61,838 bases of DNA from Paenibacillus ihuae. Its GTDB lineage: Bacteria; Bacillota; Bacilli; Paenibacillales; Paenibacillaceae. The notes under the pieces are model-generated. The model ran no database searches. It had not been told where the DNA came from and worked only from the letters and a program-made list of their open reading frames with translations. A program made the translations under genes and the position numbers. Location of the stretch: NCBI RefSeq assembly GCF_001368795.1, contig NZ_LN831203.1:137480-199317 (forward strand), written 5' to 3'. This document shows positions 1-61,838 of the stretch, piece by piece. Position 1 is the stretch's first letter. The number at the start of each line of letters is the position of its first letter.

Positions 1-1
1 G

Positions 2-634
2 CTGGAGCTGCTCCTGGCGATCCGTGCCTCCGAGAAGGTAACCTGGCGCGGCGGCCACCGTCCTGCCATCGATAACCTGCCGGTCTACCCGCGAGCTGTG
101 CAGGACCCGCTGCCGGTGTGGATTGCGACAGGCGGAAATCCCGAGTCGGCGATCCGCGCAGGCACGCTGGGCCTTCCGGTTGCGTTCGCCATCATCGGCG
201 GAATGCCGGAACGGTTCGCTCCGCTGGTTAAGCTGTACAAGGAGGCTGCTGTCCGGGCCGGGCATAACCCCGACAAGCTGCAGATTGCGACCCATTCCCA
301 CGGCTTTGTTGGAGAAACTACAGAGCAGGCTGCTGCCTTGTTCTACCCTTCCACCCAAGCGCAGATGAATGTCATCGGACGCGAACGCGGCTGGGGCCAG
401 ACTTACAACCGTGCCACTTACGACGATGCCCGCAGCCTGCGCGGCGCGCTGTATGTCGGCGATTCCGAATATGTGGCGGAGAAAATTATTTTGCTGCATA
501 AAAATCTCGGCGTGACCCGCTTCTTCCTGCATGTCAACGTCGGCACCATGCCGCACCGTGAGGTCCTGCGCGCTATTGAGCTGCTGGGAACCAAGGTGGC
601 TCCGATCGTACGCCAAGAGCTGGCCCGGGGCTAA
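2..634 (+). CDS. LLM-class flavin-dependent oxidoreductase (3' part)
   Basis: The frame is open from base 2 to the stop at 632-634, so only the C-terminal ~210 residues are present and the true start lies upstream of the window. The motif PLPVWIATGGNPES is typical of bacterial luciferase-like monooxygenases that use reduced flavin. It is followed by GLPVAFAIIGG and a C-terminal helix-rich part (EKIILLHKNLGVTRFFLHVNV) typical of that TIM-barrel family. The substrate cannot be told. A GTG at 98 is only an internal in-frame codon, because clearly coding sequence (RGGHRPAIDNLPVYPRAVQ) precedes it. A strong terminator follows. Confidence 0.8.
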   Translation: MELLLAIRASEKVTWRGGHRPAIDNLPVYPRAVQDPLPVWIATGGNPESAIRAGTLGLPVAFAIIGGMPERFAPLVKLYKEAAVRAGHNPDKLQIATHSHGFVGETTEQAAALFYPSTQAQMNVIGRERGWGQTYNRATYDDARSLRGALYVGDSEYVAEKIILLHKNLGVTRFFLHVNVGTMPHREVLRAIELLGTKVAPIVRQELARG

Positions 635-653
635 ACATTATTTTTGCGAGTTT

Positions 654-706
654 AAAAGAGATGTTCTGCAGGCCGTTTATCCGGCTTACAGAACATCTCT
701 TTTTTA
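654..706 (+). terminator. Rho-independent terminator after the oxidoreductase gene
   Basis: A 15-base arm (654-668) pairs with 688-702 around a loop and runs into T residues. The arms also give A/T tails on both strands, so it may work in both directions. Its right half is duplicated at 2081-2110. Confidence 0.85.
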
Positions 707-708
707 GC
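679..708. repeat. 30-bp direct repeat, left copy
   Basis: The right half of the terminator is repeated at 2081-2110 with one mismatch in 30 bases. The two copies bracket the membrane protein-TetR cassette. Confidence 0.8.
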
Positions 709-755
709 TTTTCACACCATAATAATTCATATATTGAAACTATCCTGCCCTGCTG

Positions 756-784
756 TTGACTTTGAGCCGGCTTCCCCTTATATT
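756..784 (+). promoter_or_regulatory. Sigma-A-type promoter of the membrane protein-TetR operon
   Basis: TTGACT (756-761), a 17-base spacer, then TATATT (779-784). The expected start near 790 falls inside the double palindrome at 789-820, so a repressor bound there would block initiation. Confidence 0.6.
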
Positions 785-788
785 ATAC

Positions 789-820
789 TTAACTCAAGTT
801 AATTTATTTACTTTAGTTAA
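789..820. promoter_or_regulatory. Double palindromic operator, probably of the TetR-like regulator
   Basis: TTAACTCAAGTTAA (789-802) is a perfect dyad with a 2-base centre. TTTACTTTAGTTAA (807-820) is a near copy, centred 18 bases away. Two aligned dyads over a transcription start are typical of TetR-family autoregulation. The regulator is the second gene of the operon. Confidence 0.6.
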
Positions 821-843
821 TCAAACTCCCTGGAGGTCCTCTT

Positions 844-1464
844 ATGATAAATAGGCTGGCTAAAGGTCTTGAGGCTGTAACGGTTAAGCTATGGTTGCTG
901 TTTCTACTATTGTCCCAATCTATTTATGCCGTCATGCAGAACTATTCTATTCCACGAATAAGCCGAGAGGCAGGCGGTCTCCTGATCTTTGATATGAATC
1001 CTTTGGGGTATACTTATGAGTATGCGCGTAAGTTTCTAACCCAGTTATCTGAAGAAGGCTATACACTCTATCTGCATGTGCAGTTACCCCTCGATATTTT
1101 GTTTCCTATTCTAAATTGCTTGACTGGATTATCTACTTTCATTCTGCTGATTCGTCTATATAATAAGGTGAAGATTACATCAGCATTACCAATATACTCC
1201 TCTTTTTCAAAAGCCGTATTGGCCCTCCCAATAGCTGCAATGTTATTTGATTACCTCGAGAACATTATGATATTCATGATGCTTTCGTACAGAGCGGCAG
1301 TTCCAATAAGCCTTGTATATGTTGCAAGTATTTTTACAATTATCAAAAGTATATCAACTGTAGTATTTTATATTGTGGTTATCGCTATCTTACTAGTAAA
1401 CGGTGTAGCCTGGATTAGAAGCAGGTCCAAGAAGGAGCAAAAAGATGGAGAATTTCGGGATTAG
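844..1464 (+). CDS. Hypothetical multi-pass membrane protein
   Basis: A 206-residue protein starting at an ATG preceded by CTGGAGG. I see about four hydrophobic segments: residues ~15-32 (LWLLFLLLSQSIYAV), ~78-102, ~120-145 and ~155-190, with a charged C-terminus (RSRSKKEQKDGEFRD). I recognise no catalytic motif. The next gene, a TetR-like regulator, overlaps its end by 20 bases, so the two are translationally coupled and share the promoter at 756-784. Base composition is more A+T-rich than the genes on either side and the pair is bracketed by a duplicated terminator half, which suggests an acquired cassette. A transport or stress role is possible but not shown. Confidence 0.8.
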   Translation: MINRLAKGLEAVTVKLWLLFLLLSQSIYAVMQNYSIPRISREAGGLLIFDMNPLGYTYEYARKFLTQLSEEGYTLYLHVQLPLDILFPILNCLTGLSTFILLIRLYNKVKITSALPIYSSFSKAVLALPIAAMLFDYLENIMIFMMLSYRAAVPISLVYVASIFTIIKSISTVVFYIVVIAILLVNGVAWIRSRSKKEQKDGEFRD

Positions 1465-2068
1465 AGAAAAAAAAGCAGCTCTTCTGAGGGTTTCTATTCT
1501 GGAAGAGATGCTTTGTCTGCTGAGAATGAAAAGTATTAATGATTTAACCCTTGAAGAACTGTGTTCTAACATTAATACAACTAAAGTAACTTTTTTTAAA
1601 GACTTTAGCTACAAAGAACAGGTGTTAGATTACTTTATTTGTAAGTGGCTTTATGATAGAAGTTTTGATATACACCTCAAAAGGTATCCAGGTAAAGCAG
1701 GATTGTATAAAGTATTTCAATCGATTTGTGAGGATACGGTTCCCGGTAAAAAAATCATGATATCACTCATTCAATATTACAGTAAGCTTACCGAAAAACC
1801 ACCCGCTATCGAACCTTCACCTTACGAGTATTATCTGTTTAATAAGGAAGCATTTGAACAACAGGTAGAGCCGCTGAGCCTGCAGCAGGTTTTTATCTAC
1901 CATCTTTCGGAGATAAAAACGATACATCCTTCACAATATAATGAAATAGTAGCTCAATTATTCGCTTTAATGTATGGAGTGCCCATTCAAACGCATATTA
2001 TGGAACTTGAGAATATGTACCCTTTTTATGAGACAGGTATCAAGCGGATTATAGGGGAATCGTCATAA
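1445..2068 (+). CDS. TetR/AcrR-like transcriptional regulator
   Basis: 207 residues with an N-terminal helix-turn-helix region (about 10-55). The segment INDLTLEELCSNINTTKVTF followed by FFKDFSYKEQVLDYF has the TetR layout, with the usual aromatic pair after the recognition helix. The remainder is an all-helical ligand-binding region without a specific signature. The start ATG has an AGGAG 7 bases upstream inside the previous gene. It probably represses its own operon through the two palindromes at 789-820. The A+T-rich composition matches the preceding membrane protein gene and not the flanks. Confidence 0.7.
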   Translation: MENFGIREKKAALLRVSILEEMLCLLRMKSINDLTLEELCSNINTTKVTFFKDFSYKEQVLDYFICKWLYDRSFDIHLKRYPGKAGLYKVFQSICEDTVPGKKIMISLIQYYSKLTEKPPAIEPSPYEYYLFNKEAFEQQVEPLSLQQVFIYHLSEIKTIHPSQYNEIVAQLFALMYGVPIQTHIMELENMYPFYETGIKRIIGESS

Positions 2069-2080
2069 AAAAGAGGCGGT

Positions 2081-2110
2081 ATCCGGCTCACAGAACATCT
2101 CTTTTTTAGC
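2081..2110. repeat. 30-bp direct repeat, right copy (half terminator)
   Basis: Matches 679-708 with a single mismatch. The left arm of the hairpin is not preserved here, so this copy cannot form the full stem, although it still ends in a T run. It lies immediately after the TetR-like gene and before the convergent acetyltransferase gene. Confidence 0.8.
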
Positions 2111-2111
2111 A

Positions 2112-3017
2112 TTATTTAATACCGGAGCTGTGCTTCCACCACGTCTCGGTCGAATAGGGGCGAAACCCGATGCTGTAGTAGAACTGCTGCGATGAGCCGA
2201 CATACGCCCTTTTTGCTCCCCGTTCCCCGCACCGTCTGATGCCTTCCAGAACCGCAGCCTTACCCAAACCTCTCATCCGGTAGGCGGGATCGGTTGCAAC
2301 AGGCTCTACCAGCGCATAATCATTCCCGGGCAGATGCCACATGCCGCAATAAGCAACAAACTGGCCGTCCGGGGCGGCAACGGCAATTTTCAGATTCAGA
2401 TCCGCATGAGGCCCGGAGAGCTCCATCTGTCTATCCAGCAGATCCTGGACGGCTTCAGGCGCTTCTCCTTCATGGTTGAACCCGCGCCACAATACTTTAT
2501 TATATTTGTTTAAATCGAACTCCTCTGCCAGGCTGACGATACGGTATCCCTCAGGCAAGGTATATTTCATTAAGGATTCCTCGATGGGAATCACAGCATT
2601 ACACTCCTGTTCCTGCGTGGGTTTGAAACCCATCCCGGCGGCAATCTCCTGAAAATCACTGTCGGAATCACGGATCAGCACCTGGACTTCACCGTCTTTA
2701 TCCAGCGAGTCTTTGGCATAGAGCAGCATTTCCTTCTTCAAAAAACCATAACCGGGGTCCACACTAAACCAGACATTGCCGACAGTTTGTTCATAGGTAG
2801 CGAGTCCCACAATTCTCCCGGCGTCCTCCCAGATCCCGATTTTATGCAGATTCGCTGTATCCAGGAACTTTAAGGAAAACATCCACTCCCAGCGTCCCCA
2901 CAAAAATCCTTCATTAATCACCTTCGGATCATTCAGCCGCAATAGAAACTCATGAACACGCTGAAACTCTGGAGTAAACCCGGGCACACGGGTATAGGGT
3001 TTAAATGATATTGGCAT
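2112..3017 (-). CDS. GNAT-family N-acetyltransferase
   Basis: 301 residues if started at the ATG at 3017, which has AGGAGG 9 bases upstream; a longer frame to 3068 lacks such a site. The C-terminal half holds the acetyl-CoA-binding GNAT core: VEPVATDPAYRMRGLGKAAV contains the RxxGLG pyrophosphate loop, followed by a helix and YVGSSQQFYYSIGFRPY, the usual last strand. The N-terminal half resembles a second, degenerate GNAT domain. The substrate is unknown. The gene is convergent with the TetR cassette and divergent from the glyoxalase-fold gene. Confidence 0.85.
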   Translation of the reverse strand: MPISFKPYTRVPGFTPEFQRVHEFLLRLNDPKVINEGFLWGRWEWMFSLKFLDTANLHKIGIWEDAGRIVGLATYEQTVGNVWFSVDPGYGFLKKEMLLYAKDSLDKDGEVQVLIRDSDSDFQEIAAGMGFKPTQEQECNAVIPIEESLMKYTLPEGYRIVSLAEEFDLNKYNKVLWRGFNHEGEAPEAVQDLLDRQMELSGPHADLNLKIAVAAPDGQFVAYCGMWHLPGNDYALVEPVATDPAYRMRGLGKAAVLEGIRRCGERGAKRAYVGSSQQFYYSIGFRPYSTETWWKHSSGIK

Positions 3018-3156
3018 ATCCTTTAGCCTCCTGGAACGCTTGATGCCTCTTATTATAGGAGCCGGCAATGGTTAACGATATACCGAGAATGTTTTAAAAA
3101 GAAATGACCCGCTCATCCGCCAACAACTCCGAATCGCAATATGTGCAAAAACATGA

Positions 3157-3195
3157 AAACGCTACTGACATACCGTTGTCAGCAGCGTTTTTTTA
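3157..3195 (+). terminator. Terminator-like hairpin in the leader of the glyoxalase-fold gene
   Basis: A 13-bp stem with one mismatch (about 3158-3170 with 3177-3189) followed by seven T residues. It lies 35 bases before the gene at 3231, reads toward it, and has no coding sequence before it on this strand. It may act as an attenuator or simply block read-through. Confidence 0.55.
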
Positions 3196-3230
3196 TAATC
3201 AAAGTATTCAATATAAAGGAGTGGGAATAC

Positions 3231-3635
3231 ATGCACTTTGCTTCTGTACGCATCATTACCGACGACGTGGACCGTCTCGTCGAGTTCTATGAGAACGTCA
3301 TGGGTATTTCAGCAGAACGCCCCGCACCCGTCTTTGCCGAATTCGTGTTGCCAGCGTGTACCCTGGCGATCGGCCACTCCCAGACGGTGCAGCTGTTCGG
3401 CGCTGGTACGCCTGTGGCAGACAACAATCACACTCTCATCCTAGAGTTCCGCGTCCACGATGTGGATGCGGAATACGAGCGCTTGAAGCCGTTTGTTGAC
3501 AAGTGGGTACAGGAACCCAGCACGATGCCATGGGGAAACCGTGCTGTACTGTTTCGCGATCCCGACGGCAATCTGGTTAATCTCTTCACGCCGGTGACCG
3601 AGGAAGCGATCAAACGGTTCAGCGGCAGACATTGA
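3231..3635 (+). CDS. VOC/glyoxalase-fold protein
   Basis: 134 residues from an ATG with AAAGGAG upstream; longer in-frame extensions read through the leader hairpin and are unlikely. It has one vicinal-oxygen-chelate module pair: MHFASVRIITDDVDRLVEFYENVMG at the start and AVLFRDPDGNLVNLFTPV near the end, the usual beta-alpha-beta-beta-beta repeats. The DPDGN turn and final E/L-F strand are typical of glyoxalase/bleomycin-resistance/dioxygenase proteins. No specific substrate can be assigned. It is a single gene with its own terminator. Confidence 0.85.
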   Translation: MHFASVRIITDDVDRLVEFYENVMGISAERPAPVFAEFVLPACTLAIGHSQTVQLFGAGTPVADNNHTLILEFRVHDVDAEYERLKPFVDKWVQEPSTMPWGNRAVLFRDPDGNLVNLFTPVTEEAIKRFSGRH

Positions 3636-3710
3636 CGGACATTTGAAGCGAGCTGGAGCTCATTTTGTGGTCAATATCATATAGTGTGCAAGAATATTCA
3701 TAAGCAAGTC

Positions 3711-3750
3711 AAAGGAGCAGCTGCAGCTGCTCCTTTACTGTTTTTTAATT
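3711..3750. terminator. Bidirectional terminator
   Basis: A 26-base perfect palindrome (3711-3736, core GGAGCAGCTGCAGCTGCTCC) followed by a T-rich tail on the plus strand. It sits between the convergent glyoxalase-fold and VanZ-like genes. Confidence 0.8.
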
Positions 3751-3783
3751 TTGTTTGCTTTCTGGATTATTATCAGCATGGAC

Positions 3784-4722
3784 TCAGTTCCAAAAGTATT
3801 TCATTTCCGTATACCCAACATCCCATATTTTTTCGTCCCCATCAATAGTTATCTTAAGTTCGCTCCCAGCCTCGACAGGAATCTCAAACACCGCCGGAAA
3901 TAGTTCTGGATCACGGCGTTGAATTTCTCCAGAACTGGTCAATACCTCGCGTCCAGCGACGGAAACACGGATACTTCCGGAATAATCGGTTGGTTCAGGT
4001 ATTCCGTAATACAAGGAGAAGATAATCTTCTTCTTGTACGAATATGTAAACGTTTCTAAATCCCCACCTGCAACGCCATACATATTATAGCGGGGTTTTA
4101 CCTTTTGGGCGCTTATTTCAAAGCTATTCAGATTTTTTCCAGTTGATAAATTTCCGGAGCTGTCCATCAATTCGTTTATTGCCACAAAGGGACCTTCTTC
4201 TTTGCTGAACGCTTTATCTACAATCCCACACACTCCCCATACCCCTAAAAAAAGAACCATAGAGGAAATGGCGGTTATCAAAGAATTGCGCCAATTGTTT
4301 TTTGAACGAGCACCAAGCTTATATGCCCCAAAACCGACTGCTGCGCCTAATGTATTTTGAATGGCATCGTTAACATCGAAGCTGCCGAGAAACGAAAGGG
4401 CCTGTATGGTTTCCATTAGAATAATCGAAAAAAAGAACGTTGTAATGAATCGAAGAAAGGTAGCCCGATATAACAATTGAATCAATATACCGTAAGGGAT
4501 GAACGCTATGACATTTCCAAATCCAACAAAATCCATGAGGGTAGGGTGTAGAAGATCAGATATAGTAGGCAATTTAAAGAAACTATCTGGTAAAAAAATA
4601 AAGGTGTAGCCAGCCGTTCGCTCTGCGGCACCCATTCTACCAAATGCGAAAAATAAAAAATAAAGAATTAAGGCAGTATAGAGCATGGTTATGATAAAAA
4701 TACTTTTACGTTGTTTTGACAT
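3784..4722 (-). CDS. VanZ-like membrane protein with extracellular beta-rich C-terminal domain
   Basis: 312 residues. An N-terminal hydrophobic helix (~8-27) is followed by the VanZ core at ~60-140: FGNVIAFIPYGILIQ, an ETIQ motif and FDVNDAIQNTLGAAVGF, all family hallmarks. A last membrane helix near 150-168 precedes about 140 residues of beta-rich sequence (SGSIRVSVAGREV, FEIPVEAGSELKITIDG) that resembles an NPCBM-like carbohydrate-binding sandwich; this second assignment is tentative. VanZ itself is linked to low-level teicoplanin resistance, but most homologues have no known function. The start has AAGGAG 6 bases upstream. Confidence 0.75.
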   Translation of the reverse strand: MSKQRKSIFIITMLYTALILYFLFFAFGRMGAAERTAGYTFIFLPDSFFKLPTISDLLHPTLMDFVGFGNVIAFIPYGILIQLLYRATFLRFITTFFFSIILMETIQALSFLGSFDVNDAIQNTLGAAVGFGAYKLGARSKNNWRNSLITAISSMVLFLGVWGVCGIVDKAFSKEEGPFVAINELMDSSGNLSTGKNLNSFEISAQKVKPRYNMYGVAGGDLETFTYSYKKKIIFSLYYGIPEPTDYSGSIRVSVAGREVLTSSGEIQRRDPELFPAVFEIPVEAGSELKITIDGDEKIWDVGYTEMKYFWN

Positions 4723-4796
4723 GGTTAACTCCTTTGTCGGGTACGTACGTCCAAACTTGCTGCCTCAACCCGTTTTACTACATAAGATTGCATTAA

Positions 4797-5918
4797 TTAA
4801 TACTTTCCGCATGCTATTCTAAAGCCAAGGTCATCCGTTTTAAAATCAGGCATGCTTTTCCTTCTAATTGTAGATCCACAATTGTTCTCAACTTCTGCCC
4901 AGCTGCCTCCCCGAAAAACTCTATAGTTCCCATAACGTTTCGTATCATACAGATCCCAGCACCATTCCCAGACATTTCTATTGGTAATAAATGAATAACC
5001 TACGAGTTGGTGCGAAGTATCTAATACTTTTGCGACAACACTCCCCGCCTTGATAAACCCATTTCCATCTCGTTCTTGCTCTAGTTCAATGACTGACCTT
5101 ATTATCACTTCGTCCAGAGCAGATTCATCAGTACCTTTAACAGAACCTTCTTTCCACAAACGGAGCACATGATTTTCATTCGAGAGCATCAGCCATTCTG
5201 ATTCATACCTTCTTCTTTGGTTAGGCTCAAGAGGAACACCTTCATAATACTTGTTTACGATTACCTGAAAATGCTCTCGATCGATTAAACCGCTGAAATA
5301 GGGATTAAATACTTCTTTATTATGAAGCCCAGTAGTATTAAAGAGCTCTGTCACATTGACTACATTAACTGGCTGTTTTCGATCTCTCAACAAATGCAAT
5401 ACGAAACGTAAGCCTGTTTGATCATGCGCGTTATCCGCGTACCAAATAACAATGGTTTTATTTTCAGGAATATTCTTTACTGCTTCTACCATTTTAAAAA
5501 GCATATGCTCTGGGTCATAGCTGAAATCCCCATCGTTTTCCGTCAACCAAAATAATCTATTCTGCTGTCCAGTTTTTGTATCTAAGTTAGATATTGGTCT
5601 GACTGAAAACAATTCATTGAATGCTAAGACTTGGCATAGCTCCCGTTTTCCGATTTTACTTAGAGTTACTTTTAAAGAACCTGCATCAGAGAGACTGAAA
5701 ACAAGATAGACATATTGTTGGAGTTCATTCATTTGTAATTTATGGTTGTGAACTGCCTCTATCTGGCTTTGAAGTATATTAACGAGTCCTTCTGCTAACT
5801 TTTTTTCTTCAATACTGCCGTCCTTACCATAACGATCTACTGTATTTAATAAATTGTAAAGAAACAACCGCAAGTCATTTCCATCAAATCGATGTAGGCT
5901 ATCGTAGAACTTCTCCAT
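4797..5918 (-). CDS. DUF1835-type protein fused to the C-terminal tail of an FGE/SUMF1-like protein
   Basis: 373 residues from the ATG at 5918, which has GAGGAGG 6 bases upstream. Residues ~1-305 look like a DUF1835/DUF3658 protein (LFWLTENDGDFSYDP, IVIWYADNAHDQTGLRFVL, then NGFIKAGSVVAKVLD). Where that family would continue with its C-terminal helices, the frame switches to NVWEWCWDLY, YRVFRGGSW and GFRIACGKY, the last ~55 residues of formylglycine-generating-enzyme/sulfatase-modifying-factor proteins. The catalytic half of the FGE fold is missing, so the tail cannot be an active oxidase. It looks like an in-frame fusion of two gene fragments. Whether it makes a stable protein is unknown. 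Confidence 0.7.
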   Translation of the reverse strand: MEKFYDSLHRFDGNDLRLFLYNLLNTVDRYGKDGSIEEKKLAEGLVNILQSQIEAVHNHKLQMNELQQYVYLVFSLSDAGSLKVTLSKIGKRELCQVLAFNELFSVRPISNLDTKTGQQNRLFWLTENDGDFSYDPEHMLFKMVEAVKNIPENKTIVIWYADNAHDQTGLRFVLHLLRDRKQPVNVVNVTELFNTTGLHNKEVFNPYFSGLIDREHFQVIVNKYYEGVPLEPNQRRRYESEWLMLSNENHVLRLWKEGSVKGTDESALDEVIIRSVIELEQERDGNGFIKAGSVVAKVLDTSHQLVGYSFITNRNVWEWCWDLYDTKRYGNYRVFRGGSWAEVENNCGSTIRRKSMPDFKTDDLGFRIACGKY

Positions 5919-5988
5919 TGATATCCTCCTCACGGACATATTCAATATAATACCATATATTGTAATTTAACTGCCAGTTAGTTGAATA

Positions 5989-6023
5989 AAGGCAGCCGAT
6001 CGCGTATACCGACCAGCTGCCTT
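5989..6023 (-). terminator. Terminator below the decayed SDR copy
   Basis: AAGGCAGC (5989-5996) pairs with GCTGCCTT (6016-6023); on the minus strand it is followed by TTTATT. It lies directly after the stop of the SDR relic at 6055. Confidence 0.6.
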
Positions 6024-6054
6024 ATCGCTAAATGCTCCAAGACCCGGACCTAGC

Positions 6055-6280
6055 TTACAAATGTGATCCGCCGGTTGCATCGAGAATCTGTCCCGTTACC
6101 CATCGACCGTCCGGCGAAGCCGCAAAAGCAACAACATCCGGATATCCGAGGGCTCAACGACGCGTCCAAGCGCCGACATCTCTATTGCAAGCTTGCGGTC
6201 ATCAGCCGTCTACAGCCATGGCGCATTGACATCCGTATGGACGATGCCTGGCATAACTGCGTTCACGAATGTCGCTCCAG
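6055..6280 (-). pseudogene. Decayed short-chain dehydrogenase (C-terminal remnant)
   Basis: The reverse strand encodes MPGIVHTDVNAPWL, a stop codon, then MSALGRVVEPSDI and, after a frameshift, VAFAASPDGRWVTGQILDATGGS. This matches almost residue for residue the C-terminus of the intact SDR at 36446-37216 (MPGIVDTDVNAPWL, MSALGRVGEPSDI, VAFTASPDGRWVTG). The N-terminal two thirds, with the cofactor site, are gone. Together with the MerR relic just upstream it is the ruin of a second copy of the SDR-MerR pair. Confidence 0.85.
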
Positions 6281-6300
6281 TTCCTTTCGTCTCTTAAGCT

Positions 6301-6522
6301 ACATATGCTCTGCTTGCGTCAGAGAGGCCTATCCGATCAGCAGAGGTCGCATCATCTCGAGGGTCAACCCCTGCTACTTGAACCCCGCGATACGACGGAT
6401 GGTGAGCAGTTGCTGCTGGTTCTCGTTCGTTGCGAGACATGCCAATGCTGTAACAGCCCATCACTCCAGTTCGTCCCCCCAGTGTCTCACGAATACATGG
6501 AAGGTGGTAAACGTCTCTTAAA
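6301..6522 (-). pseudogene. Decayed MerR-family regulator (N-terminal remnant)
   Basis: The reverse strand reads LLTIRRIAGFK, a stop, QGLTLEMMRPLLIG, a stop, ASLTQAEHM. The intact MerR protein at 37300-38127 has LLTIRRISGFKEQGLTLEMMRPLLSGPVSLALAER. Weaker similarity to the DNA-binding start continues to about 6522. In-frame stops and lost sequence rule out function. Gene order and strand match the intact pair, with everything between the SDR C-terminus and the MerR N-terminal half deleted. Confidence 0.8.
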
Positions 6523-6615
6523 TAACCGTTCAGCCGATACAGAATTGGTAATGAATAAGATTGGCTGAATTTGAAAAAAATAGCCGCAGATTTCATACAA
6601 AAAAGGGGGAGCGGA

Positions 6616-7227
6616 TTGGATTATCATTTTATATGGAAAGCGATTGTCATTGTTCTGGGTGGCGCGCTTATCTTGCGATTGGCGGGAAGAAAGTCGATAT
6701 CGCAGCTTACGGTCGCTCAGACCGTTATGATGATCGCGGTAGGTTCATTAATTATACAACCTGTAGGTGACCGCAATATTTGGATTACGCTGGTCATCAC
6801 ACTTTTGATGGTCTACACCCTGATAGGTATTGAATATATCGTAATGAAATCGGATGCTCTTGAGACATTTATTTATGGAAAATCGATTCCGGTGGTCGAG
6901 AATGGAGTATTACTGGAGAACAATTTGAAAAAACTGCGGTTGACTGTAGATATGCTGGAAGTCAGGCTTCGGCAACAAGGCGTCCAAATGATCGGTGATT
7001 TGCAGTGGGCTACCATAGAATCGAACGGACAATTAGGGTATATGCTTAAGCCCGGCAAACAGTATGCGACCAAAGAAGACATTGACAGGGTGACAACAGC
7101 ATTAGCGGCTGCTCTGCCCCACCTGTCCATTCCGGAACCGCAAAACCAATCCCTAGGAAGTGATTCACTATTTGCCGAAACCAAAAATAAACAGCATCCG
7201 AATGAACATTCGGATCGCCTGAAATGA
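6616..7227 (+). CDS. YetF-like DUF421 membrane protein
   Basis: 203 residues from a TTG at 6616 preceded by AGGGGGAG 5 bases upstream; an upstream TTG at 6571 has no ribosome site. Three N-terminal membrane helices (about 6-24, 40-58, 62-80) lead into a cytosolic domain beginning ALETFIYGKSIPVVENG and continuing LRLTVDMLEVRLRQQG, the pattern of the YetF/YdfS/YrbG family. These are spore- or envelope-associated membrane proteins of poorly known role. It overlaps the usual upstream region of the CLC gene, so the two are probably one operon. Confidence 0.8.
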   Translation: MDYHFIWKAIVIVLGGALILRLAGRKSISQLTVAQTVMMIAVGSLIIQPVGDRNIWITLVITLLMVYTLIGIEYIVMKSDALETFIYGKSIPVVENGVLLENNLKKLRLTVDMLEVRLRQQGVQMIGDLQWATIESNGQLGYMLKPGKQYATKEDIDRVTTALAAALPHLSIPEPQNQSLGSDSLFAETKNKQHPNEHSDRLK

Positions 7228-7238
7228 AGGTACGGAAT

Positions 7239-8540
7239 ATGAAAACAATCCTAACGTATAAAAATGTCCTGAAGGTTCTTAGTATATGGATTATTATAGG
7301 TGGTTTAATCGGTACCGTTGTAGGATCGTTGACGTCATTGCTGTTGGAAACTAATGATTTTCTGGGAAAGGTCAGAGAAGCCAACACCTGGTTGATAGCG
7401 CTTCTTCCACTGGGCGGTATTGCAGTGGGGTTTCTATATATGAGGTTTGGGAAATCCATCTTGAACAACACTTTGCATGACTCTGCCGAAGGGAATAATC
7501 TGGTGATTGACAGCGTTAACGGCAATAAAAAGGTTCTAAGAAGAATGGGGCCCATTGTATATTTAGGTACGTTCATTACAGTTTTTTTCGGGGGTTCTAC
7601 AGGCAGGGAAGGTGCTGCGATCCAAATGGGAGGGAGCGTTGCGGAAGCCGCAAATCGTTGGCTGAAGGTAAAGCCGGCCGATACGCTAATCATGCTGATG
7701 AGCGGAATCAGCGCCGGGTTCGGCGCAGCCTTCGGGGCCCCTATCACTGGCGCAGTGTTTGGGATGGAAATGGCCGCCCTCGGAAAATTAAAGTTCGAAG
7801 CGGTCGTCCCGTGTCTTGTTGCCAGCTTTGCCGCCCACTTTGTGACGGAAGAAGTGTGGGGGGTTGAACATGAAAAATTCATCATCCAGACACTGCCCGG
7901 GCTATCGATGATGACCTTTTTAAAGGTAGTGCTCGCAGCCGTTATTTTTGGCTTGTTGAGTGTTGTTTATAGCCAACTGAGACATGGAATTCAAAAGTAT
8001 TCAGAAAAGCTGTTTAAGAAAAGCCATATAAAAAGGGCTTTTGTCGGCGGACTACTCATTGCAGGGTTCACTTTATTGGCCGGGTCCCAGGATTATAACG
8101 GTCGCAGTCTGGACTTGCTGGAGCAAAGTTTTAAAGAAGACGTCCCTCCTTTCGCCTTTCTGGCAAAGCTTGTGTTCACAGCGGTGACACTCGGAACCGG
8201 CTTTGTCGGCGGCGAGGCAATCCCTTTATTTATTATGGGTGCCACCTTGGGGAATTCCTTACATCATATGATTGGTTTACCAATGTCATTCTTGGCCGCC
8301 CTAGGTTTGGTCGCTACATTCTGTGGCGGTGCGAATACACCGATTTCTGCCTTCCTTTTAGCCATGGAGTTTTTTGGCGAGAAAGGAGCGGAATATTTTT
8401 TTGTGGCTTGTGTGGTCAGTTACATTGTATCGGGGCACCATGGATTGTGGCCTTCTCAAACCGTGCATGAACCGAAGAGCCGCTTATATCAAGTAGCTAA
8501 AGGAGATACGATTGGGAAAATTGAACAAAGGAAAAAGTGA
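7239..8540 (+). CDS. CLC-family ion channel/antiporter, possibly fluoride type
   Basis: 433 residues from ATG 7239, which has GAAGG 8 bases upstream; an ATG at 7224 overlaps the previous stop but lacks a site. About ten hydrophobic helices are visible. The GREG motif with the gating glutamate is present (FGGSTGREGAAIQMGG), followed by SGISAGFGAAFGAPITGAVFGMEM and GGANTPISAF. The usual GSGIP chloride motif is replaced by GNNLVIDSVNG. From memory, that replacement is found in CLC-F fluoride/proton antiporters, so fluoride export is a reasonable but untested guess. I saw no fluoride riboswitch upstream. Confidence 0.85.
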   Translation: MKTILTYKNVLKVLSIWIIIGGLIGTVVGSLTSLLLETNDFLGKVREANTWLIALLPLGGIAVGFLYMRFGKSILNNTLHDSAEGNNLVIDSVNGNKKVLRRMGPIVYLGTFITVFFGGSTGREGAAIQMGGSVAEAANRWLKVKPADTLIMLMSGISAGFGAAFGAPITGAVFGMEMAALGKLKFEAVVPCLVASFAAHFVTEEVWGVEHEKFIIQTLPGLSMMTFLKVVLAAVIFGLLSVVYSQLRHGIQKYSEKLFKKSHIKRAFVGGLLIAGFTLLAGSQDYNGRSLDLLEQSFKEDVPPFAFLAKLVFTAVTLGTGFVGGEAIPLFIMGATLGNSLHHMIGLPMSFLAALGLVATFCGGANTPISAFLLAMEFFGEKGAEYFFVACVVSYIVSGHHGLWPSQTVHEPKSRLYQVAKGDTIGKIEQRKK

Positions 8541-8548
8541 GACTTCTA

Positions 8549-8577
8549 AAATCGGGATTTGGGGAGCTCCCGTATTT
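8549..8577 (+). terminator. Weak terminator after the CLC gene
   Basis: AAATCGGGA pairs with TCCCGTATTT around a 10-base loop, shortly after the stop at 8540. The T tail is short, so this is tentative. Confidence 0.4.
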
Positions 8578-8603
8578 CCAGCGTATCTGGTTGACCTAAT
8601 CAT

Positions 8604-8643
8604 ACGCAAAAGGCTGTCTGGAGTCAGGTCTCCAGGCAGCCTT
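8604..8643 (-). terminator. Terminator of the SLH phosphoesterase gene
   Basis: A 14-bp stem (8610-8623 with 8630-8643), one G-T pair, followed on the minus strand by TTTTGCG. It begins 17 bases after the stop of the large gene. Confidence 0.7.
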
Positions 8644-8659
8644 AGCTATGTGTTGCTTA

Positions 8660-11600
8660 TTACATTGTTTCAATAAGTTCCTTAATGGAACTGTCGCTCT
8701 TTAAAGCGCGCAGGAGGACGGTTACGGCTTCAGCGCGTGTGGTCTGGTTATCGGGCCTGAACGAAGAGGGGGTTACCCCTTGAATTAATTGGGCTTTATA
8801 GGCTTCCCCAATCACATTCTTAGCCCAATGTTCCTTGTCTACATCATTGAAAGAAGCCTCCTTCCCCGTTGCTAGCTGACCGAGGTCAAGGATTCGAGCC
8901 AAAATAGTAACGGTTTCTGCCCGGGAAATTTCCGCATTTGGTCTAAAGCTTCCATCTGAATACCCGTTAATAATCCCCTTCGCAGCTAATGTCCGGATGT
9001 AATCGGAAGCCCAATTCGTTGCCGTATCCTGAAACGGCGCCGAACCCTGATCTGCATCCAATCCGAAAGCACGACAGACCATGGCTGCGAACTCTGCTCT
9101 TGTTACGGAAGCATTAGGACGGAACGTTCCATTCTGGTAACCGGTGATGATACGCAGCTTCACTGCCAGAACAATCTCATTGCGGCTCCCATGCTGAGAG
9201 ATGTCGCTGAACGAAACGCTCATATTCTTCGTGGCGTTAATCGATTCCTTGATGGCTTGAATTACATCTTCCCCGTTAGTCACCTTATTCTGGAAGACAT
9301 TCGTCTTGGCAGGCACCGGGTTTGTGCCAGCCGCCGGTGGCTTTGGTGTCGGCGAGGCCGTTGGTGCCGGTGAAGCCGCCGGTGTCGGCGAAGCCGTCGC
9401 GGTTGGTTGTCCGCCGCTCCCCGGAATAGGCGAAGCTTCCCGGATCACCGTTACTGTATAGGTCTTCGTTGTGCCATCTTGCGCTGTAACAGCAATCGTA
9501 ATCAGGTTGCTTCCTACGCTCAAGGCGACTGACTCACTGGCCTGACCGATTACAACCGCTTTATTATTTACTTTAATCATCGCATTGCTGTCAATTGCTG
9601 TAGCCGTTACGCTGGTACTGGCTACCCCGTTTGCAACGCTGGCGCTGTACGATGTGATCCCGGCTCCGAAGGCGGGGTTAATTGTGGCATTCGACAGCGT
9701 GAGTCCGCTCAAATCTGCATTACTGCTCTTGGCACGGTTCACTATCAACGTATAGGAATTTGTCGGGCCATCCCCATTCGACAGCTTAATCACGATTGGA
9801 TTCGGACCCACAGCCAGATTTGCGGTGCGATACTCGTATACGTTGCCGGTCACCGAGGCGTATGTTGCGCCCGTAACCGACAGAACCGGATTGGAGTCCC
9901 CTGTCTTCAAGAAGATGCCGAGACTGGAAACGGAATTCGCTACATCAACACGATAGTTGAATACCGGTGAAGAGAATGCCGGAGATATCGTTCCTTGATC
10001 CACGGACAATCCGGCCAAGAATGCCGGCATCGGAATTTCTCCTCCGGTATTCCCGGAGACTACCTTGATTGTCTTAGCTTCTGTAGTCGTCCATGTATTC
10101 CCTCCATCTCCTGAGAACCTCATTACATATTCCCAGTTTCCGGCTATATCCGGAGTGAAATTAGCCCGGTAGACGTCGTTATTGCCATTGTCCTTAGCGT
10201 AAACGGCGTCCGCCCAAATATACTGGGTGTCTTCGCTGAGCTTGTATCCTAATTGAGCTTGAATATGAACACCGCGTCCCGTGTAATTCGTCACATTCTG
10301 TGAATTCACTTCTGCTGTAATGTCGTCGGTTTTAGTGCCTGCGTTTATTTCTTTAGACAATACAGACAAGTTCTCTGCTTTTGTGATCGGAAGGTTTGGC
10401 AATTTTGCGCTCGGAGTTCCGGCCGTTTTATCAATGGTGTACTCGTCAAGCACGTTGCCATTCTTCTCAATGGCTTTAACCGTCAGCTTATCTCCGTTTA
10501 CACTCACCGAAAGATAGTTGGTGTCATCCGTATCGTTTTTGTAATACGCATCCCATACCTGTTGAAACGGATCACTGTAGTTTTTATTGCCCGAACGGCC
10601 GGTTATATAGTACACGGTACCCTTGGCCGTATTGTCAACAAAGTTGTTATTGTTAATCGGATAAGTTCTTGTAATGGTATGGTCATGGGCTCCGAATACC
10701 AGATCCACATGATACTTGTCAATTACCGGTTGGAACGCCAATTTAACTTGCTCTGCATCGGCTGCACGGCTGCTTCTGCTGTAATAGGAGGCCTTATGAT
10801 AGAACACGATTTTCCACTTCTTATCCGTGTCCTTCAAGTCCTGATCCAACCATTCCGCCTGCTCCGCAAGAATGTCTCCCATTTTCTCGGTCTGATCCGT
10901 GTTCGCTTCTGTATTCTGCGAGTTCAGAACAGCAATATGCACATCCCCATAGTCATAAGAATAGACCAGGCCCTTCAGGCGGTCTGGACCGTTCTGCGGG
11001 AGATTGAATTGCATCTTGAAATGATCCGCCTGCTCATTCACACCATAGGTGGAGTAATATTCATGATTACCTGTGACCGGCATCTCAGGGATGTTTTCGA
11101 TTACGCCTTCTGCGCCTTCAAACCATTTATGCCAATGCTCATAGCTTCCCTTTTCCACCAGGTCACCGTTATTGATGATGAACTTGGCTCCCGGATTCGC
11201 TTGATAAGCGGCGTTAACCGTTTCTCCCCATTTTGCATAATCCGACTCTTCTTGTCTTCCGCTTTGACTATCACCGAAGATCAGAAACTGGAACGGCGCG
11301 GCAATAGACGCCTCTGTTGTAAAGGTCGCGGTGTCGCTCCAATCTGTACCCGCTCCGACCCGGTACACATATGTAGTCCCCGGCTTCAGACCCGTCAGTG
11401 TTGCAGTATTTACGTTTGTGCTAACGTTTGCACTATGAGGCGTGTTAAACCCTTTCCCTTCCGCCTTTACCAGGGTATTCACACCAGGGAAAGACCCTTC
11501 ATTGGCCTTCTCGGTATACTGGACGTAGCTTTCGCTAACATCCGACCCGGTTTTCCAGGTAATGGTCTGGGTAGTTTTCGCGTCCTTCGTCCATGTCAGC

Positions 11601-12664
11601 ATAACATCAAACGGTTTAACAATTGTCTGTTCGTCAAAGAACTTATTAACTTTATTGCCCAACATTTTGTGATCCCAGGTTAAACCGTTGTCCAACGAAA
11701 AGCGCATGGCATAATACCATTTGCCCGCACGGTCAGGAGTAAATTGTGCACTGAACCGGTCGCTGCTGCCAACATCGTCTTTATACGCCGCATTTGTCCA
11801 AGTATAATCCGGATCGGTTTCAAAACGGTATCCCAGTTGGGCGACCAGGTTGTTCCCCTTGCCGGCACCGTTCGTGATATCCTCAACCTCAACCTCACCT
11901 GTGATCTCTGGAGTCGCTTGGCCAATCATCAGCCGGTCATTCAAATCCGTCAGGTTGGCTGCTGATTTAACTTTCGGAACTGCCAATGTTTCTACAATTT
12001 TTAGGGTAGTTGTCGCGCTGACCCCTTGATAAACACCGGTAATGGTCACCGTTCCCGTTGGAGCCTCAGGAGCAACCAGAACCGTTCCATTCGAGAATGT
12101 AACAAAAGCCGGTTCACTGCTTGTCCAAAGTACAGCATCCGTTAAATCGGTTTTATTTCCGTCTGACAAGTAGCGAAACGCCTCGACTGATGCGCTTTGA
12201 CCCGGTTCCAGTTGCTTCTGACTCAGAGCAAGCTTCAAAAAATACACCGCAGAATTTCCGCTAACCTTCGGGCTGGCGTTCAAAAAGTCAACATAATCGC
12301 CCGACCAGGAGGCCTGTGGAATGTATTTGTACTGAACGACGCCTCCCGTCTTATTGAAGTCCTGAGTACTCATACTGTAGGAGAATACGTTCTGTTGCAC
12401 GCCGTCAACCAGGATCGTGCCCGTTAATGACATGGGCTTAAATACGACCCAATCTGTAAAATTACCATTGATATACATCTCATTCTTGGGGGAATATGTA
12501 TTCACGGTAACCGTTCCATCTCCGTTAAACTCCGGACTGCTTACAGTTCCGCCGCCATCGGCAGCGTTGACTCTTTGAAATCCACCTGGCATCACTACAC
12601 CTAAAAGCAGCATACTAACCAAAATGATTGCAGATACCCTTTGAAACCTTAATCTTGAAAACAA
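8660..12664 (-). CDS. SLH-anchored purple-acid-phosphatase-like metallophosphoesterase
   Basis: About 1,334 residues from a TTG at 12664 with GAAGGAGG just upstream; an ATG at 12703 reads through that site. A signal peptide (LVSMLLLGVVMPGG...VNA) is followed by a beta-sandwich (YINGNFTDWVVF), a Big-like domain, a fibronectin-like domain (LKPGTTYVYRVGAG) and a calcineurin-type phosphoesterase at ~475-750 with metal ligands in FGDSQSG, NNGDLVEKG, TGNHEYY, FYHKASYY and FGAHDH. A second copy of the 'QLGY..W' sandwich follows, then two cadherin-like sandwiches, a Pro/Thr/Ala-rich linker, and three SLH repeats for cell-wall anchoring. It probably releases phosphate from organic esters at the cell surface. 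A 19-bp inverted repeat lies in its leader. Confidence 0.9.
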   Translation of the reverse strand: MFSRLRFQRVSAIILVSMLLLGVVMPGGFQRVNAADGGGTVSSPEFNGDGTVTVNTYSPKNEMYINGNFTDWVVFKPMSLTGTILVDGVQQNVFSYSMSTQDFNKTGGVVQYKYIPQASWSGDYVDFLNASPKVSGNSAVYFLKLALSQKQLEPGQSASVEAFRYLSDGNKTDLTDAVLWTSSEPAFVTFSNGTVLVAPEAPTGTVTITGVYQGVSATTTLKIVETLAVPKVKSAANLTDLNDRLMIGQATPEITGEVEVEDITNGAGKGNNLVAQLGYRFETDPDYTWTNAAYKDDVGSSDRFSAQFTPDRAGKWYYAMRFSLDNGLTWDHKMLGNKVNKFFDEQTIVKPFDVMLTWTKDAKTTQTITWKTGSDVSESYVQYTEKANEGSFPGVNTLVKAEGKGFNTPHSANVSTNVNTATLTGLKPGTTYVYRVGAGTDWSDTATFTTEASIAAPFQFLIFGDSQSGRQEESDYAKWGETVNAAYQANPGAKFIINNGDLVEKGSYEHWHKWFEGAEGVIENIPEMPVTGNHEYYSTYGVNEQADHFKMQFNLPQNGPDRLKGLVYSYDYGDVHIAVLNSQNTEANTDQTEKMGDILAEQAEWLDQDLKDTDKKWKIVFYHKASYYSRSSRAADAEQVKLAFQPVIDKYHVDLVFGAHDHTITRTYPINNNNFVDNTAKGTVYYITGRSGNKNYSDPFQQVWDAYYKNDTDDTNYLSVSVNGDKLTVKAIEKNGNVLDEYTIDKTAGTPSAKLPNLPITKAENLSVLSKEINAGTKTDDITAEVNSQNVTNYTGRGVHIQAQLGYKLSEDTQYIWADAVYAKDNGNNDVYRANFTPDIAGNWEYVMRFSGDGGNTWTTTEAKTIKVVSGNTGGEIPMPAFLAGLSVDQGTISPAFSSPVFNYRVDVANSVSSLGIFLKTGDSNPVLSVTGATYASVTGNVYEYRTANLAVGPNPIVIKLSNGDGPTNSYTLIVNRAKSSNADLSGLTLSNATINPAFGAGITSYSASVANGVASTSVTATAIDSNAMIKVNNKAVVIGQASESVALSVGSNLITIAVTAQDGTTKTYTVTVIREASPIPGSGGQPTATASPTPAASPAPTASPTPKPPAAGTNPVPAKTNVFQNKVTNGEDVIQAIKESINATKNMSVSFSDISQHGSRNEIVLAVKLRIITGYQNGTFRPNASVTRAEFAAMVCRAFGLDADQGSAPFQDTATNWASDYIRTLAAKGIINGYSDGSFRPNAEISRAETVTILARILDLGQLATGKEASFNDVDKEHWAKNVIGEAYKAQLIQGVTPSSFRPDNQTTRAEAVTVLLRALKSDSSIKELIETM

Positions 12665-12697
12665 AACTCTTCCTCCTTCATGAATGTAATTATTTGT

Positions 12698-12744
12698 AAT
12701 CATTTGAAGTTGCTCATGCTTTTTTTGAGCAACTTCAAATGATT
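12698..12744. repeat. Perfect 19-bp inverted repeat in the SLH gene leader
   Basis: Arms 12698-12716 and 12726-12744 are fully complementary with a 9-base loop that is T-rich on the plus strand (A-rich in the transcript of the SLH gene). It is about 35 bases before the start codon. There is no U tail on the minus strand, so it is not a plain terminator. It could stabilise the mRNA or be a protein-binding site. Confidence 0.8.
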
Positions 12745-12769
12745 TAATAATAATCTTAGCGCGGATTTG

Positions 12770-13219
12770 TCAACTGCATGTGCATAGAATGTAAAATACG
12801 GCCCTTTTGCTGTTGGCTATGCTTTGGGCTTGCTGTTGTTTTTTTGCCTCGCTACTGACATCGTTCTTATACTTCTCTTTAAGTACAGTTAGCTCCGGCT
12901 GAAGGACGGCCATCTTTTCTTTCATGTCCATTTGTTTCTTGGTTTGATTCATCATAAGCGGCATGATCGCAAGTCTGATGATGAAAGTCATCAGCACGAT
13001 CGATAATCCGTAGTTTCCGTGAAATGCATTCGCGAAGAATTTGATCAAGAGCGAAAATGGATAAATAAAAAAGTGGTTAAATATCCCTGATGAATCGGCA
13101 TTAATCGAGTTTAATTGGGATGCTGTCGAACACCCGCTGAGCACAATGATCGGAATAACTCCAATCAACATGAAGAGAATGGGCTTGGCCCATTTTTGGA
13201 GCAACAAAATCTTTTTCAT
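12770..13219 (-). pseudogene. Truncated YidC/OxaA membrane insertase
   Basis: From ATG 13219 (AGGGAGG upstream) the frame encodes a lipoprotein signal (IIVLSGCST, lipobox cysteine), the first YidC membrane helix and the insertase motif VLMTFIIRLAIMPLMMNQTKKQMDMKEKM, then LKEKYKN and an EAKKQQQ stretch. A functional YidC continues for another ~110 residues with three or more membrane helices. Here the frame runs into unrelated residues (SIANSKRAVFYILCTCS) and stops. The catalytic groove is therefore incomplete, and I call it a 3'-truncated copy, presumably of a second yidC paralogue. Confidence 0.75.
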
Positions 13220-13310
13220 CGTTGTCCTCCCTAATTGAAAGTATGGAATATCAATGTGGGGAAGGACCATTGTCTTCTTCATCAGGAGCTTCTCTTCGTC
13301 TGGCGATACG

Positions 13311-13700
13311 TTATTCTTTGTTTTCTTTACTTAACAGATCGGCGAGCTCTTCCGAGTTATGATCCTTTAAGTCCAGCATCTTTTCACTATTACTTTGTTT
13401 AATCAAGAAGCCATTTTTGGTTTTGAAGTCCATATAAAGGCTGTATTCAACAACCTTAGAATCAGCGTAGGTAACGGTCATCCGGTATGTTGGTGAACCC
13501 ACATCAACAGACCCGCGTACTTTTTTAACAGTACTTATCGCATCTTCGAAGATTTGAACGCTCTTACTGTCAGAGTAACTGATCTCATTAGTTTCGGACA
13601 CCAGGTTAACGCTAACGATATCTTGTTTGGGTCTGGCAAATACAAAAATCAAAATCACTAATAGTATGATTGAAATTGAAAGGATTCTAATTTTTTTCAT
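13311..13700 (-). CDS. Hypothetical small membrane-anchored protein (YhfM-like)
   Basis: 129 residues. An N-terminal hydrophobic helix (residues 5-22, IRILSISIILLVILIFVF) acts as an anchor or signal. The remainder is a small alpha/beta domain with YSDSKSVQIFEDAISTVKKV and YRMTVTYADSKVVEYSLYMDF, which resembles YhfM-like lipoproteins of Bacillus, although there is no lipobox cysteine. The start has AGGGAGG 6 bases upstream. The role is unknown. It sits between a truncated yidC and a broken phosphotransferase gene. Confidence 0.65.
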   Translation of the reverse strand: MKKIRILSISIILLVILIFVFARPKQDIVSVNLVSETNEISYSDSKSVQIFEDAISTVKKVRGSVDVGSPTYRMTVTYADSKVVEYSLYMDFKTKNGFLIKQSNSEKMLDLKDHNSEELADLLSKENKE

Positions 13701-13764
13701 ATACTACCTCCCTACTAAGGAAATCTGGAGACTGAATATTCAGCCGGAATCCCGTTAACTGAAC

Positions 13765-14498
13765 CTAAATCCACTCTTTTCCATGTTCCCGAATGAATTT
13801 AATATCGCTTTGATAATGTTCAAGATGCCCCTCATCAATCATCTTTTGAAAAGCAATGTCACCTTCACTGCTTTTTCTCACCATTGTTTTACATAACCCT
13901 TCTAATCGTAGCAATACCATTTCCAAATATTCTTCTTCTAATTCTTTACCGTAAGATTCAAAAAACAATGTAACCCTTTGTTTTATACGGTTAGCATGCT
14001 CAAATGAATTATAATAAATGACCTCTCCTGATTCAGAAAGATGAAGCCTGCTTAAGGGAACGCAAGTATAGAGAGTATATGCTATGTCGTAAAGTCTTGG
14101 ACCAGGTCCGGCATTGTCAAAATCAATAATACCTATTGGTCTTTCATTATTAAAAATAATGTTGTATATCGCAAAATCATTATGGCACAGCACTTCAACT
14201 GGTTGGGGTGTGAGATCTAGCAATTCCCAGCTCTCATCAAATGAAAAATCTTGCACAGAATCATGATAAAAGCGGAGCATTTTTGCTATTTCGATTAAGC
14301 AATCATCAGAGCACATGTATTTTTTCAATGGATAATTACCAGCTTCTCCTTCAATATACGAGAATTCTCTAAATGCTTTAATAGCTTATGAATCCTGTAA
14401 CTATCTGGTTTCAACTCGCGTCGTACAGTGTCTCCCGAACGATAAACATTAGAGACATTTCCACCTGTCAGCATTTCTTCGCTTTCCTGGTTTGTCAT
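13765..14498 (-). pseudogene. Aminoglycoside-phosphotransferase-like gene, frameshifted by an internal deletion
   Basis: Reading from ATG 14498 (GGGGGG upstream) the protein begins MTNQESEEMLTGGNVSNVYR, continues GDTVRRELKP and HKLLKHLEN, then shifts frame near 14350; the next frame gives YIEGEAGNYPLKKYM and runs to the end. In related kinases about 20 residues separate these two parts, so a deletion with frameshift is visible. The downstream part keeps the Brenner motif HNDFAIYN and IIDFDNAG of the APH/choline kinase fold. The N-terminal lobe is damaged, so activity is unlikely. An internal ATG at 14328 would give only a 187-residue C-lobe. Confidence 0.75.
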
Positions 14499-14519
14499 TA
14501 AAATATCCCCCCTATACGT

Positions 14520-15350
14520 CTAGTTAAGAAGCCGCACCCGCAGATTCTCTGCTTCCTCCGGCATCCCCATCTCTGTAAGTTGCCCGGCACACCATTCAAC
14601 CAGCAGCGGGTCTGAACTTGCATCATGCTGCATATTGCGGATGAATGCGAGCTTTACTTCCTTTTCTGCTGTGCGAAAATAAACCTGTAATTCCTCCAGA
14701 TCCTCCTCATCTGTTAAATGATCAGGTATTTCCGCAGAGATGATTCCCGTTTGTCCGTTCAGCGCCAGAACCCCCAAGGTATCATTGGTTGCAACGCGAA
14801 CGTTCCGCTCGCGCTCCGCACGAAGCTCCTGCTGGTATTGCCAAGCCTGCGGAATCGGCGCAAAATGAAATTGTTCCGCAGCCCATGCGGTTACCTGAGC
14901 CTGTTCGCGTCTCCAGCGGTCCAGATCAAACCACTCCGTACTTTCCTGCCGGGCAGCCTGCTCCTGAACACTTTCGAGATACTCCTCCTCACTGCTATAC
15001 TCCCCAAGCAGCAGCAGTTCATCATAAAAATGCAGACAGAAGAAATCGAACAAATTCCGGGCTACCAGCCGGGTATGCTGAGACTCCATCGGCATAACAC
15101 GAATAACAGGGGCTTCCGCCAGACTCATGGTAGTCCCAAAATCACTCAGAAACGCAAAGTGTTCTCCATCCGAGCCCGTCCGGGCGAAACCCACAGCATC
15201 CACAGGCGTGCAAAAGTAACCCGTGTCACTACGGTCGATCCCCAGATACAGTCCTGTAGGGGGCTCGAGATAAGGAACCTCCGAGGCAATCTCCATTTGC
15301 CAGCTCCGGAGCTGTTCAAGCAATATTGGCGTTTGATATTTGTAAGTCAT
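14520..15350 (-). CDS. Hypothetical protein, SMI1/KNR4-like in flavour
   Basis: About 276 residues, starting at ATG 15350 (GTG 15353 directly before it; AGAGGAA upstream). There is no signal peptide or membrane segment. The sequence is rich in acidic and aromatic residues (DELLLLGEYSSEEEYLESVQ, EWFDLDRWRREQ). The N-terminal part (LYLGIDRSDTGYFCTPVDAVGFA...HFAFLSDFG) superficially resembles cytosolic SUKH/SMI1 proteins. I do not recognise the family with confidence. It lies 33 bases before a copper-amine-oxidase-N-like gene on the same strand. Confidence 0.6.
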   Translation of the reverse strand: MTYKYQTPILLEQLRSWQMEIASEVPYLEPPTGLYLGIDRSDTGYFCTPVDAVGFARTGSDGEHFAFLSDFGTTMSLAEAPVIRVMPMESQHTRLVARNLFDFFCLHFYDELLLLGEYSSEEEYLESVQEQAARQESTEWFDLDRWRREQAQVTAWAAEQFHFAPIPQAWQYQQELRAERERNVRVATNDTLGVLALNGQTGIISAEIPDHLTDEEDLEELQVYFRTAEKEVKLAFIRNMQHDASSDPLLVEWCAGQLTEMGMPEEAENLRVRLLN

Positions 15351-15383
15351 CACGCTCAGTTCCTCTCTTTATCTGCATCGTTT

Positions 15384-16520
15384 TTACTGCGAAGTCACAT
15401 TATAAGTTACGGTCTTTACCTTCCCGTCAGGCACTGTGGCATAGGTGAACGTCATCACGTTGCCCTCCCGCTTCTTTAGCACCAGCATTTTGGTCAGATA
15501 AAAGGAATCCGTCCCATCCGCCCGATCCCATTCCTTGCGGTCCTCGCTGCTAATTAACTTTTCGCTCAGGTTCGTGCTTAGTCCGCTCGCCGTATGAATG
15601 GCATACAAATGTGTGTTTGTCATCATGCGCACCAGGATAATATCTTCGGCGGCATACTCGACGGAGAAGTTCCCTTCCGTTCCTGTGATACTCTCCAGGT
15701 CAAAGAGATTACCCAGACTGCCGTCATTGTTAATATACTGGATGCTTGCGCCGTCGGTCATGTAGAGCTGTGTAGTTTTTAACAGCGGGACTTTGGTATA
15801 GGAAGCGCCGCTGTAGTGATATTCCATTTGCTTTACTATTTTGCCGTCTTGAATGAGAGCCTGGTAACCATTGCTGAAATCATTAAACATCGCATAGTGG
15901 TTATCCGTAAGCAGCAGCAGGTCAACTCCCTTTCCGACACTCTTGACCTCCAGGCCATGAGTATAGGTTAAATCAGCAAACGGAAGTTCGCCGATCAGCA
16001 CTGGCTTGCCGGCAGATGAAGCGCTGTAGAAGACATCACCATTTTTTTGCGAGACCCAGTATAGTCTGCCTTGGGCAGAAGCGACCGAATAACGGAGTTC
16101 ATCCACAATATTCAGGCTGTCGCTGTTTTTGTCGTACACCGTTTTGCCGCCCATTGCACTGACCGCTGAAACCAGCGGCACATAAATTTTTCCTTTGAGG
16201 ACGCGCGGCGCTTTTGCCAGGGTTATCACCTTATCGTTTACTGTAGTCGTGGTCACACCGGCTGTCACTGTAACTTCACGGTCTGGACGGACCAGCCTCG
16301 CGGACTTCGTGCTCTGGTTCCAGCTAAGGGCATAGCCCATCGTCTGTGCCAGCTGCTGCAGCGGAACAAGCGTAGTTCCCCCCGTAACCACCTGGCTGCT
16401 CCCTAGTAAAGTCTCTTTGTAATTCAGCAGAATATGGCTATCCGCCGCTGCGGATACGGAACCCGGGCTTAAAGCGATGGCTGCCGCCAGAATGCCAATT
16501 GAAAGCTTCCCTTTTCTCAC
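15384..16520 (-). CDS. Exported protein with copper-amine-oxidase N-terminal-like domain
   Basis: About 378 residues from a GTG at 16520 with GGGGAG 10 bases upstream; the longer frame from 16610 would begin on top of the terminator of the previous gene. A signal peptide (LSIGILAAAIALSPGSVSAAA) precedes a domain with repeated VPL segments (TTLVPLQQLAQTMGYAL, KGKIYVPLVSAVSAMGGKTVY), the pattern of the Copper_amine_oxid_N domain common in Paenibacillus surface proteins. The remaining ~250 residues look like beta-propeller blades (GRLYWVSQKNGDVFYSA) as in DUF5050-type proteins. No enzymatic residues are evident. Confidence 0.75.
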   Translation of the reverse strand: MRKGKLSIGILAAAIALSPGSVSAAADSHILLNYKETLLGSSQVVTGGTTLVPLQQLAQTMGYALSWNQSTKSARLVRPDREVTVTAGVTTTTVNDKVITLAKAPRVLKGKIYVPLVSAVSAMGGKTVYDKNSDSLNIVDELRYSVASAQGRLYWVSQKNGDVFYSASSAGKPVLIGELPFADLTYTHGLEVKSVGKGVDLLLLTDNHYAMFNDFSNGYQALIQDGKIVKQMEYHYSGASYTKVPLLKTTQLYMTDGASIQYINNDGSLGNLFDLESITGTEGNFSVEYAAEDIILVRMMTNTHLYAIHTASGLSTNLSEKLISSEDRKEWDRADGTDSFYLTKMLVLKKREGNVMTFTYATVPDGKVKTVTYNVTSQ

Positions 16521-16611
16521 CTCTGCCAATCTCCCCTCATCATAGTTATCTTTAATATTGGACGAAGCGGATTGGAAAAAGTTTCTATAAGCGGCACTTC
16601 CCGCTTTCATA

Positions 16612-16667
16612 TAAAAACACCCCGCCTGCCTGCAGTAACAACTACTGCAGACGGACAGGGTGTCTTC
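16612..16667 (-). terminator. Terminator of the isochorismatase-like gene
   Basis: A long stem (about 16616-16636 with 16644-16666, some mismatches) begins 6 bases after the stop at 16673 and is followed on the minus strand by a TTTTTAT run. Confidence 0.75.
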
Positions 16668-16672
16668 AACGT

Positions 16673-17164
16673 TTATGAATTCATCAGATAGGGGATTACC
16701 GGATAAGAGATCAGGTTGCGGTCTCTGTGTGCAGAAAGGATTACGTCGCTGTGTGCGCTCAGAATTCCATTTTGCAGCAGAACCGGCCGGAAGCCGCGCT
16801 CACTCGCCCCGTTATAGGTGAATTGGACGCAATGCTCAGCCGAGAAGCCGGATATGATCAGCAGCTCAACACCATGATCCTTCAAGATCTGCTCCAGCTC
16901 CGTCTTCCAGAACGCATTGGAGTACTCTTTGGTTACCTTCAGATCACTATCCGATACTTGAACTTCGGGAATGATATTATACTGCTCTTTCGTTGCTTCC
17001 TCCATGCCTTCGATATCCTGAATATGGATGATCAGCTGGTCCTTCGCCCGGAGTATATCTGAGACATAATTGATATATTCACAGGCCCGGTCCAGTGTTT
17101 TCTTGTCCACATGCTCCCGCACGTGGATTTCCTGCATATCGATAATCAAATACCCCAGCTTCAT
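16673..17164 (-). CDS. Isochorismatase-family (cysteine) hydrolase
   Basis: 163 residues from ATG 17164, which has AAGGAGG 6 bases upstream; upstream in-frame extensions are not supported. It shows the family triad: Asp in YLIIDMQE, Lys in VTKEYSNAFW, and the nucleophilic Cys in ISGFSAEHCVQFTYNGASERG. Such enzymes hydrolyse amides or vinyl ethers (nicotinamidase, carbamoylases, isochorismatase). The exact substrate is not evident. It is a single gene with its own terminator. Confidence 0.85.
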   Translation of the reverse strand: MKLGYLIIDMQEIHVREHVDKKTLDRACEYINYVSDILRAKDQLIIHIQDIEGMEEATKEQYNIIPEVQVSDSDLKVTKEYSNAFWKTELEQILKDHGVELLIISGFSAEHCVQFTYNGASERGFRPVLLQNGILSAHSDVILSAHRDRNLISYPVIPYLMNS

Positions 17165-17416
17165 GAAGAACCTCCTTGTAGGAAACGTTATGCCGATATC
17201 GTACAACATAATGGGCAGGAAGCCAACTGGCCATGTCCTCAAGCCCGCTTTTAACTATCACATTAGAACTATAGGTGATATCCTGAAAATAACTTGTTTT
17301 TCAGTGAATGATCAAGAATAAACCTTTAATCCTATATGCAAATTTGCAAGTCCTTTGTGTAAGCTTATTAAAAGCAATTGGCTTTTAATCTTATTCGACA
17401 AGGGAGACATCTTATC

Positions 17417-18610
17417 ATGCGATCAACTGCCACTTACGTAGAGGAAAATACTTCTACACTCAGCGTCTCAAACCGTCTTCCGTGGGTGGGGCTGCTTGCG
17501 CTGGCCATGGCGGGATTTATCTGTATTTTGACAGAAAGTCTGCCTGCAGGGCTGCTTCCGCAAATTTCCCAGGACCTTCAAGTCACGGAAGCACTTGCAG
17601 GACAACTGGTCACTCTATATGCGGCGGGTTCTCTGCTGGCTGCCATTCCGTTAACGGCCGCTACTCGGGGCTGGAGGCGAAAGCCGCTTTTACTGCTGTG
17701 CATCACCGGATTTCTTGTATTTAATACCGTAACCGCATGGTCTTCCGACTATGCAGTAACGCTTGTTGCCCGTTTCTTAGCTGGAGTATCCGCCGGGGTG
17801 TTATGGGGAATGACTGCCGGTTATGCGCGCCGCATGGTTCCTGATGTTTTGAAAGGAAAGGCGATGGCTGTGGCGATGGTCGGCACCCCGCTGGCTTTGG
17901 CATTAGGCGTCCCTGCCGGAACTTTTTTGAGTAGCTTCGTTGGCTGGCGGCTGATTTTTGGAATCGTATCGGTACTGGCAGCAATGCTGATACTTTGGGT
18001 TCTCTGGAAGATGCCGGATTTCGATGGTGAGCCCCGCGGTGAGAGGCTTCCCCTCCATAAGGTCTTGCTGTCCCCTGGAGTACGGCCTATTCTGGCAGTA
18101 GTTGTCGCTTGGGTGCTGGCTCATAATATTTTATATACTTATATTTCTCCTTATCTTGCGGTAACCGCTCTTGGTGACCGTGTTGATGTGGTCCTCCTTA
18201 TGTTCGGCATCACCTCGGTTATCGGTATTTGGGTGGTAGGCATACTGATTGACCGCTTTATGAGACGGCTGCTAATCGCAAGTATTACGGCTTTCATCCT
18301 GGCCTCCCTGGCAATGGCGCTGGCTATTCATCAACCTTTGATCGTCCTCACCGCTGTCTCCATATGGGGACTTACCTTCGGCGGTGCTGCCACCCTATTG
18401 CAGACAGCCATTGCTAAGGCCGCAGGCAAAAGCGCAGATATCGCACAATCGATGCTGGTAACCGCCTGGAACTTAGCAATCGGGGGTGGAGGTATTGTCG
18501 GCGGGGTTCTGCTGGAGCTGCTCAGCGGCGGCTTCCTTCCCGGCTCCTTGTTTATACTGCTGCTTCCGGCTTTACTGACAGTCTTGTTCGCCCGAAAGTC
18601 TTTTTCCTAA
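17417..18610 (+). CDS. MFS transporter, DHA1 (sugar efflux/YdhP-AraJ) type
   Basis: 397 residues from ATG 17417 with AGGGAGA upstream. There are twelve hydrophobic segments. The first helix region LALAMAGFICILTESLPAGLLPQIS followed by AGQLVTLYAAGSLLAAIPLT and the motif-A-like loop TRGWRRKPLLL is typical of DHA1 drug and sugar efflux carriers. GMTAGYARRMVP marks the helix 4-5 antiporter region. It probably exports a small molecule by proton antiport; the substrate is unknown. It is next to a convergent Lrp-type regulator and terminates at 18636-18675. Confidence 0.9.
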   Translation: MRSTATYVEENTSTLSVSNRLPWVGLLALAMAGFICILTESLPAGLLPQISQDLQVTEALAGQLVTLYAAGSLLAAIPLTAATRGWRRKPLLLLCITGFLVFNTVTAWSSDYAVTLVARFLAGVSAGVLWGMTAGYARRMVPDVLKGKAMAVAMVGTPLALALGVPAGTFLSSFVGWRLIFGIVSVLAAMLILWVLWKMPDFDGEPRGERLPLHKVLLSPGVRPILAVVVAWVLAHNILYTYISPYLAVTALGDRVDVVLLMFGITSVIGIWVVGILIDRFMRRLLIASITAFILASLAMALAIHQPLIVLTAVSIWGLTFGGAATLLQTAIAKAAGKSADIAQSMLVTAWNLAIGGGGIVGGVLLELLSGGFLPGSLFILLLPALLTVLFARKSFS

Positions 18611-18635
18611 AATACAGCTTTTATCTGCCTATAAC

Positions 18636-18675
18636 AAACAGGAATCCGATCACCGGATTCCTGTTTGTCTTTTTA
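18636..18675. terminator. Terminator between the MFS and Lrp genes
   Basis: A 13-bp stem (AAACAGGAATCCG with CGGATTCCTGTTT, 18636-18666) followed by a T-rich tail (GTCTTTTTAT) on the plus strand. Confidence 0.8.
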
Positions 18676-18683
18676 TAATGAAG

Positions 18684-19145
18684 CTAATCCTTATGAACGG
18701 CCACTAGATTAGGTCCTTGAATGAGATTTTTATAAGGAATCGGAGACGATATCACAATTATTGTGGTGTAGGTTCCGTATGCATCGCATCTATTCCCAAA
18801 CTCTTCGAGGTCTTGAGTAGATTCCGTCAATACTTTTAACAGGTAATTATGTTCTCCGCTGATTCGGTAACACTCGGCGACCTCCGGCGATGAACGGCAG
18901 AAATCAAGAAAAGCATGGCACTCTCTAGTCCGGAAAAGCACGTATGCAGCGCTCTGTTTATTTAATTTATGAGGGGCGAGTACGGTACGATATTCCGCGA
19001 TAACCCCCTTTTCCTCCATTCGCTTGACCCGCTCCGTGACTGCTGGCTGAGATAACCCGACCAGCTTGCCCAATTCGGTCATCGATAATCTCGCGTTATT
19101 CTCTAAATGGAACAGAATATTGTTATCGATTTCGTCCACTTTCAT
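18684..19145 (-). CDS. Lrp/AsnC-family transcriptional regulator
   Basis: About 153 residues. The N-terminal helix-turn-helix is clear (DEIDNNILFHLENNARLSMTELGKLVGLSQPAVTERVKRMEEKGVI), followed by the RAM effector domain (YLLKVLTESTQDLEEF). I place the start at ATG 19145; a GTG two codons later has better spacing to AAGGGAG, so the start is uncertain by a few codons. It is transcribed divergently from the serine hydrolase gene across a 160-base A+T-rich spacer, which makes that gene its likely target, with amino acids as possible effectors. Confidence 0.9.
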   Translation of the reverse strand: MKVDEIDNNILFHLENNARLSMTELGKLVGLSQPAVTERVKRMEEKGVIAEYRTVLAPHKLNKQSAAYVLFRTRECHAFLDFCRSSPEVAECYRISGEHNYLLKVLTESTQDLEEFGNRCDAYGTYTTIIVISSPIPYKNLIQGPNLVAVHKD

Positions 19146-19304
19146 CTCTCCCTTCAATTTCAAAGATATTTCAGGAAAATACCTTTAAATCCATACCAGT
19201 TGAATTCATATTACCTTAAATGGCTTATGTAAAGAAGCTAAAAATATTAATATAATTAACCACACTTACTCTAAATAATCAAGTAAGCAATACAAGGAGA
19301 GGAT

Positions 19305-20477
19305 TTGAAGACCATGAGTACCAGCGAGGCTAATTTTTCACATCATTATGTAGATCAAGTCATCAAACGGACAATTGCCGGGAAAAGAATTGTAGGCACT
19401 GTTGTTCTAATAGCTTTAAAAGGGCAGGTGGTGTACTGCCGTGCTGCCGGTTTAGCAGATCGGGAACAGAACCGTCCTATGCATGAAAATGCCCTGTTTC
19501 GCTATGCATCTGTAACCAAACCGATTGTATCAACTGCGGCACTTAGCTTAGTGTCGCAAGGAAAGCTGCGTCTGGAGGACCCTGTGGTAAAATGGCTGCC
19601 TGCCTTCAGCCCGAAGCTGCCGGATGGCCGGGGAGCGGCTATGACGATTCAACACTTAATGACTCATACAGCTGGGTTAACTTACCGCTTCTTTCAGGAA
19701 GAACAAGGAACCTATGAGCTGGCCGGAGTGTCGGACGGTATGGACATTGCCGGAATCACCCTTGAAGAGAATCTCCGGCGGCTCGCATCGGTGCCGCTGT
19801 TGTATGAACCGGGAAGTTTGTGGAGGTATTCCATCGCAACGGATGTCCTTGGAGCCATTATCGAAAAGGCTGCGGGAATGCCGCTGAGTGAAGCCGTAGA
19901 GCTGCTTGTCACTCAACCGCTTCATATGAGTGACACTAGTTTTGCAGCCGTAGACAACAACAGGTTAACCGCGGCCTATGCGGATGGCCCAGACGAACCC
20001 CGCCGCCTGGCTGATAACTATGACACCGTGCCTTTTATTGAAGAGACAGCCGGTTTCCGCCTTGCACCGGACCGTGCTAAACATAAGCTTGCTTATGCTT
20101 CAGGCGGAGCCGGGATGGTCGGAAGTGCCGGAGACTTCCTGAAATTGCTGGAAACGCTGCGGCAAGGAGGCGCCCCTATTCTGCCAAAGTCAATCGTCAC
20201 AAAAATGACCACCAACCAGATTGGCGGGCTCGAAATGCCTTTTTGGCCGGGAAGAGGATTTGGCTTAGGCTTTACGGTACTTAAGGACCCTGCAGCAGCC
20301 CATACTCCGGAATCCACGGGAACATGGCGGATGGGCGGGACCTACGGGCACTCCTGGTTTGTTGATCCCACCGAAGAGCTTAGCGTTGTAGCCTTCACCA
20401 ATACAGCACTTGAAGGAATGTCAGGCAAATTCACAACGGATCTGTGTGAAGCAGTCTATACGGGTTTGCATGGGTAA
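19305..20477 (+). CDS. Serine hydrolase, class C beta-lactamase/esterase family
   Basis: 390 residues from a TTG at 19305 (GGAG 5 bases upstream; an ATG at 19314 is the alternative). The active-site SxxK is in FRYASVTKPIVSTAAL, the second motif is YSIATD (YSx with Ile in place of the usual Asn), and TYGHSWFVDP near the end matches the family's third, His-Gly region (HTG type). No signal peptide is seen, so it is cytosolic. Members hydrolyse esters or D-amino peptides; most are not true beta-lactamases. It is probably regulated by the divergent Lrp-like protein. Confidence 0.85.
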   Translation: MKTMSTSEANFSHHYVDQVIKRTIAGKRIVGTVVLIALKGQVVYCRAAGLADREQNRPMHENALFRYASVTKPIVSTAALSLVSQGKLRLEDPVVKWLPAFSPKLPDGRGAAMTIQHLMTHTAGLTYRFFQEEQGTYELAGVSDGMDIAGITLEENLRRLASVPLLYEPGSLWRYSIATDVLGAIIEKAAGMPLSEAVELLVTQPLHMSDTSFAAVDNNRLTAAYADGPDEPRRLADNYDTVPFIEETAGFRLAPDRAKHKLAYASGGAGMVGSAGDFLKLLETLRQGGAPILPKSIVTKMTTNQIGGLEMPFWPGRGFGLGFTVLKDPAAAHTPESTGTWRMGGTYGHSWFVDPTEELSVVAFTNTALEGMSGKFTTDLCEAVYTGLHG

Positions 20478-20481
20478 ATAA

Positions 20482-20537
20482 AAATAGAGGAATCTGCATA
20501 TTAAATAGGATTTAATATGCAGAGCCCTCTATTTATT
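20482..20537. terminator. Terminator between the serine hydrolase and ABC permease genes
   Basis: AAATAGAGG (20482-20490) with CCTCTATTT (20526-20534), plus an inner 12-bp stem (20494-20505 with 20511-20522). The outer A/T ends can serve either strand. Confidence 0.75.
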
Positions 20538-20573
20538 TGAATCCGACAAGAACACTGTATCGCTGCCTGGCTG

Positions 20574-21428
20574 TTATTCTTTAACGCCTCCGAGTGCTAC
20601 ACCCGCAATAATATACCGGGATAACAGGAAGTAAACAATGAACAGTGGTAGTGATGTCAAAGCCAGACCCATATAGATCGATCCGAACTCCGTCTTGTAG
20701 ATATCACCGCGAAGCAGGCTGACCATAATTGGCATCGTATATTTTTCTTTCTGTGTCAACAGGATCAGCGGCATGAACAGGTTGTTCCAGTTGGCCACAA
20801 AAGCAAAGATCGCTTGTGTCGCCACGGCCGGCATCATCAGCGGCAGGATGATCCGGTTGAAGGTCTTGAATTCACCGGAACCGTCTACGCGCGATGCTTC
20901 TACGATCTCGAGCGACAGCGTTGCCAGCAGATACTGGCGCATGAAGAATACTACCGCAGGCGCTGCAATCGCAGGCAGAATCAGCGGAAGAAAGCTATTG
21001 GTCCAATGCAGTTTGTACATGAACTGATAGAAGCCGATCGCGCTTGCCTGGGATGGAATCATCATCACGCAGATTATGAAAGTAAAGAATGGCTTACGCA
21101 GCTTCCAGTTATAGGTCACAAGCCCATAGGCGGCCAAGGACGAGAAATAGACCGTGCAGAGGGTTGCAAAACTGGAGATAATCAGTGAATTCAGAAATCC
21201 TTGAAGCGGATCAAAGCTCTTGTCGAGCAGCACCCGCAAATTGCTCATCATGTGAGTCGAAGGAAGCAGCGAGAGTCCGCTTTGGATTTCCGGTGTAGAT
21301 CGTGTGGCGTTAACAAACATGATCCAGAACGGCAGGATACTGAGCACCGCCAAAAAGATACAGACGATATAGATAATCGTTCTGGTTATTTTTTGGTTAA
21401 CCGAACTGCTCTGTTGAATTTTCCCCAT
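20574..21428 (-). CDS. Carbohydrate ABC transporter permease (MalG/CUT1 type)
   Basis: 284 residues with six membrane helices. The cytoplasmic EAA loop EIVEASRVDGSGEFKTFNRIILPLMMPA docks the shared ATPase. The tail IIAGVALGGVKE is the usual MalG-type end. It lies 3 bases after the other permease and forms the third gene of a binding protein-permease-permease operon. No ATPase gene is present, as is usual for Gram-positive CUT1 systems that share MsmX. The sugar is unknown. Confidence 0.9.
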   Translation of the reverse strand: MGKIQQSSSVNQKITRTIIYIVCIFLAVLSILPFWIMFVNATRSTPEIQSGLSLLPSTHMMSNLRVLLDKSFDPLQGFLNSLIISSFATLCTVYFSSLAAYGLVTYNWKLRKPFFTFIICVMMIPSQASAIGFYQFMYKLHWTNSFLPLILPAIAAPAVVFFMRQYLLATLSLEIVEASRVDGSGEFKTFNRIILPLMMPAVATQAIFAFVANWNNLFMPLILLTQKEKYTMPIMVSLLRGDIYKTEFGSIYMGLALTSLPLFIVYFLLSRYIIAGVALGGVKE

Positions 21429-21431
21429 GGG

Positions 21432-22403
21432 TTACACCTCCCTCACGGCTGCTGCTTTGGCCGCTTTTCTATAGTTTTTTTGCGCTTTTTTCAATTTCGC
21501 CTCATCACGGTCGCGCATCAGGTAGAAGAGGAATCCTGATAAAACTCCCGAAATTACGAACATAATCATACTCGCCGCTGCAGCGCGATTATACATATAG
21601 CTGCCCTTGAATGCCTGCCCATATATAAACATTGACGTGGTAAGGGTGGAGTCATCCGGTCCGCCTGCAAGGAACAGCTGCGGAATATCGAACATGGTCA
21701 GACCGCCGACCATCGATGTAATCAAAGTAAATAGTAATATCGTCCGCAGACTTGGCAGCGTGATTCGGAAGAAGGTCTGAAACCCGTTCGCGCCATCAAT
21801 CGCCGCTGATTCAAAGAGCGCGGGGTTGATACCCATAACGCCTGCCACAAGAATGATCATAGTATTGCCATACCACATCCAGAACTGGATGAACGCCACA
21901 ACGCCGCGTGCCGTCGTCTTGTCCTGAAGGAAGAAAATCGGAGCGTCGGTCCATCCCAGCATTTGAAATAAACTGTTTACGGGACCCATCGGATAGGCAA
22001 ACAAAGTGCTGAACAGTACGGCAATCGTACTTGCAGTGATAATATTCGGCATATACAGCAGAACCTTGAAGAGGCCTTTTCCCTTTATGTTAAGACGCGC
22101 ATTCGTGAACCATGCAGTGAGCAGGAGCGCGAGGGCAATCTGGGGAACGAAGTTGAGAATCCATAGTAGCCCGGTATTGATCAGTGACTTCCTGAAGGAT
22201 GCATTATCAAAGAGTAGATCTTTGAAGTTCTGAAAAGGATTATCCAGAACATGGATTGGTTTCGGTATTAATCCCTGCATATTGGTGAACCCGATAAATG
22301 CCGTATATAAAATGGGATACAGCGAAAAAATCAGAAATGCCAGGACAAACGGGAAGGTAAAAATATAGCCGAATTTCGAATAGTTGACACCTTTGCGGCG
22401 CAT
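21432..22403 (-). CDS. Carbohydrate ABC transporter permease (MalF/UgpA type)
   Basis: 323 residues with six predicted membrane helices, beginning YIFTFPFVLAFLIFSLYPILYTAFIGF. The EAA loop is ESAAIDGANGFQTFFRITLPSLR. The C-terminus is unusually long and basic (RDRDEAKLKKAQKNYRKAAKAAA). The start has GAGGTG 5 bases upstream. It pairs with the 20574-21428 permease to form the membrane channel of the importer. Confidence 0.9.
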   Translation of the reverse strand: MRRKGVNYSKFGYIFTFPFVLAFLIFSLYPILYTAFIGFTNMQGLIPKPIHVLDNPFQNFKDLLFDNASFRKSLINTGLLWILNFVPQIALALLLTAWFTNARLNIKGKGLFKVLLYMPNIITASTIAVLFSTLFAYPMGPVNSLFQMLGWTDAPIFFLQDKTTARGVVAFIQFWMWYGNTMIILVAGVMGINPALFESAAIDGANGFQTFFRITLPSLRTILLFTLITSMVGGLTMFDIPQLFLAGGPDDSTLTTSMFIYGQAFKGSYMYNRAAAASMIMFVISGVLSGFLFYLMRDRDEAKLKKAQKNYRKAAKAAAVREV

Positions 22404-22429
22404 GCTCTCACCTCATTAATTGATATGAA

Positions 22430-22453
22430 GGGGCGGGAAAACTCGCCCGCCCC
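22430..22453 (-). promoter_or_regulatory. Intercistronic hairpin after the binding-protein gene
   Basis: GGGGCGGG pairs with CCCGCCCC around an 8-base loop, between the binding-protein stop and the first permease. There is no U run. Such hairpins protect the 3' end of the abundant binding-protein mRNA and lower permease expression. Confidence 0.65.
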
Positions 22454-22465
22454 TTCTGCTCCATC

Positions 22466-23878
22466 TTATTCGCTGTCAATGCCAAGCTGGTCTTTAACTT
22501 GCTGTTTGAACGTTTCGATCGCTTTTTCACGATTTTTGTTGCCCGCAGTATATTCGCGGGTCTGATCGCGCCAGAGCTTATTGATCGTTTCGTCGTACTG
22601 GGTCAGGTTTTTACCAGAAGCGTTAGCGTTAGCCGGAACGAATACATCGAACATGTTCTGTCCGCCGAGCAGCGGAACTTCGCCGTTGGAGTTGCCCATG
22701 ACTACGGCGGAGGCCACACTGTCCTTCGTGCCTTGCTCGCCTTCCTTCATTGTGCCGTTAGCCCAGTATGATTGAAGTCCTGTATCGGAAGTATCGAGTG
22801 TAACCCATTTGATAAAGTCAGCTACAGCCTGTTTCTTGGCATCGTCCTTAGCAGCTTCTTGGCTGGCAAGCAGCCAGGTGCCTCCCCAGAAGAAGCCTGT
22901 AGGCGGTTCTGTTACAGCCCAGTCGCCATTGGTGTCTTTCACTTGACCGTTCATTACGTAGTTAATGAGCCAAGCTGGACCGAAGAAGCCAAAGATCGGC
23001 TGAGCGCCGGCACCGGACATATCCGCGTACCAGGCTTCTGTCCAGTCTGTCGTATCATTATGATAGCCATTGTCTTTCAGCTTTTTGGAGAGATCAAGGA
23101 ACGCTTCGCGTTTCGGATCAATGTGAAGCTTGCCGTCAACAATCCAGCCTGCGTCCGAACTGTTCTCGATCGGGTGCCAAATGTCCCCGTCGCCGGAAAC
23201 AATACCGTATCCTTTAGCTTTTAGCTTTGCGGCTGCATCGAAGAACTTGTCCCAGCCGGGTCCAACTTCAGTTTTGATTGTAGCCGGATCGTCTGTTCCG
23301 AAAACTTCCTTAGCAATCGAACGGCGATAGATAAAGGCACCGCCAGTCGCCTGGTAGCCAAGACCCTTCAGCTGTCCTTCTTTACTGCCGATATCTACGG
23401 AGTATTGGGCGATGCCCGCATCCTTAACCAACTGGTCATCCAGACCCAGGTCAGCATAATTAGCGGCATAGCTGGAAGCGTCGCCTTGTGTATACTTGAG
23501 CACGAATGCCGATTCAGCGGCATAAATATCCGGGGCATCTTTACCGCCAGCGGCCAGAGCCTGGTCAAGAGCCGGCTGATAGGCGCCATCGGTGGTGGCG
23601 ATCACCGTAGTTTTGAACTCTACATTCGCTTCAGGATGAATTTCCAAATACTTCTTAGTCATGTTCGGAATCTCATCCGTAAAGCTCCAGAGATTGATGG
23701 TGACTTTCTCGCCATTGCTCTTTGCTGGAGCTTCGGTAGCGTTTGCAGCTGGGGCTGTAGTTGGACTTGAAGCGTTTGAGTTCGAGTTTGAATTTGAGTT
23801 ACCGCCGCACGCTGCGAGAGCAGATGACATCACGAGCAATGTGGAGATCCCTACTAAAACACGTTTCATACTTTTCAT
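22466..23878 (-). CDS. Sugar ABC transporter substrate-binding lipoprotein
   Basis: 470 residues from ATG 23878 (GGGAGG upstream). The lipoprotein signal is LVMSSALAACGGNSNSN, with the lipid-bearing cysteine followed by a Ser/Asn/Ala-rich linker, so it is tethered to the outer membrane face. The body has the CUT1 family-1 fold: ITINLWSFTDE-like start, AGGKDAPDIYAAESAFVLKY, WGGTWLLASQEAAK. It captures an unidentified oligosaccharide and hands it to the two permeases downstream. Confidence 0.9.
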   Translation of the reverse strand: MKSMKRVLVGISTLLVMSSALAACGGNSNSNSNSNASSPTTAPAANATEAPAKSNGEKVTINLWSFTDEIPNMTKKYLEIHPEANVEFKTTVIATTDGAYQPALDQALAAGGKDAPDIYAAESAFVLKYTQGDASSYAANYADLGLDDQLVKDAGIAQYSVDIGSKEGQLKGLGYQATGGAFIYRRSIAKEVFGTDDPATIKTEVGPGWDKFFDAAAKLKAKGYGIVSGDGDIWHPIENSSDAGWIVDGKLHIDPKREAFLDLSKKLKDNGYHNDTTDWTEAWYADMSGAGAQPIFGFFGPAWLINYVMNGQVKDTNGDWAVTEPPTGFFWGGTWLLASQEAAKDDAKKQAVADFIKWVTLDTSDTGLQSYWANGTMKEGEQGTKDSVASAVVMGNSNGEVPLLGGQNMFDVFVPANANASGKNLTQYDETINKLWRDQTREYTAGNKNREKAIETFKQQVKDQLGIDSE

Positions 23879-23916
23879 ACTTTGCCTCCCCTTTTTTTCT
23901 TAATCACTCGGTTTTA

Positions 23917-23960
23917 TGTAACCGCATTCATATTATAGAACCTAGGGATCCCGGACATAA
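23917..23960 (-). promoter_or_regulatory. Promoter and candidate cre site of the ABC operon
   Basis: On the minus strand TATAAT (23932-23937) has TTATGT 17 bases upstream (23955-23960, weak). The predicted start falls in TGAATGCGGTTACA (23917-23930), which matches the CcpA cre consensus at all but one conserved base. Catabolite repression of the sugar operon would fit. Confidence 0.45.
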
Positions 23961-24012
23961 GTAACCTGCCATTGGGAGAAATTCCACTATTTTTGGATTT
24001 CACTCCCTATCA

Positions 24013-24048
24013 AACAAAAAAGACACCCAGGCTATACCTGGGCGTCTC
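24013..24048 (-). terminator. Terminator of the riboswitch-controlled exported protein gene
   Basis: A stem of GAGACGCCCAGG with CCTGGGTGTCTT (one G-T pair) followed by TTTTTT on the minus strand, 15 bases after the stop at 24064. Confidence 0.8.
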
Positions 24049-24063
24049 AAGAACTCTAATGTT

Positions 24064-24966
24064 CTATTTTTCTAGTTCAGCAGGTTTTGTAATCGTTGTA
24101 ACCTTGTTGTTCTTAGAATATTTAGCTTCAATTTTTGTGGTATATGTATCTTTCGTTCCGTCCGCAGCCAGCGCATAACTCAGATCAACGGTCAGCTTTT
24201 CTGTCTGCCAGGTCTTGGTATTAAGGAATAATTTCCAGGTTGCGCTTTTCGGCACCAGCGTCTCACCGTCCCAGAGATTTTCCTGGTCATAGAGGGTAAT
24301 GAGTCCCTTAGCCGCTGCCGGATCGGTTACCGTAACCTGCAGAACAGTCTGGGTGCCGGCAGTAGTGACTTTCATCGATTTTTTCACATTTTTGACCGAA
24401 TTCAGCATCGATGCAGGATCATACTGGGCTTTGGAATAAAAAGACTCCCATTCCTGCTTCTCCAGTCCAAGCCAATACTGTGCTTCAGGATCGATGGGCT
24501 CTCCGTCGCCGTCTGTTACTGCATCAGAGCTGCTAACCTCTCCGTTTTCTCCGGTATCTGCGGCTGTATCCTCAGAATCAGCAATAAGTTCGCTTCCGTC
24601 TACAAGATAGTAGAATTCCTTATCATTGGCATATGAATCGTAGGATGTTTCCAGTAAACTGATATCCACGTAGCCTGCAGCTGCAAAATTCGGCAAACGG
24701 TTGATATCCAGCTTCAGCGTGTTGGTGTTGCTGATCCGCACTCCACCGGTCTGAATATCCTGTTTCTTGATCACATCCAGATGGAAATTCTTCAGCGTTT
24801 TGGCAGCTGCCGTTACTTTGCCGATGACCTGATCCACGGTAGGCGTTTTGGCAGCTGTTGTTGCTGCTGAGGCTACTTCAGGACCAGGCATCCAGCCCGC
24901 CGTTCCGGACAGCAGTAATACACCTGCAGCCATAATTGTACCTACTGTTTTTGAAACCTTCTTCAT
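24064..24966 (-). CDS. Exported LolA-like (DUF6612-type) protein
   Basis: 300 residues from ATG 24966 with AAAGGGG 6 bases upstream. The signal peptide is KTVGTIMAAGVLLLSGTAGWM...ASA. The mature part begins VDQVIGKVTAAAKTLKNFHLDV, followed by long beta strands typical of the LolA/LppX half-barrel, such as GYVDISLLETSYDSYANDK, and a C-terminal TKIEAKYSKNNKVTTI. Related proteins carry or sense lipids, or act as envelope sensors; the function here is unknown. Its leader contains a class I cyclic-di-GMP riboswitch, so it is probably tied to the motility/biofilm switch. It is monocistronic. Confidence 0.7.
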   Translation of the reverse strand: MKKVSKTVGTIMAAGVLLLSGTAGWMPGPEVASAATTAAKTPTVDQVIGKVTAAAKTLKNFHLDVIKKQDIQTGGVRISNTNTLKLDINRLPNFAAAGYVDISLLETSYDSYANDKEFYYLVDGSELIADSEDTAADTGENGEVSSSDAVTDGDGEPIDPEAQYWLGLEKQEWESFYSKAQYDPASMLNSVKNVKKSMKVTTAGTQTVLQVTVTDPAAAKGLITLYDQENLWDGETLVPKSATWKLFLNTKTWQTEKLTVDLSYALAADGTKDTYTTKIEAKYSKNNKVTTITKPAELEK

Positions 24967-25002
24967 GTAGTTCCCCTTTCGGGTCCTTGCGTTAATCATA
25001 GA

Positions 25003-25092
25003 TATCCCTATGCAGCCTGGCGATCATGACCTTCTATCCTCGGCTTTAGACCCATGGCTTTGTGTCATCCTCTTTCGGGGATTTTACCTTTA
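25003..25092 (-). promoter_or_regulatory. Class I cyclic-di-GMP riboswitch (GEMM)
   Basis: On the minus strand the leader reads CCCCGAAAGAGG (a GNRA-capped helix), then GACACAAAGCCATGGGTCTAA, then a second arm ending CATGATCGCCAGGCTGC. CAAAGCCA, GGGTCTAA and GCCAGGCTGC are the GEMM-I signature with its tetraloop and receptor helix. Downstream, CCCGAAAGGGG (about 24973-24983) can hide the ribosome site of the exported protein gene, suggesting translational control. Confidence 0.75.
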
Positions 25093-25171
25093 ACGCGGAC
25101 ACTTCGATTATTGGATTTAACTTCCGGGGCGCTTGTCCCTTTTATAATTTATCATGGTTATAATTACCTGT

Positions 25172-25220
25172 AAAACAAAACCGGTCTTAGTCCCCTGCAA
25201 TTCAGGACTAAGACCGGTTT
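25172..25220 (-). terminator. Terminator of the galactoside operon
   Basis: A perfect 16-bp stem (25178-25193 with 25205-25220) followed on the minus strand by TTTTGTTTTA, just after the beta-galactosidase stop. Confidence 0.9.
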
Positions 25221-25245
25221 GTGGTTATAAAATACGCTTAATGCG

Positions 25246-28200
25246 CTATTCTTCTCCCGTTCCCACACTGGAAAGGAAGAACTCATATTCAAGGTTTTGC
25301 TCGGCCGGAATCGTATATTCCTTATGCACCGGTGCGCCCCAGCTGTCATCACCGCCTACGCCCATTTGTCTTCCGGCTACTGTCACTACAGTGTAGTGAA
25401 CCGGCGGGAGCTCAAACGGATGTGCGGCATGCTCCAGCTCGAATGCAGTATAAGGAGACAACGTACACTCTACAGGAGCGCTTGCCGGAGCTGTGATCTT
25501 TAGTCCGATTCCTGTGTTATCGGTAATCTTCACACGGCGTACACCGGTACGGTTACCCGATTCCTGCGGCACCAGGTAACGTGACGGCAGATCCTGCACC
25601 TTCCGGCTGAACACGCCAAGTCTGGCGCCGAACGCACGGTCGATGTAGTTCTCTTCAGGTCCCATCGCATACCATTCCGACTGATTGTAATCCGCTGACA
25701 TTTTGAAGGATAACGCCACGATGGGCAGGTCCGGAAGTCCGGCAGCGCCAGTATAACGTGTACGTACCCTTACTGTTCCGTCGCCGTAGACGGTATAAGC
25801 TGTCTTGAGCGCCAGCTCTTCATGAATGCTGAACCGGTAATCGAAGCTTACCGTTACTGCACCTTCCTGCTGCTCAAGGCTGACCTCAACGCATTTGCGG
25901 GCCAGGCTTGCCGCATACCAGCTTCCGCCATGGTACCCGAGCTGGGTTCCCTTGTCGTTGTCGGTAGTCGCACGCCAGAACAGCGGAGCCGGAGGTGCCT
26001 CAATCATTTCGTGTCCATGGTAGTTCAGCGACACCAGCGATCCGACCTGTTTGGAGAAGATTACGGTGAAGCCTTCGCCAATTACGCCAATCTGCACATC
26101 TCCTTGTACTACTTTGATTGCGCCTGCAGGCAGTTCAGCCCGTTCAGCTTCCACATTGAAGATATACTCGCCAAAGGCAATTTCATATCCCGCTTCGGCC
26201 CAAAGCTCTTCTTCCTTCAGTACCAGAGAAGCCTGGATGCTGTATTCGCCCGGAGTTCCTTCTGTCTGCGGAAGCTCAATCGGTACCAGCACTTCACTTT
26301 GCGGAGCTGCATTAACTTCAGCAGTCCACTTGCCAAGCAGTTCACCGTCACAGTACAAGCTGTATTCCAGTGCCAGATGATCCGTTCCTGCGAACAAGCT
26401 TTCATTCATTACCCGGATACCTGTCCGGTCTGGCGCAAGCTTGTAGTTCTGATACAGGAATTTAACCTCCTGCATCTTCGGTGTCCACTGGCGGTCGGCA
26501 TAAACAATGCCGTTGCCGCAGAAGCTGTAATCCGTCGGACGGTCGCCAAAGTCGCCGCCATAAGCGAAGAACTCGTTACCATAGCGGTCCTTCTTCAGAA
26601 TCGACTGGTCAATGTAATCCCAGATGAAGCCGCCCTGGTACATCGGGTACTTGTTCTCAAGCTCGTTGTATTTATGCATACCTCCGACAGAGTTACCCAT
26701 CGCATGCATATATTCGCAGCTGAGATAAGGCTTGTCTGGGCTAGCGTTCAGATATTCCTCAATGTCAGCCGGCTTCGCATACATCCGGCTCTCCATATCG
26801 CTTGTCGCATTGTAATTGCGGTCATAGAACACGCCTTCATAGTGAACTAGACGGCTGTTGTCCCGGCTGCGGAACCAGTTCGCCACATCCAGAATGACTT
26901 GGCCTGCATAGGATTCATTACCGCAGGACCAGATCAGGATGGACGGATGATTCTTGTCCCGCTCGACCATATTAATCGCACGGTCCAGCACGATATCATG
27001 CCATTTCGGGTCATTGTGCGGAATATTCCAGGACGGCTCAACCGCGCCCATCTTCTGCCAGGATCCGTGCGTCTCAAGGTTCATCTCGTCGATGACATAA
27101 ATGCCGTATTCATCGCACAGCTCATACCATAATGTCTGGTTCGGATAATGCGAAGTTCGTACGGCGTTGATGTTGCTGCGCTTCAGTGTGCGGATATCCC
27201 ACAGCATATCTTCGCGGGTGATATTCCGGCCGGTACGGCAGTTGAATTCATGGCGGTTGACGCCTTTGAAGACAATCCGCTTGCCGTTGATGCACATCAG
27301 CTTGTTCTTCATTTCGAACCGGCGGAAGCCGGTTTTCTGTACAACGGCTTCCACAACCGTCCCGTCTGCACCGGTTAGCGAGATACAAGCCGTATAGAGA
27401 TAAGGATTCTCCGCACTCCAGGTCAGAACATCTGCCACTTCTCCAGAAAGCATAAGCACCTGTCCGTTAAAGGCTCCATCAGTGCTCAGACAGACTTCAC
27501 CGTCCCGGTCCTTCAGCTCAAGCTTGGCGCTGACTGCTTCCTGCGGCGTATCCAGCAGCCGCATGGTTACGTTCAGGCTGCCTTTCGTATACGAATCATC
27601 CAGCTCCGCCCGCACCTCAAGATCACGGATATGAACCTTCGGAACAGTGTACAAATAGACCTCACGGAAAATCCCGGAGAACCGCCAAAAATCCTGATCC
27701 TCCAGCCAGCCCCCGGTACTCCGCTGATACACTTCAACGGCCAGTTTGTTTTTGCCCGCCCGCATAAACGGGGTCAGGTCAAATTCGGACGGAGTGAAGC
27801 TGTCCTCGGCATAGCCGACGAATTCGCCGTTCAGCCAGACATAGAAGGCCGACTCCACACCCTGGAAGGAGATGAAAAGCGGTCCGTTCTCCATATTCTC
27901 CGGCAGGCGGAATTCCTTTACATAGCTGCCGACCGGATTATGCTCTGGAGAGATGTGCGGCGGGCGGAGATCAATCAATCCATCCCACGGGTACATTGTA
28001 TTGACATATTGCGGCCGGCCGTAGCCCTGCAGCTGGATATGTCCGGGAACCTGAATATTGTCCCAGCCGGTGCAATTATAGTCCTCCTTATAAAACGCTT
28101 CTACACGGCTCGCCGGATTTGGTGCATAGCTGAATTTCCAGCTCCCGTTCAGGCTGTAGCGCATATCCATCGGCGCACCGGCCTCTGCCTCAGCCATATT

Positions 28201-28299
28201 ATTATAGTAACGATGGTCCGAATGAGCCTCCACCCGGTTCACCTTGAAGGTACCCGGATCTTCCAGCCAGCTCAAGCTTGGAGTAACTGCCAATTTCAT
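25246..28299 (-). CDS. lacZ: Beta-galactosidase, glycoside hydrolase family 2
   Basis: 1,017 residues, the length of E. coli-type LacZ. It starts with the sugar-binding jelly roll (RYSLNGSWKFSYAPNP, VPGHIQLQGYGRPQYVNTMYPWDG). The catalytic barrel holds the acid/base glutamate in LIWSCGNESYAG and the nucleophile glutamate in YLSCEYMHAMGNSVGG, with GGFIWDYIDQS after it. The C-terminal beta-sandwich (small-chain domain, FWRATTDNDKG) is complete. No signal peptide is seen, so it is cytosolic and hydrolyses lactose or other galactosides brought in by the upstream ABC system. The start has GGAGG 8 bases upstream. Confidence 0.95.
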   Translation of the reverse strand: MKLAVTPSLSWLEDPGTFKVNRVEAHSDHRYYNNMAEAEAGAPMDMRYSLNGSWKFSYAPNPASRVEAFYKEDYNCTGWDNIQVPGHIQLQGYGRPQYVNTMYPWDGLIDLRPPHISPEHNPVGSYVKEFRLPENMENGPLFISFQGVESAFYVWLNGEFVGYAEDSFTPSEFDLTPFMRAGKNKLAVEVYQRSTGGWLEDQDFWRFSGIFREVYLYTVPKVHIRDLEVRAELDDSYTKGSLNVTMRLLDTPQEAVSAKLELKDRDGEVCLSTDGAFNGQVLMLSGEVADVLTWSAENPYLYTACISLTGADGTVVEAVVQKTGFRRFEMKNKLMCINGKRIVFKGVNRHEFNCRTGRNITREDMLWDIRTLKRSNINAVRTSHYPNQTLWYELCDEYGIYVIDEMNLETHGSWQKMGAVEPSWNIPHNDPKWHDIVLDRAINMVERDKNHPSILIWSCGNESYAGQVILDVANWFRSRDNSRLVHYEGVFYDRNYNATSDMESRMYAKPADIEEYLNASPDKPYLSCEYMHAMGNSVGGMHKYNELENKYPMYQGGFIWDYIDQSILKKDRYGNEFFAYGGDFGDRPTDYSFCGNGIVYADRQWTPKMQEVKFLYQNYKLAPDRTGIRVMNESLFAGTDHLALEYSLYCDGELLGKWTAEVNAAPQSEVLVPIELPQTEGTPGEYSIQASLVLKEEELWAEAGYEIAFGEYIFNVEAERAELPAGAIKVVQGDVQIGVIGEGFTVIFSKQVGSLVSLNYHGHEMIEAPPAPLFWRATTDNDKGTQLGYHGGSWYAASLARKCVEVSLEQQEGAVTVSFDYRFSIHEELALKTAYTVYGDGTVRVRTRYTGAAGLPDLPIVALSFKMSADYNQSEWYAMGPEENYIDRAFGARLGVFSRKVQDLPSRYLVPQESGNRTGVRRVKITDNTGIGLKITAPASAPVECTLSPYTAFELEHAAHPFELPPVHYTVVTVAGRQMGVGGDDSWGAPVHKEYTIPAEQNLEYEFFLSSVGTGEE

Positions 28300-28320
28300 T
28301 TCCTCCTTCAGAACATATAA

Positions 28321-29145
28321 TTATTTCACGGATCCCACCATACCGGCAACGAACTGCTTCTGCATCAGGAAGAAGACAATTGCTGTCGGAAGTGTAGAGA
28401 TGACAACTGCAGCCATAATCACGCCGAAATCCGGGGAGTAGCTGGAGCCCAGGTTCGAGATCAGCAGCGGAATGGTCCGTTTCTCCGGGGTCTGCAGCAC
28501 GATCAGCGGCCAGAGGTAGTTATTCCAGCTGGACATGAACGTGATGATTGCGGCAGCAGAGTAGGTAGTCTTCATCGTCGGAATATAAATTTTGAAGAAC
28601 AGACCCAGCTCCGATAATCCGTCGATCCGTCCGGCTTCCAGCAGCTCCCGCGGGAACATCTTCGAGCTCTGACGGAAGAAGAAGATCAGGAACGCCGTAG
28701 TGAACGTCGGCAGGACAACCGCAGCGACTGTGTTAACCCCGATAAGCGGAGCAGCAGCCGACAGTTTGGAGAACATTTGATACAGCGGAACCATCAGCGC
28801 GGCAAAAGGGATCATCATGGATAATAATAACAGATTGAAGACCATATCTTTCGCTTTGCTGCGGTAAATTTCAAATCCGTATCCGGCCAGGGAGGCAACC
28901 AGCAGGGCCAGAACCGTTGTTGTCAGGGCAATTTTGAGTGTATTCCACAGGGCAGGTACAAGGTTGATGGACTCCGTCAGCTTCCGGATATTGTCAAACA
29001 GATGCGTACCGGGTAACATTCTTCCCTGGGTTACGTCTACTGAAAGATTTGTCGCGCTGATAATCATCCACAGAAACGGAAAAATCGAAACAAACGCTAC
29101 AAAGGACAGAAAAACATAAATTGGGGCACGGCGTAAAGTTCTCAT
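28321..29145 (-). CDS. Carbohydrate ABC transporter permease (MalG type) of the galactoside operon
   Basis: 274 residues with six membrane helices. The EAA loop is LLEAGRIDGLSELGLFFKIYIPTMK. It ends KQFVAGMVGSVK, typical of LacG-like permeases. The start ATG overlaps the stop of the preceding permease. It sits 21 bases before the beta-galactosidase gene, so I infer galactoside import. Confidence 0.9.
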   Translation of the reverse strand: MRTLRRAPIYVFLSFVAFVSIFPFLWMIISATNLSVDVTQGRMLPGTHLFDNIRKLTESINLVPALWNTLKIALTTTVLALLVASLAGYGFEIYRSKAKDMVFNLLLLSMMIPFAALMVPLYQMFSKLSAAAPLIGVNTVAAVVLPTFTTAFLIFFFRQSSKMFPRELLEAGRIDGLSELGLFFKIYIPTMKTTYSAAAIITFMSSWNNYLWPLIVLQTPEKRTIPLLISNLGSSYSPDFGVIMAAVVISTLPTAIVFFLMQKQFVAGMVGSVK

Positions 29146-30023
29146 TATTTATCATCACCTGCCAGTTTGATTTGAAGGAAGGCCAATACAATGATCATGA
29201 TAACGATGGAGTACGATACAGTAGCAGCATATCCAAAGTCAGGCGTGTACTTAAACGAAAGATTGTAAATATATTGGGAAATGGAGAGCGTCGCGTTTCC
29301 GGGACCTCCCTTGGTTATATTCATAATTTCATCGAACAGCTGCAGGGTACCAATTGTCGAGGTAATCGACGTAAAGAGAATGATCGGTTTGAGCAGCGGT
29401 ACGGTAATCGAGAAAAATTGTCTCGGGCCCGAAGCACCGTCAATCCGTGCAGCTTCATAAATGGAACTGTCGATGTTTTGCAGCGAGGAGAGGAAAAAGA
29501 TCATATTGTATCCCGTCCAGCGCCAGGTAATGGCGATAATAATGGTAACTTTCGCCCAGAAAGGATCGGAGATCCACTGGATGGGTTCAGACAGGATGTG
29601 CATGTTCAATAAAGCCAGGTTGATCAGACCGTCATTTCCAAACAGATATTTGAATACAACGGAGTAGGCTACAAGTGAGGTTACGCAAGGCAGGAAGATC
29701 GCAGTACGGAAAAAGCCTTTGAAGCGCAGCTTGCTGTCATTCAGAAGTACCGAAATCATCATCGCAAACACGATCATAACTGGCACCTGCACAATCAGGA
29801 ACAAGAAGGTATTCTTGACGGCGGTAAAAAAGGTTTTATCACTCAGCAGGCGCTTGTAATTCGCTAACCCGTCGAAGTGAAGATTAGCCCCTGCGCCCGT
29901 TTTGAACGAGAGCAGCAGTGCCTGAATCATCGGATAGAAATAAAACAGACAGATCATGAGGACGGCCCCGGCAATAAATAACCAGCCGGTAAGCTTAGCG
30001 CGGTTGCGTATGGTATGGTTCAC
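29145..30023 (-). CDS. Carbohydrate ABC transporter permease (MalF type) of the galactoside operon
   Basis: About 292 residues. I chose a GTG at 30023, with AAGGA 9 bases upstream; an ATG at 30032 directly abuts that site and is less likely. Six membrane helices begin KLTGWLFIAGAVLMICLFYFYPMIQALLLSF. The EAA loop is YEAARIDGASGPRQFFSITVPLLK. It is the LacF-like partner of the following permease. Confidence 0.9.
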   Translation of the reverse strand: MNHTIRNRAKLTGWLFIAGAVLMICLFYFYPMIQALLLSFKTGAGANLHFDGLANYKRLLSDKTFFTAVKNTFLFLIVQVPVMIVFAMMISVLLNDSKLRFKGFFRTAIFLPCVTSLVAYSVVFKYLFGNDGLINLALLNMHILSEPIQWISDPFWAKVTIIIAITWRWTGYNMIFFLSSLQNIDSSIYEAARIDGASGPRQFFSITVPLLKPIILFTSITSTIGTLQLFDEIMNITKGGPGNATLSISQYIYNLSFKYTPDFGYAATVSYSIVIMIIVLAFLQIKLAGDDK

Positions 30024-30071
30024 AACTCTCATTCCTTTCTCTATGCAGGCGTAAATCTTGTTAAAAGGAGA

Positions 30072-30123
30072 ATCCGCCGTCCTCCGCCCTGGCACTAGAC
30101 GGCAGGTTGGGAGGACAGCGGAT
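30072..30123 (-). promoter_or_regulatory. Intercistronic hairpin after the galactoside-binding protein gene
   Basis: ATCCGCCGTCCTCC (30072-30085) pairs with 30110-30123 with one mismatch. It lies between the binding-protein stop and the first permease, without a T run. It takes the same position as the hairpin at 22430-22453 in the other ABC operon. Confidence 0.6.
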
Positions 30124-30140
30124 CAATCAGATGTTACATT

Positions 30141-31448
30141 TTACTGGATCTGGGACTCAGCCTGGGACTGTGCATCGCTAAGCGCTTTGTCCAGCTCCGT
30201 ACCGTTCAGGAAGTTCTGCATTTCAACCTTGAGAATATCCTCAATGGCATAAGTGTGCAGGCCGTAGTTTACGTTAGGGATTTCAGCTGTCCATTTTGCA
30301 AAGTCAGCGATAACCTTTTGTCCGCCGAAGAATTCATCAGCTGCACCGTAAGCTTCGCCTTCAGCAGCAGGTTTGTATGTTCCTACAACGCCTACATCGG
30401 TTACAAGCTTCTGGTACAGAGCAACGTCGGAGCCGAGTGTTGCGCCCAGGAATTCGACAGCTGCTTCTTTGCCGTCATTGTTAAGCACGTACCAGGAGCT
30501 GCCGCCGAGGTTCGATGCGTGTACAGAGTTTGCTGCATTTTTGAGTTTAGGGAAAGGTACAACCGCCCATTTACCGGACTGGTCAGCAGAAGCTTTCACC
30601 GAAGGTGTAATCCAGTTACCGGTAGGAACGGAGGCAACGTCACCGCTGTTGAAGCCGGCAAGGAACGAGCTCCAGTCAGAGTTGACTTTAACGATATCGG
30701 CATTCATCAGCTCTTTGTAGCTTTCGAATGCTTCTTTCAAAACCGCGTTGTCTTTCAGGTCAGGTGTTGTACCGTCTTCTTTCAGATACCAGGAGCCTGC
30801 GGACTGGATCATCATGCGGATCAGCCCCAGATCGTTAGGGTCCTGGGTCAGCATGTCTTTGCCTGTTTTGGCTTTAACAGCTTTACCGATTTCAATGTAC
30901 TGCTGCCAGTCGATATCCTGCAGATCGTCAACTGTATAGCCTGCTTCCTGCAGATAATCTGTGCGGACATAGAGGCCTACAACACCGGAGTCAAACGGTA
31001 CGCCGTATTGCTTGCCGCCAAAGCTGGTTGGTCCAAGCTTGTATTCGGCGAAGTCAGTAGTTTTAATGGCATCTCCCAGTTCCTGAAAAGCGTCTGGATA
31101 CGTTTGCAAGAAGCTCTGTGCACGGTAATCTTCAATCAGAACGATGTTAGGCAGACCGGAAGCGGACCCGGAGTTAAGTCCTGTGTTAAGCTTCTGGATA
31201 ATATCATCCTGCGCATATTCAACAACTTCGATTTGCGCATCCGCATTTTTTGCCACATAAGCATCCTTAGCCAGATTCATTGCAGCGATATTGAAGTTTT
31301 TGTCCCATGCCCACACTGTGATTTTCTGGGAGCCCGCTGCATTCCCTTCCGTTCCGGTATTGGCCTCGTTTTTGGTATTGGAGTTGCTGGAGCATGCTGT
31401 CAGCAGCATAAATCCGGCGAGCAGAAGCGCGGTAGCTTTTTTCTTCAT
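30141..31448 (-). CDS. Sugar (galactoside) ABC transporter substrate-binding lipoprotein
   Basis: 435 residues from ATG 31448 (AGGGGGA upstream). The lipoprotein signal is ALLLAGFMLLTACSSNSN. The mature protein starts KITVWAWDKNFNIAAMNLA and contains GLPNIVLIEDYRAQSFLQTYPD and GVPFDSGVVGLYVRTDYLQEAG, typical of CUT1 oligosaccharide binders. As the first gene before two permeases and a beta-galactosidase, it probably binds lactose or a galacto-oligosaccharide. A candidate cre site lies 26 bases upstream. Confidence 0.9.
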   Translation of the reverse strand: MKKKATALLLAGFMLLTACSSNSNTKNEANTGTEGNAAGSQKITVWAWDKNFNIAAMNLAKDAYVAKNADAQIEVVEYAQDDIIQKLNTGLNSGSASGLPNIVLIEDYRAQSFLQTYPDAFQELGDAIKTTDFAEYKLGPTSFGGKQYGVPFDSGVVGLYVRTDYLQEAGYTVDDLQDIDWQQYIEIGKAVKAKTGKDMLTQDPNDLGLIRMMIQSAGSWYLKEDGTTPDLKDNAVLKEAFESYKELMNADIVKVNSDWSSFLAGFNSGDVASVPTGNWITPSVKASADQSGKWAVVPFPKLKNAANSVHASNLGGSSWYVLNNDGKEAAVEFLGATLGSDVALYQKLVTDVGVVGTYKPAAEGEAYGAADEFFGGQKVIADFAKWTAEIPNVNYGLHTYAIEDILKVEMQNFLNGTELDKALSDAQSQAESQIQ

Positions 31449-31473
31449 GATGTATATCCCCCTAACATGTATT

Positions 31474-31487
31474 TGAAAGTGCTTTCT
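31474..31487. promoter_or_regulatory. Candidate CcpA cre site before the galactoside operon
   Basis: AGAAAGCACTTTCA on the minus strand differs from the ideal palindrome TGAAAGCGCTTTCA at two of 14 positions. It lies just upstream of the ribosome site of the binding-protein gene, a common position for roadblock repression. Confidence 0.5.
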
Positions 31488-31645
31488 TTTAAAGAATATC
31501 ATCCCGGATGCTTATTTCGATAGAAATGATTTTAGTTAAAATAGTGATAATATTGTCTACTGTATCCGCTTCCACGGTCCACAGATTAGCATTATTTTTC
31601 CCCTTTCGCACTTTTTTTAGGTGAAACAGGCTCCGCAGATGCAAG

Positions 31646-31674
31646 AAGCCGGCGCCGGTATGCGGCGCCGGCTT
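31646..31674 (-). terminator. GC-rich hairpin after the histidine kinase gene
   Basis: A perfect 12-bp stem (AAGCCGGCGCCG with CGGCGCCGGCTT) with a 5-base loop. There is no clear T run on the minus strand, so termination efficiency is uncertain. Confidence 0.5.
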
Positions 31675-31724
31675 GCGGCGTAGCTGTTATATTATGCTGC
31701 AAAATCAAATTTTCAATGCGCTGC

Positions 31725-33491
31725 TTAACACGGTATTCTGATAGAGACCTTTGTCCCTTGCCCCGGGGTGCTTGAGATGGATACGCCATACGGTTCTCCG
31801 TACAGCAGCAGCAGGCGGTCATGGACATTGCGGATGCCGATGCCGCTGAACAGCTGGCGGCTGCTTGTGGAGGCGGGGATGGTCTCTTTGTTGTCCAGAT
31901 CCATACCGTCACCCGTATCCACCACCTCGCAGTGCAGTATATCCCTGTCCTTCATGATGGTGACATAGATATAGCCCGAGCTTTTGATATTGAAGGCGTG
32001 AAAGAAGGCATTTTCAATAAAAGGCTGCAGAATCAGCTTGGGTACCTTGGCGCTCATGCAGTCCGGTGAGACAAAAGTCTCCACCTTGATCCGGTTGCCG
32101 TTACGCACCTGGTTGATAAATACATAATGCTTCAGGTTGATCAGCTCGTCCTCTACTGTAATCGTTTCTTTAACATTGCTGATCGTATTCTGCAGCAGCG
32201 AAATCAGGGCATGAATCGTCTCTGTCGCCTGCTCCTTGCTGCCCCGCTGCACCAGGATATTGACCGACGCCAGTGTATTGTACAAAAAATGGGGATTGAT
32301 CTGCTGCTGCAGAGCGGCCAGCTCCGCATTGCGCTGCTCCTTCTGCGTCTCTACCAGCTGGGCAACATAATCATTCAGCTCCCTGAGCATGTAGTTGAAC
32401 GCTGTACTCAGCTGTCTTGTTTCATAGCTGCCGGTGACAGCCATATAGTTATGGAAATTCTTTTTGGTCACATTGGACATTTTTTTGACCAGCGTGCGCA
32501 GGGACTTCGTCAGCCGTTTGGTCAGGAAATAGATCAGGAGCAGCGCAACCGCTGCAATCGCCCCGCCAATCAGAAAAAGCATCTTTTTATCAAACAGCGT
32601 GCCGATCGTCTCATTCTTATCAATCAGATTCACAATATAAAAGTTATAGGACGGCAGATAATCAGCCAGCACAATGACTTCCCGCCCGCCGAGTGTCAGC
32701 TCCTGGCTGGCAAGCCCCGATTCGGCAATCTGCTTCGCGCTGTTCAGGAGCTCGGGAGACAGGCTGCCGACCTGCTCCGTCCGGTTGCTCGATACAATCC
32801 GTCCCGCCGTATCCAGAAACATGACATCATTGCCCTTACTCGTAAAGCTGGCGTAGTTCTTGCGGAAATCACTCTCGCGCGTGAACATGTACAACGTGCC
32901 ATACGGCTCTGTAAGTCCGGGTGCAGTCAGCGCCTTGGCGGCAACCAGATACCGGCTCTCTGAATTCAGGGGGCTTGCGTCCATAAAGCTGTAAAACAGC
33001 TTCCCGCCCTGCTCCTGCGCAGCCGCTGTAATCGGATTGTTCCTCAGCTGCTCGGAAGAGCCGGACCAGTAGGTCACATCGCTGGTATAGCTTCTGCCGT
33101 TCCCTCCCAGTATGGACAGGCCGATATTAGCAGCCCCGACACCAGACTGAATACGGTCCATCTGATCGCGCATGCTGTAGTACCGCCGGAAATTAGTCAG
33201 CGAGCTGCCGTCCTTCTCGGTCATGAAGCTGCGGATGACGCCGCTCTGTCCGACATTTATTGCTGTATTCACGGTAGTATAATGTGAGTTATCCAGTGCA
33301 CTTTTAATCTGGTCGATGATTTTTGAATTGGTAATACTGAACGTCTGTACAAACAGCCTTTGCGACATTTGCGCCGTTACCGTGGTAATCAGCACTGTAA
33401 CGAGCACGATACTGATGACCATGACGACAAAAATTTTGCTGAACAGACTCTGGTCCCTAAGCTTTCTGAGCCAATTTTCCATTAATCCCAT
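31725..33491 (-). CDS. Sensor histidine kinase, YesM/LytS-like
   Basis: 588 residues from ATG 33491 (AAGGAG 6 bases upstream). Membrane helix ~20-42, an extracellular sensor domain (to ~300), a second membrane helix ~304-325, a HAMP-like linker, the HisKA_7TM-type box QQQINPHFLYNTLASVNILV with the phosphorylated His, and a HATPase domain with KLILQPFIENAFFHAF (N box) and GIGIRNVHDRLLLLYG (G box). This is the family that pairs with AraC-type response regulators, here the gene 24 bases upstream, and it lies next to the galactoside operon, its likely target. Confidence 0.9.
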   Translation of the reverse strand: MGLMENWLRKLRDQSLFSKIFVVMVISIVLVTVLITTVTAQMSQRLFVQTFSITNSKIIDQIKSALDNSHYTTVNTAINVGQSGVIRSFMTEKDGSSLTNFRRYYSMRDQMDRIQSGVGAANIGLSILGGNGRSYTSDVTYWSGSSEQLRNNPITAAAQEQGGKLFYSFMDASPLNSESRYLVAAKALTAPGLTEPYGTLYMFTRESDFRKNYASFTSKGNDVMFLDTAGRIVSSNRTEQVGSLSPELLNSAKQIAESGLASQELTLGGREVIVLADYLPSYNFYIVNLIDKNETIGTLFDKKMLFLIGGAIAAVALLLIYFLTKRLTKSLRTLVKKMSNVTKKNFHNYMAVTGSYETRQLSTAFNYMLRELNDYVAQLVETQKEQRNAELAALQQQINPHFLYNTLASVNILVQRGSKEQATETIHALISLLQNTISNVKETITVEDELINLKHYVFINQVRNGNRIKVETFVSPDCMSAKVPKLILQPFIENAFFHAFNIKSSGYIYVTIMKDRDILHCEVVDTGDGMDLDNKETIPASTSSRQLFSGIGIRNVHDRLLLLYGEPYGVSISSTPGQGTKVSIRIPC

Positions 33492-33515
33492 TTCGGGCTC
33501 CTTCCAACTCCTGCA

Positions 33516-35057
33516 TTATCCCTTCCGGTATTGGCTGGGCGAAATCCCCATCAGCTTACGGAATACTCTGGTGAAATAGCTGTGGTCTGAATACCCCACA
33601 AGACTGCTGATCTCGGCAATTGACAGACTCGGGTTCTCTTTCAGCAGCAGACAGGCTTTTCCGATCCGCACCCGGTTTAAATATTCGTTGAAGCCTTCCT
33701 TATTGTGCAGGGTAAAATAATTCGACAAATAGGACGGGTTAAAATGAAATTCCCGGGCGACTTCCGTCAGCGTAAGCTGGCGTGAAGAATGCTCATCGAT
33801 ATACAGGAGAATCTTTTGCATCGCCGGTGTACCGCCACGGTTCTTCGTAACGCATTCGGTCGCATCTTGCAGAAACTGCAGCAGCCGCTCCTCTGTCTCC
33901 CCGATATGCCGGGCTTCATGGATGGAGCGGAAGTACTCATATTTACTGTCATCCAGGGCACGGGCCTCATAATGGAATTGCAGCAGCATGCCGATGATCT
34001 GAAAAATGCTGTGGCACAGGAGGGACTTGAACTCGGACACTCCCGTATCGCGGCGGCCGGACATAGAGGATACATAGCTACTTAACCGGGTAAAAGCCTG
34101 ATCGAACTCCTGCCGGTTCAGCTCTGCAGCGAAGACCTCCTGGTCAAAGACCGGTCCCGGCTGCACCTCCCCGCCATGATCGACCAGCAGACAGCGTTCC
34201 GGCATGAAGAATCTGCGGTCCAGCAGCTGCACCAGTTCATCCGCATAGATGGTATGCAGCGCCTCCAGCTCCGTAAAGGTTCGGCTGACCGCCAGATTCA
34301 GGAACATATTAGCCCGGATACCGGCTGCGAATATCTGCTCTGCCAGCTGCATAAGAGCCTCCCGCTCCTCCCCGGCCAGGTTAAAGAGCAAGCGGACATG
34401 CCCCTCCAGCGGAGACAGACGGCGGAAGGTTACCCGGCTGCCGCCGCTCTGCAGCAGGGAACGGATGCTGCTCTCCAGCCACTCTTCCTTGCGGCTAATG
34501 GCAGCTAGATCGTCCCCCGTATCCGCAAGCAGCAGCACAAACTCCGGAAAAGGAAACATCGTCTGGAGCGCATCTGCCTCATACTCAACCGGATAGCCGC
34601 TAACCAGCTTGTCCAGTATATAGTCCGCAGACTGCCGCTTGTTGCTTCTCCAGTCAACGTGCTGAAGCTGCGGAATCCGCTGCGCGGTTTTTTTCAGAAC
34701 GGCTAGCAGAGAAGCCGCCTCCAGCTTAGGCTTCAGAATATAATCGGCGACCCCGCTCTGGAAGGTCGAACGCACATATTCGAACTCACTGAAGCTGCTG
34801 AGCACGATCACTTCAATTTCCGGATACATCCCCTTGACGAGCCGGATCAGCTCCTCCCCGTCCATGACGGGCATAACGATATCCGTCAGGATGATATGCG
34901 GCCGCTGTATCTCAATTAATTCCAGCGCTTCTCTTCCGTTGGAGGCTTCACCCGCAATCTGAAACCCTTCCCCTTCCCAGTCCAGCAGATGGATAATTCC
35001 CTGCCGGACCAGCATCTCATCGTCTACCACCAATATTTTACAGAACGTTGTGTCCAT
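33516..35057 (-). CDS. AraC-type response regulator, YesN-like
   Basis: 513 residues. The receiver domain starts ILVVDDEMLVRQGIIHLLDW, with the phosphoacceptor Asp in IILTDIVMPVMDGEELI and the conserved Lys in YILKPKLEA. A ~250-residue middle region follows. Then come two AraC helix-turn-helix motifs: LTEVAREFHFNPSYLSNYFTLHNKEGFNEYLNRVRI and SIAEISSLVGYSDHSYFTRVFRKLMGISPSQYR. It is co-transcribed with the downstream YesM-like kinase and probably switches on the galactoside importer and beta-galactosidase genes. Confidence 0.92.
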   Translation of the reverse strand: MDTTFCKILVVDDEMLVRQGIIHLLDWEGEGFQIAGEASNGREALELIEIQRPHIILTDIVMPVMDGEELIRLVKGMYPEIEVIVLSSFSEFEYVRSTFQSGVADYILKPKLEAASLLAVLKKTAQRIPQLQHVDWRSNKRQSADYILDKLVSGYPVEYEADALQTMFPFPEFVLLLADTGDDLAAISRKEEWLESSIRSLLQSGGSRVTFRRLSPLEGHVRLLFNLAGEEREALMQLAEQIFAAGIRANMFLNLAVSRTFTELEALHTIYADELVQLLDRRFFMPERCLLVDHGGEVQPGPVFDQEVFAAELNRQEFDQAFTRLSSYVSSMSGRRDTGVSEFKSLLCHSIFQIIGMLLQFHYEARALDDSKYEYFRSIHEARHIGETEERLLQFLQDATECVTKNRGGTPAMQKILLYIDEHSSRQLTLTEVAREFHFNPSYLSNYFTLHNKEGFNEYLNRVRIGKACLLLKENPSLSIAEISSLVGYSDHSYFTRVFRKLMGISPSQYRKG

Positions 35058-35087
35058 GTCTTCTCCTTTTTGGGAACGAAAATACGC

Positions 35088-35128
35088 TAAAAAAACAAAA
35101 TGAAACCCGCTTGATCAAGTGGGTTTCA
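35088..35128 (-). terminator. Terminator upstream of the response regulator gene
   Basis: TGAAACCCGCTTGA with TCAAGTGGGTTTCA (35101-35128, one G-T pair) followed on the minus strand by TTTTGTTTTTTT. It terminates transcription entering from beyond 35128. Confidence 0.8.
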
Positions 35129-35332
35129 GCTCACAGAGACATAACTTCCAGCCAGAAATGAAACAGCTTTCATAATCTGATTTACATTATAGGTATAGGC
35201 CGGAGGACTGTCAATTGGCGGGCGGCCGACTAACCCTGTCCCAAAAATAAAGCCATTGCGCACATCCTCTGTATATGCTGGTCCTTGACAGGCGTATGAT
35301 ATATTAACATTAACGGCATTAAAAATCTGCAT
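35126..35332 (-). CDS. Possible small protein or gene remnant of unknown function
   Basis: A frame ending exactly at a strong minus-strand terminator. From ATG 35332 it would give about 68 residues containing FIFGTGLVGRPPIDSPPAY. No ribosome site precedes that ATG and the region upstream belongs to the divergent methyltransferase-like gene. I list it because a terminator this good implies that something was transcribed here. It may be the 3' end of a lost gene. Confidence 0.3.
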   Translation of the reverse strand: MQIFNAVNVNISYACQGPAYTEDVRNGFIFGTGLVGRPPIDSPPAYTYNVNQIMKAVSFLAGSYVSVS

Positions 35333-35348
35333 ACCAACAGGAGAGAAT

Positions 35349-36236
35349 ATGGAACGTAATAAAGTAATACCAGACAACATTACAGAAGAGGACCATCGGC
35401 TTTTCGCTTTATTAAGCGTTTATCTAAACCATACATCGGATTTCATCAGTAAAGAGGACATTGAGGAGATTGTTAACTATGGGGTCTCTGCGGAGTATGC
35501 TTTTAGCGTTGTATTCGCAGCTGCTTTAGGACTGGATATTGTTGATAATCCTGAGGATAAGGATCTGTTCAACAACTATTTCACCAAAATGATCCATAAA
35601 CTTGATCCTAATGAATACTATAACAATCCGTATTTTATGAATATCAAGATACCTGCAATCCGGATCGGCAATAGTGAACTCAAATATGAACAATACAAGC
35701 CTTACGAAGGCTTTGTCTGCAATGATATCATCACAACACAGGAAGGCAGGCAAATCCCGCAGATTGGTTTCTTTGAAACGGACTTTATGTTTCCGGCCAT
35801 TTTAGAGAACAACAGAATATGGATGACCATCACGCCGAATGAAATTGAAACCATGAAAGATCCTGTCGCTAAAGCTTTTGGTAATGTACTGACGTTTGGA
35901 CTGGGACTCGGCTATTATGCCTATATGATCTCTGAAAAAAATCAGGTTGAACGTGTTACGGTTGTTGAAAATAATGAACATGTTATTCAATTATTTAAGC
36001 AATATATTTTGCCTCAATTCAAAAACAGTCAAAAAATAAAGATCATCCAGTCCGATGCGTTTGAATACGCACAAGAACATATGTCCAAGGAGAACTATGA
36101 TTTTGTGTTTACGGATTTATGGCATGATGTTTCGGATGGAATGGACCTGTATTTGAGAATGAAAGGTTTTGAACAAGAACATCCGGCCACAGAATTTATG
36201 TATTGGATCGAAAAATCGATTTTGTGCTATCTATAA
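35349..36236 (+). CDS. Class I SAM-dependent methyltransferase-like (spermidine-synthase-like) protein
   Basis: 295 residues, ATG with AGGAGAG upstream. The N-terminal ~165 residues are helical and unfamiliar. Residues ~180-265 form a Rossmann fold: LTFGLGLGYYAYMIS (glycine loop), VERVTVVENNEHVIQLF (acidic end of strand 2 for the ribose), KIIQSDAFEYAQ and YDFVFTDLWHDVSD. This order resembles spermidine synthase and its non-catalytic relatives. The protein ends abruptly (WIEKSILCYL), shorter than I would expect, so a C-terminal truncation is possible. Substrate unknown. Confidence 0.65.
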   Translation: MERNKVIPDNITEEDHRLFALLSVYLNHTSDFISKEDIEEIVNYGVSAEYAFSVVFAAALGLDIVDNPEDKDLFNNYFTKMIHKLDPNEYYNNPYFMNIKIPAIRIGNSELKYEQYKPYEGFVCNDIITTQEGRQIPQIGFFETDFMFPAILENNRIWMTITPNEIETMKDPVAKAFGNVLTFGLGLGYYAYMISEKNQVERVTVVENNEHVIQLFKQYILPQFKNSQKIKIIQSDAFEYAQEHMSKENYDFVFTDLWHDVSDGMDLYLRMKGFEQEHPATEFMYWIEKSILCYL

Positions 36237-36289
36237 CTTACGACGGCCTCCGAATTACTCCAGTGAATTTAACCCCTGCACACCTGCGC

Positions 36290-36326
36290 GAAAAAAGTCC
36301 CGGTGATCAAAAAGCATCCCCGGGAC
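36290..36326 (-). terminator. Terminator after a gene remnant
   Basis: GTCCCGG (36297-36303) pairs with CCGGGAC (36320-36326); on the minus strand the stem is followed by TTTTTTCG. It follows the coding remnant that stops at 36352. Confidence 0.7.
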
Positions 36327-36351
36327 CTCCATTTATGCTTATCCTGTAACG

Positions 36352-36432
36352 TTATTTCTGGCTTGCAAGGAATTCATCAAGCTGCTCATGCTTCTCGGTA
36401 AAGAACTTGGCACCATTCAAAGGATTTTCGCA
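36352..36432 (-). pseudogene. 3'-terminal remnant of an unidentified gene
   Basis: The minus strand reads CENPLNGAKFFTEKHEQLDE followed by FLASQK and a stop, directly before a minus-strand terminator. A stop codon lies a few codons upstream, so no start remains. The composition looks like a real protein C-terminus that lost its 5' part when the SDR gene arrived. The family is not identified. Confidence 0.4.
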
Positions 36433-36445
36433 ATAGCACTACCGT

Positions 36446-37216
36446 TTACAGATGCGACCCGCCGGTCGCATCCAGCATGTGTCCCGTCACCCATCGACCG
36501 TCTGGCGACGCCGTGAAAGCAACGATGTCCGCGATATCAGATGGTTCACCGACACGTCCAAGCGCGGACATCTCTCCGGCAAACTTACGTCCTTCTTCTG
36601 TATGCAGCCACGGAGCATTGACGTCCGTATCGACGATGCCCGGCATGACGGAGTTAACGGTGATCCCACGTGGACCCAGAAGCTTGGCCAGGTGCAAGGT
36701 GAATGTATTGAGGGCCCCTTTAGTTAAGTTATAGGCCAGAATACTCGGATAGGCAATACGTGTCACTCCAGATGAGATATTGATAATACGACCACCGTCC
36801 CTCAGTCGTCCAAGCGATTGTTGTACGAGAAAAAACGGCGCTTTGACATTGACTGCGAACAGCTGATCGAACTCTCCTTCGTTCGTCTCTTCAAATAACG
36901 AGGATGTGCCAATGCCTGCATTATTGACCAGAATATCGAATTGATTGCTGCCTGTCCTGCGAATGAGCTCCTCATCCAAACTCTTAAGCAGCCGATCGAC
37001 TCCGTCCAAGGTATTGAGATCTGCACCGACGGCGAAGGCTTTGCCACCCGTTGCTTCGATAACGTTGACAGTCTCATCCGCAGCATCTCGCCGTGTGCCG
37101 TAATGTACAACGACAAGCGCACCTTCAGCTGCGAGGCGCAGTGCAATCCCTCTGCCGATCCCCCGGCTGGCTCCTGTTACAATAGCGATTTTACCTTCCA
37201 GACGTTTTATATACAT
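36446..37216 (-). CDS. Short-chain dehydrogenase/reductase (SDR)
   Basis: 256 residues from ATG 37216 (AAGGAG upstream). Classical SDR: cofactor loop TGASRGIGRGIA, LVNNAGIG, catalytic Ser in INISSG, Tyr-Lys in YNLTKGA, PGIVDTD and the C-terminal DGRWVTG. HYGTRRDAA after strand 2 suggests NADP(H) preference. It probably reduces or oxidises a small carbonyl compound. Transcription comes from a MerR-type promoter at 37249-37280, so the MerR gene upstream should control it. A ruined second copy lies at 6055-6280. Confidence 0.92.
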   Translation of the reverse strand: MYIKRLEGKIAIVTGASRGIGRGIALRLAAEGALVVVHYGTRRDAADETVNVIEATGGKAFAVGADLNTLDGVDRLLKSLDEELIRRTGSNQFDILVNNAGIGTSSLFEETNEGEFDQLFAVNVKAPFFLVQQSLGRLRDGGRIINISSGVTRIAYPSILAYNLTKGALNTFTLHLAKLLGPRGITVNSVMPGIVDTDVNAPWLHTEEGRKFAGEMSALGRVGEPSDIADIVAFTASPDGRWVTGHMLDATGGSHL

Positions 37217-37248
37217 GTAGATCCACTCCTTATCATTTGGTTGATGCC

Positions 37249-37280
37249 ATAATAAACCCTCCCCAGAAGGGGAGGGTCAA
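37249..37280 (-). promoter_or_regulatory. MerR/BmrR-type stretched promoter with operator dyad
   Basis: On the minus strand TTGACC (37275-37280) and TATTAT (37249-37254) are separated by 20 bases instead of 17. The spacer holds the perfect dyad ACCCTCCCC-N4-GGGGAGGGT (37256-37277). This layout, and even the sequence, matches operators of MerR-family multidrug regulators such as BmrR. The start point would be about 26 bases before the SDR ATG. Confidence 0.8.
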
Positions 37281-37299
37281 GAGTGTATCGCTATCTTTT

Positions 37300-38127
37300 T
37301 TAAGCCCGATCGATTGGTACAATTACCTCAGCCATTCGGAGCTGGCCGTAGATTTCTTTGTCAGGCGTCAAATAAACCTCTCGTACCGGAATTTCCTCGC
37401 ACAGCCCGTATCCCTCTTCAGCGATCCATAACCGAACCACCTCACTTGCTTTGCAATTGTCCTTATAGGGGTCGCACTTGTGGGTATAGAAGGCTGCTTC
37501 CTTTATTCCAGACAATTGATGAACCTTCACCCTGCCGCTCTCAGGTATCTCCTTAGAAACAGGAATAGCGACCTCGATATCCGAAGGCTCTTCGACGCGG
37601 TCAGCCCGCCTATGCCAGATGATGGTTAGGTTGAGATCTGACTTTTCGCCCTGTGAGCGGACATACTGCTTAAGTTCATCGAGTATCAGACACAGTTGGG
37701 TTTGAGGCAAAATCCCGCGGATGGAAGCAACGAGAACTGGTTCCACGCTTCGCAGCGAGATTCCTCCTTCCGCTGCACCCTCCGCCGCATGCCGTTCAAT
37801 CTTCACGATACGCTCATTAATCTCTGCAAGTTGCCGCTGAGCCTCCTGAATCTGTTGCTCCAGCTCCTTCCGCTTACTAAGCAACGTACGCTCCGCCAGT
37901 GCCAGAGAGACCGGTCCGCTCAACAACGGGCGCATCATTTCGAGCGTTAATCCTTGTTCTTTGAACCCCGAGATACGACGGATAGTAAGCAGTTGCTCCG
38001 CCGTATAAAAACGGTATCCCGATTCTTTGTCTACTCTCGCAGGCTTTAACAAGCCCAGTTCATCATAATGCCGCAGTGTCTTTACCGTCACACCGCTCAT
38101 TTTGGCAAACGTCCCAATCTTGTACAT
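37300..38127 (-). CDS. MerR-family regulator with GyrI-like effector domain
   Basis: 275 residues from ATG 38127 (GGGGGG upstream). The winged helix-turn-helix is classical: MYKIGTFAKMSGVTVKTLRHYDELGLLKPARV, then YRFYTAEQLLTIRRISGFKEQGL. A coiled-coil helix (~80-115) leads to a GyrI/SOUL-like small-molecule domain (~125-275: VEPVLVASIRGILPQTQLCL, REVYLTPDKEIYGQLRMAEVIVPI). This is the BmrR/BltR architecture: it binds the stretched SDR promoter and activates it when a hydrophobic or cationic ligand is bound. Its N-terminal part exists again as a pseudogene at 6301-6522. Confidence 0.9.
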   Translation of the reverse strand: MYKIGTFAKMSGVTVKTLRHYDELGLLKPARVDKESGYRFYTAEQLLTIRRISGFKEQGLTLEMMRPLLSGPVSLALAERTLLSKRKELEQQIQEAQRQLAEINERIVKIERHAAEGAAEGGISLRSVEPVLVASIRGILPQTQLCLILDELKQYVRSQGEKSDLNLTIIWHRRADRVEEPSDIEVAIPVSKEIPESGRVKVHQLSGIKEAAFYTHKCDPYKDNCKASEVVRLWIAEEGYGLCEEIPVREVYLTPDKEIYGQLRMAEVIVPIDRA

Positions 38128-38217
38128 CCAGCCCCCCCTTATCTGTACTCCCGCCTGGCTGGCACCCCATATAGCCGTTTTCCCATAAATTCACTATAGT
38201 TATCAAGAAATCAATAT

Positions 38218-38252
38218 AGTAAAAAGACACTGAGATCCTATTCATCAGTGTC
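38218..38252 (-). terminator. Terminator of the ABC-F gene
   Basis: GACACTGA (38226-38233) pairs with TCAGTGTC (38245-38252); on the minus strand it is followed by TTTTTAC. It lies 95 bases after the stop at 38347 and ahead of the MerR gene. Confidence 0.65.
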
Positions 38253-38346
38253 ATTATTGTTGATACTTTTCCACCAACATCTTATTTCATCGTTGGACTC
38301 AGACTCATTCACTTTAGCCCTATTATTTCAATCCGGGGATTAGGAT

Positions 38347-40089
38347 TTAGAGCAGCTTAATCAGCTCTTCTAGCTCTTCAACCAAACCTTTTGCCAGTTC
38401 AAAATCAGTATTTTTTAAAGCCACTTCTATTTTTGTTTCCACTGATTTTTTCTGTTGTTCAGTTTCTAAGTAGTCTTTATCAAAATGACTGGCATAAATC
38501 ATCTTTCTGAATTTTCGCATACTCATTTTTCTAATGGTCTTATCGTCAATGATCAGGACATAATCCATACCATTCACCACAGAATAGAAATCATGAGAGA
38601 TCATGAGAATCGCACCCTTATAGTCCCCAATGGCTTTCTCCAGTGCTATTTGTGTATAGGTGTCTAAATGGCTTGTCGGTTCATCAAGAAGCAATACGTT
38701 TGCTTTACTGGCAGCAACTTTAGCCAATTGAAGCATGTTTTTTTCTCCGCCGGACATAGATTCTATCTTTTGATTAACAATTTCTCCTTCAAAGCCATAG
38801 TTTGAGAGATACGTTCTAATCTCATCATAAGTTGTAAAACCGGCCTCGATGAATTCCTCAAGAATAGTATTGGAATCCTTCAGCATTTCGCCTTGAAGCT
38901 GAGATAAATAAGCCACTTTAACATCAGCATTGATCTCAATGGAATCATGATTATTTTTATAAATCTCCCGGAGTAAAGTCGTTTTACCGGTGCCGTTTGG
39001 ACCGATAAGGGCTACTTTATCCGTAGATTTTATCTCAAAGTTAACATTTTCTAAAAGCAGCTCATCAAAGGCAATACTATAATCATTAACATTTATAACA
39101 ACGGTATCTTCAACTATTTCATGATCCACACCAAAACTGATATCCGGTTGCTTAATATCTACGAAGGGTGCTTTAATTCTGCGCGCTTCCAATCTTTCCT
39201 GAAATTTAACCCTGGCTTTTAATGCTTTCCCTCTGGATGCTTCGGAATTATAAGTTGCGATAGCTCTAAGATTATCGATGATATTGTCGTTTCTCTTAAT
39301 TTCTTCCTCTTCAGCGACTGCGAGTTCTTGCAGCTCAATTTTAGTTTGAAGTAAGAAGAAGTTATATTCAATATATCGCCCGTCAAACTCTTGGATCTCC
39401 ATGTTTTCAAGGTGAATAATTTTGTTGAAACAATGATTCAATAAATAACGGTTGTGCGTAACAACCAGCAGAATTCCTTTGTGAGAATTAATTAGATGTT
39501 TAAGCGCATTAAGGTTTTCAAAATCCAAAAATACATCAGGTTCATCCATAATCATCAATTCTGGACTATTAAGCATTTCCTTCATTACCTGAATAAGTTT
39601 GAATTCCCCGCCACTCAGATCAGATACCCTAACATCTTTGAGCTTCATGAGGTCTGCCAGATTTAGTTTCTTATTAATATTGCTTTCGTAATCATCCCCG
39701 CCCATTGCATCAAATGCATCTAAAGCTAATTGATACTTTTCAAGCAACGGATCAATATCTGTGGCTGTCTCCATTTCAGTGAGAATAGAGTTTATTTCAT
39801 TTTGAATCTTAATAAACTTTTCGCCGATATATTCAAAAACTGTTGTTTCTTGAGATTTGTCTGGTTGAGAGAACTGACTTACATACCCAATTGTGCAAGT
39901 TGGGTCTATCTCTAATCTGCCCTCATACAAATATCTTTCTGGATCCATCAATATATCGATCAGTGTGCTTTTCCCGCTGCCACTCGTTCCAATAAAAGCG
40001 CAATGTTCTGCCTCTTCAAGCGTAAATGAAATGTTTTTATATAGTTCTTTTTGCGGAAATGCGAAGGATAAGTTTTCAACTTTTATCAT
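38347..40089 (-). CDS. ABC-F family ATPase, probable ribosome-protection/antibiotic-resistance type
   Basis: 580 residues, no membrane helices. Two ABC domains: Walker A GTSGSGKST, signature DLSGGE, Walker B MIMDEPDVFLD, switch VVTHNRY in the first; GPNGTGKTT, MSGGEKN, LLLDEPTSHLD and MISHDFY in the second. The ~80-residue helical linker between them (about 240-320, ELAVAEEEEIKRN...ALKARVKFQERLEARR) is the P-site tRNA-interaction motif region. ABC-F proteins either act as translation factors or dislodge antibiotics from the ribosome. The A+T-rich composition differs from its neighbours. It lies immediately downstream of the biosynthetic operon, so self-resistance is a possible role. Confidence 0.85.
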   Translation of the reverse strand: MIKVENLSFAFPQKELYKNISFTLEEAEHCAFIGTSGSGKSTLIDILMDPERYLYEGRLEIDPTCTIGYVSQFSQPDKSQETTVFEYIGEKFIKIQNEINSILTEMETATDIDPLLEKYQLALDAFDAMGGDDYESNINKKLNLADLMKLKDVRVSDLSGGEFKLIQVMKEMLNSPELMIMDEPDVFLDFENLNALKHLINSHKGILLVVTHNRYLLNHCFNKIIHLENMEIQEFDGRYIEYNFFLLQTKIELQELAVAEEEEIKRNDNIIDNLRAIATYNSEASRGKALKARVKFQERLEARRIKAPFVDIKQPDISFGVDHEIVEDTVVINVNDYSIAFDELLLENVNFEIKSTDKVALIGPNGTGKTTLLREIYKNNHDSIEINADVKVAYLSQLQGEMLKDSNTILEEFIEAGFTTYDEIRTYLSNYGFEGEIVNQKIESMSGGEKNMLQLAKVAASKANVLLLDEPTSHLDTYTQIALEKAIGDYKGAILMISHDFYSVVNGMDYVLIIDDKTIRKMSMRKFRKMIYASHFDKDYLETEQQKKSVETKIEVALKNTDFELAKGLVEELEELIKLL

Positions 40090-40159
40090 AGGATTACCTT
40101 TCTTTATAACTAAATTTCTGACTATTATTTGTGACTATTATTAGATGTACTGAAGAGTT

Positions 40160-40188
40160 AGAATAACACTGTTTACAGTCAACTTCAA
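40160..40188 (-). promoter_or_regulatory. Promoter of the ABC-F gene
   Basis: On the minus strand TTGAAG (40183-40188), 17 bases, TATTCT (40160-40165). It places the start about 64 bases before the ATG at 40089. Confidence 0.45.
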
Positions 40189-40236
40189 TCAATTCACATT
40201 AAAGTTGTTCGTTAAATCGAAAAACACAACTGGCAT

Positions 40237-40266
40237 TGTCACCAGTCAATGAATTGTTCAGTGACA
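40237..40266. repeat. Inverted repeats in the operon-ABC-F spacer
   Basis: TGTCAC (40237-40242) pairs with GTGACA (40261-40266). On the minus strand a short overlapping stem ACTGG/CCAGT (about 40230-40247) is followed by a T-rich stretch. The two structures compete, as in ribosome-mediated attenuators before ABC-F genes, but I found no convincing leader peptide. The rest of the 270-base spacer (40090-40361) is A+T-rich and otherwise featureless. Confidence 0.4.
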
Positions 40267-40361
40267 TTAAATTATGTCAATTATAAAAGAATGAGTAAAT
40301 TCTTATGTTAGAAACTACTCCGAGAGCTTTACTTGACCCATCCTAATTCCTTAAAATATTC

Positions 40362-41909
40362 CTAAATGAATAGGGTGCCTATACTGAATTCAATATGCAG
40401 CGGAGCCGCCTTATCCCAGGTTTTGCAGCCGATTCCGATTTGCACGATTTCGCCGATCCCGCTTGTGGCCAGCACTTCCATGTCTTCAGTCCCGTCCTTC
40501 CGGGCAAACCCGAACGTATAACTCTCCTTGCGTTTCCTGATATACAATACGATGCCGTTGACGCTGTTACCCTGGAACTCCGTGCTGCACAAAGCCCGAA
40601 AGTCTCCAATTTTGGAGAGCATCACAGCGGTTCCGTTAATCATTCCCCAATAATAGAGCTCACCTAATACCGTGCGGAAAACAATCCCGGACTGAAATAA
40701 TACGTCATCATGATAAGGAAGCACTTCCATTTGCATGGACAAATGAAAGTCCCCCCTCAGAAACTCCGTTTGCCGATACATCGCTTTTGGCGAGTTGTCG
40801 GAAATCCAGCAGTTATACAACTTGTCTCCTCTAAAGATAAAGCGGGCTTTATTGCCATCAAAGGCGATGATGCCGTCCTCGTTGTTTTCCAGCAGAAATT
40901 GGCTGGCCATAGTGTCATGTTCCTTGCAGCCGTCCGGATTCAATCTCTTCCATTCCTCTCCGACGTCTATCAGACAATGGCGCATGCGCCGGTCCGCTTC
41001 TCCCGCAGTAGCGGTTTTCTCCACGATATCGAAGTTTTTTTTGCGCACGGCGTTAATAATGTAGCTGTTGATGACCAAGTTCCATTCCCCGATCAAATCG
41101 TTCTTCGCGGCCATCAGCTCCTGTATGACACTCTGGGCTTGGCCAAAGTATTCTTTCAAATGATTAATCAGTTCGGTATAGGCCACTTCTTTGTGCTTCA
41201 CAATTTTAAACAAAGGCAAGCTAATGGAAGCGGCGGTAATGGGATCGGCCAAGGGCTGATCCATTAACGTTATTTCCCTGTAAGGCTGTTCATACAGCCC
41301 AGAGGCAAGAAAATCAATACAATCCAGTATGATGCTTGTTTCGTGAAGGGGTTTGCGGCCGTTTTTTTCCATGGCATACACTTCATGAAGCGGATAAACC
41401 GCCTTATAAGACTCATACATGGCTGTTACAACATCGAAGGGAATGGCAAATTCCTCGTATTTTTGTTCCTCCGTCTTCTTTTGACAGCCATCCAGCACGA
41501 AAAAAATATTCTTATCGTCGTCGTATCCCTTAATCAGGAACAAATGCTCCCAATCGGAGGTCTTATAATGATAGGAATAGAATAATTCCCGTAAATTCCC
41601 CGGTACGAATACCGGATTATGCAGATCAATCTCCGCCTTTATAGAAGAGATCAAATCATCGGACAAGGCGAGCGTTTTCAGCTTCAGTCCGAAACGGGGC
41701 ATCATTTCACGGGTGTATTGAAAAATCTCATCGGAGTTATCAGTCAGATTATAGTAGGCCCTCATTAGTTTCAAGCAAATATAGAATAAATTTCCCCATC
41801 CGGGCTGCAGGCTTTCGATGGCTATTCCCAAGGGCTTCTCAAAGCAACTGATATAATCAACCGTATAATTGTCGCGATTGGGCTTTAACTGAACAATAAC
41901 CTTCCTCAT
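40362..41909 (-). CDS. BtrH-like acyltransferase with C-terminal beta-sandwich
   Basis: 515 residues from ATG 41909 with GAGGTG 6 bases upstream. Residues ~1-330 resemble the BtrH N-terminal fold: DYISCFEKPLGIAIESLQPGWGNLFY places a cysteine near the start, and WEHLFLIKGYDDDKNIFFVLDG gives the His-Asp region of a papain-like transferase. In butirosin assembly BtrH moves an acyl group from a carrier protein to an aminoglycoside. The last ~190 residues (FDGNKARFIFRGDKLYNCW...SGIVFRT...YYWGMING) look like a DUF1349/concanavalin-type sandwich. It is the last gene of the operon. I infer transfer of the carrier-bound amino acid to the product. Confidence 0.65.
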   Translation of the reverse strand: MRKVIVQLKPNRDNYTVDYISCFEKPLGIAIESLQPGWGNLFYICLKLMRAYYNLTDNSDEIFQYTREMMPRFGLKLKTLALSDDLISSIKAEIDLHNPVFVPGNLRELFYSYHYKTSDWEHLFLIKGYDDDKNIFFVLDGCQKKTEEQKYEEFAIPFDVVTAMYESYKAVYPLHEVYAMEKNGRKPLHETSIILDCIDFLASGLYEQPYREITLMDQPLADPITAASISLPLFKIVKHKEVAYTELINHLKEYFGQAQSVIQELMAAKNDLIGEWNLVINSYIINAVRKKNFDIVEKTATAGEADRRMRHCLIDVGEEWKRLNPDGCKEHDTMASQFLLENNEDGIIAFDGNKARFIFRGDKLYNCWISDNSPKAMYRQTEFLRGDFHLSMQMEVLPYHDDVLFQSGIVFRTVLGELYYWGMINGTAVMLSKIGDFRALCSTEFQGNSVNGIVLYIRKRKESYTFGFARKDGTEDMEVLATSGIGEIVQIGIGCKTWDKAAPLHIEFSIGTLFI

Positions 41910-41929
41910 TTCCGGCACCTCGTTTCCGA

Positions 41930-42751
41930 TTAATTCCCTGTACTTTCATAATGTTTAAGACCCGTCTTCCAAAAAAGTAAGGAACCAATAAAAACGGCTA
42001 TGCCGACAAATAAAGTGAGGAATATCCAAATCCAGTGATGCCGCTCTGCGATAAAAAAACGGGAGGGATAATAATTGACGAAAGCCAGGGGGATGCAGAA
42101 TGTGAGAATCCATTTGATCAGCTTTGGATAGATGGACAACGGATACGCAATAAATCCTCTCATTTGATAAAACAACAGCTCCTGAATCTGCCCCGATTTG
42201 GTAGTCCAGAAAGTCATAACGGCAGAGAACAAAAGCAAGGCCCCTTGAATTAAAGTTCCTCCGATCAGTACTAAGACAATAGCCAGCACGTTCTCCAGCG
42301 ACAGTGAAAGTTGAAGCCTGCTGTACGAATAAAAGAACAAAAGGAGGCCTAATGTGCCATGCCCCAAGGTTGCCATTACATCCGACTTTCGTGCGATTAC
42401 CTGAAAGAAAGGAGCAACCGGTTTGGTTAGATATCCGTCAAACTCCCCCTGATGGACAATTCCTTCAAAATCCCGAACGCCGGTAAAAACTAAAATGCAT
42501 ATACTGTAAGTCAAAAATACAAAACTATACAGAAATAGAAGCTCACCAATATCCCATCCTCCGATTTCAGAAAATTTCTGCAGAATCAGATACAGCGATA
42601 TTATGGTCACACATTCTCTTATTAAAACAGCAAGAGACAGCAGAAACGTATCCAGTTTATACTGCATTCGGGACATCATCGTCATTTTCAGAAAGCGGAA
42701 ATACAATACGAAATAACCGGACAGGCTGTGTTTTTGAAAAGAGTTCCGCAT
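41930..42751 (-). CDS. ABC-2 type exporter permease (second subunit)
   Basis: 273 residues, six hydrophobic segments, with FEGIVHQGEFDGYLTKPVAPFFQVIARKSD, the amphipathic cytoplasmic loop typical of the COG3694-type ABC-2 permeases. PLAFVNYYPSRFF near the C-terminus is also family-typical. It starts 4 bases after the stop of the other permease. The pair forms the membrane pore of the exporter encoded in this operon. Confidence 0.85.
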   Translation of the reverse strand: MRNSFQKHSLSGYFVLYFRFLKMTMMSRMQYKLDTFLLSLAVLIRECVTIISLYLILQKFSEIGGWDIGELLFLYSFVFLTYSICILVFTGVRDFEGIVHQGEFDGYLTKPVAPFFQVIARKSDVMATLGHGTLGLLLFFYSYSRLQLSLSLENVLAIVLVLIGGTLIQGALLLFSAVMTFWTTKSGQIQELLFYQMRGFIAYPLSIYPKLIKWILTFCIPLAFVNYYPSRFFIAERHHWIWIFLTLFVGIAVFIGSLLFWKTGLKHYESTGN

Positions 42752-42755
42752 CTTT

Positions 42756-43544
42756 TTATCCCCCTTGGATAACCAGCTTGTACTGGGCTTTTCTCCAAAT
42801 TAAGCACCCGATGGTCAAGAGCACGGCAATCCATAGAACCTGACCGATATACAACGACCATATTTCATGTAAAGTTGCCTTCCCAAGATAAATACTTAAT
42901 GGTGTAAAGTAAATAGCCTTGAACGGCAGCCATGCCAGTATATCCGCCATCCAATCGGGCATGAACCATAGCGGTATTACGGCACCCGACAACAGCAAAA
43001 TCAGCGCATTCTTAATCGTAACGATGCTCCATGTATGATGAACCCAGAAAGCAGACAGCCAAACAATGAGATTAAAGCTGTACAAGACAAAATAACTCAA
43101 TACCAGGCTCACTACAAACAGTACAATAAACACTGTTTGCTCGGGAACGACAAGGTCAAAAATGAGAAATGCCAAAATCAGTACAGGCAGAACCTTAGTC
43201 CATATGTTGTAGAGGACTTCTCCCAGGACTATAGAGAATATGTAATCGAGGAAACGGACAGGCCGCAATAAATCGGCTGCAATCTCGCCGGTGTGAACCT
43301 TATGATCGATCACGAATTCATTCATGGAGAGCATGGCGCGCATAATCATTCCCAAAACGGAATATGTGATCATTTCTTCCCGTGTAATCCCTTCAAATAT
43401 TTGCCTGCCTCCATAAACCGCATCCCATATGGCGGCTCCGATAAAAATCGTCAATATGGAGTTGAACAAGCCCAGAAAGTATTGAAGGCGGTAAATAGCA
43501 TGGCTTCGAAACGACCTGCTCATGAATTCCACATATGTCCTCAT
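42756..43544 (-). CDS. ABC-2 type exporter permease (first subunit)
   Basis: 262 residues with six hydrophobic segments. FVIDHKVHTGEIAADLLRPVRFLDYIFS is the conserved loop of the COG4587-type permeases, and WMADILAWLPFKAIYFTPLSIYLGK is their C-terminal signature. The start ATG overlaps the stop of the ATPase gene. It works with the following permease and the preceding ATPase. Confidence 0.85.
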   Translation of the reverse strand: MRTYVEFMSRSFRSHAIYRLQYFLGLFNSILTIFIGAAIWDAVYGGRQIFEGITREEMITYSVLGMIMRAMLSMNEFVIDHKVHTGEIAADLLRPVRFLDYIFSIVLGEVLYNIWTKVLPVLILAFLIFDLVVPEQTVFIVLFVVSLVLSYFVLYSFNLIVWLSAFWVHHTWSIVTIKNALILLLSGAVIPLWFMPDWMADILAWLPFKAIYFTPLSIYLGKATLHEIWSLYIGQVLWIAVLLTIGCLIWRKAQYKLVIQGG

Positions 43545-44560
43545 ATAGTCACCTTCACGTTGTTACAATAATTAGGGTCGCCCTCATTTACATAAATCTC
43601 TCTAATAATCTGGTCGATTTCCGGCTCTACAATTGTCAAATCCGTCACTTCGTTGTATCTGGACAGCTCGACAAGCAGCGCCGCCGCACTAATCTCATCC
43701 TTATGAAAGCGAAAGGACACCCGCATGCCTTCCAACCGGGTTACTTCCACCCCGGGAATGCCGGGAATATGGCTAATGGAATGAAATTCAACGATCAGCT
43801 TTCGGTACTTTCCGTAGTTTTTTCTAATCTGATCCATTCCTCCGTCATATACAAGCTGACCTTTGTCGATGATAATCATTCGGTTGCATGTTTTTTCGAT
43901 ATCCTTCATGTCATGAGTGGTCAGCATAACCGTGACCTTTTTTTCTCTGTTGATATTTACCAGAAGATCCCTGATCTTTTCTTTCGCGATAACGTCCAAA
44001 CCGATGGTTGGTTCATCAAGAAAAAGAATGCTCGGGTTGTGAAGCAAGGCCGCCAGCAGGTCTCCTCTCATGCGCTGCCCCAGGCTTAGCTGCCTTACGG
44101 GTGTATTCATGAATGAGCCCGTATCCAGCAAATCACTCAGAAACCTCAGGTTCTTACGAAAGTCCGATTCCGGTATTTTATATATGTATTTGGATAGCTC
44201 CAAGGATTCCGACAAAGGGAGATCCCACCATAACTGAGTTCGTTGCCCGAATACCACGCCGATATCTGCTGCATTTTCCATCCGATTTTTATAGGGGATT
44301 TTACCGTTCACATAAAGTTCTCCCGAGCTGGGAACGAGAATTCCGGTCAGCATCTTGATCGTTGTCGATTTACCGGCCCCATTGGGACCGATAAACCCGA
44401 CCATCTCTCCGGAGTCAATGGAGAATGAAAGGTCTTTAACCGCCTCCTTCAACTCATAGCTTCCAGAAAAAAAACTCCGGACGGCCCCTTTAAACCCACT
44501 TTTCTCTTTACGCTTCAGCTTATAATGCTTTCGCAGCCCGTGGATCTGAATCAAGCTCAT
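43541..44560 (-). CDS. ABC transporter ATP-binding protein (export type)
   Basis: 339 residues. Walker A GPNGAGKST, Q loop GQRTQLWWDLPL, signature LSLGQRMRGDLLAALLHNP, Walker B SILFLDEPTIGLD and switch TTHDMKD. A ~90-residue C-terminal extension follows the core, as in DrrA-like and COG4586-type drug exporters. Its start overlaps the carrier protein stop. With the two ABC-2 permeases it probably pumps out the product of this operon. Confidence 0.92.
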   Translation of the reverse strand: MSLIQIHGLRKHYKLKRKEKSGFKGAVRSFFSGSYELKEAVKDLSFSIDSGEMVGFIGPNGAGKSTTIKMLTGILVPSSGELYVNGKIPYKNRMENAADIGVVFGQRTQLWWDLPLSESLELSKYIYKIPESDFRKNLRFLSDLLDTGSFMNTPVRQLSLGQRMRGDLLAALLHNPSILFLDEPTIGLDVIAKEKIRDLLVNINREKKVTVMLTTHDMKDIEKTCNRMIIIDKGQLVYDGGMDQIRKNYGKYRKLIVEFHSISHIPGIPGVEVTRLEGMRVSFRFHKDEISAAALLVELSRYNEVTDLTIVEPEIDQIIREIYVNEGDPNYCNNVKVTI

Positions 44561-44814
44561 TTCCCCACCGCCTGGTAAGCTTTTTCAACCAACCGCACAA
44601 TATCCGACAGTTTTTGACTGCTTCGAATTTCGATTAATACGCTTTCCAGTGAAATATCCAAGCTTTCTTCGATTTCTATCATCAGGTTGACAAGCCCCAA
44701 CGAATCCAGGCCGGATTCGGCGCCAAGGGCAGCTTCTAAAGAAGGCTCTAATTTTACAGGATAGTCCTCCAGTACCTTCTTGTAGCTTTCTATTACAGTT
44801 TCAGCAAAATTCAC
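44557..44814 (-). CDS. Acyl/aminoacyl carrier protein
   Basis: 85 residues from a GTG at 44814, with AAGGAGG 8 bases upstream inside the preceding gene. The pattern SGLDSLGLVNLMIEIEESLDI gives the DSL motif whose serine receives phosphopantetheine, at the start of helix 2 of an acidic four-helix bundle. The gene overlaps the seryl-synthetase-like ligase by 14 bases, an arrangement that points to a partner role: the ligase would load an amino acid on this carrier, and the BtrH-like protein would pass it on. Confidence 0.9.
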   Translation of the reverse strand: MNFAETVIESYKKVLEDYPVKLEPSLEAALGAESGLDSLGLVNLMIEIEESLDISLESVLIEIRSSQKLSDIVRLVEKAYQAVGK

Positions 44815-45964
44815 CGTTTAGTCCTCCTTGTTCAAGCAATTGTTTGGCCGGCTCCGGCCAACTCCGGGGCTTCGGTCCCCATTGGCTTAAGGCAGCCAAA
44901 ACCCATCGCTCCAGTCCGAAGCCGACACAGCCGGTCACGCTAAGTTCCTCATTATTAACCTTGATATCAAATGGGCCCGTAAATGCTTTGCCGTGAATAT
45001 TAAAGGATGCCACCGCTAAATACTGGTTGGGCTTACACTCAAGCTGAAGCTCGTATTTACTTCTTTCCTCATGCTGAATTTTTTTGAATTTCTGCATCGC
45101 CGGAACAACGAAGGGATCATGCGCGGCGCATAGCCGGAATGATAAGCCGACTTCAGAAAGAAAGGCCACGACTTGCTCAATAACCGCGCTTCGGCATCGT
45201 TCAACAAATTCGGAATTCCCCACAAAGACAAGCTCCCTCACCTCATAATCACGCAGCCTGCCAAAATCATCCCAGTTCAACCGCCCTTCGTTGCGGAACA
45301 CGTTTTGTCTTGTCGTAATTACGGTAGGTGCACTTAACCGGGAGCCTTCAAGATCCATGTAGCAGTGAAAGCAGGCAGCAGGAGACAGAACATAACGGGG
45401 TGCCTCAAGGTCGTTCAGCGTTTGGTTTCTGTCGGCGGATTTATACAGATTGAGAAGCACGTCTATATCCTCTTGGGGATGGCAAACGAAGCTGGAGTAT
45501 TGAGGAGACGTTCGCAGGTACGCTGTCTTTTTGATGGCCTCCAACGGAAGCAGCGTGGGATATCGCATTTCCACTGCCCCAAGCTTCAGGGCAAACCGCC
45601 TGAATACGGCATCAAAACCGTTTAGCAATTGAAGGGCTTCACCCTTTAAGGAAATCAATCCGTTGCCATATTGCTGGATGCTGTCAAAGCCGTTGGGGTT
45701 GTAAAAAACCATACTCGCCGGGGAGCTTTTTTCCGCCACAATCTCATCCAGCAAGCCGCTCCGGTTTCGTTCAAATTGCTTGAGAATTTTCTCGATTTTG
45801 CGGGTCAATTCCTCCGAATCGACCCGCTCCGCCGTCTCGATTTGGAGCAGACCGTTTTGAAATTGAATCTGAAGGATTTCGCTTGCTGCAAAACACAAAG
45901 CTTTAATTAAATCCCCCGCATAATTATGCGTCTCCGGCAGCAAAGGAATGTGGAGTGTCGTCAT
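44801..45964 (-). CDS. Class II aminoacyl-tRNA-synthetase-like amino acid:[carrier protein] ligase
   Basis: 387 residues. Class II motif 2 is present in TTRQNVFRNEGRLNWDDFGRLRDYEV and motif 3 in VTGCVGFGLERWVLAAL. A cysteine in LSPAACFHCYMDLEG, the glutamate of FRNEG and the cysteine of TGCVGFG correspond to the zinc-binding Cys/Glu/Cys of atypical (archaeal-type) SerRS and of amino acid:[carrier protein] ligases. The N-terminal ~100 residues are not a recognisable tRNA-binding domain. With a carrier protein gene overlapping its 3' end, the best reading is a carrier-protein-charging enzyme that activates glycine, alanine or a similar amino acid. A SerRS paralogue is the alternative. Confidence 0.75.
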   Translation of the reverse strand: MTTLHIPLLPETHNYAGDLIKALCFAASEILQIQFQNGLLQIETAERVDSEELTRKIEKILKQFERNRSGLLDEIVAEKSSPASMVFYNPNGFDSIQQYGNGLISLKGEALQLLNGFDAVFRRFALKLGAVEMRYPTLLPLEAIKKTAYLRTSPQYSSFVCHPQEDIDVLLNLYKSADRNQTLNDLEAPRYVLSPAACFHCYMDLEGSRLSAPTVITTRQNVFRNEGRLNWDDFGRLRDYEVRELVFVGNSEFVERCRSAVIEQVVAFLSEVGLSFRLCAAHDPFVVPAMQKFKKIQHEERSKYELQLECKPNQYLAVASFNIHGKAFTGPFDIKVNNEELSVTGCVGFGLERWVLAALSQWGPKPRSWPEPAKQLLEQGGLNGEFC

Positions 45965-47043
45965 TTCAACTCTTCCTGCATTTTAAATTTCAAATTGAAA
46001 GCCATCGAATGGAAAGAGTTTTCCCTTTTAACCACTTGATTCTTGCCGGAAACCATTATTTCATCGATATAATCGGCTTCGAAAGGCTTCAACTGCTCCA
46101 GAACGCCGGACGGAACAAGATTCCTGTAAAATTCATTCACATGGTAAAGCGTATAATACGCAGCTTTCCGAAGGTGCAGCCGTTCAATCACCGTCATCCA
46201 TCCGTTCCATTTATCCGTATCCGTATTAGAGCGGATCGTATTCACAATATCGATCAGCTTATATAGAACAACATCTCTGCGTCCGCTGCTCCATAAGGAG
46301 TTGGAACCTTCCCTGAAAAAATGAACACACAAATGGACCAGATTCGTCTCCCAGGGCAGCCCCAAAAATCCCCTGTCCCCGTATTGGTAATGCACGGTTC
46401 CATAATCAAGAACCAGCTTAGTTACATCGTTATACTTGGAATCAAAATGAAAATTGATATCAATCTCATGAAAATCAACAAAATCGGAATCTATCTTTTT
46501 TACATAAGGCACCAGATCGTGATAGTTTAAGCGTTGAATCAGTTTGTCTTTCCGGCTGGCTTCTATTAATTCATTATTGGGCAGCAATGACTGCTTGTAC
46601 CCGAAGTTCCGTAAAATCGTGTCAAGTCTGTCCAAATCTTCTTCATACACCAGCAGATCGCTGTCATTAGAGCGCCTGTCGCCCATTTGGTAAAGGGTCG
46701 CATTAAAGACCAGGCCTTTCAGGGCCGCATAACGGATATGCTGCTGTTCCAGCTCCTGTAGAACCGGAAGGATGATATCGTTAATTTCCTGGGTTTGTCT
46801 TCTTTGAGCTTTTACAATAAGCTCCAGCGTTTTCTTGAACTCCGGGAAAAGCTTCCTGGCTTGGTCCTGCCGTAAACCGCTGCAGAAGTAACCGCTCAAA
46901 CGGTGATGGGCCAGTTGTCCTGCAACAAAACCCCAATCGATTTCTTCTTCAAGCAATTGATACAGTGCTTCTTCTTCCCGATCGGTCCTATTCCTTAGAA
47001 CGGCTGTCAGAATCAAATCAATTTCCCGCTTCATGTCATTCAT
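45961..47043 (-). CDS. Nucleotidyltransferase-fold protein (NTP_transf_5-like)
   Basis: 360 residues. The region IRYAALKGLVFNATLYQMGDRRSNDSDLLVYEEDLDRL matches the uncharacterised nucleotidyltransferase family (PF14907 type), where D-x-D binds metal, followed by DFHEIDINFHFD. Downstream, NLVHLCVHFFREG and LVDIV-like helices follow the family pattern. Members recur in peptide and aminoglycoside-like gene clusters, often beside an HprK-like kinase as here, but their reaction is not settled. The 3' end overlaps the ligase start by 4 bases. Confidence 0.75.
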   Translation of the reverse strand: MNDMKREIDLILTAVLRNRTDREEEALYQLLEEEIDWGFVAGQLAHHRLSGYFCSGLRQDQARKLFPEFKKTLELIVKAQRRQTQEINDIILPVLQELEQQHIRYAALKGLVFNATLYQMGDRRSNDSDLLVYEEDLDRLDTILRNFGYKQSLLPNNELIEASRKDKLIQRLNYHDLVPYVKKIDSDFVDFHEIDINFHFDSKYNDVTKLVLDYGTVHYQYGDRGFLGLPWETNLVHLCVHFFREGSNSLWSSGRRDVVLYKLIDIVNTIRSNTDTDKWNGWMTVIERLHLRKAAYYTLYHVNEFYRNLVPSGVLEQLKPFEADYIDEIMVSGKNQVVKRENSFHSMAFNLKFKMQEELK

Positions 47044-47079
47044 CCGGACAAAGGCTCCTTTTATTGTGGATTTTCGAAC

Positions 47080-48120
47080 CTAATCCCATGACAGGGAATT
47101 TACATACTGAACCGTTTGATCGCCTTCGACAATTTCACCGATAGGGTAAGTCTCGCAGCCTTTGGACTCCAAATGCCGACGGATGCTGTCGGCTTCGTTC
47201 TTGGAAGATATCAGTGTGATGCCCACTCCCATATTGAAGGTGCGGAGCATGTCCTTGTCGTCTACGTTACCGTAACGCCGAAGGGTCTTGAAAATTTGCG
47301 GTACCCGGATATGCTCAAGATCGATTCGCGCAGCGGTCTGTACGGGCAAGATGCGATTTAGATTCCCCTCTATTCCACCTCCCGTTATATGGGCCAGACC
47401 GTGAATAAGTGATGTTCCGAGTAAATCTTCCAGCTCTTGGTAGTAGCACTTATGCGGGCGTAATACTACATCCATAAACGGTTCTCCGTCTATCGTCTCC
47501 GTCATCATCTCGGGACGTTCTTCCATCAGCTTGCGAACCAGCGAGTATCCGTTTGTATGAAGCCCATTGGAGGCCAAAGCAAGGACAACATCTCCGGCTT
47601 GTATCCGGGAGCCATCAATAATTTTACTTTTATCCACCACGCCCAGGATGCTGGCATTAAGCATATACCCCCCTTCCGGCAATACACGCGGCTGCTCGGA
47701 GGTTTCTCCGCCGATAAGCTGGCAACCCTGTTTCCGGCTGGCCTCTGCAATAGAGCGAACAATACGGAGCACAATTTCTTTCTCTATTTTTCCGCATAAA
47801 ATAATATCGAGAACTACCTCCGGCTTTGCGCCCATTACGATAATATCGTTGATCAGATGATTGATGAGGTCAAAGCATACTCCCTCGACCTTATCCTGTT
47901 CGAAAGCGAGCAACTGCTTGGAACCGGGTTCTTCCGCTTTAAGTACCAGCACCGGATTGTCGACTCCGGGAAACTTGGCTTCAAATAAAGATGCAAAAGC
48001 TCCGGGGCGGTTCAATATTCTGGTGTCGTTTGTTTCCATGCTGTCGGCCATTTCTCTCTTGGCTGCGTCTGCGGCATCAATATTAACGCCGGATGATTTG
48101 TAGGAAAATTCTTTTGTCAT
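47080..48120 (-). CDS. PurM-like AIR synthase paralogue
   Basis: 346 residues, the full length of phosphoribosylformylglycinamidine cyclo-ligase. Recognisable elements: YKSSGVNIDAADAAK (replacing the usual DAGVDID), FDLINHLINDIIVMGAKPEVVLDII, GGETSEQP, ALASNGLHTNGYSLVRKL, HITGGGIEGNLNRILP and FNMGVGITL. The ATP-grasp-free PurM fold is intact, but several active-site-near residues differ from housekeeping PurM. Because it lies in a dedicated operon and not among pur genes, I infer a role in ring closure or phosphorylation of a purine- or imidazole-like intermediate of the product. Confidence 0.85.
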   Translation of the reverse strand: MTKEFSYKSSGVNIDAADAAKREMADSMETNDTRILNRPGAFASLFEAKFPGVDNPVLVLKAEEPGSKQLLAFEQDKVEGVCFDLINHLINDIIVMGAKPEVVLDIILCGKIEKEIVLRIVRSIAEASRKQGCQLIGGETSEQPRVLPEGGYMLNASILGVVDKSKIIDGSRIQAGDVVLALASNGLHTNGYSLVRKLMEERPEMMTETIDGEPFMDVVLRPHKCYYQELEDLLGTSLIHGLAHITGGGIEGNLNRILPVQTAARIDLEHIRVPQIFKTLRRYGNVDDKDMLRTFNMGVGITLISSKNEADSIRRHLESKGCETYPIGEIVEGDQTVQYVNSLSWD

Positions 48121-48137
48121 GTGTTTATCTCCGCCCT

Positions 48138-48818
48138 TTATTCAAAAGTTGATTTTAAATAGATGCGCTCGATCTCACAGCGCTCGCTTTGAGTTAATAC
48201 ATGTATCACCTGATTAGCTACATCCTCGGCATAAAGCGAAATTGGACGGTCTCCCGGCTTCTTTCCATTAAAAAAGGTGTCCACACGTCCCGGCCCGATA
48301 GTTGTAACGGTAATCGGGGTTCCCTTCAATTCCTGCCTGACGGAATCTGCAAATCCTCGAAGACCGAATTTCGAAGCGCAATATAAACTTCCTTCGGCAA
48401 ACCCGATATGATCGGCGTCGGAGGTAATATGAATCAGCCTGCCGAAATTTTTCCGCTTCATATGCGGCAGAACGTATTTTGTAAGCAAAAAAGGTATAGT
48501 GAGATTTAAAGTCAAAACCCGGTTCCAATGATCCAGTTCAAGACTTTCAGCTAAAGCGAACTTGCCAATTCCTGCGTTATTGATTAAAATGTCGATTCCC
48601 CCGGAATCCAGTAATACACAAAGTATGGTTTCGATGGATCGGGGAATGTCCGTAAGATCGCAAGAATACAAATTCAGGCTCCCAGCCAAGTCGGGGGGGA
48701 CATCCTGGGGATTTTGCGTAATGGCATATATAGTGTACTCGCCCTGCTCTACCAGCTTCTTAGCGATAGCTTTTCCAATGCCCTTACTACAGCCCGTTAA
48801 TAGTACAGTTCTCTTTAT
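48138..48818 (-). CDS. Short-chain dehydrogenase in the biosynthetic operon (non-canonical start)
   Basis: The conserved SDR start KRTVLLTGCSKGIGKAIAKKL is in frame but has no ATG, GTG or TTG before it; the frame opens after a TGA and the only plausible initiator is ATA at 48818, with GGAG 10 bases upstream. The first canonical codon, TTG at 48689, would cut off the whole cofactor loop. The rest is classical: LINNAGIG, ITSDADHIGFAEGSLYCASK with Ser, Tyr and Lys, and IGPGRVDTFF. 226 residues in total. It overlaps the HisG-like gene by 32 bases in the +1 frame, so coupling, ATA initiation or frameshifting are all possible. Confidence 0.75.
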   Translation of the reverse strand: MKRTVLLTGCSKGIGKAIAKKLVEQGEYTIYAITQNPQDVPPDLAGSLNLYSCDLTDIPRSIETILCVLLDSGGIDILINNAGIGKFALAESLELDHWNRVLTLNLTIPFLLTKYVLPHMKRKNFGRLIHITSDADHIGFAEGSLYCASKFGLRGFADSVRQELKGTPITVTTIGPGRVDTFFNGKKPGDRPISLYAEDVANQVIHVLTQSERCEIERIYLKSTFE

Positions 48819-49413
48819 GACTCATCAGCTCCATTATCGTTGTTATCAGATGTTTAGTCTGATTGCACACGGCAGGCTTACTAACCAGCACAATTTTGGA
48901 TTGATAAATAACGCTTTCTTCCGTCAAATTGTGCAACAGCAATGTTTTTCCAGTTTCCACGCAGTCCACACAGCAATTGTAAAGACTTGGAACCAGCGCT
49001 TCACTAGACCCCGAAATGTTGTCGATGGTCACATTGTTATTATGGGTCGTATTGAAAAAATTACGGGTGATTCTTGGAAACTCCGTGATGCAGCGAATGC
49101 CTCTGTTCCCGTTTAATACAGGTCTGTCTTTGTCGCTGATTAAGCTGATCCGGGTGTCGCACCAATCCAACTCCTTATGGATGTATAGATCGGAATCATT
49201 CTCATAGAGCCATTCCGTTGAGGTAATTCCTACATCCAAATATCCTAAATCGATAAGTCCCGGAATATCTCTATGCTTCAACAAATAATAATGAACATCG
49301 TCTTGATCGGAAAAATGCAGCTTGTCTTTGTCAATGGGAACTCTCAGCAAGTCTTCAATTAATGCAATAGACTTGCGCTTTACGACGCCTTTAGGCAGTC
49401 CGACTCGAATCAA
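48787..49413 (-). CDS. HisG-like ATP phosphoribosyltransferase paralogue
   Basis: 208 residues from a TTG at 49413 with AGGAGG 8 bases upstream. It begins IRVGLPKGVVKRKSIALIEDLL, then GLIDLGYLDVGITSTEWLYEN, CITEFPRITRNFF, and the PRPP loop region with VDCVETGKTLLLHNL (compare VDIVETGNTLRANGL in HisG). This is the size of the short HisG form, which normally needs the HisZ subunit; no HisZ is present here. In histidine synthesis HisG joins ATP to PRPP. Here, away from his genes, I infer phosphoribosylation of a purine or other base in a specialised pathway. Confidence 0.8.
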   Translation of the reverse strand: MIRVGLPKGVVKRKSIALIEDLLRVPIDKDKLHFSDQDDVHYYLLKHRDIPGLIDLGYLDVGITSTEWLYENDSDLYIHKELDWCDTRISLISDKDRPVLNGNRGIRCITEFPRITRNFFNTTHNNNVTIDNISGSSEALVPSLYNCCVDCVETGKTLLLHNLTEESVIYQSKIVLVSKPAVCNQTKHLITTIMELMSHKENCTINGL

Positions 49414-50590
49414 CGCATCCCCCTCCTGCAATATCCTGATACACCGACAATATTTTTGCAAAGCAGTTTTCTTCCCTGTAAATCCCGCCTTGACCGTCAA
49501 TCCATCGGACCATACCGATCTTCAACCCAGATAATATGCCAGGCTTGAGCAGGCATTCCATTATCAGCCCTTCAAGCTCCTGCGGGTGGTCCCGTTCAAA
49601 CAAAAGCCCGTTACGCCCATGTTCAATGATTTTGAGAGATGCATCGTTCCGTGTTGCGATGACCGGGGTACCGGTAAACATCGCTTCCAGAAGAACCGAG
49701 CTGAAATTGCCCTTTTGCCTGGCATCAATGAGAAGGGTTGCCTTTCTGAGAAGTTGGCCAACGCTTGCCCTGTCCAGATATCCCGTGAAAAGTACCGATT
49801 CCCCTATATCAAGTCTTTCCACCGTTTCCTCCAGTAATTCTCGGTGTATTTGTTCCGGATGGTCGTCCTGACCCGCAATGACTAAACGGCAAGGTATCTT
49901 CCTTACGATTTCCGCGAAAGCGGCCAGTATGGACATAATCCCCTTTTCGGGGCTGAAGCAGGAGTTGATGGTGGCCAGAATGGGCAACTCTTCGTCTATA
50001 CCCAGCTTACCTTCCCCGAAAATCCGCTCATCCAGAGGCATCGGAATTTCCTGAATGTTCCGGTGCAGAAATTCCGAGGGATACATACCGCATATCTTAT
50101 TATTGAGGGTTTCGTCAGTAACCAGGATCCGACTGGCGTTTGAAAAGCTTCCGTCAATCAACCACTTGATTCTCCGGTCATGCTCGTATCCGAGGTTAAC
50201 ATCCCTGCCGAAGCTGGACACGATATATGGCACCTCCGTCAATCCATAAGCCACATATGCGCCAAAGCTGTTGAAGGAACCATAATGGGCATGAATCAAG
50301 TCCAGTCCCACTTCCTCATGAAGCTCTACTAAATAGCTAACGATGGCCGACAACGATCGGGCATAAGCGGCTGAGCTTACTTCACGATCGTCTATAATAG
50401 GATGTTCCAGCAAACAGGGGGCGATTTCTATGTATCTCATAAGCTCTTCGTTCACGTCATCCGGAGGTTTGCTCCCCAACAAATATGCTTCATGACCCTG
50501 AGAATGCAGAAAGGCAAATAAATTCTTTGCATAAATAATACTGCCAGAGTTATATGACAGATCGGCCGAAGGCACGATAGCTATCTTCAT
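49391..50590 (-). CDS. Glycosyltransferase family 4
   Basis: 399 residues, GT-B fold. N-terminal MKIAIVPSADLSYNSGSIIYAKNLFAFLHSQGHEAYLLG and DLIHAHYGSFNSFGAYVA are the acceptor half. ELPILATINSCFSPEKGIMSILAAF, FTGYLDRASVGQLLRKATLLIDAR and NFSSVLLEAMFTGTPVIATRND (the E-x7-E region) are the nucleotide-sugar half. It transfers a sugar from a nucleotide donor with retention. The start overlaps the previous stop by 4 bases, so it belongs to this operon and probably glycosylates its product. Confidence 0.9.
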   Translation of the reverse strand: MKIAIVPSADLSYNSGSIIYAKNLFAFLHSQGHEAYLLGSKPPDDVNEELMRYIEIAPCLLEHPIIDDREVSSAAYARSLSAIVSYLVELHEEVGLDLIHAHYGSFNSFGAYVAYGLTEVPYIVSSFGRDVNLGYEHDRRIKWLIDGSFSNASRILVTDETLNNKICGMYPSEFLHRNIQEIPMPLDERIFGEGKLGIDEELPILATINSCFSPEKGIMSILAAFAEIVRKIPCRLVIAGQDDHPEQIHRELLEETVERLDIGESVLFTGYLDRASVGQLLRKATLLIDARQKGNFSSVLLEAMFTGTPVIATRNDASLKIIEHGRNGLLFERDHPQELEGLIMECLLKPGILSGLKIGMVRWIDGQGGIYREENCFAKILSVYQDIAGGGCVDSSRTA

Positions 50591-51501
50591 AATCCCATCC
50601 CTTCATGAAAATGATCACGTACTTTCATCGCGCACACCGGATCGAAAATATCCGCACTTAGATAACGCAACTTGAAGTTTCGGAGCAAATGCTTGATTAA
50701 AACAGTTTCTGCGGCTAACAGGCTCATACGTTCCGAAAATCCGGCATCCCGGTGGTAATCGACTAGGTCCTCCTTCAAATCATAATTTCCCGCTGCCGCT
50801 GCAAAATAAGTCATAAAAGACAAAGCCGTTCTGTTATCCAGCGGGGAGCAAGCGAATTGCCCTTCTCGGTTGCAATCGATAACATAAATCGCATGAATTG
50901 TTCCATTAGCCGGTTCCCGATGCTCAGGCAAAATATAGCTCTCACGTCCAGCGGAATCTCTTATCCGTCTCCAGCTAGGAATGGCCCATGCTTCATGATC
51001 TTTTACCATGACATGCGTATTTCCGGCAAAATAATAACCTGTTTGCTCCAAATACGAGGCAAGTGTTGTTTTACCGCTTTTCCCCCTCCCCAGAAGCAGG
51101 ATGGCCTTCCCCTTTTTCAACAGCATGGAGGCTTTCAGGTGCAATGCGCCATGCCTCAAGGCCATACAGGTAAAGATCTGCTTCAGTGCGTAAGACCATA
51201 CGATTTTCTCATAAGCCTGCTGCGACTCGCTTCCAAGTGTAATGCTCAACGAATCGCGATCTAGCCGCATTCTTCCCGAAACACCGTGATGGTGCCCGAG
51301 ATATATTCCTCTTTCAAGCATTTCTTGGCGGTAAAACTCCGTTTCCGGCGGCAGTTCCCTGTGCAGATAAAGTTGATATCGGCTCTCGGCAAACGTTCTG
51401 GTGTATGAGGCTTGTCCAAGCACACGCTCAGCCAGATAGGCGGGATTAGGGGAATGAACAACCAGCTTTCCGAATGGCATGCCGATTTCCCTACTATGCA
51501 T
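50587..51501 (-). CDS. HprK-like P-loop kinase
   Basis: 304 residues. Walker A is LLLGRGKSGKTTLASYLEQTGYYFAGNTHVMV, the arrangement of HPr kinase-related proteins found in natural-product clusters (for example tailoring kinases of lasso peptides). ALRHGALHLKASMLLKKGKAILLLG precedes it in the usual way. The C-terminal half is not conserved with true HprK, so the substrate is not HPr. ATG 51501 overlaps the MazG-like stop; ATG 51480 is an alternative start. I infer phosphorylation of an intermediate or of the product. Confidence 0.75.
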   Translation of the reverse strand: MHSREIGMPFGKLVVHSPNPAYLAERVLGQASYTRTFAESRYQLYLHRELPPETEFYRQEMLERGIYLGHHHGVSGRMRLDRDSLSITLGSESQQAYEKIVWSYALKQIFTCMALRHGALHLKASMLLKKGKAILLLGRGKSGKTTLASYLEQTGYYFAGNTHVMVKDHEAWAIPSWRRIRDSAGRESYILPEHREPANGTIHAIYVIDCNREGQFACSPLDNRTALSFMTYFAAAAGNYDLKEDLVDYHRDAGFSERMSLLAAETVLIKHLLRNFKLRYLSADIFDPVCAMKVRDHFHEGMGL

Positions 51502-51853
51502 TATTCAAATCCGCCTCTGAACCATCCGATTGAAGTCCCGGTTCTTGAGCGGCATATTTCAAGCAACCGTATTGCCGGAGTTGCCGGTTCACTTCCTTTG
51601 TAAACGTTCGCTCTAATGCTTCGGATATTTGAATATCCAATATGTTTCCAAGGCATAAAATCCAGGCCAGGAGATCTCCGAGTTCCCCCGTGATGTCCTC
51701 CTTCGATTTCCCCTTGCGAACCGCCGCTACCACCTCGCCCATTTCCTCCACCATCCATATGATGGATTTATTTAAATCGTAACGGCCGTATAGAGTTAAC
51801 GAGGTTCTCTGGATGATGTCCAGTTTTGCCGCAACTTGTGCAATGTTGTCCAT
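51494..51853 (-). CDS. MazG/HisE-like nucleotide pyrophosphohydrolase
   Basis: 119 residues from ATG 51853; the in-frame TTG upstream is itself part of the AGGAGG site. The all-alpha NTP pyrophosphatase motif is clear: IIWMVEEMGEVVAAVRKGKSKEDITGELGDLLAWILCLGN, with EExxE and ExxD binding magnesium. This superfamily includes HisE, which removes pyrophosphate from phosphoribosyl-ATP. With a HisG-like enzyme three genes away, a HisE-like step on a phosphoribosylated nucleotide is a natural inference; house-cleaning of dNTPs is the alternative. Confidence 0.85.
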   Translation of the reverse strand: MDNIAQVAAKLDIIQRTSLTLYGRYDLNKSIIWMVEEMGEVVAAVRKGKSKEDITGELGDLLAWILCLGNILDIQISEALERTFTKEVNRQLRQYGCLKYAAQEPGLQSDGSEADLNNA

Positions 51854-51870
51854 GTAGTGTCCGGTCCTCC

Positions 51871-52449
51871 TCAAGACAGCAGCTTAATGTCTAGCAAATT
51901 GTTCAAAGACTGGATCTGCTCAGCGCTTTGATTGTTGATTTCTGACAGCAATATTGCGCAAACGTTTGCATAAACAGGCTGATGAATTCTGAAATACTGT
52001 GTAAAATACGAATGCAGAGCTTCAAAGATATCTCGTTGCGTATCTAAAAGCTTGGATTCCAAAATATACTCTCTGCCCCAACTGTTTATTCTAAGCTGTT
52101 TGACTCTGTCATCTCTGATTTTGAATTTCTTCGCTGCGGTAAACCGGTAAACAAGCTTAGCTTCATCTACTGCAATGAAAGCGTATTTCAGTAATCCCGG
52201 CTCAAAAATTCTTCCCAAGGCCTCTCCCATCAAATGGCCTATGGAGTCATCATCCAGAATATAAAAATGGTATTGGGCCTTTCCTTCCTGCTTCAATACC
52301 AAATCTACCGTATAGAGAGCAAGCAAAATCACTTCACCGGGATCTGCCCGGTACGTTCCCATACGAAATTCCGGAATCCTGCTCCGATTCAGCCTGTAGC
52401 GTTCGATCGGATTAAGAGCATCCCATTCGATATTGTCCGCCAATGGCAC
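51871..52449 (-). CDS. Hypothetical protein, first gene of the biosynthetic operon
   Basis: 192 residues from a GTG at 52449 with AAGGGGG 4 bases upstream. It has no signal peptide or membrane helix. I recognise no family. Notable segments are RYRADPGEVILLALYTVDLVLK-like helix at ~33-55, FYILDDDSIGHLMGEALGRIF, and LKYAFIAVDEAKLVYRFTAAKKFKIRDDR. The stop lies 17 bases before the MazG-like ATG. Its place at the head of the operon suggests a pathway-specific role, but none can be named. Confidence 0.7.
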   Translation of the reverse strand: MPLADNIEWDALNPIERYRLNRSRIPEFRMGTYRADPGEVILLALYTVDLVLKQEGKAQYHFYILDDDSIGHLMGEALGRIFEPGLLKYAFIAVDEAKLVYRFTAAKKFKIRDDRVKQLRINSWGREYILESKLLDTQRDIFEALHSYFTQYFRIHQPVYANVCAILLSEINNQSAEQIQSLNNLLDIKLLS

Positions 52450-52550
52450 TTTATCCCCCTTATCATCATAATAATCCTCTTACGGCAAAAATGGACTCCA
52501 ATGAAAGCCCTGCCATTTACTGAAATAAGAATGCCCTTAAAGAAATAAAA

Positions 52551-52564
52551 TCCAAATATTTGGA
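52551..52564. promoter_or_regulatory. Perfect 14-bp palindrome upstream of the biosynthetic operon
   Basis: TCCAAATATTTGGA, 102 bases before the first start codon, within an A+T-rich stretch (52540-52640) that should hold the operon promoter. It is a candidate operator. I could not settle on a single -35/-10 pair. Confidence 0.4.
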
Positions 52565-52692
52565 AATAAATTAATTACATTCAAATTAAAGTAATATACT
52601 GGAATCTATTTTTCACAATATTAATACCTTAGTTCCTTTGTGTCAATAAAAATAATGGCAGATAAAAGGTCTGGGAAAACAATTAAGGGAAA

Positions 52693-52735
52693 ACCTGAGG
52701 GGAAATGCCTGAGGGAAAATGCCTGAGTAAAGAGC
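52693..52735. repeat. Imperfect 14-15-bp tandem repeat
   Basis: Three successive copies of a CCTGAGGG(G)AAAATG unit. Part of the non-coding 52450-53193 stretch upstream of the operon. Confidence 0.6.
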
Positions 52736-52790
52736 GAGAAAAAAGCCGAGCGAAATCAGGTGTGGATACCTGAAATTCGTCGGCTCGTAA

Positions 52791-52848
52791 GCAAACTTTA
52801 AGTCGTCAGCGGCAAACTTTAAGTGCGGAGTGGAAACTTAAATAGATG
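52791..52848. repeat. 21-bp tandem repeat
   Basis: GCAAACTTTAAGT begins copies at 52791 and 52812, with a degenerate third at 52833. A hairpin (CAGGT/ACCTG inside GCCGA/TCGGC, 52745-52784) lies just before. Nothing else is evident in the surrounding 740 bases besides the palindrome and the glmS terminator. Confidence 0.65.
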
Positions 52849-52981
52849 GGGACAATAGCTTTCTCCAATTCCTTGTCCCCTCCTTCTTTAGATATTTACT
52901 TTGCAGCTTTTCTTTTCTTCCGCCCCGCTTAGACAAACTCGCTACCTCCTGAAAGTTCCTCTGTACCCCGATAATAGCCCC

Positions 52982-53030
52982 AAAAATGACTAATGGCTCC
53001 GCCCCCTAATACAAAGGGCGAAGCCATTAG
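52982..53030 (-). terminator. Terminator of glmS
   Basis: CTAATGGCTCCGCCC with GGGCGAAGCCATTAG (52990-53030, one mismatch); on the minus strand it is followed by TCATTTTT. The T run on the plus side (53037 on) may make it bidirectional. It lies 165 bases after the glmS stop; the gap between holds nothing recognisable. Confidence 0.75.
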
Positions 53031-53193
53031 ATATAAATTTTTTTGCTGTGATCTAGATGCTCTTAATTGCATTTTAATCAAGAGTGGCTGCCAATAAACA
53101 CTCTGACACCAACTCTATTGTAAAGGCACTGACTTTGTTGTAAAGGAACCAACTATAATGTCACCATACACCAATCTTTACTACTATTAACCC

Positions 53194-55026
53194 TTATTCC
53201 ACCGTTACACTCTTCGCCAGGTTACGTGGTTTATCCACATCGTGGCCCAGGGCCAGCGAAGCGTAGTAAGCCAGCAATTGGGTAACGACTACCGATAACG
53301 CGGAAGTCAAGAGTGGCAGTGTCTTAGGAATAACGAACGCCTGATCGACGGATCTCAGCAGGTCGGTTACATGCTCTTCGTGAGTGATCGCCAGTACGTC
53401 TGCGCCGCGGGCCTTCACTTCCTTGATGTTGCTGACGGTTTTCTCCAGAACGGATTCCTGGGTTGCCAGGGCAATAACCGGTACGCCTTCTTCGATCAGC
53501 GCCAGTGTTCCGTGCTTCAGTTCACCTGCAGCATAGGCTTCAGAGTGAATGTAGGAGATTTCTTTCAGCTTCAGCGAGCCCTCTTGAGCTACTGCGTAGT
53601 CTACGCCGCGGCCGATGAAGAACAGGTGCTTGTGCGCGGAGATTTGCTCCGCATAAGTTTTGATGGCGTCCTTCTGTGCCAGAACTTCTTCTACCTGCTC
53701 AGGCAGTTTGTTCATGGCTGCAAGAATCTCAGCGACTTGCTCATCGGTTTGCGTTCCGCGTACTTCAGCCATATACAGACCAAGCAATGTAAACGCAATA
53801 ATCTGCGAAGTATAGGCTTTGGTGGAAGCTACAGCGATTTCCGGTCCAGCCAGGGTAACCAGCACATCATTAGCTTCACGTGCGATGGAGCTGCCCACCA
53901 CGTTGGTGATTGCCAGTACATGCGCACCATTAGCTTGACCTTCACGCAGTGCAGCCAGTGTATCTGCAGTCTCACCGGATTGGCTCACTACGATAACCAG
54001 TGTTTCCGGTGTTACGATCGGAGCACGGTAACGGTATTCCGAAGCGATATCGTTCTCTACCGGAATACGAACCAGGGACTCGATCAGGTTGCGTCCTACA
54101 AGACCAGCGTTGTATGCAGTACCGCAGGCAACGATCTGGATGTTGCGGATATTCTTGATTTGTTCTTCAGTCAGATTGAGTTCTGGCAGAATCACTTTAG
54201 TGCCTTCAGCATTGATGCGTCCGCGCATAGTATCACGGTAAGCCTTAGGCTGCTCGTGGATTTCTTTCAGCATGAAATGCTCGTAGCCGCCTTTTTCTGC
54301 GGTAACAGCATCCCAATCGACAGTAATCATTTCCCGAGAAATAAAGTTGCCTTGGATCGTCATGAGTTCGACAGCATCCCGTGTCAATACAGCCATTTCG
54401 CCGTCGTTCAAAATAAATACGTTGCGGGTGTATTCCAGCAGAGCAGGAATATCCGACCCGATAAAGTTTTCGCCTTCGCCAAGACCGATAATCAGCGGGC
54501 TGGCTTGACGCACAGCTACCAGTTTATCCGGCTCATATTCAGTCAGAACACCCAGTGCGAACGCTCCGCGCATGAAAGTGATCGCTTTTTGCACAGCTTT
54601 AACGATATCTCCTTCATATTCACGGGCGATCAGATGGGAAATAACCTCTGTATCTGTTTCGGAAGAGAAATGGCATCCGCCGGCAATCAGCTCTTCTTTG
54701 AGGTCCAGGTAGTTTTCGACAATCCCGTTGTGCACGACCGAGAACTTCTGGCTTTCATCCGTGTGCGGGTGGGAGTTCTCGTCGGAAGGTTTACCGTGAG
54801 TCGCCCAACGGGTGTGCCCGATTCCAGCACTTCCTGTCAGCGGAGTGGCTTCAAGTCTTGACTCCAGGTTAGCCATACGGCCCTGTGCCTTAACAACCTG
54901 CAGGCCTTCCTTCGTGAATACGGCAATACCTGCCGAATCATACCCGCGATACTCCAGCTTCTTCAAACCCTCTACCAAGATTCCCTGCGAATTCTGATTA
55001 CCAATATATCCTACAATACCACACAT
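53194..55026 (-). CDS. glmS: Glutamine-fructose-6-phosphate aminotransferase (isomerizing)
   Basis: 610 residues. The N-terminal glutaminase domain starts with the catalytic cysteine (MCGIVGYIGNQNSQGIL) and contains GIGHTRWATHGKPSDENSHPH. Two SIS sugar isomerase domains follow (VACGTAYNAGLVGRN; VVSQSGETADTLAAL; FIGRGVDYAVAQEGSLKLKEISYIHSEAYAAGELKHGTLALI), ending DKPRNLAKSVTVE. It makes glucosamine-6-phosphate from fructose-6-phosphate and glutamine for peptidoglycan and teichoic acid synthesis. Expression is controlled by the self-cleaving ribozyme at 55316-55470 in its leader. The ATG has GGAGG 9 bases upstream. Confidence 0.98.
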   Translation of the reverse strand: MCGIVGYIGNQNSQGILVEGLKKLEYRGYDSAGIAVFTKEGLQVVKAQGRMANLESRLEATPLTGSAGIGHTRWATHGKPSDENSHPHTDESQKFSVVHNGIVENYLDLKEELIAGGCHFSSETDTEVISHLIAREYEGDIVKAVQKAITFMRGAFALGVLTEYEPDKLVAVRQASPLIIGLGEGENFIGSDIPALLEYTRNVFILNDGEMAVLTRDAVELMTIQGNFISREMITVDWDAVTAEKGGYEHFMLKEIHEQPKAYRDTMRGRINAEGTKVILPELNLTEEQIKNIRNIQIVACGTAYNAGLVGRNLIESLVRIPVENDIASEYRYRAPIVTPETLVIVVSQSGETADTLAALREGQANGAHVLAITNVVGSSIAREANDVLVTLAGPEIAVASTKAYTSQIIAFTLLGLYMAEVRGTQTDEQVAEILAAMNKLPEQVEEVLAQKDAIKTYAEQISAHKHLFFIGRGVDYAVAQEGSLKLKEISYIHSEAYAAGELKHGTLALIEEGVPVIALATQESVLEKTVSNIKEVKARGADVLAITHEEHVTDLLRSVDQAFVIPKTLPLLTSALSVVVTQLLAYYASLALGHDVDKPRNLAKSVTVE

Positions 55027-55315
55027 TATATTTTCCTCCGTCCAATTTATCGTAATGTGGGCGGCATAAGGAAAGAAACGTGCCGTGCGGCATGTTTAGA
55101 GAATAAGCAAATATTCTGTTGTCTTGAGACACTCAACAAAATAAACCTGTCACCTGCATAGGTAGTTCATGACATGCACAGTCTTCTCCTCTGCCGCAGC
55201 AGAAACATCTGTTTCTTCCGTTTAGCGCATACCCATGAGTTAATTCAATTCTTCCTGCACCCACAAAAGCGTTGTGTGAAAGGTCGCCCTCTCATTTTCC
55301 GCTTCCATTTACGGC

Positions 55316-55470
55316 TCTGGTGCATCACCGGGAGGTCCCCGCCGAACATTTCGAACACCTCCACCTCGTCAGCTTACATCTGCCGTGATCCGTTCAAGCC
55401 TTGCCCCTAAAGCTGGCAGTTCCGGCTGTCCCTTCTCCCCCGCGCAAGATCAAGCTCTGGCGCTTGTTAT
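55316..55470 (-). ncRNA. glmS ribozyme/riboswitch
   Basis: The minus strand reads AAGCGCCAGAG at the 5' side, with the expected cleavage between A and GCGCC near 55464/55463, then GACAGCCGGAACTGCC, and the highly conserved core TGACGAGGTGGAGGTGTTCG, then TTCGGCGGGGACCTCCCGG. This is the glmS catalytic RNA, which cuts its own mRNA when glucosamine-6-phosphate is abundant. About 290 bases of further leader separate it from the glmS start; this part holds small hairpins but no ORF I trust. Confidence 0.93.
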
Positions 55471-55518
55471 TGCTGTAACCTTACTATCCCCGCTTTCCTT
55501 CTGGAATGACACCTAATC

Positions 55519-55548
55519 ATTATATGCACCTCACATCACTTTTGGCAA
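55519..55548 (-). promoter_or_regulatory. Promoter of the glmS ribozyme-mRNA
   Basis: TTGCCA (55543-55548), 18 bases, TATAAT (55519-55524) on the minus strand, placing the start about 50 bases before the ribozyme cleavage site. Confidence 0.65.
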
Positions 55549-55605
55549 TGCAATAATGCTTGAAACCTTTGGAATTTGCAGAAAAATCTCACAAAATAGC
55601 CATAC

Positions 55606-55642
55606 AGCCGGCAGTTAAAGAGCTTATCTCTATCCACCGGCT
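55606..55642 (-). terminator. Hairpin after glmM
   Basis: AGCCGG (55606-55611) pairs with CCGGCT (55637-55642), extendable with mismatches. There is only a weak T-rich tail on the minus strand. It probably separates glmM from the glmS promoter. Confidence 0.4.
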
Positions 55643-55669
55643 CTGCTGGCCCATCATATTATACGTATA

Positions 55670-57010
55670 TTAAACCAATTCACGCTGAACGACATCCACA
55701 ATTCGTCCGACATACAGATCCAGCTCAGACTTATCCGGACCTTCCGCCATAACACGAATCAGCGGTTCTGTTCCCGAAGGACGTACCAGCACGCGGCCAT
55801 TGTCGCCGAGTTTACCTTCTACTTCTTGGATCGCCGCCTCAATGGCCGGATTGTTCGGGTAGTTGGTCTTATCCTGTACCCGCACATTCACGAGCACCTG
55901 CGGATATTTAGTCATCATTGACTTCAGCACGCTCAGCTTCTTCCCTGAAGCCTTCATCGTATCAACCAGCTGGATTGCAGTCAGAATACCATCACCGGTT
56001 GTATTGTAATCAAGGAAAATTACATGACCGGATTGCTCTCCGCCTAGGTTATAGCCGCCACGGCGCATTTCTTCCATTACATAACGGTCACCGACAGCCG
56101 TTTTAGCTGTATTCAGTGACAGTTTTTCTGTTGCTTTATAGAAGCCGATGTTGCTCATGACCGTAGAAACAATTGTTGCATCTTTCAGCTTGCCTGCACG
56201 GTTCATAGCATCTCCGCAGATGCAGAGGATAAAGTCACCGTCGATCTCATCGCCCGTTTCATCAATAGCGATCAAACGGTCAGCATCGCCGTCAAAAGCA
56301 AGTCCCAAGTCCGCGCCATGACGCAGCACTTCTTCACGGAGCTTCTCCGGATGGGTCGAACCGTAGCCGTCATTAATGTTGAGGCCGTCCGGCTCTGCTC
56401 CAATAGAGATGACTTCAGCACCAAGCTCTTTGAACAACCGCGGGGCCAGCTCATGAGCCGCTCCGTGCGCGCAGTCCAGTACAACCTTAATGCCTTCAAA
56501 ACGATTGGAAATCGTTGTCTTGAGGTATTCCAGATACAGGTACTTGGCGTCGTTGTCCACGGTAAGCATACCGAGACCCGCGCCTACAGGACGGGGGAGC
56601 TCATCCTTCTCTGCGTCCATCAGTTCTTCAATCCGCAGTTCCGTTTCATCCGTCAGCTTAAATCCGTCTCCGCCGAAAAACTTGATTCCGTTGTCCTCCA
56701 CCGGATTGTGTGAAGCGGATATCATTACACCCGCATCAGCCTTCAACAATCTGGTAATATATGCCACAGCGGGTGTACTTACAACACCTATACGGATAAC
56801 ATGGGCACCAATAGACAGTAATCCGGCTACAAGTGCTGATTCCAGCAGCGGACCGGAAATCCGTGTATCCATACCGATAACCACTTTTGGCTTCTCTACA
56901 TTCCCTGCCAGTACATAACCACCGCAGCGGCCAATACTATAAGCCATTTCTGCTGTCAATTCCTGGTTTGCGACTCCGCGCACACCGTCAGTTCCAAAAT
57001 ACTTACCCAT
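55670..57010 (-). CDS. glmM: Phosphoglucosamine mutase
   Basis: 446 residues. It starts [18 protein letters not shown]. The active-site serine is in [17 protein letters not shown], the metal loop is [13 protein letters not shown], the sugar loop is [10 protein letters not shown], and the phosphate-binding loop is [13 protein letters not shown]. It converts glucosamine-6-phosphate to glucosamine-1-phosphate, the step after GlmS. In Firmicutes GlmM binds and restrains CdaA, whose gene lies upstream in the same cluster. Confidence 0.98.
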
Positions 57011-57046
57011 CTTTTTTCTCCTTTAAATACGCTACATTGTAGAATG

Positions 57047-57089
57047 TGAACTTAAGAATGTTATGTATAAAGCTCCATTCTTAAGTTCA
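57047..57089 (-). repeat. 14-bp inverted repeat in the cdaR-glmM spacer
   Basis: TGAACTTAAGAATG (57047-57060) is perfectly complementary to 57076-57089, with a 15-base loop. It lies 37 bases before the glmM start codon. A small second palindrome, CTACATTGTAG (57033-57043), follows. There is no T run, so processing or attenuation within the operon is more likely than termination. Confidence 0.6.
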
Positions 57090-57179
57090 TCTTATATAGC
57101 TTAATGAATTATTGTATGAAAGAATCCTGATTCTGTGTAACTATACTACTGTAAAATAGACGTGTTCCCGTATAAAAAG

Positions 57180-58625
57180 TTACGTTCCGCCGGTACTCGC
57201 TGCATTATTGGCATTTCCGCTGCCGGCAGGAGTACTGCTGTTCTCGGAAATGCCTGCTGTAGGGGCTGGGGTCGCGGTAGCTGCACCTCCGCTATTGGAA
57301 GGCTCAGTATCCGCCTCCTCCCCGGAGACAGGCTCAGAGCTCGGCTCAGGGGTGGGGACACTCCCTGTATTGGGATTATCAGTTGTCCCCGGTGTGGCTG
57401 GCGCTTGCAGATCTATAGTAACTATATGCGGCTGTGAAGAATTGACGAGTGATATAAACCGCGGCATCGAGATTTGCAGAGATACCTGATGAACACCAGC
57501 GGCCAGTCCTCCAACATCCGCAACAACACTAATATTATCCTGATCGAGCTGATCCAGCAGTGTCGGCGCCCCGGATAAAGTCAGCGTAACAGCTTTGGCA
57601 ACGGGATCCGTTACGACCGCTGTCAGGCCGCTGCCCACACCCTCCAGCTTGATCGGAATATTCTCCATTGTCCGCTCAGCAATTTGGGCAACAGAGACAG
57701 TGACACTTACCGCCGCGGGTTCGATTTTTGCGGTTCCCTCCGGCGGTTTAAGCTCCAGCTTTATCTGCTCTGTACCGGCCGATTTAATGGAGCTCAAATC
57801 TAGCGACGCCTCATAAGAGGATAATCCGGCCAGCGCCTCCTCGTTTCCATATGCCGTTACCGTATCCACCTCAGGAGTGACCCGCGACAGTACGAGCGAA
57901 CCTGGCAACTGGCCGGTGAAGCTTACATCCAGGGGCAAGCTTTTAAACGGAAGTGTAACCGGCAGCTCTACAGACACGGTTGAAGGCTCAATAACGGCGT
58001 TCTTTATTTCATTGCCGCTGCTATCGTAAGCCGCCAGCTTCACTTTTTTCTCTGTAATGTTTGCACTATCCCCATCGAGTTCAAGGGTACCCTGAACCTT
58101 CGACACATTACCCAGTTCACTGGCCGGAAGCGTTACTTCTACCTCGGCAGGATCAATAACCGCTGTCCCTAGCTGGTAGCCTTCTGCAGGCGTACCGTTG
58201 GTAACAAGGGTAACCGGAAAAGACTTGGTATTCCGCAGTTCCACATGCACATTTACCTCTGACGGTATCATTTCGACCAGCGATACTCCGCTGGGAAGAT
58301 CGTAATTCAGCGGAAGCGTAGTATCCCCGGGTCCGACATCACTTAAATCAACCATAACGTTGTAGGCATCCGATAGTTTGAAATTAAGATCGGAGTTTTT
58401 CCCCCGGACCTCCATCCTTACACTATCCGCATCAAAGGTGTATACATACATCTCGTTATCAATGCCAACCTGTTCTATTTTGACATTCTCAATGATCTTG
58501 GACTGGGTGCTGACTGTGGTCTGATTCGTTGGCGCGGTATCCACATGCACAATTGTCCATAAAATAATGCCGAAGACAAGAGCAAGAATCTTGTTGAAGT
58601 TGTTATTCTTCATCCACTTATCCAT
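57180..58625 (-). CDS. cdaR: CdaA regulatory protein CdaR (YbbR domains)
   Basis: 481 residues. An N-terminal membrane helix (NKILALVFGIILWTIVHVDT) leads to about four YbbR repeats outside the membrane, seen as repeated motifs such as SVELPVTLPFKSLPLDVSFTG and VNVHVELRNTKSFPVTLV. The C-terminal ~90 residues are low-complexity Pro/Thr/Ser/Gly (TDNPNTGSVPTPEPSSEP). In Bacillus CdaR binds and modulates the diadenylate cyclase CdaA, whose gene overlaps its start by 8 bases. Confidence 0.93.
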   Translation of the reverse strand: MDKWMKNNNFNKILALVFGIILWTIVHVDTAPTNQTTVSTQSKIIENVKIEQVGIDNEMYVYTFDADSVRMEVRGKNSDLNFKLSDAYNVMVDLSDVGPGDTTLPLNYDLPSGVSLVEMIPSEVNVHVELRNTKSFPVTLVTNGTPAEGYQLGTAVIDPAEVEVTLPASELGNVSKVQGTLELDGDSANITEKKVKLAAYDSSGNEIKNAVIEPSTVSVELPVTLPFKSLPLDVSFTGQLPGSLVLSRVTPEVDTVTAYGNEEALAGLSSYEASLDLSSIKSAGTEQIKLELKPPEGTAKIEPAAVSVTVSVAQIAERTMENIPIKLEGVGSGLTAVVTDPVAKAVTLTLSGAPTLLDQLDQDNISVVADVGGLAAGVHQVSLQISMPRFISLVNSSQPHIVTIDLQAPATPGTTDNPNTGSVPTPEPSSEPVSGEEADTEPSNSGGAATATPAPTAGISENSSTPAGSGNANNAASTGGT

Positions 58626-59448
58626 TGTTTTTGCCCCCTCTCCGTTTCCAGAAAGCAGAGCTCTTCTCCTTCAGCGGGGAAGATGCGCTCAGTTCCTGAT
58701 GGAGCTTGGAGATGAGCGATTCTTCCTTAATATCCCGCACAATTTGTCCGTTAATCGCCAGAGAAATCTGTCCGGTCTCTTCGGATACCACAACAGACAC
58801 AGAATCCGCCACTTCACTGATCCCGATGGCTGCGCGGTGGCGTGTCCCCAGCTCTTTGCTGATGAATGGATTCTCCGACAACGGCAGATAACAGGCAGCG
58901 GCAGCAATTTGGCCATCTTGCATAATCAGCGCACCGTCATGCAGCGGCGTATTGGGAATAAAGATGTTGATCAGCAGCTCCGAACTTACGACAGAACGCA
59001 TAGCAATGCCTGATTCGGTATATTCGTTAAGACCCGTGGCTCTTTCAAAAACAATTAATGCCCCAATTTTTCGCTGTGCTAAATAATTAAGGGCTTTAAT
59101 AACCTCACCGATTAGTCTGCTGATCTCCTCATCATTCTCTGAAGCCCGCCCAAAAAACTTACCCCGACCAAGCTGCTCGAGCCCCCTGCGCAGTTCCGGC
59201 TGAAAGATGATAAAGATTGCAAATATCCCGAAGGTGAAAATCTGGTTCATGAGCCATTTCAGGGTATACAGATCCAGGATAGTGCTCAGCGCCCAAATGA
59301 TGACCAGCACCAGTATCCCCTTAAGCAGCTGAACTGCCCGTGTACCGCGGACCATGTTCAGGACTTTGTAGATAATATAGCTGACGATCAGAATATCAAT
59401 TATATCTTTAATGGATTCTTTCCATGTTAAGTCGGTAAAATAACTCAT
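58618..59448 (-). CDS. cdaA: Diadenylate cyclase CdaA
   Basis: 276 residues. Three N-terminal membrane helices (about 15-32, 38-58, 62-80) are followed by the DAC domain with NTPLHDGALIMQDG (DGA motif) and ELGTRHRAAIGISE (RHR motif), which bind two ATP and make cyclic di-AMP. Cyclic di-AMP controls potassium and osmolyte uptake and cell-wall balance. Gene order cdaA-cdaR-glmM-glmS is the conserved Firmicute arrangement. Confidence 0.96.
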   Translation of the reverse strand: MSYFTDLTWKESIKDIIDILIVSYIIYKVLNMVRGTRAVQLLKGILVLVIIWALSTILDLYTLKWLMNQIFTFGIFAIFIIFQPELRRGLEQLGRGKFFGRASENDEEISRLIGEVIKALNYLAQRKIGALIVFERATGLNEYTESGIAMRSVVSSELLINIFIPNTPLHDGALIMQDGQIAAAACYLPLSENPFISKELGTRHRAAIGISEVADSVSVVVSEETGQISLAINGQIVRDIKEESLISKLHQELSASSPLKEKSSAFWKRRGGKNNG

Positions 59449-59554
59449 TGCCTAAAACCCCCGTCATTTCATATTAGCTGGGTTTATGTAAATTGTCTGT
59501 AAGATCTGTATCATATCTAGGTTATAACGTTCACGCTCAGGTTGCAAGTTTAGC

Positions 59555-59589
59555 TGCCTGGAGATTTCTGATAATGGAATTTCCAGGCA
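59555..59589. repeat. Inverted repeat beside the rsiW terminator
   Basis: TGCCTGGA (59555-59562) pairs with TCCAGGCA (59582-59589), loop 19 bases, no T run. It lies in the cdaA 5' region. Confidence 0.45.
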
Positions 59590-59590
59590 A

Positions 59591-59625
59591 CAAAAAAGCG
59601 CCATCTTTCCGGAAAAAGAGGCGCA
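59591..59625 (-). terminator. Terminator after rsiW
   Basis: GCGCC (59598-59602) with GGCGC (59620-59624), plus inner CTTT/AAAG pairing, followed on the minus strand by TTTTTTG. It separates sigW-rsiW from cdaA. Confidence 0.75.
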
Positions 59626-59655
59626 AATAATATTTCTGCATAAAGGGCCATGGTA

Positions 59656-60270
59656 TTAACGGTAGGCAACTTCAGAGAACATGTTCGTCACTTTATACCA
59701 GAGCCAACTTACCGCTTGGTCTATGCTTTTGACTTGCCCGGAAATATGAGCTGTTGATGCCTTATAGAGAGTCCCGTCAATTACCGTTACATTACCGTTA
59801 ACTTCACCGTACACCTGGGTTTTACCGTTTTCCACTGTAAGATCTCCGGATATTGTTTTGCCGGAGGGTACGATCACCGTATCCCCTTGAATTACGACCT
59901 GGTCGAGGTCAACGCCTCTGACGACAAGCTGCCCATCCTGGTTCCAAAAAGTAACAGAGCTCATAAGCATCACAAGAATAAATAGGGACGCCGCCGTAAG
60001 GGCAGGATATCTTTTGATCCAGGTGATAAAGGCTCTCTCCTTCTTGGGTTTCGGTAATGAGTTCATAATCCGGCCTACAAGATCCTCTGAAGCCACAGGA
60101 CTCTGGTGCATCAGGGAGAACATCAGCATATCGGTTTGTTCCAGTTCTTTGAACTTTGCACGGCAATCCGGACAGGATAGAAGATGCTCCTTCAATTCCC
60201 TCTGCTGCAGTTCGGGCAAGTCGTCATCCAAGTAATCATGCATCATAGAGACGGCCAGTTTGCATTCCAT
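59656..60270 (-). CDS. rsiW: Anti-sigma factor RsiW-like (zinc-finger type)
   Basis: 204 residues from ATG 60270 with AAAGGA 9 bases upstream. The cytoplasmic ZAS domain carries HLLSCPDCRAKF (HxxxCxxC). A single membrane helix at ~85-105 (YPALTAASLFILVMLMSSV) is followed by an extracytoplasmic domain with the polymer-forming-like repeats GKTISGDLTVENGKTQVYGEVNGNVTV. It holds SigW inactive until regulated proteolysis during envelope stress. It follows sigW on the same strand. Confidence 0.92.
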   Translation of the reverse strand: MECKLAVSMMHDYLDDDLPELQQRELKEHLLSCPDCRAKFKELEQTDMLMFSLMHQSPVASEDLVGRIMNSLPKPKKERAFITWIKRYPALTAASLFILVMLMSSVTFWNQDGQLVVRGVDLDQVVIQGDTVIVPSGKTISGDLTVENGKTQVYGEVNGNVTVIDGTLYKASTAHISGQVKSIDQAVSWLWYKVTNMFSEVAYR

Positions 60271-60391
60271 AGGAGCCAATCCTTTCATGAGTGCTATTTA
60301 ATTATTTCAAGACAAAGGGGCAGGGCGCATAAGACTTGCTTAACTTACATACGGTGCTCCCGAAAATACGTTTCAAAAAAAACATCATTTT

Positions 60392-60958
60392 TTACAATTT
60401 AGGTCCTAATTTTTTACGTAAAAATTCACGTCCACGATGTACACGGGTCTTAATTGTCGTTACCGGCATGTCCAGCACATCGCTGATCTCCTGTAGCGAC
60501 AAATCCTGCAAATAGCGCAAAATCATTACAGACCGGTATTTCACGGGCAAACTATCAATAGCCTCGTAGATCAGCCCCTGCGTCTCTGAGAGCAGCAGTT
60601 CGGTCTCAGGGGTCACATTGTCACTCGGAATCATCGAATAGCCGTCAATGCCTTCCTGATCGTTCATTTCAGCATCGAGCGAATAGGTCGGCTTCCGCTT
60701 ACGCAGCCTGTCTATACATAGATTCGTTCCAATCCTATAAATCCAGGTTGAAAATTTCTGTTTATCATCATAACGGTCTAAATTTCGGTATACACGCAAA
60801 AAAGTTTCCTGAACAATATCCTCCGCTTCGTGCCGGTTGTTCAGCATCCGGTAAGCCAGATGATATATCTTGTCTTTATATAGTTCCACAAGCTCGGCAA
60901 ATGCCCTTTGGTCGCCTTTCAAGGCGAGCTTTGTCAATCTGCCTTCCAAATTCTCCAC
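60392..60958 (-). CDS. sigW: ECF RNA polymerase sigma factor SigW
   Basis: 188 residues from a GTG at 60958 with GGGAG 7 bases upstream. Region 2: YHLAYRMLNNRHEAEDIVQETFLRVYRNL and FSTWIYRIGTNLCIDRLRKRKP. Region 4: LPVKYRSVMILRYLQDLSLQEISDVLDMPVTTIKTRVHRGREFLRKKL. It directs envelope-stress and antimicrobial-resistance genes in Bacillus relatives. The anti-sigma gene rsiW follows. The usual TGAAAC...CGTA autoregulatory promoter is not clear upstream. Confidence 0.95.
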   Translation of the reverse strand: MENLEGRLTKLALKGDQRAFAELVELYKDKIYHLAYRMLNNRHEAEDIVQETFLRVYRNLDRYDDKQKFSTWIYRIGTNLCIDRLRKRKPTYSLDAEMNDQEGIDGYSMIPSDNVTPETELLLSETQGLIYEAIDSLPVKYRSVMILRYLQDLSLQEISDVLDMPVTTIKTRVHRGREFLRKKLGPKL

Positions 60959-61303
60959 CTGTTAACTCCCCCAGACTTGCCGCCCTTGGTATTCCATCTC
61001 TTGAATGTCCACGGTACAAGCATTTAAATCGTAATTCAAGTTTCAGTAAAAATCAAGGATTGTCTTGTTACCTTCTAGGGAATTTGGGCAAAAGCATTTA
61101 CACTTCAAGTCCGCCGATTATTCGCTTGCTCCGGGAAAGATTTGGACTTCCGGCCGCTGTTATGCTCAGATTCCTTAATTTTAACCGCTGTCTGCGGTAG
61201 GAATCCGACCATAAAGGCGGACGCTATCGCTCCGTAAGTATCCAAACTTTCTCTCCGCCGCTCTATCACCGGAAGTTCATATACTTTTTACTTACCCAAA
61301 GTT

Positions 61304-61485
61304 CCCTCCCGGTAACAATGGAGGGGCAGAAGACTCGAAAGCCGCGTGAGTACAGCGGCTTCAATAGATAAGCCCAGCAAGCCCTGCGGCTTCTTCGGCA
61401 GGGCTACTACATAACCCTCCGCCCGACTCGGTAGAAGATGCCTGAGGGGGATGTAACTGGTTGAAGCAGTTCTACCTTATTTGTT
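61304..61485 (+). ncRNA. Candidate structured non-coding RNA
   Basis: In a 690-base stretch without genes (60959-61648), consecutive stems are CCCTCC/GGAGGG (61304-61325), AAGCCGC/GCGGCTT (61339-61361), AGCCCTGC/GCAGGGCT (61380-61405) and GGTAGAA/TTCTACC (61430-61476) followed by TTATTTGTTTTCT. A second CCCTCC at 61415-61420 can compete for GGAGGG. The T-rich end points to a plus-strand RNA. I do not recognise the family, and the reading strand is uncertain. Confidence 0.4.
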
Positions 61486-61523
61486 TTCTAATGTAACTTC
61501 TGCGGACAATGTCATTACAATAG

Positions 61524-61569
61524 ATAAGTGCCGGTTTAAATCTGATTTCAGATTTAAACCGGCACTTAT
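61524..61569. repeat. 46-base perfect palindrome after ppc
   Basis: A 22-bp stem with only two bases between the arms. It lies 80 bases after the ppc stop on the minus strand. There is no T run on either side, so it is not a typical terminator, though it could act as one or block exonucleases. Confidence 0.75.
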
Positions 61570-61648
61570 GTTGGGTATAGAGCGTTCTTTATTTTCAGGC
61601 TGCGAATGATTCAGAGCCTATTCCTCTAGACTGTAAAAATTCCGGGCA

Positions 61649-61838
61649 TCAGCCCGTATTCCGGAGACCGGCGGCAATACCGTTGATCGTAAGCAGTACC
61701 TCACGCAGCAGTTCAGCGTCATCACCCTCAACTTCACGCAGGGCTCTGAGCTCCGATAACAGCTGCACCTGAAGGTAGCTGAGCGGATCAACGTAAGGGT
61801 TGCGCAGACGGATGGATTCCTGAATAACCGGAACGTTA
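61649..61838 (-). CDS. ppc: Phosphoenolpyruvate carboxylase (C-terminal part)
   Basis: Only the last ~62 codons are inside the window. They read [34 protein letters not shown] and [15 protein letters not shown] with a stop. The RNPYVDPL segment and the invariant RNTG end are diagnostic of PEP carboxylase, which adds bicarbonate to phosphoenolpyruvate to make oxaloacetate. The start lies beyond the right edge. Confidence 0.93.

Follow-up and report, generated by a model that had tools for sequence, protein, structure and literature searches.

A two-module operon of Paenibacillus ihuae with a probable role in synthesis and export of an aminoacylated nucleotide-derived small molecule

Gene content and architecture of the locus

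Based on open reading frame coordinates in the window (61,838 nucleotides of P. ihuae contig NZ_LN831203.1), 14 minus-strand genes from position 52449 down to 40362 form a single overlapping or abutting same-strand run. From g01 to g14, the junctions measure −4, −8, −4, −20, −32, +17, +36, −4, −14, −4, −4, +4 and +11 bases, with overlap at nine of 13 junctions and spacing of 4–36 bases at the other four. This bears out the tight arrangement described in a sequence-only reading of the same DNA, although that reading counted 15 genes where there are 14, and its own list also gives 14 names. The run is flanked by gaps of 744 bases toward glmS and 272 bases toward an ABC-F gene, and comprises the following features:

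51871..52449, minus strand: g01, module A, 192-aa protein without assigned function (winged-helix-like fold predicted)
51494..51874, minus strand: g02, module A, MazG/HisE-like nucleotide pyrophosphohydrolase (PF03819 44.1 bits, cut-off 22)
50587..51501, minus strand: g03, module A, HprK/FomB-like P-loop kinase (NF000361 (FomB) 109.1 bits, below cut-off 400)
49391..50590, minus strand: g04, module A, GT4 glycosyltransferase (PF00534 81.3 bits, cut-off 26.4)
48787..49410, minus strand: g05, module A, HisG-type phosphoribosyltransferase of a separate clade (TIGR00070 91.5 bits, cut-off 75.75)
48138..48818, minus strand: g06, module A, SDR oxidoreductase (PF00106 141 bits)
47080..48120, minus strand: g07, module A, PurM-type ATP-dependent enzyme, EEPGSK subfamily (TIGR00878 279.5 bits, cut-off 236.35)
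45961..47043, minus strand: g08, module B, NTP_transf_5 protein (PF14907 117.6 bits, cut-off 31.2)
44801..45964, minus strand: g09, module B, SerRS-like amino acid:[carrier protein] ligase (NF005479 127.2 bits, below cut-off 357)
44557..44814, minus strand: g10, module B, acyl/peptidyl carrier protein (PF00550 21.2 bits, cut-off 20.8; GLDSLG present)
43541..44560, minus strand: g11, module B, ABC exporter ATPase (PF00005 88.4 bits, cut-off 25)
42756..43544, minus strand: g12, module B, ABC-2 permease (PF06182 63 bits, cut-off 22)
41930..42751, minus strand: g13, module B, ABC-2 permease (PF06182 149.6 bits, cut-off 22)
40362..41918, minus strand: g14, BtrH/CcbD/CtaG-like papain-fold amide synthase with C-terminal lectin-like domain (predicted fold)
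52618..52646, minus strand: candidate promoter TTGACA-17-TAATAT, by consensus match only
52990..53030, minus strand: probable intrinsic terminator of upstream glmS (19-pair stem, then T-rich tail)

The earlier gene names were mostly right: those of the MazG, GT4, HisG, SDR, PurM, NTP_transf_5, carrier, ABC ATPase and both ABC2_membrane_6 permease proteins are backed by scores above Pfam cut-offs. The SerRS-like and BtrH-like names score below profile cut-offs but are backed by residues and fold, and the HprK-like name holds as a remote relationship only. The absence of an internal terminator had also been claimed. Terminator-like matches in 38500–54500 were at chance level (18 versus 15.3 in shuffles, s.d. 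4.0), the eight minus-strand matches inside the operon have only 3–5 G-C pairs each, and the 19-pair stem (53030–52990) lies upstream of the operon and not within it. Promoter-like matches in the region were likewise not above chance (25 versus 28.8). Riboswitch control was rejected, the glmS ribozyme being the only Rfam match in 38000–56500 at E ≤ 0.5.

Conservation and distribution of the two modules

Gene order in other genomes indicates that the operon is two independent gene modules joined together. Module A (g01–g07: the protein without assigned function, MazG, HprK-like, GT4, HisG, SDR and PurM) is found with identical families and order in two more Paenibacillus genomes (L030 and L031) without aminoacyl genes. 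In enzyme content it recalls the opening steps of histidine and purine synthesis. Module B (g08–g13: NTP_transf_5, SerRS-like ligase, carrier protein and ABC trio) recurs without module A in other Firmicutes, and its full set is present in five of eight more distant loci examined and in L033. Because each module occurs without the other elsewhere, aminoacylation appears to be an add-on in P. ihuae, and we rejected both a single pathway of all 14 genes and the indivisible 15-gene pathway proposed earlier. A lack of joint neighbor conservation in related genomes had been named as grounds for refutation; the neighbors are conserved, as two blocks. By eye, we labeled a transposase gene in the L030 neighborhood, MetRS-, CysRS-, NDPK- and phosphorylase-like genes at L004, L007 and L009, and an aspartate-racemase-like gene at L003.

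Homologues of all seven module A genes also lie within ~6.5 kb of Leptospira interrogans plasmid p3 (NZ_CP043890.1, positions 45564–52035 of the record), with protein identities of 49% (GT4), 47% (MazG), 36% (HisG and g01), 35% (SDR), 33% (HprK-like) and 22% (PurM type). At the EEPGSK position of g07, the Leptospira PurM-type protein has an ADGAGTK-like motif, and the plasmid cluster differs further in carrying a MATE exporter, GT8, GMC oxidoreductase and class III aminotransferase in place of module B. Among 72,556 plasmid records, the baits g01, g03 and g05 (E limits 1e-3, 1e-5 and 1e-8, respectively) each matched only the same two Leptospira records. An agrocin-like route was rejected: the one paper searched for it contained none of its terms, and the g05 plasmid matches were these two records only.

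Module A is rare. A near full-length HisG of the g05 clade was found in three of 394 Paenibacillaceae genomes, P. ihuae included, and a fourth held only a fragment. A search of 398 genomes drawn from the phylum with P0040, a homologue in which MazG and HisG are fused, matched only the P. ihuae genome, and the same query had no match in 391 genomes drawn from the class of genome G788, a sample with no positive control.

Conserved residues and likely enzyme functions

The HisG-type protein g05, whose TTG start was picked by comparison with homologues, has 59 homologues at E ≤ 1e-10. In a tree that leaves out four rows shorter than 170 residues, its clade is split from six canonical HisG proteins with support of 100/100 and a branch of 3.08 changes per column. 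Of 16 aligned clade rows that extend to the KGR motif, 14 lack its Arg, which all six canonical rows have. DCVETGKTL in g05 matches DxVxTGxTL, which we take to be the HisG PRPP-loop motif; its G is replaced by A in P0037 and P0040. These two proteins are natural MazG–HisG fusions, and as such tie the two enzymes together. The P. ihuae genome contains further HisG matches at C5, apparently one gene in two frames, and a PRA-CH (hisI) match; HisG matches in six of seven genomes searched (27–31% identity) were taken as canonical HisG.

PurM normally performs an ATP-dependent ring closure. A separate canonical PurM is encoded elsewhere in the P. ihuae genome, and compared with it g07 has lost canonical motifs (GTDGVGTK to KAEEPGSK and GGETAEMPG to GGETSEQPR) while retaining the D-x4-GAxP signature. 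The EEPGSK subfamily also stands alone, without a g05-type HisG, in seven genomes (adjoining a GntR-aminotransferase regulator in six), and its substrate therefore need not come from HisG.

Among the other module A proteins, the EExGE and ExGD residues of g02 are retained throughout the six aligned rows, including Leptospira and both fusions, and LLxGRGxxGKT of g03 is found in four of four aligned rows, with weak P-loop matches only in a PDB search. The first Glu of EX7E, the usual GT4 motif, is absent from g04, leaving its sugar donor unsure. The g06 frame (48818–48138) has no ATG, GTG or TTG ahead of the nucleotide-binding motif and probably starts at ATA; GRVDTxFNGKKPG is common to its four aligned rows, including Leptospira. 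Structural comparison of the predicted g01 fold gave no family.

In module B, g09 matches the solved ligase 4h2w (E = 1.5e-21, about 80 bits), and its residues C198, E244 and C346, invariant in seven of seven rows, align with three 4h2w positions that we take to be zinc ligands. With these positions, a SerRS-like catalytic core and the adjacent carrier protein gene g10, g09 resembles the amino acid:[carrier protein] ligases of the Bll0957 type (4h2w and 3mey), from which it differs in scoring below the NCBIfam cut-off, in ~110 N-terminal residues without a Pfam family match, and in lying beside genes for an exporter and for a predicted amide synthase of papain fold. A PDB search with g08 returned repeat proteins only. 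Predicted peptide clusters described in excerpts of PMC2922099 likewise bring together a tRNA-synthetase paralogue, carrier proteins, BtrH/papain-like transacylases and transporters, but as excerpted they are built around class I MetRS paralogues, accompanied by a cupin and a lysine monooxygenase, in contrast to the class II SerRS-like protein, NTP_transf_5 and ABC trio seen here.

The predicted structure of g14 matches CcbD and CtaG, with a papain-like fold and a lectin-like domain. Its BtrH_N score falls below the Pfam cut-off (21.7 versus 29.7 bits), and five of 11 homologues carry PF14399. The putative Cys-His-acid triad comprises C25 (11 of 11 rows reaching it), H125 and D143 (both 12 of 12); PDB titles name the CtaG variants C11A, H128A and D144N. 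By predicted fold and triad, g14 would belong with the BtrH/CcbD/CtaG/AziU2-U3 proteins, but it shares only 8–10% identity with them and has an extra C-terminal lectin-like domain of ~180 residues. According to excerpts of PMC12945683, CcbD uses a Cys-His-Glu triad to couple an amino sugar with an amino acid bound to a carrier.

Proposed pathway, alternatives and significance

We consider it probable that the operon arose by joining two independent modules and that its product is an exported, aminoacylated small molecule derived from a nucleotide. From the observed gene families, conserved residues, module conservation and MazG–HisG fusions, and from the predicted fold of g14, we infer its substrates, order of steps and product as follows. 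Module A would build the scaffold, with g05 joining PRPP to an adenine nucleotide, g02 removing pyrophosphate, and g07, g06, g04 and g03 then modifying the scaffold; histidine-pathway enzymes encoded elsewhere may act between these steps. An α-amino acid would be activated by g09 and loaded onto g10, g14 would form the amide bond between it and a scaffold amine, and the ABC trio (g11–g13) would export the product. The small-molecule biosynthesis and export operon first proposed is supported, including its HisG-, MazG- and PurM-type enzymes, glycosyltransferase, predicted carrier-bound amino acid step and exporter. Of the two suggested products, an aminoacylated nucleoside is plausible, while we found no support for an aminoglycoside-like one.

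The gene set is new, in keeping with the earlier statement that no characterized pathway has it: none is described in the open-licence PMC literature searched. There, no title reported a HisG/PurM/MazG nucleoside antibiotic cluster or a carrier-protein ligase operon of this kind, and we found no paper on nucleoside clusters joining PurM, HisG and a glycosyltransferase, or on a Leptospira plasmid ATP phosphoribosyltransferase with MazG.

Ring closure in coformycin synthesis is reportedly the job of a SAICAR-synthetase-like protein, and CofB is said to be that homologue in the coformycin cluster. The pentostatin, coformycin and adechlorin clusters, as presented in excerpts of PMC12648386 and PMC13055916, have drawn a HisG homologue and an SDR out of primary metabolism to make a nucleotide product; PenA (HisG-like) and PenB (SDR) are key enzymes in making pentostatin, and related clusters repeatedly contain hisG homologues. 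Both families are present here (g05 and g06), and a sharper, though unlikely, form of our explanation follows a coformycin-like route: HisG and MazG would yield PR-AMP, host HisI and HisA would open and isomerize it, the PurM-type enzyme would activate the carboxamide with ATP and close a new ring, and the SDR would reduce the ketone before sugar, phosphate and amino acid are added. Such a ring step is possible, with the retention of D-x4-GAxP in g07 amid its other changes and the usual PurM ring closure in its favor, but the lone occurrence of its subfamily weakens it, the 14 proteins include no SAICAR-synthetase-like family by Pfam (PenC and AdeA in those clusters, a PurM type instead here), and the best 60 of 576 solved SDRs matching g06 include no pentostatin or coformycin enzyme by name. 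The operon also differs in having GT4, HprK-like, g01 and NTP_transf_5 proteins, and in where it or its module A occurs, namely Bacillota and a Leptospira plasmid. It is similarly unlikely that g05 phosphoribosylates a base other than adenine to give a non-purine ribotide. The clade's distance from canonical HisG and its missing KGR Arg would fit, as would the failure of AdeC and AdeL, other specialized HisG homologues, to complement an Escherichia coli hisG mutant (excerpts of PMC13055916), while fusion to, and constant neighborhood with, a MazG-type enzyme suggest that the substrate or product is of NTP type, and the g05 score exceeds the HisG equivalog cut-off.

Polymer export commonly involves GT4 and ABC-2 type genes, and g10 has a weak DltC-like score (23.1 bits, cut-off 68) and g14 a lectin-like domain, as might be expected if the carrier and ligase charged an amino acid for a glycosylated wall or lipid polymer exported by the ABC trio. 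We nevertheless judge such Dlt-like envelope modification very unlikely, since no DltA, DltB or DltD family is found among the 14 proteins by Pfam, such a system offers no obvious role for HisG, PurM or MazG, and the predicted g14 fold is that of amide synthases of small-molecule pathways. Least credible of all is a lasso-like peptide-tail or defense cassette. RiPP recognition elements have a winged-helix-like fold, as predicted for g01, and the kinase and nucleotidyltransferase-type genes together recall phosphorylated lasso peptides, but no lasso-cyclase family or other lasso peptide machinery is present among the 14 proteins by Pfam, whose sole protease-type match is g14 to Peptidase_C39_2 (17.1, cut-off 24). 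The kinase PsmK and annotated nucleotidyltransferase PsmN, encoded in one cluster, phosphorylate the lasso peptide pseudomycoidin and add a hexose (excerpts of PMC9266682), a likeness at the level of gene annotation. A defense system was rejected, as PADLOC had no match for the 10 of 14 operon proteins tested.

Returning to the aminoacylated nucleotide-derived product, a bolder extension, put forward tentatively and as rather unlikely, is that module A is a seven-gene, apparently mobile cassette common to Paenibacillus and a spirochete plasmid. It would found an undescribed natural product class from the first histidine-pathway intermediates, with a PurM-type cyclo-ligase carrying out the ATP-driven ring closure for which actinomycetes use a SAICAR-synthetase-like enzyme.

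Overall, the operon offers a defined small gene set for nucleotide-type products outside actinomycetes. Since module A is conserved between phyla, its chemistry is likely fixed, and because HisG and PurM mechanisms are known, the first two or three steps are directly testable in vitro. The operon further suggests that in Firmicutes the tRNA-synthetase-like aminoacyl module serves many scaffolds as a plug-in, which would then be a route missed by searches for modular NRPS genes.

Operon layout and gene families

The operon comprises 14 minus-strand genes running from 52449 to 40362 (g01–g14), where the sequence-only reading had given 15 while naming 14 in its own list. The 13 gene junctions measure -4, -8, -4, -20, -32, +17, +36, -4, -14, -4, -4, +4 and +11 bases. 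Terminator-like matches in the region were at chance level (18 versus 15.3 in shuffled sequences, s.d. 4.0), including eight minus-strand matches inside the operon with 3–5 G-C pairs each, and promoter-like sites showed no excess (25 found, 28.8 by chance). Two elements lie ahead of g01:

53030-52990, minus strand, terminator-like stem of 19 pairs, upstream of the operon
52646-52618, minus strand, promoter-like site matching the consensus

The stem probably marks the end of the upstream glmS gene. A glmS ribozyme is present upstream of glmS at 55253-55475 (Rfam, 63.6 bits).

Families were assigned using Pfam and, for g01–g10, also NCBIfam. In module A (g01–g07), g02 is a MazG protein and g06 an SDR (Pfam/NCBIfam), g05 scores over the HisG equivalog cut-off and g07 over the PurM cut-off (NCBIfam), g04 is a GT4 glycosyltransferase whose best NCBIfam model, BshA, scores under its cut-off, g03 has a remote match to the FomB/HprK kind, and g01 has no Pfam or NCBIfam match over any cut-off. 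Module B consists of g08 (NTP_transf_5), g09 (sub-cut-off matches to amino acid:[carrier protein] ligases and type-2 SerRS), a carrier protein (g10), an ABC ATPase (g11) and two ABC2_membrane_6 permeases (g12 and g13), all but g09 by Pfam; the last gene, g14, has a BtrH_N match below the cut-off. The g05 and g07 genes are extra copies, as the same genome carries a canonical PurM elsewhere (contig C8, 469.5 bits) and, on contig C5, other HisG matches resembling a single gene broken into two frames in the present assembly (G000:C5:216550-216955) and a PRA-CH (hisI) match.

Modules A and B in Bacillota

At E≤1e-25, g05 matched 4 of 394 Paenibacillaceae genomes: its own, G018, G005 and, partially, G023. 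Protein names and identical sequence suggest that G018 and G005 are P. durus and P. antarcticus. Their loci (L030 in G018, L031 in G005) share the order NTP_transf_5, ABC, TM, TM, g01, MazG, HprK-like, GT4, HisG, SDR, PurM; homologues of g09, g10 and g14 were not detected within these two stretches, and g09 had no match at E≤1e-20 anywhere in either genome. In L030, transposase-like frames were seen by eye between g01 and MazG (5727-6722). All that remains of module A in G023 (locus L032) is PurM and part of HisG. A search for the GT4 gene at E≤1e-80 across 100 genomes of the genus found it in four, namely the genome itself, G018, G005 and G089, and the coordinates of L002, a 97% identical metagenome contig without the GT4 end and most of HisG, match contig C116 of G089. 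At 2840-3587 of L002, GT4 residues 1-204 run directly into HisG residues 162-207, from either a deletion or faulty assembly. In its start region (48787-48830), ahead of the cofactor motif, the SDR gene lacks an ATG, GTG or TTG start in the window, L002 and L030; all three have ATA at the expected position, and L031 has ATG.

Module B occurs in other settings. One search gave eight more distant loci, and five of them (L003, L004, L006, L007 and L009) carry the complete g08–g13 block (NTP_transf_5, SerRS-like, ACP, ABC, TM, TM), as does L033, with no module A genes detected in any of these; the block is incomplete in L005, L008 and L010 and in L034–L039, where L034 is apparently the same contig as L005. 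Companions of the block vary widely, including a GARS-type ATP-grasp and an aspartate-racemase-like gene (the latter by eye) in L003, an ATP-grasp (scoring under cut-off with most models) together with a MetRS-like gene in L004, and a CysRS-like gene in L007. The SerRS-like gene was found at E≤1e-20 in 14 of 100 genus genomes, at 29–40% identity in 10 of them. By eye, MetRS- or CysRS-like, nucleotide-kinase-like and phosphorylase-like genes surround module B in L004, L007 and L009. These neighbourhoods perhaps represent a wider family of such clusters in Firmicutes. Clusters of tRNA-synthetase paralogues with carrier proteins and papain-like transacylases are an earlier prediction (PMC2922099). 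On a Streptomyces plasmid (L052, NZ_CP107797.1 213209-242387), a 30% identical SerRS-like gene annotated as hypothetical adjoins acyl-CoA dehydrogenase, phosphopantetheine-binding, ketosynthase and NRPS genes.

Module A on a Leptospira plasmid

A tblastn search of 72,556 plasmid records with g05 returned two matches, both from the pathogen Leptospira interrogans, and g01 and g03 as baits recovered the same two records and no others. For g07, 64 records matched at E≤1e-20; those with an annotation among the 20 matches listed are purM genes. The gene comparison used NZ_CP043890.1, one of the Leptospira pair, in which all seven module A families are present: positions 45564-52035 encode MazG, a 309-aa protein, GT4, an AIR-synthase-related protein, HisG, SDR, GT8 and a 193-aa protein. 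Identity to module A is 47% for MazG, 33% for the HprK-like protein, 49% for GT4, 36% for HisG, 35% for SDR, 36% for g01 and 22% for the PurM type (E 3e-9 to g07, 1e-14 to L031). Both clusters have the SDR motif GRVDTxFNGKKPG, the kinase P-loop and the MazG metal-site residues. Gene order is mostly kept, with the PurM type preceding HisG instead of following SDR and g01 last. The Leptospira exporter is annotated as MATE, and a nearby 342-aa protein has a weak, sub-cut-off nucleotidyltransferase match (17.3 bits). The surrounding stretch (L050, 40220-58774) also contains annotated GMC oxidoreductase, acyl-CoA dehydrogenase and class III aminotransferase genes, plus the GT8. In the module A GT4 (g04, 49391-50590), the usual EX7E motif has G at the position of its first Glu in all four aligned rows, Leptospira among them.

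Across 11 homologues, g01 has 21 invariant columns. Its confident structure model (pLDDT 89.9) has a predicted winged-helix-like core with no convincing family match. Its conservation across phyla suggests that it may act in the pathway rather than as a local regulator.

The HisG clade of g05 has 59 members at E≤1e-10. In a tree, 57 clade rows (55 of the 59 members, g05 and the Leptospira protein, the last on a long branch) split from six canonical HisG with 100/100 support. MazG and HisG are naturally fused in two members (P0037 and P0040), linking the removal of pyrophosphate with the HisG reaction, just as HisE acts after HisG in histidine synthesis.

Relation to coformycin and the PurM-type subfamily

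HisG is already known to have been recruited for making nucleotide products, and coformycin and pentostatin pathways place a HisG homologue and an SDR alongside a SAICAR-synthetase-like enzyme (PMC12648386, PMC13055916). The operon likewise combines a HisG type (g05) and an SDR (g06), here with the PurM-type g07, but is not classed with these pathways because the SAICAR-synthetase-like enzyme is missing. No description of the 14-gene set or of the cross-phylum cassette was found in the open-licence papers searched.

A less likely alternative is that g07 closes a coformycin-like ring. It retains the D-x4-GAxP signature, with GTDGVGTK and GGETAEMPG altered. Against this idea, g07 matched 12 of 394 Paenibacillaceae genomes at E≤1e-100, five within the genus (own, G089, G018, G005 and G023) and seven in other genera, and around the latter genes (L063–L069) tblastn found module A otherwise absent, save SDRs of 29–31% identity in two. 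The stand-alone PurM-type genes belong to an EEPGSK/EEPGTK subfamily:

8892-10688 in L063–L068, stand-alone PurM-type genes
6658-7740 in L069, stand-alone PurM-type gene

Six of the seven adjoin a GntR-aminotransferase regulator and the seventh a HAD hydrolase. In a tree, the four module members cluster with moderate support (83/93). The PurM subfamily of g07 thus has a role beyond HisG pathways.
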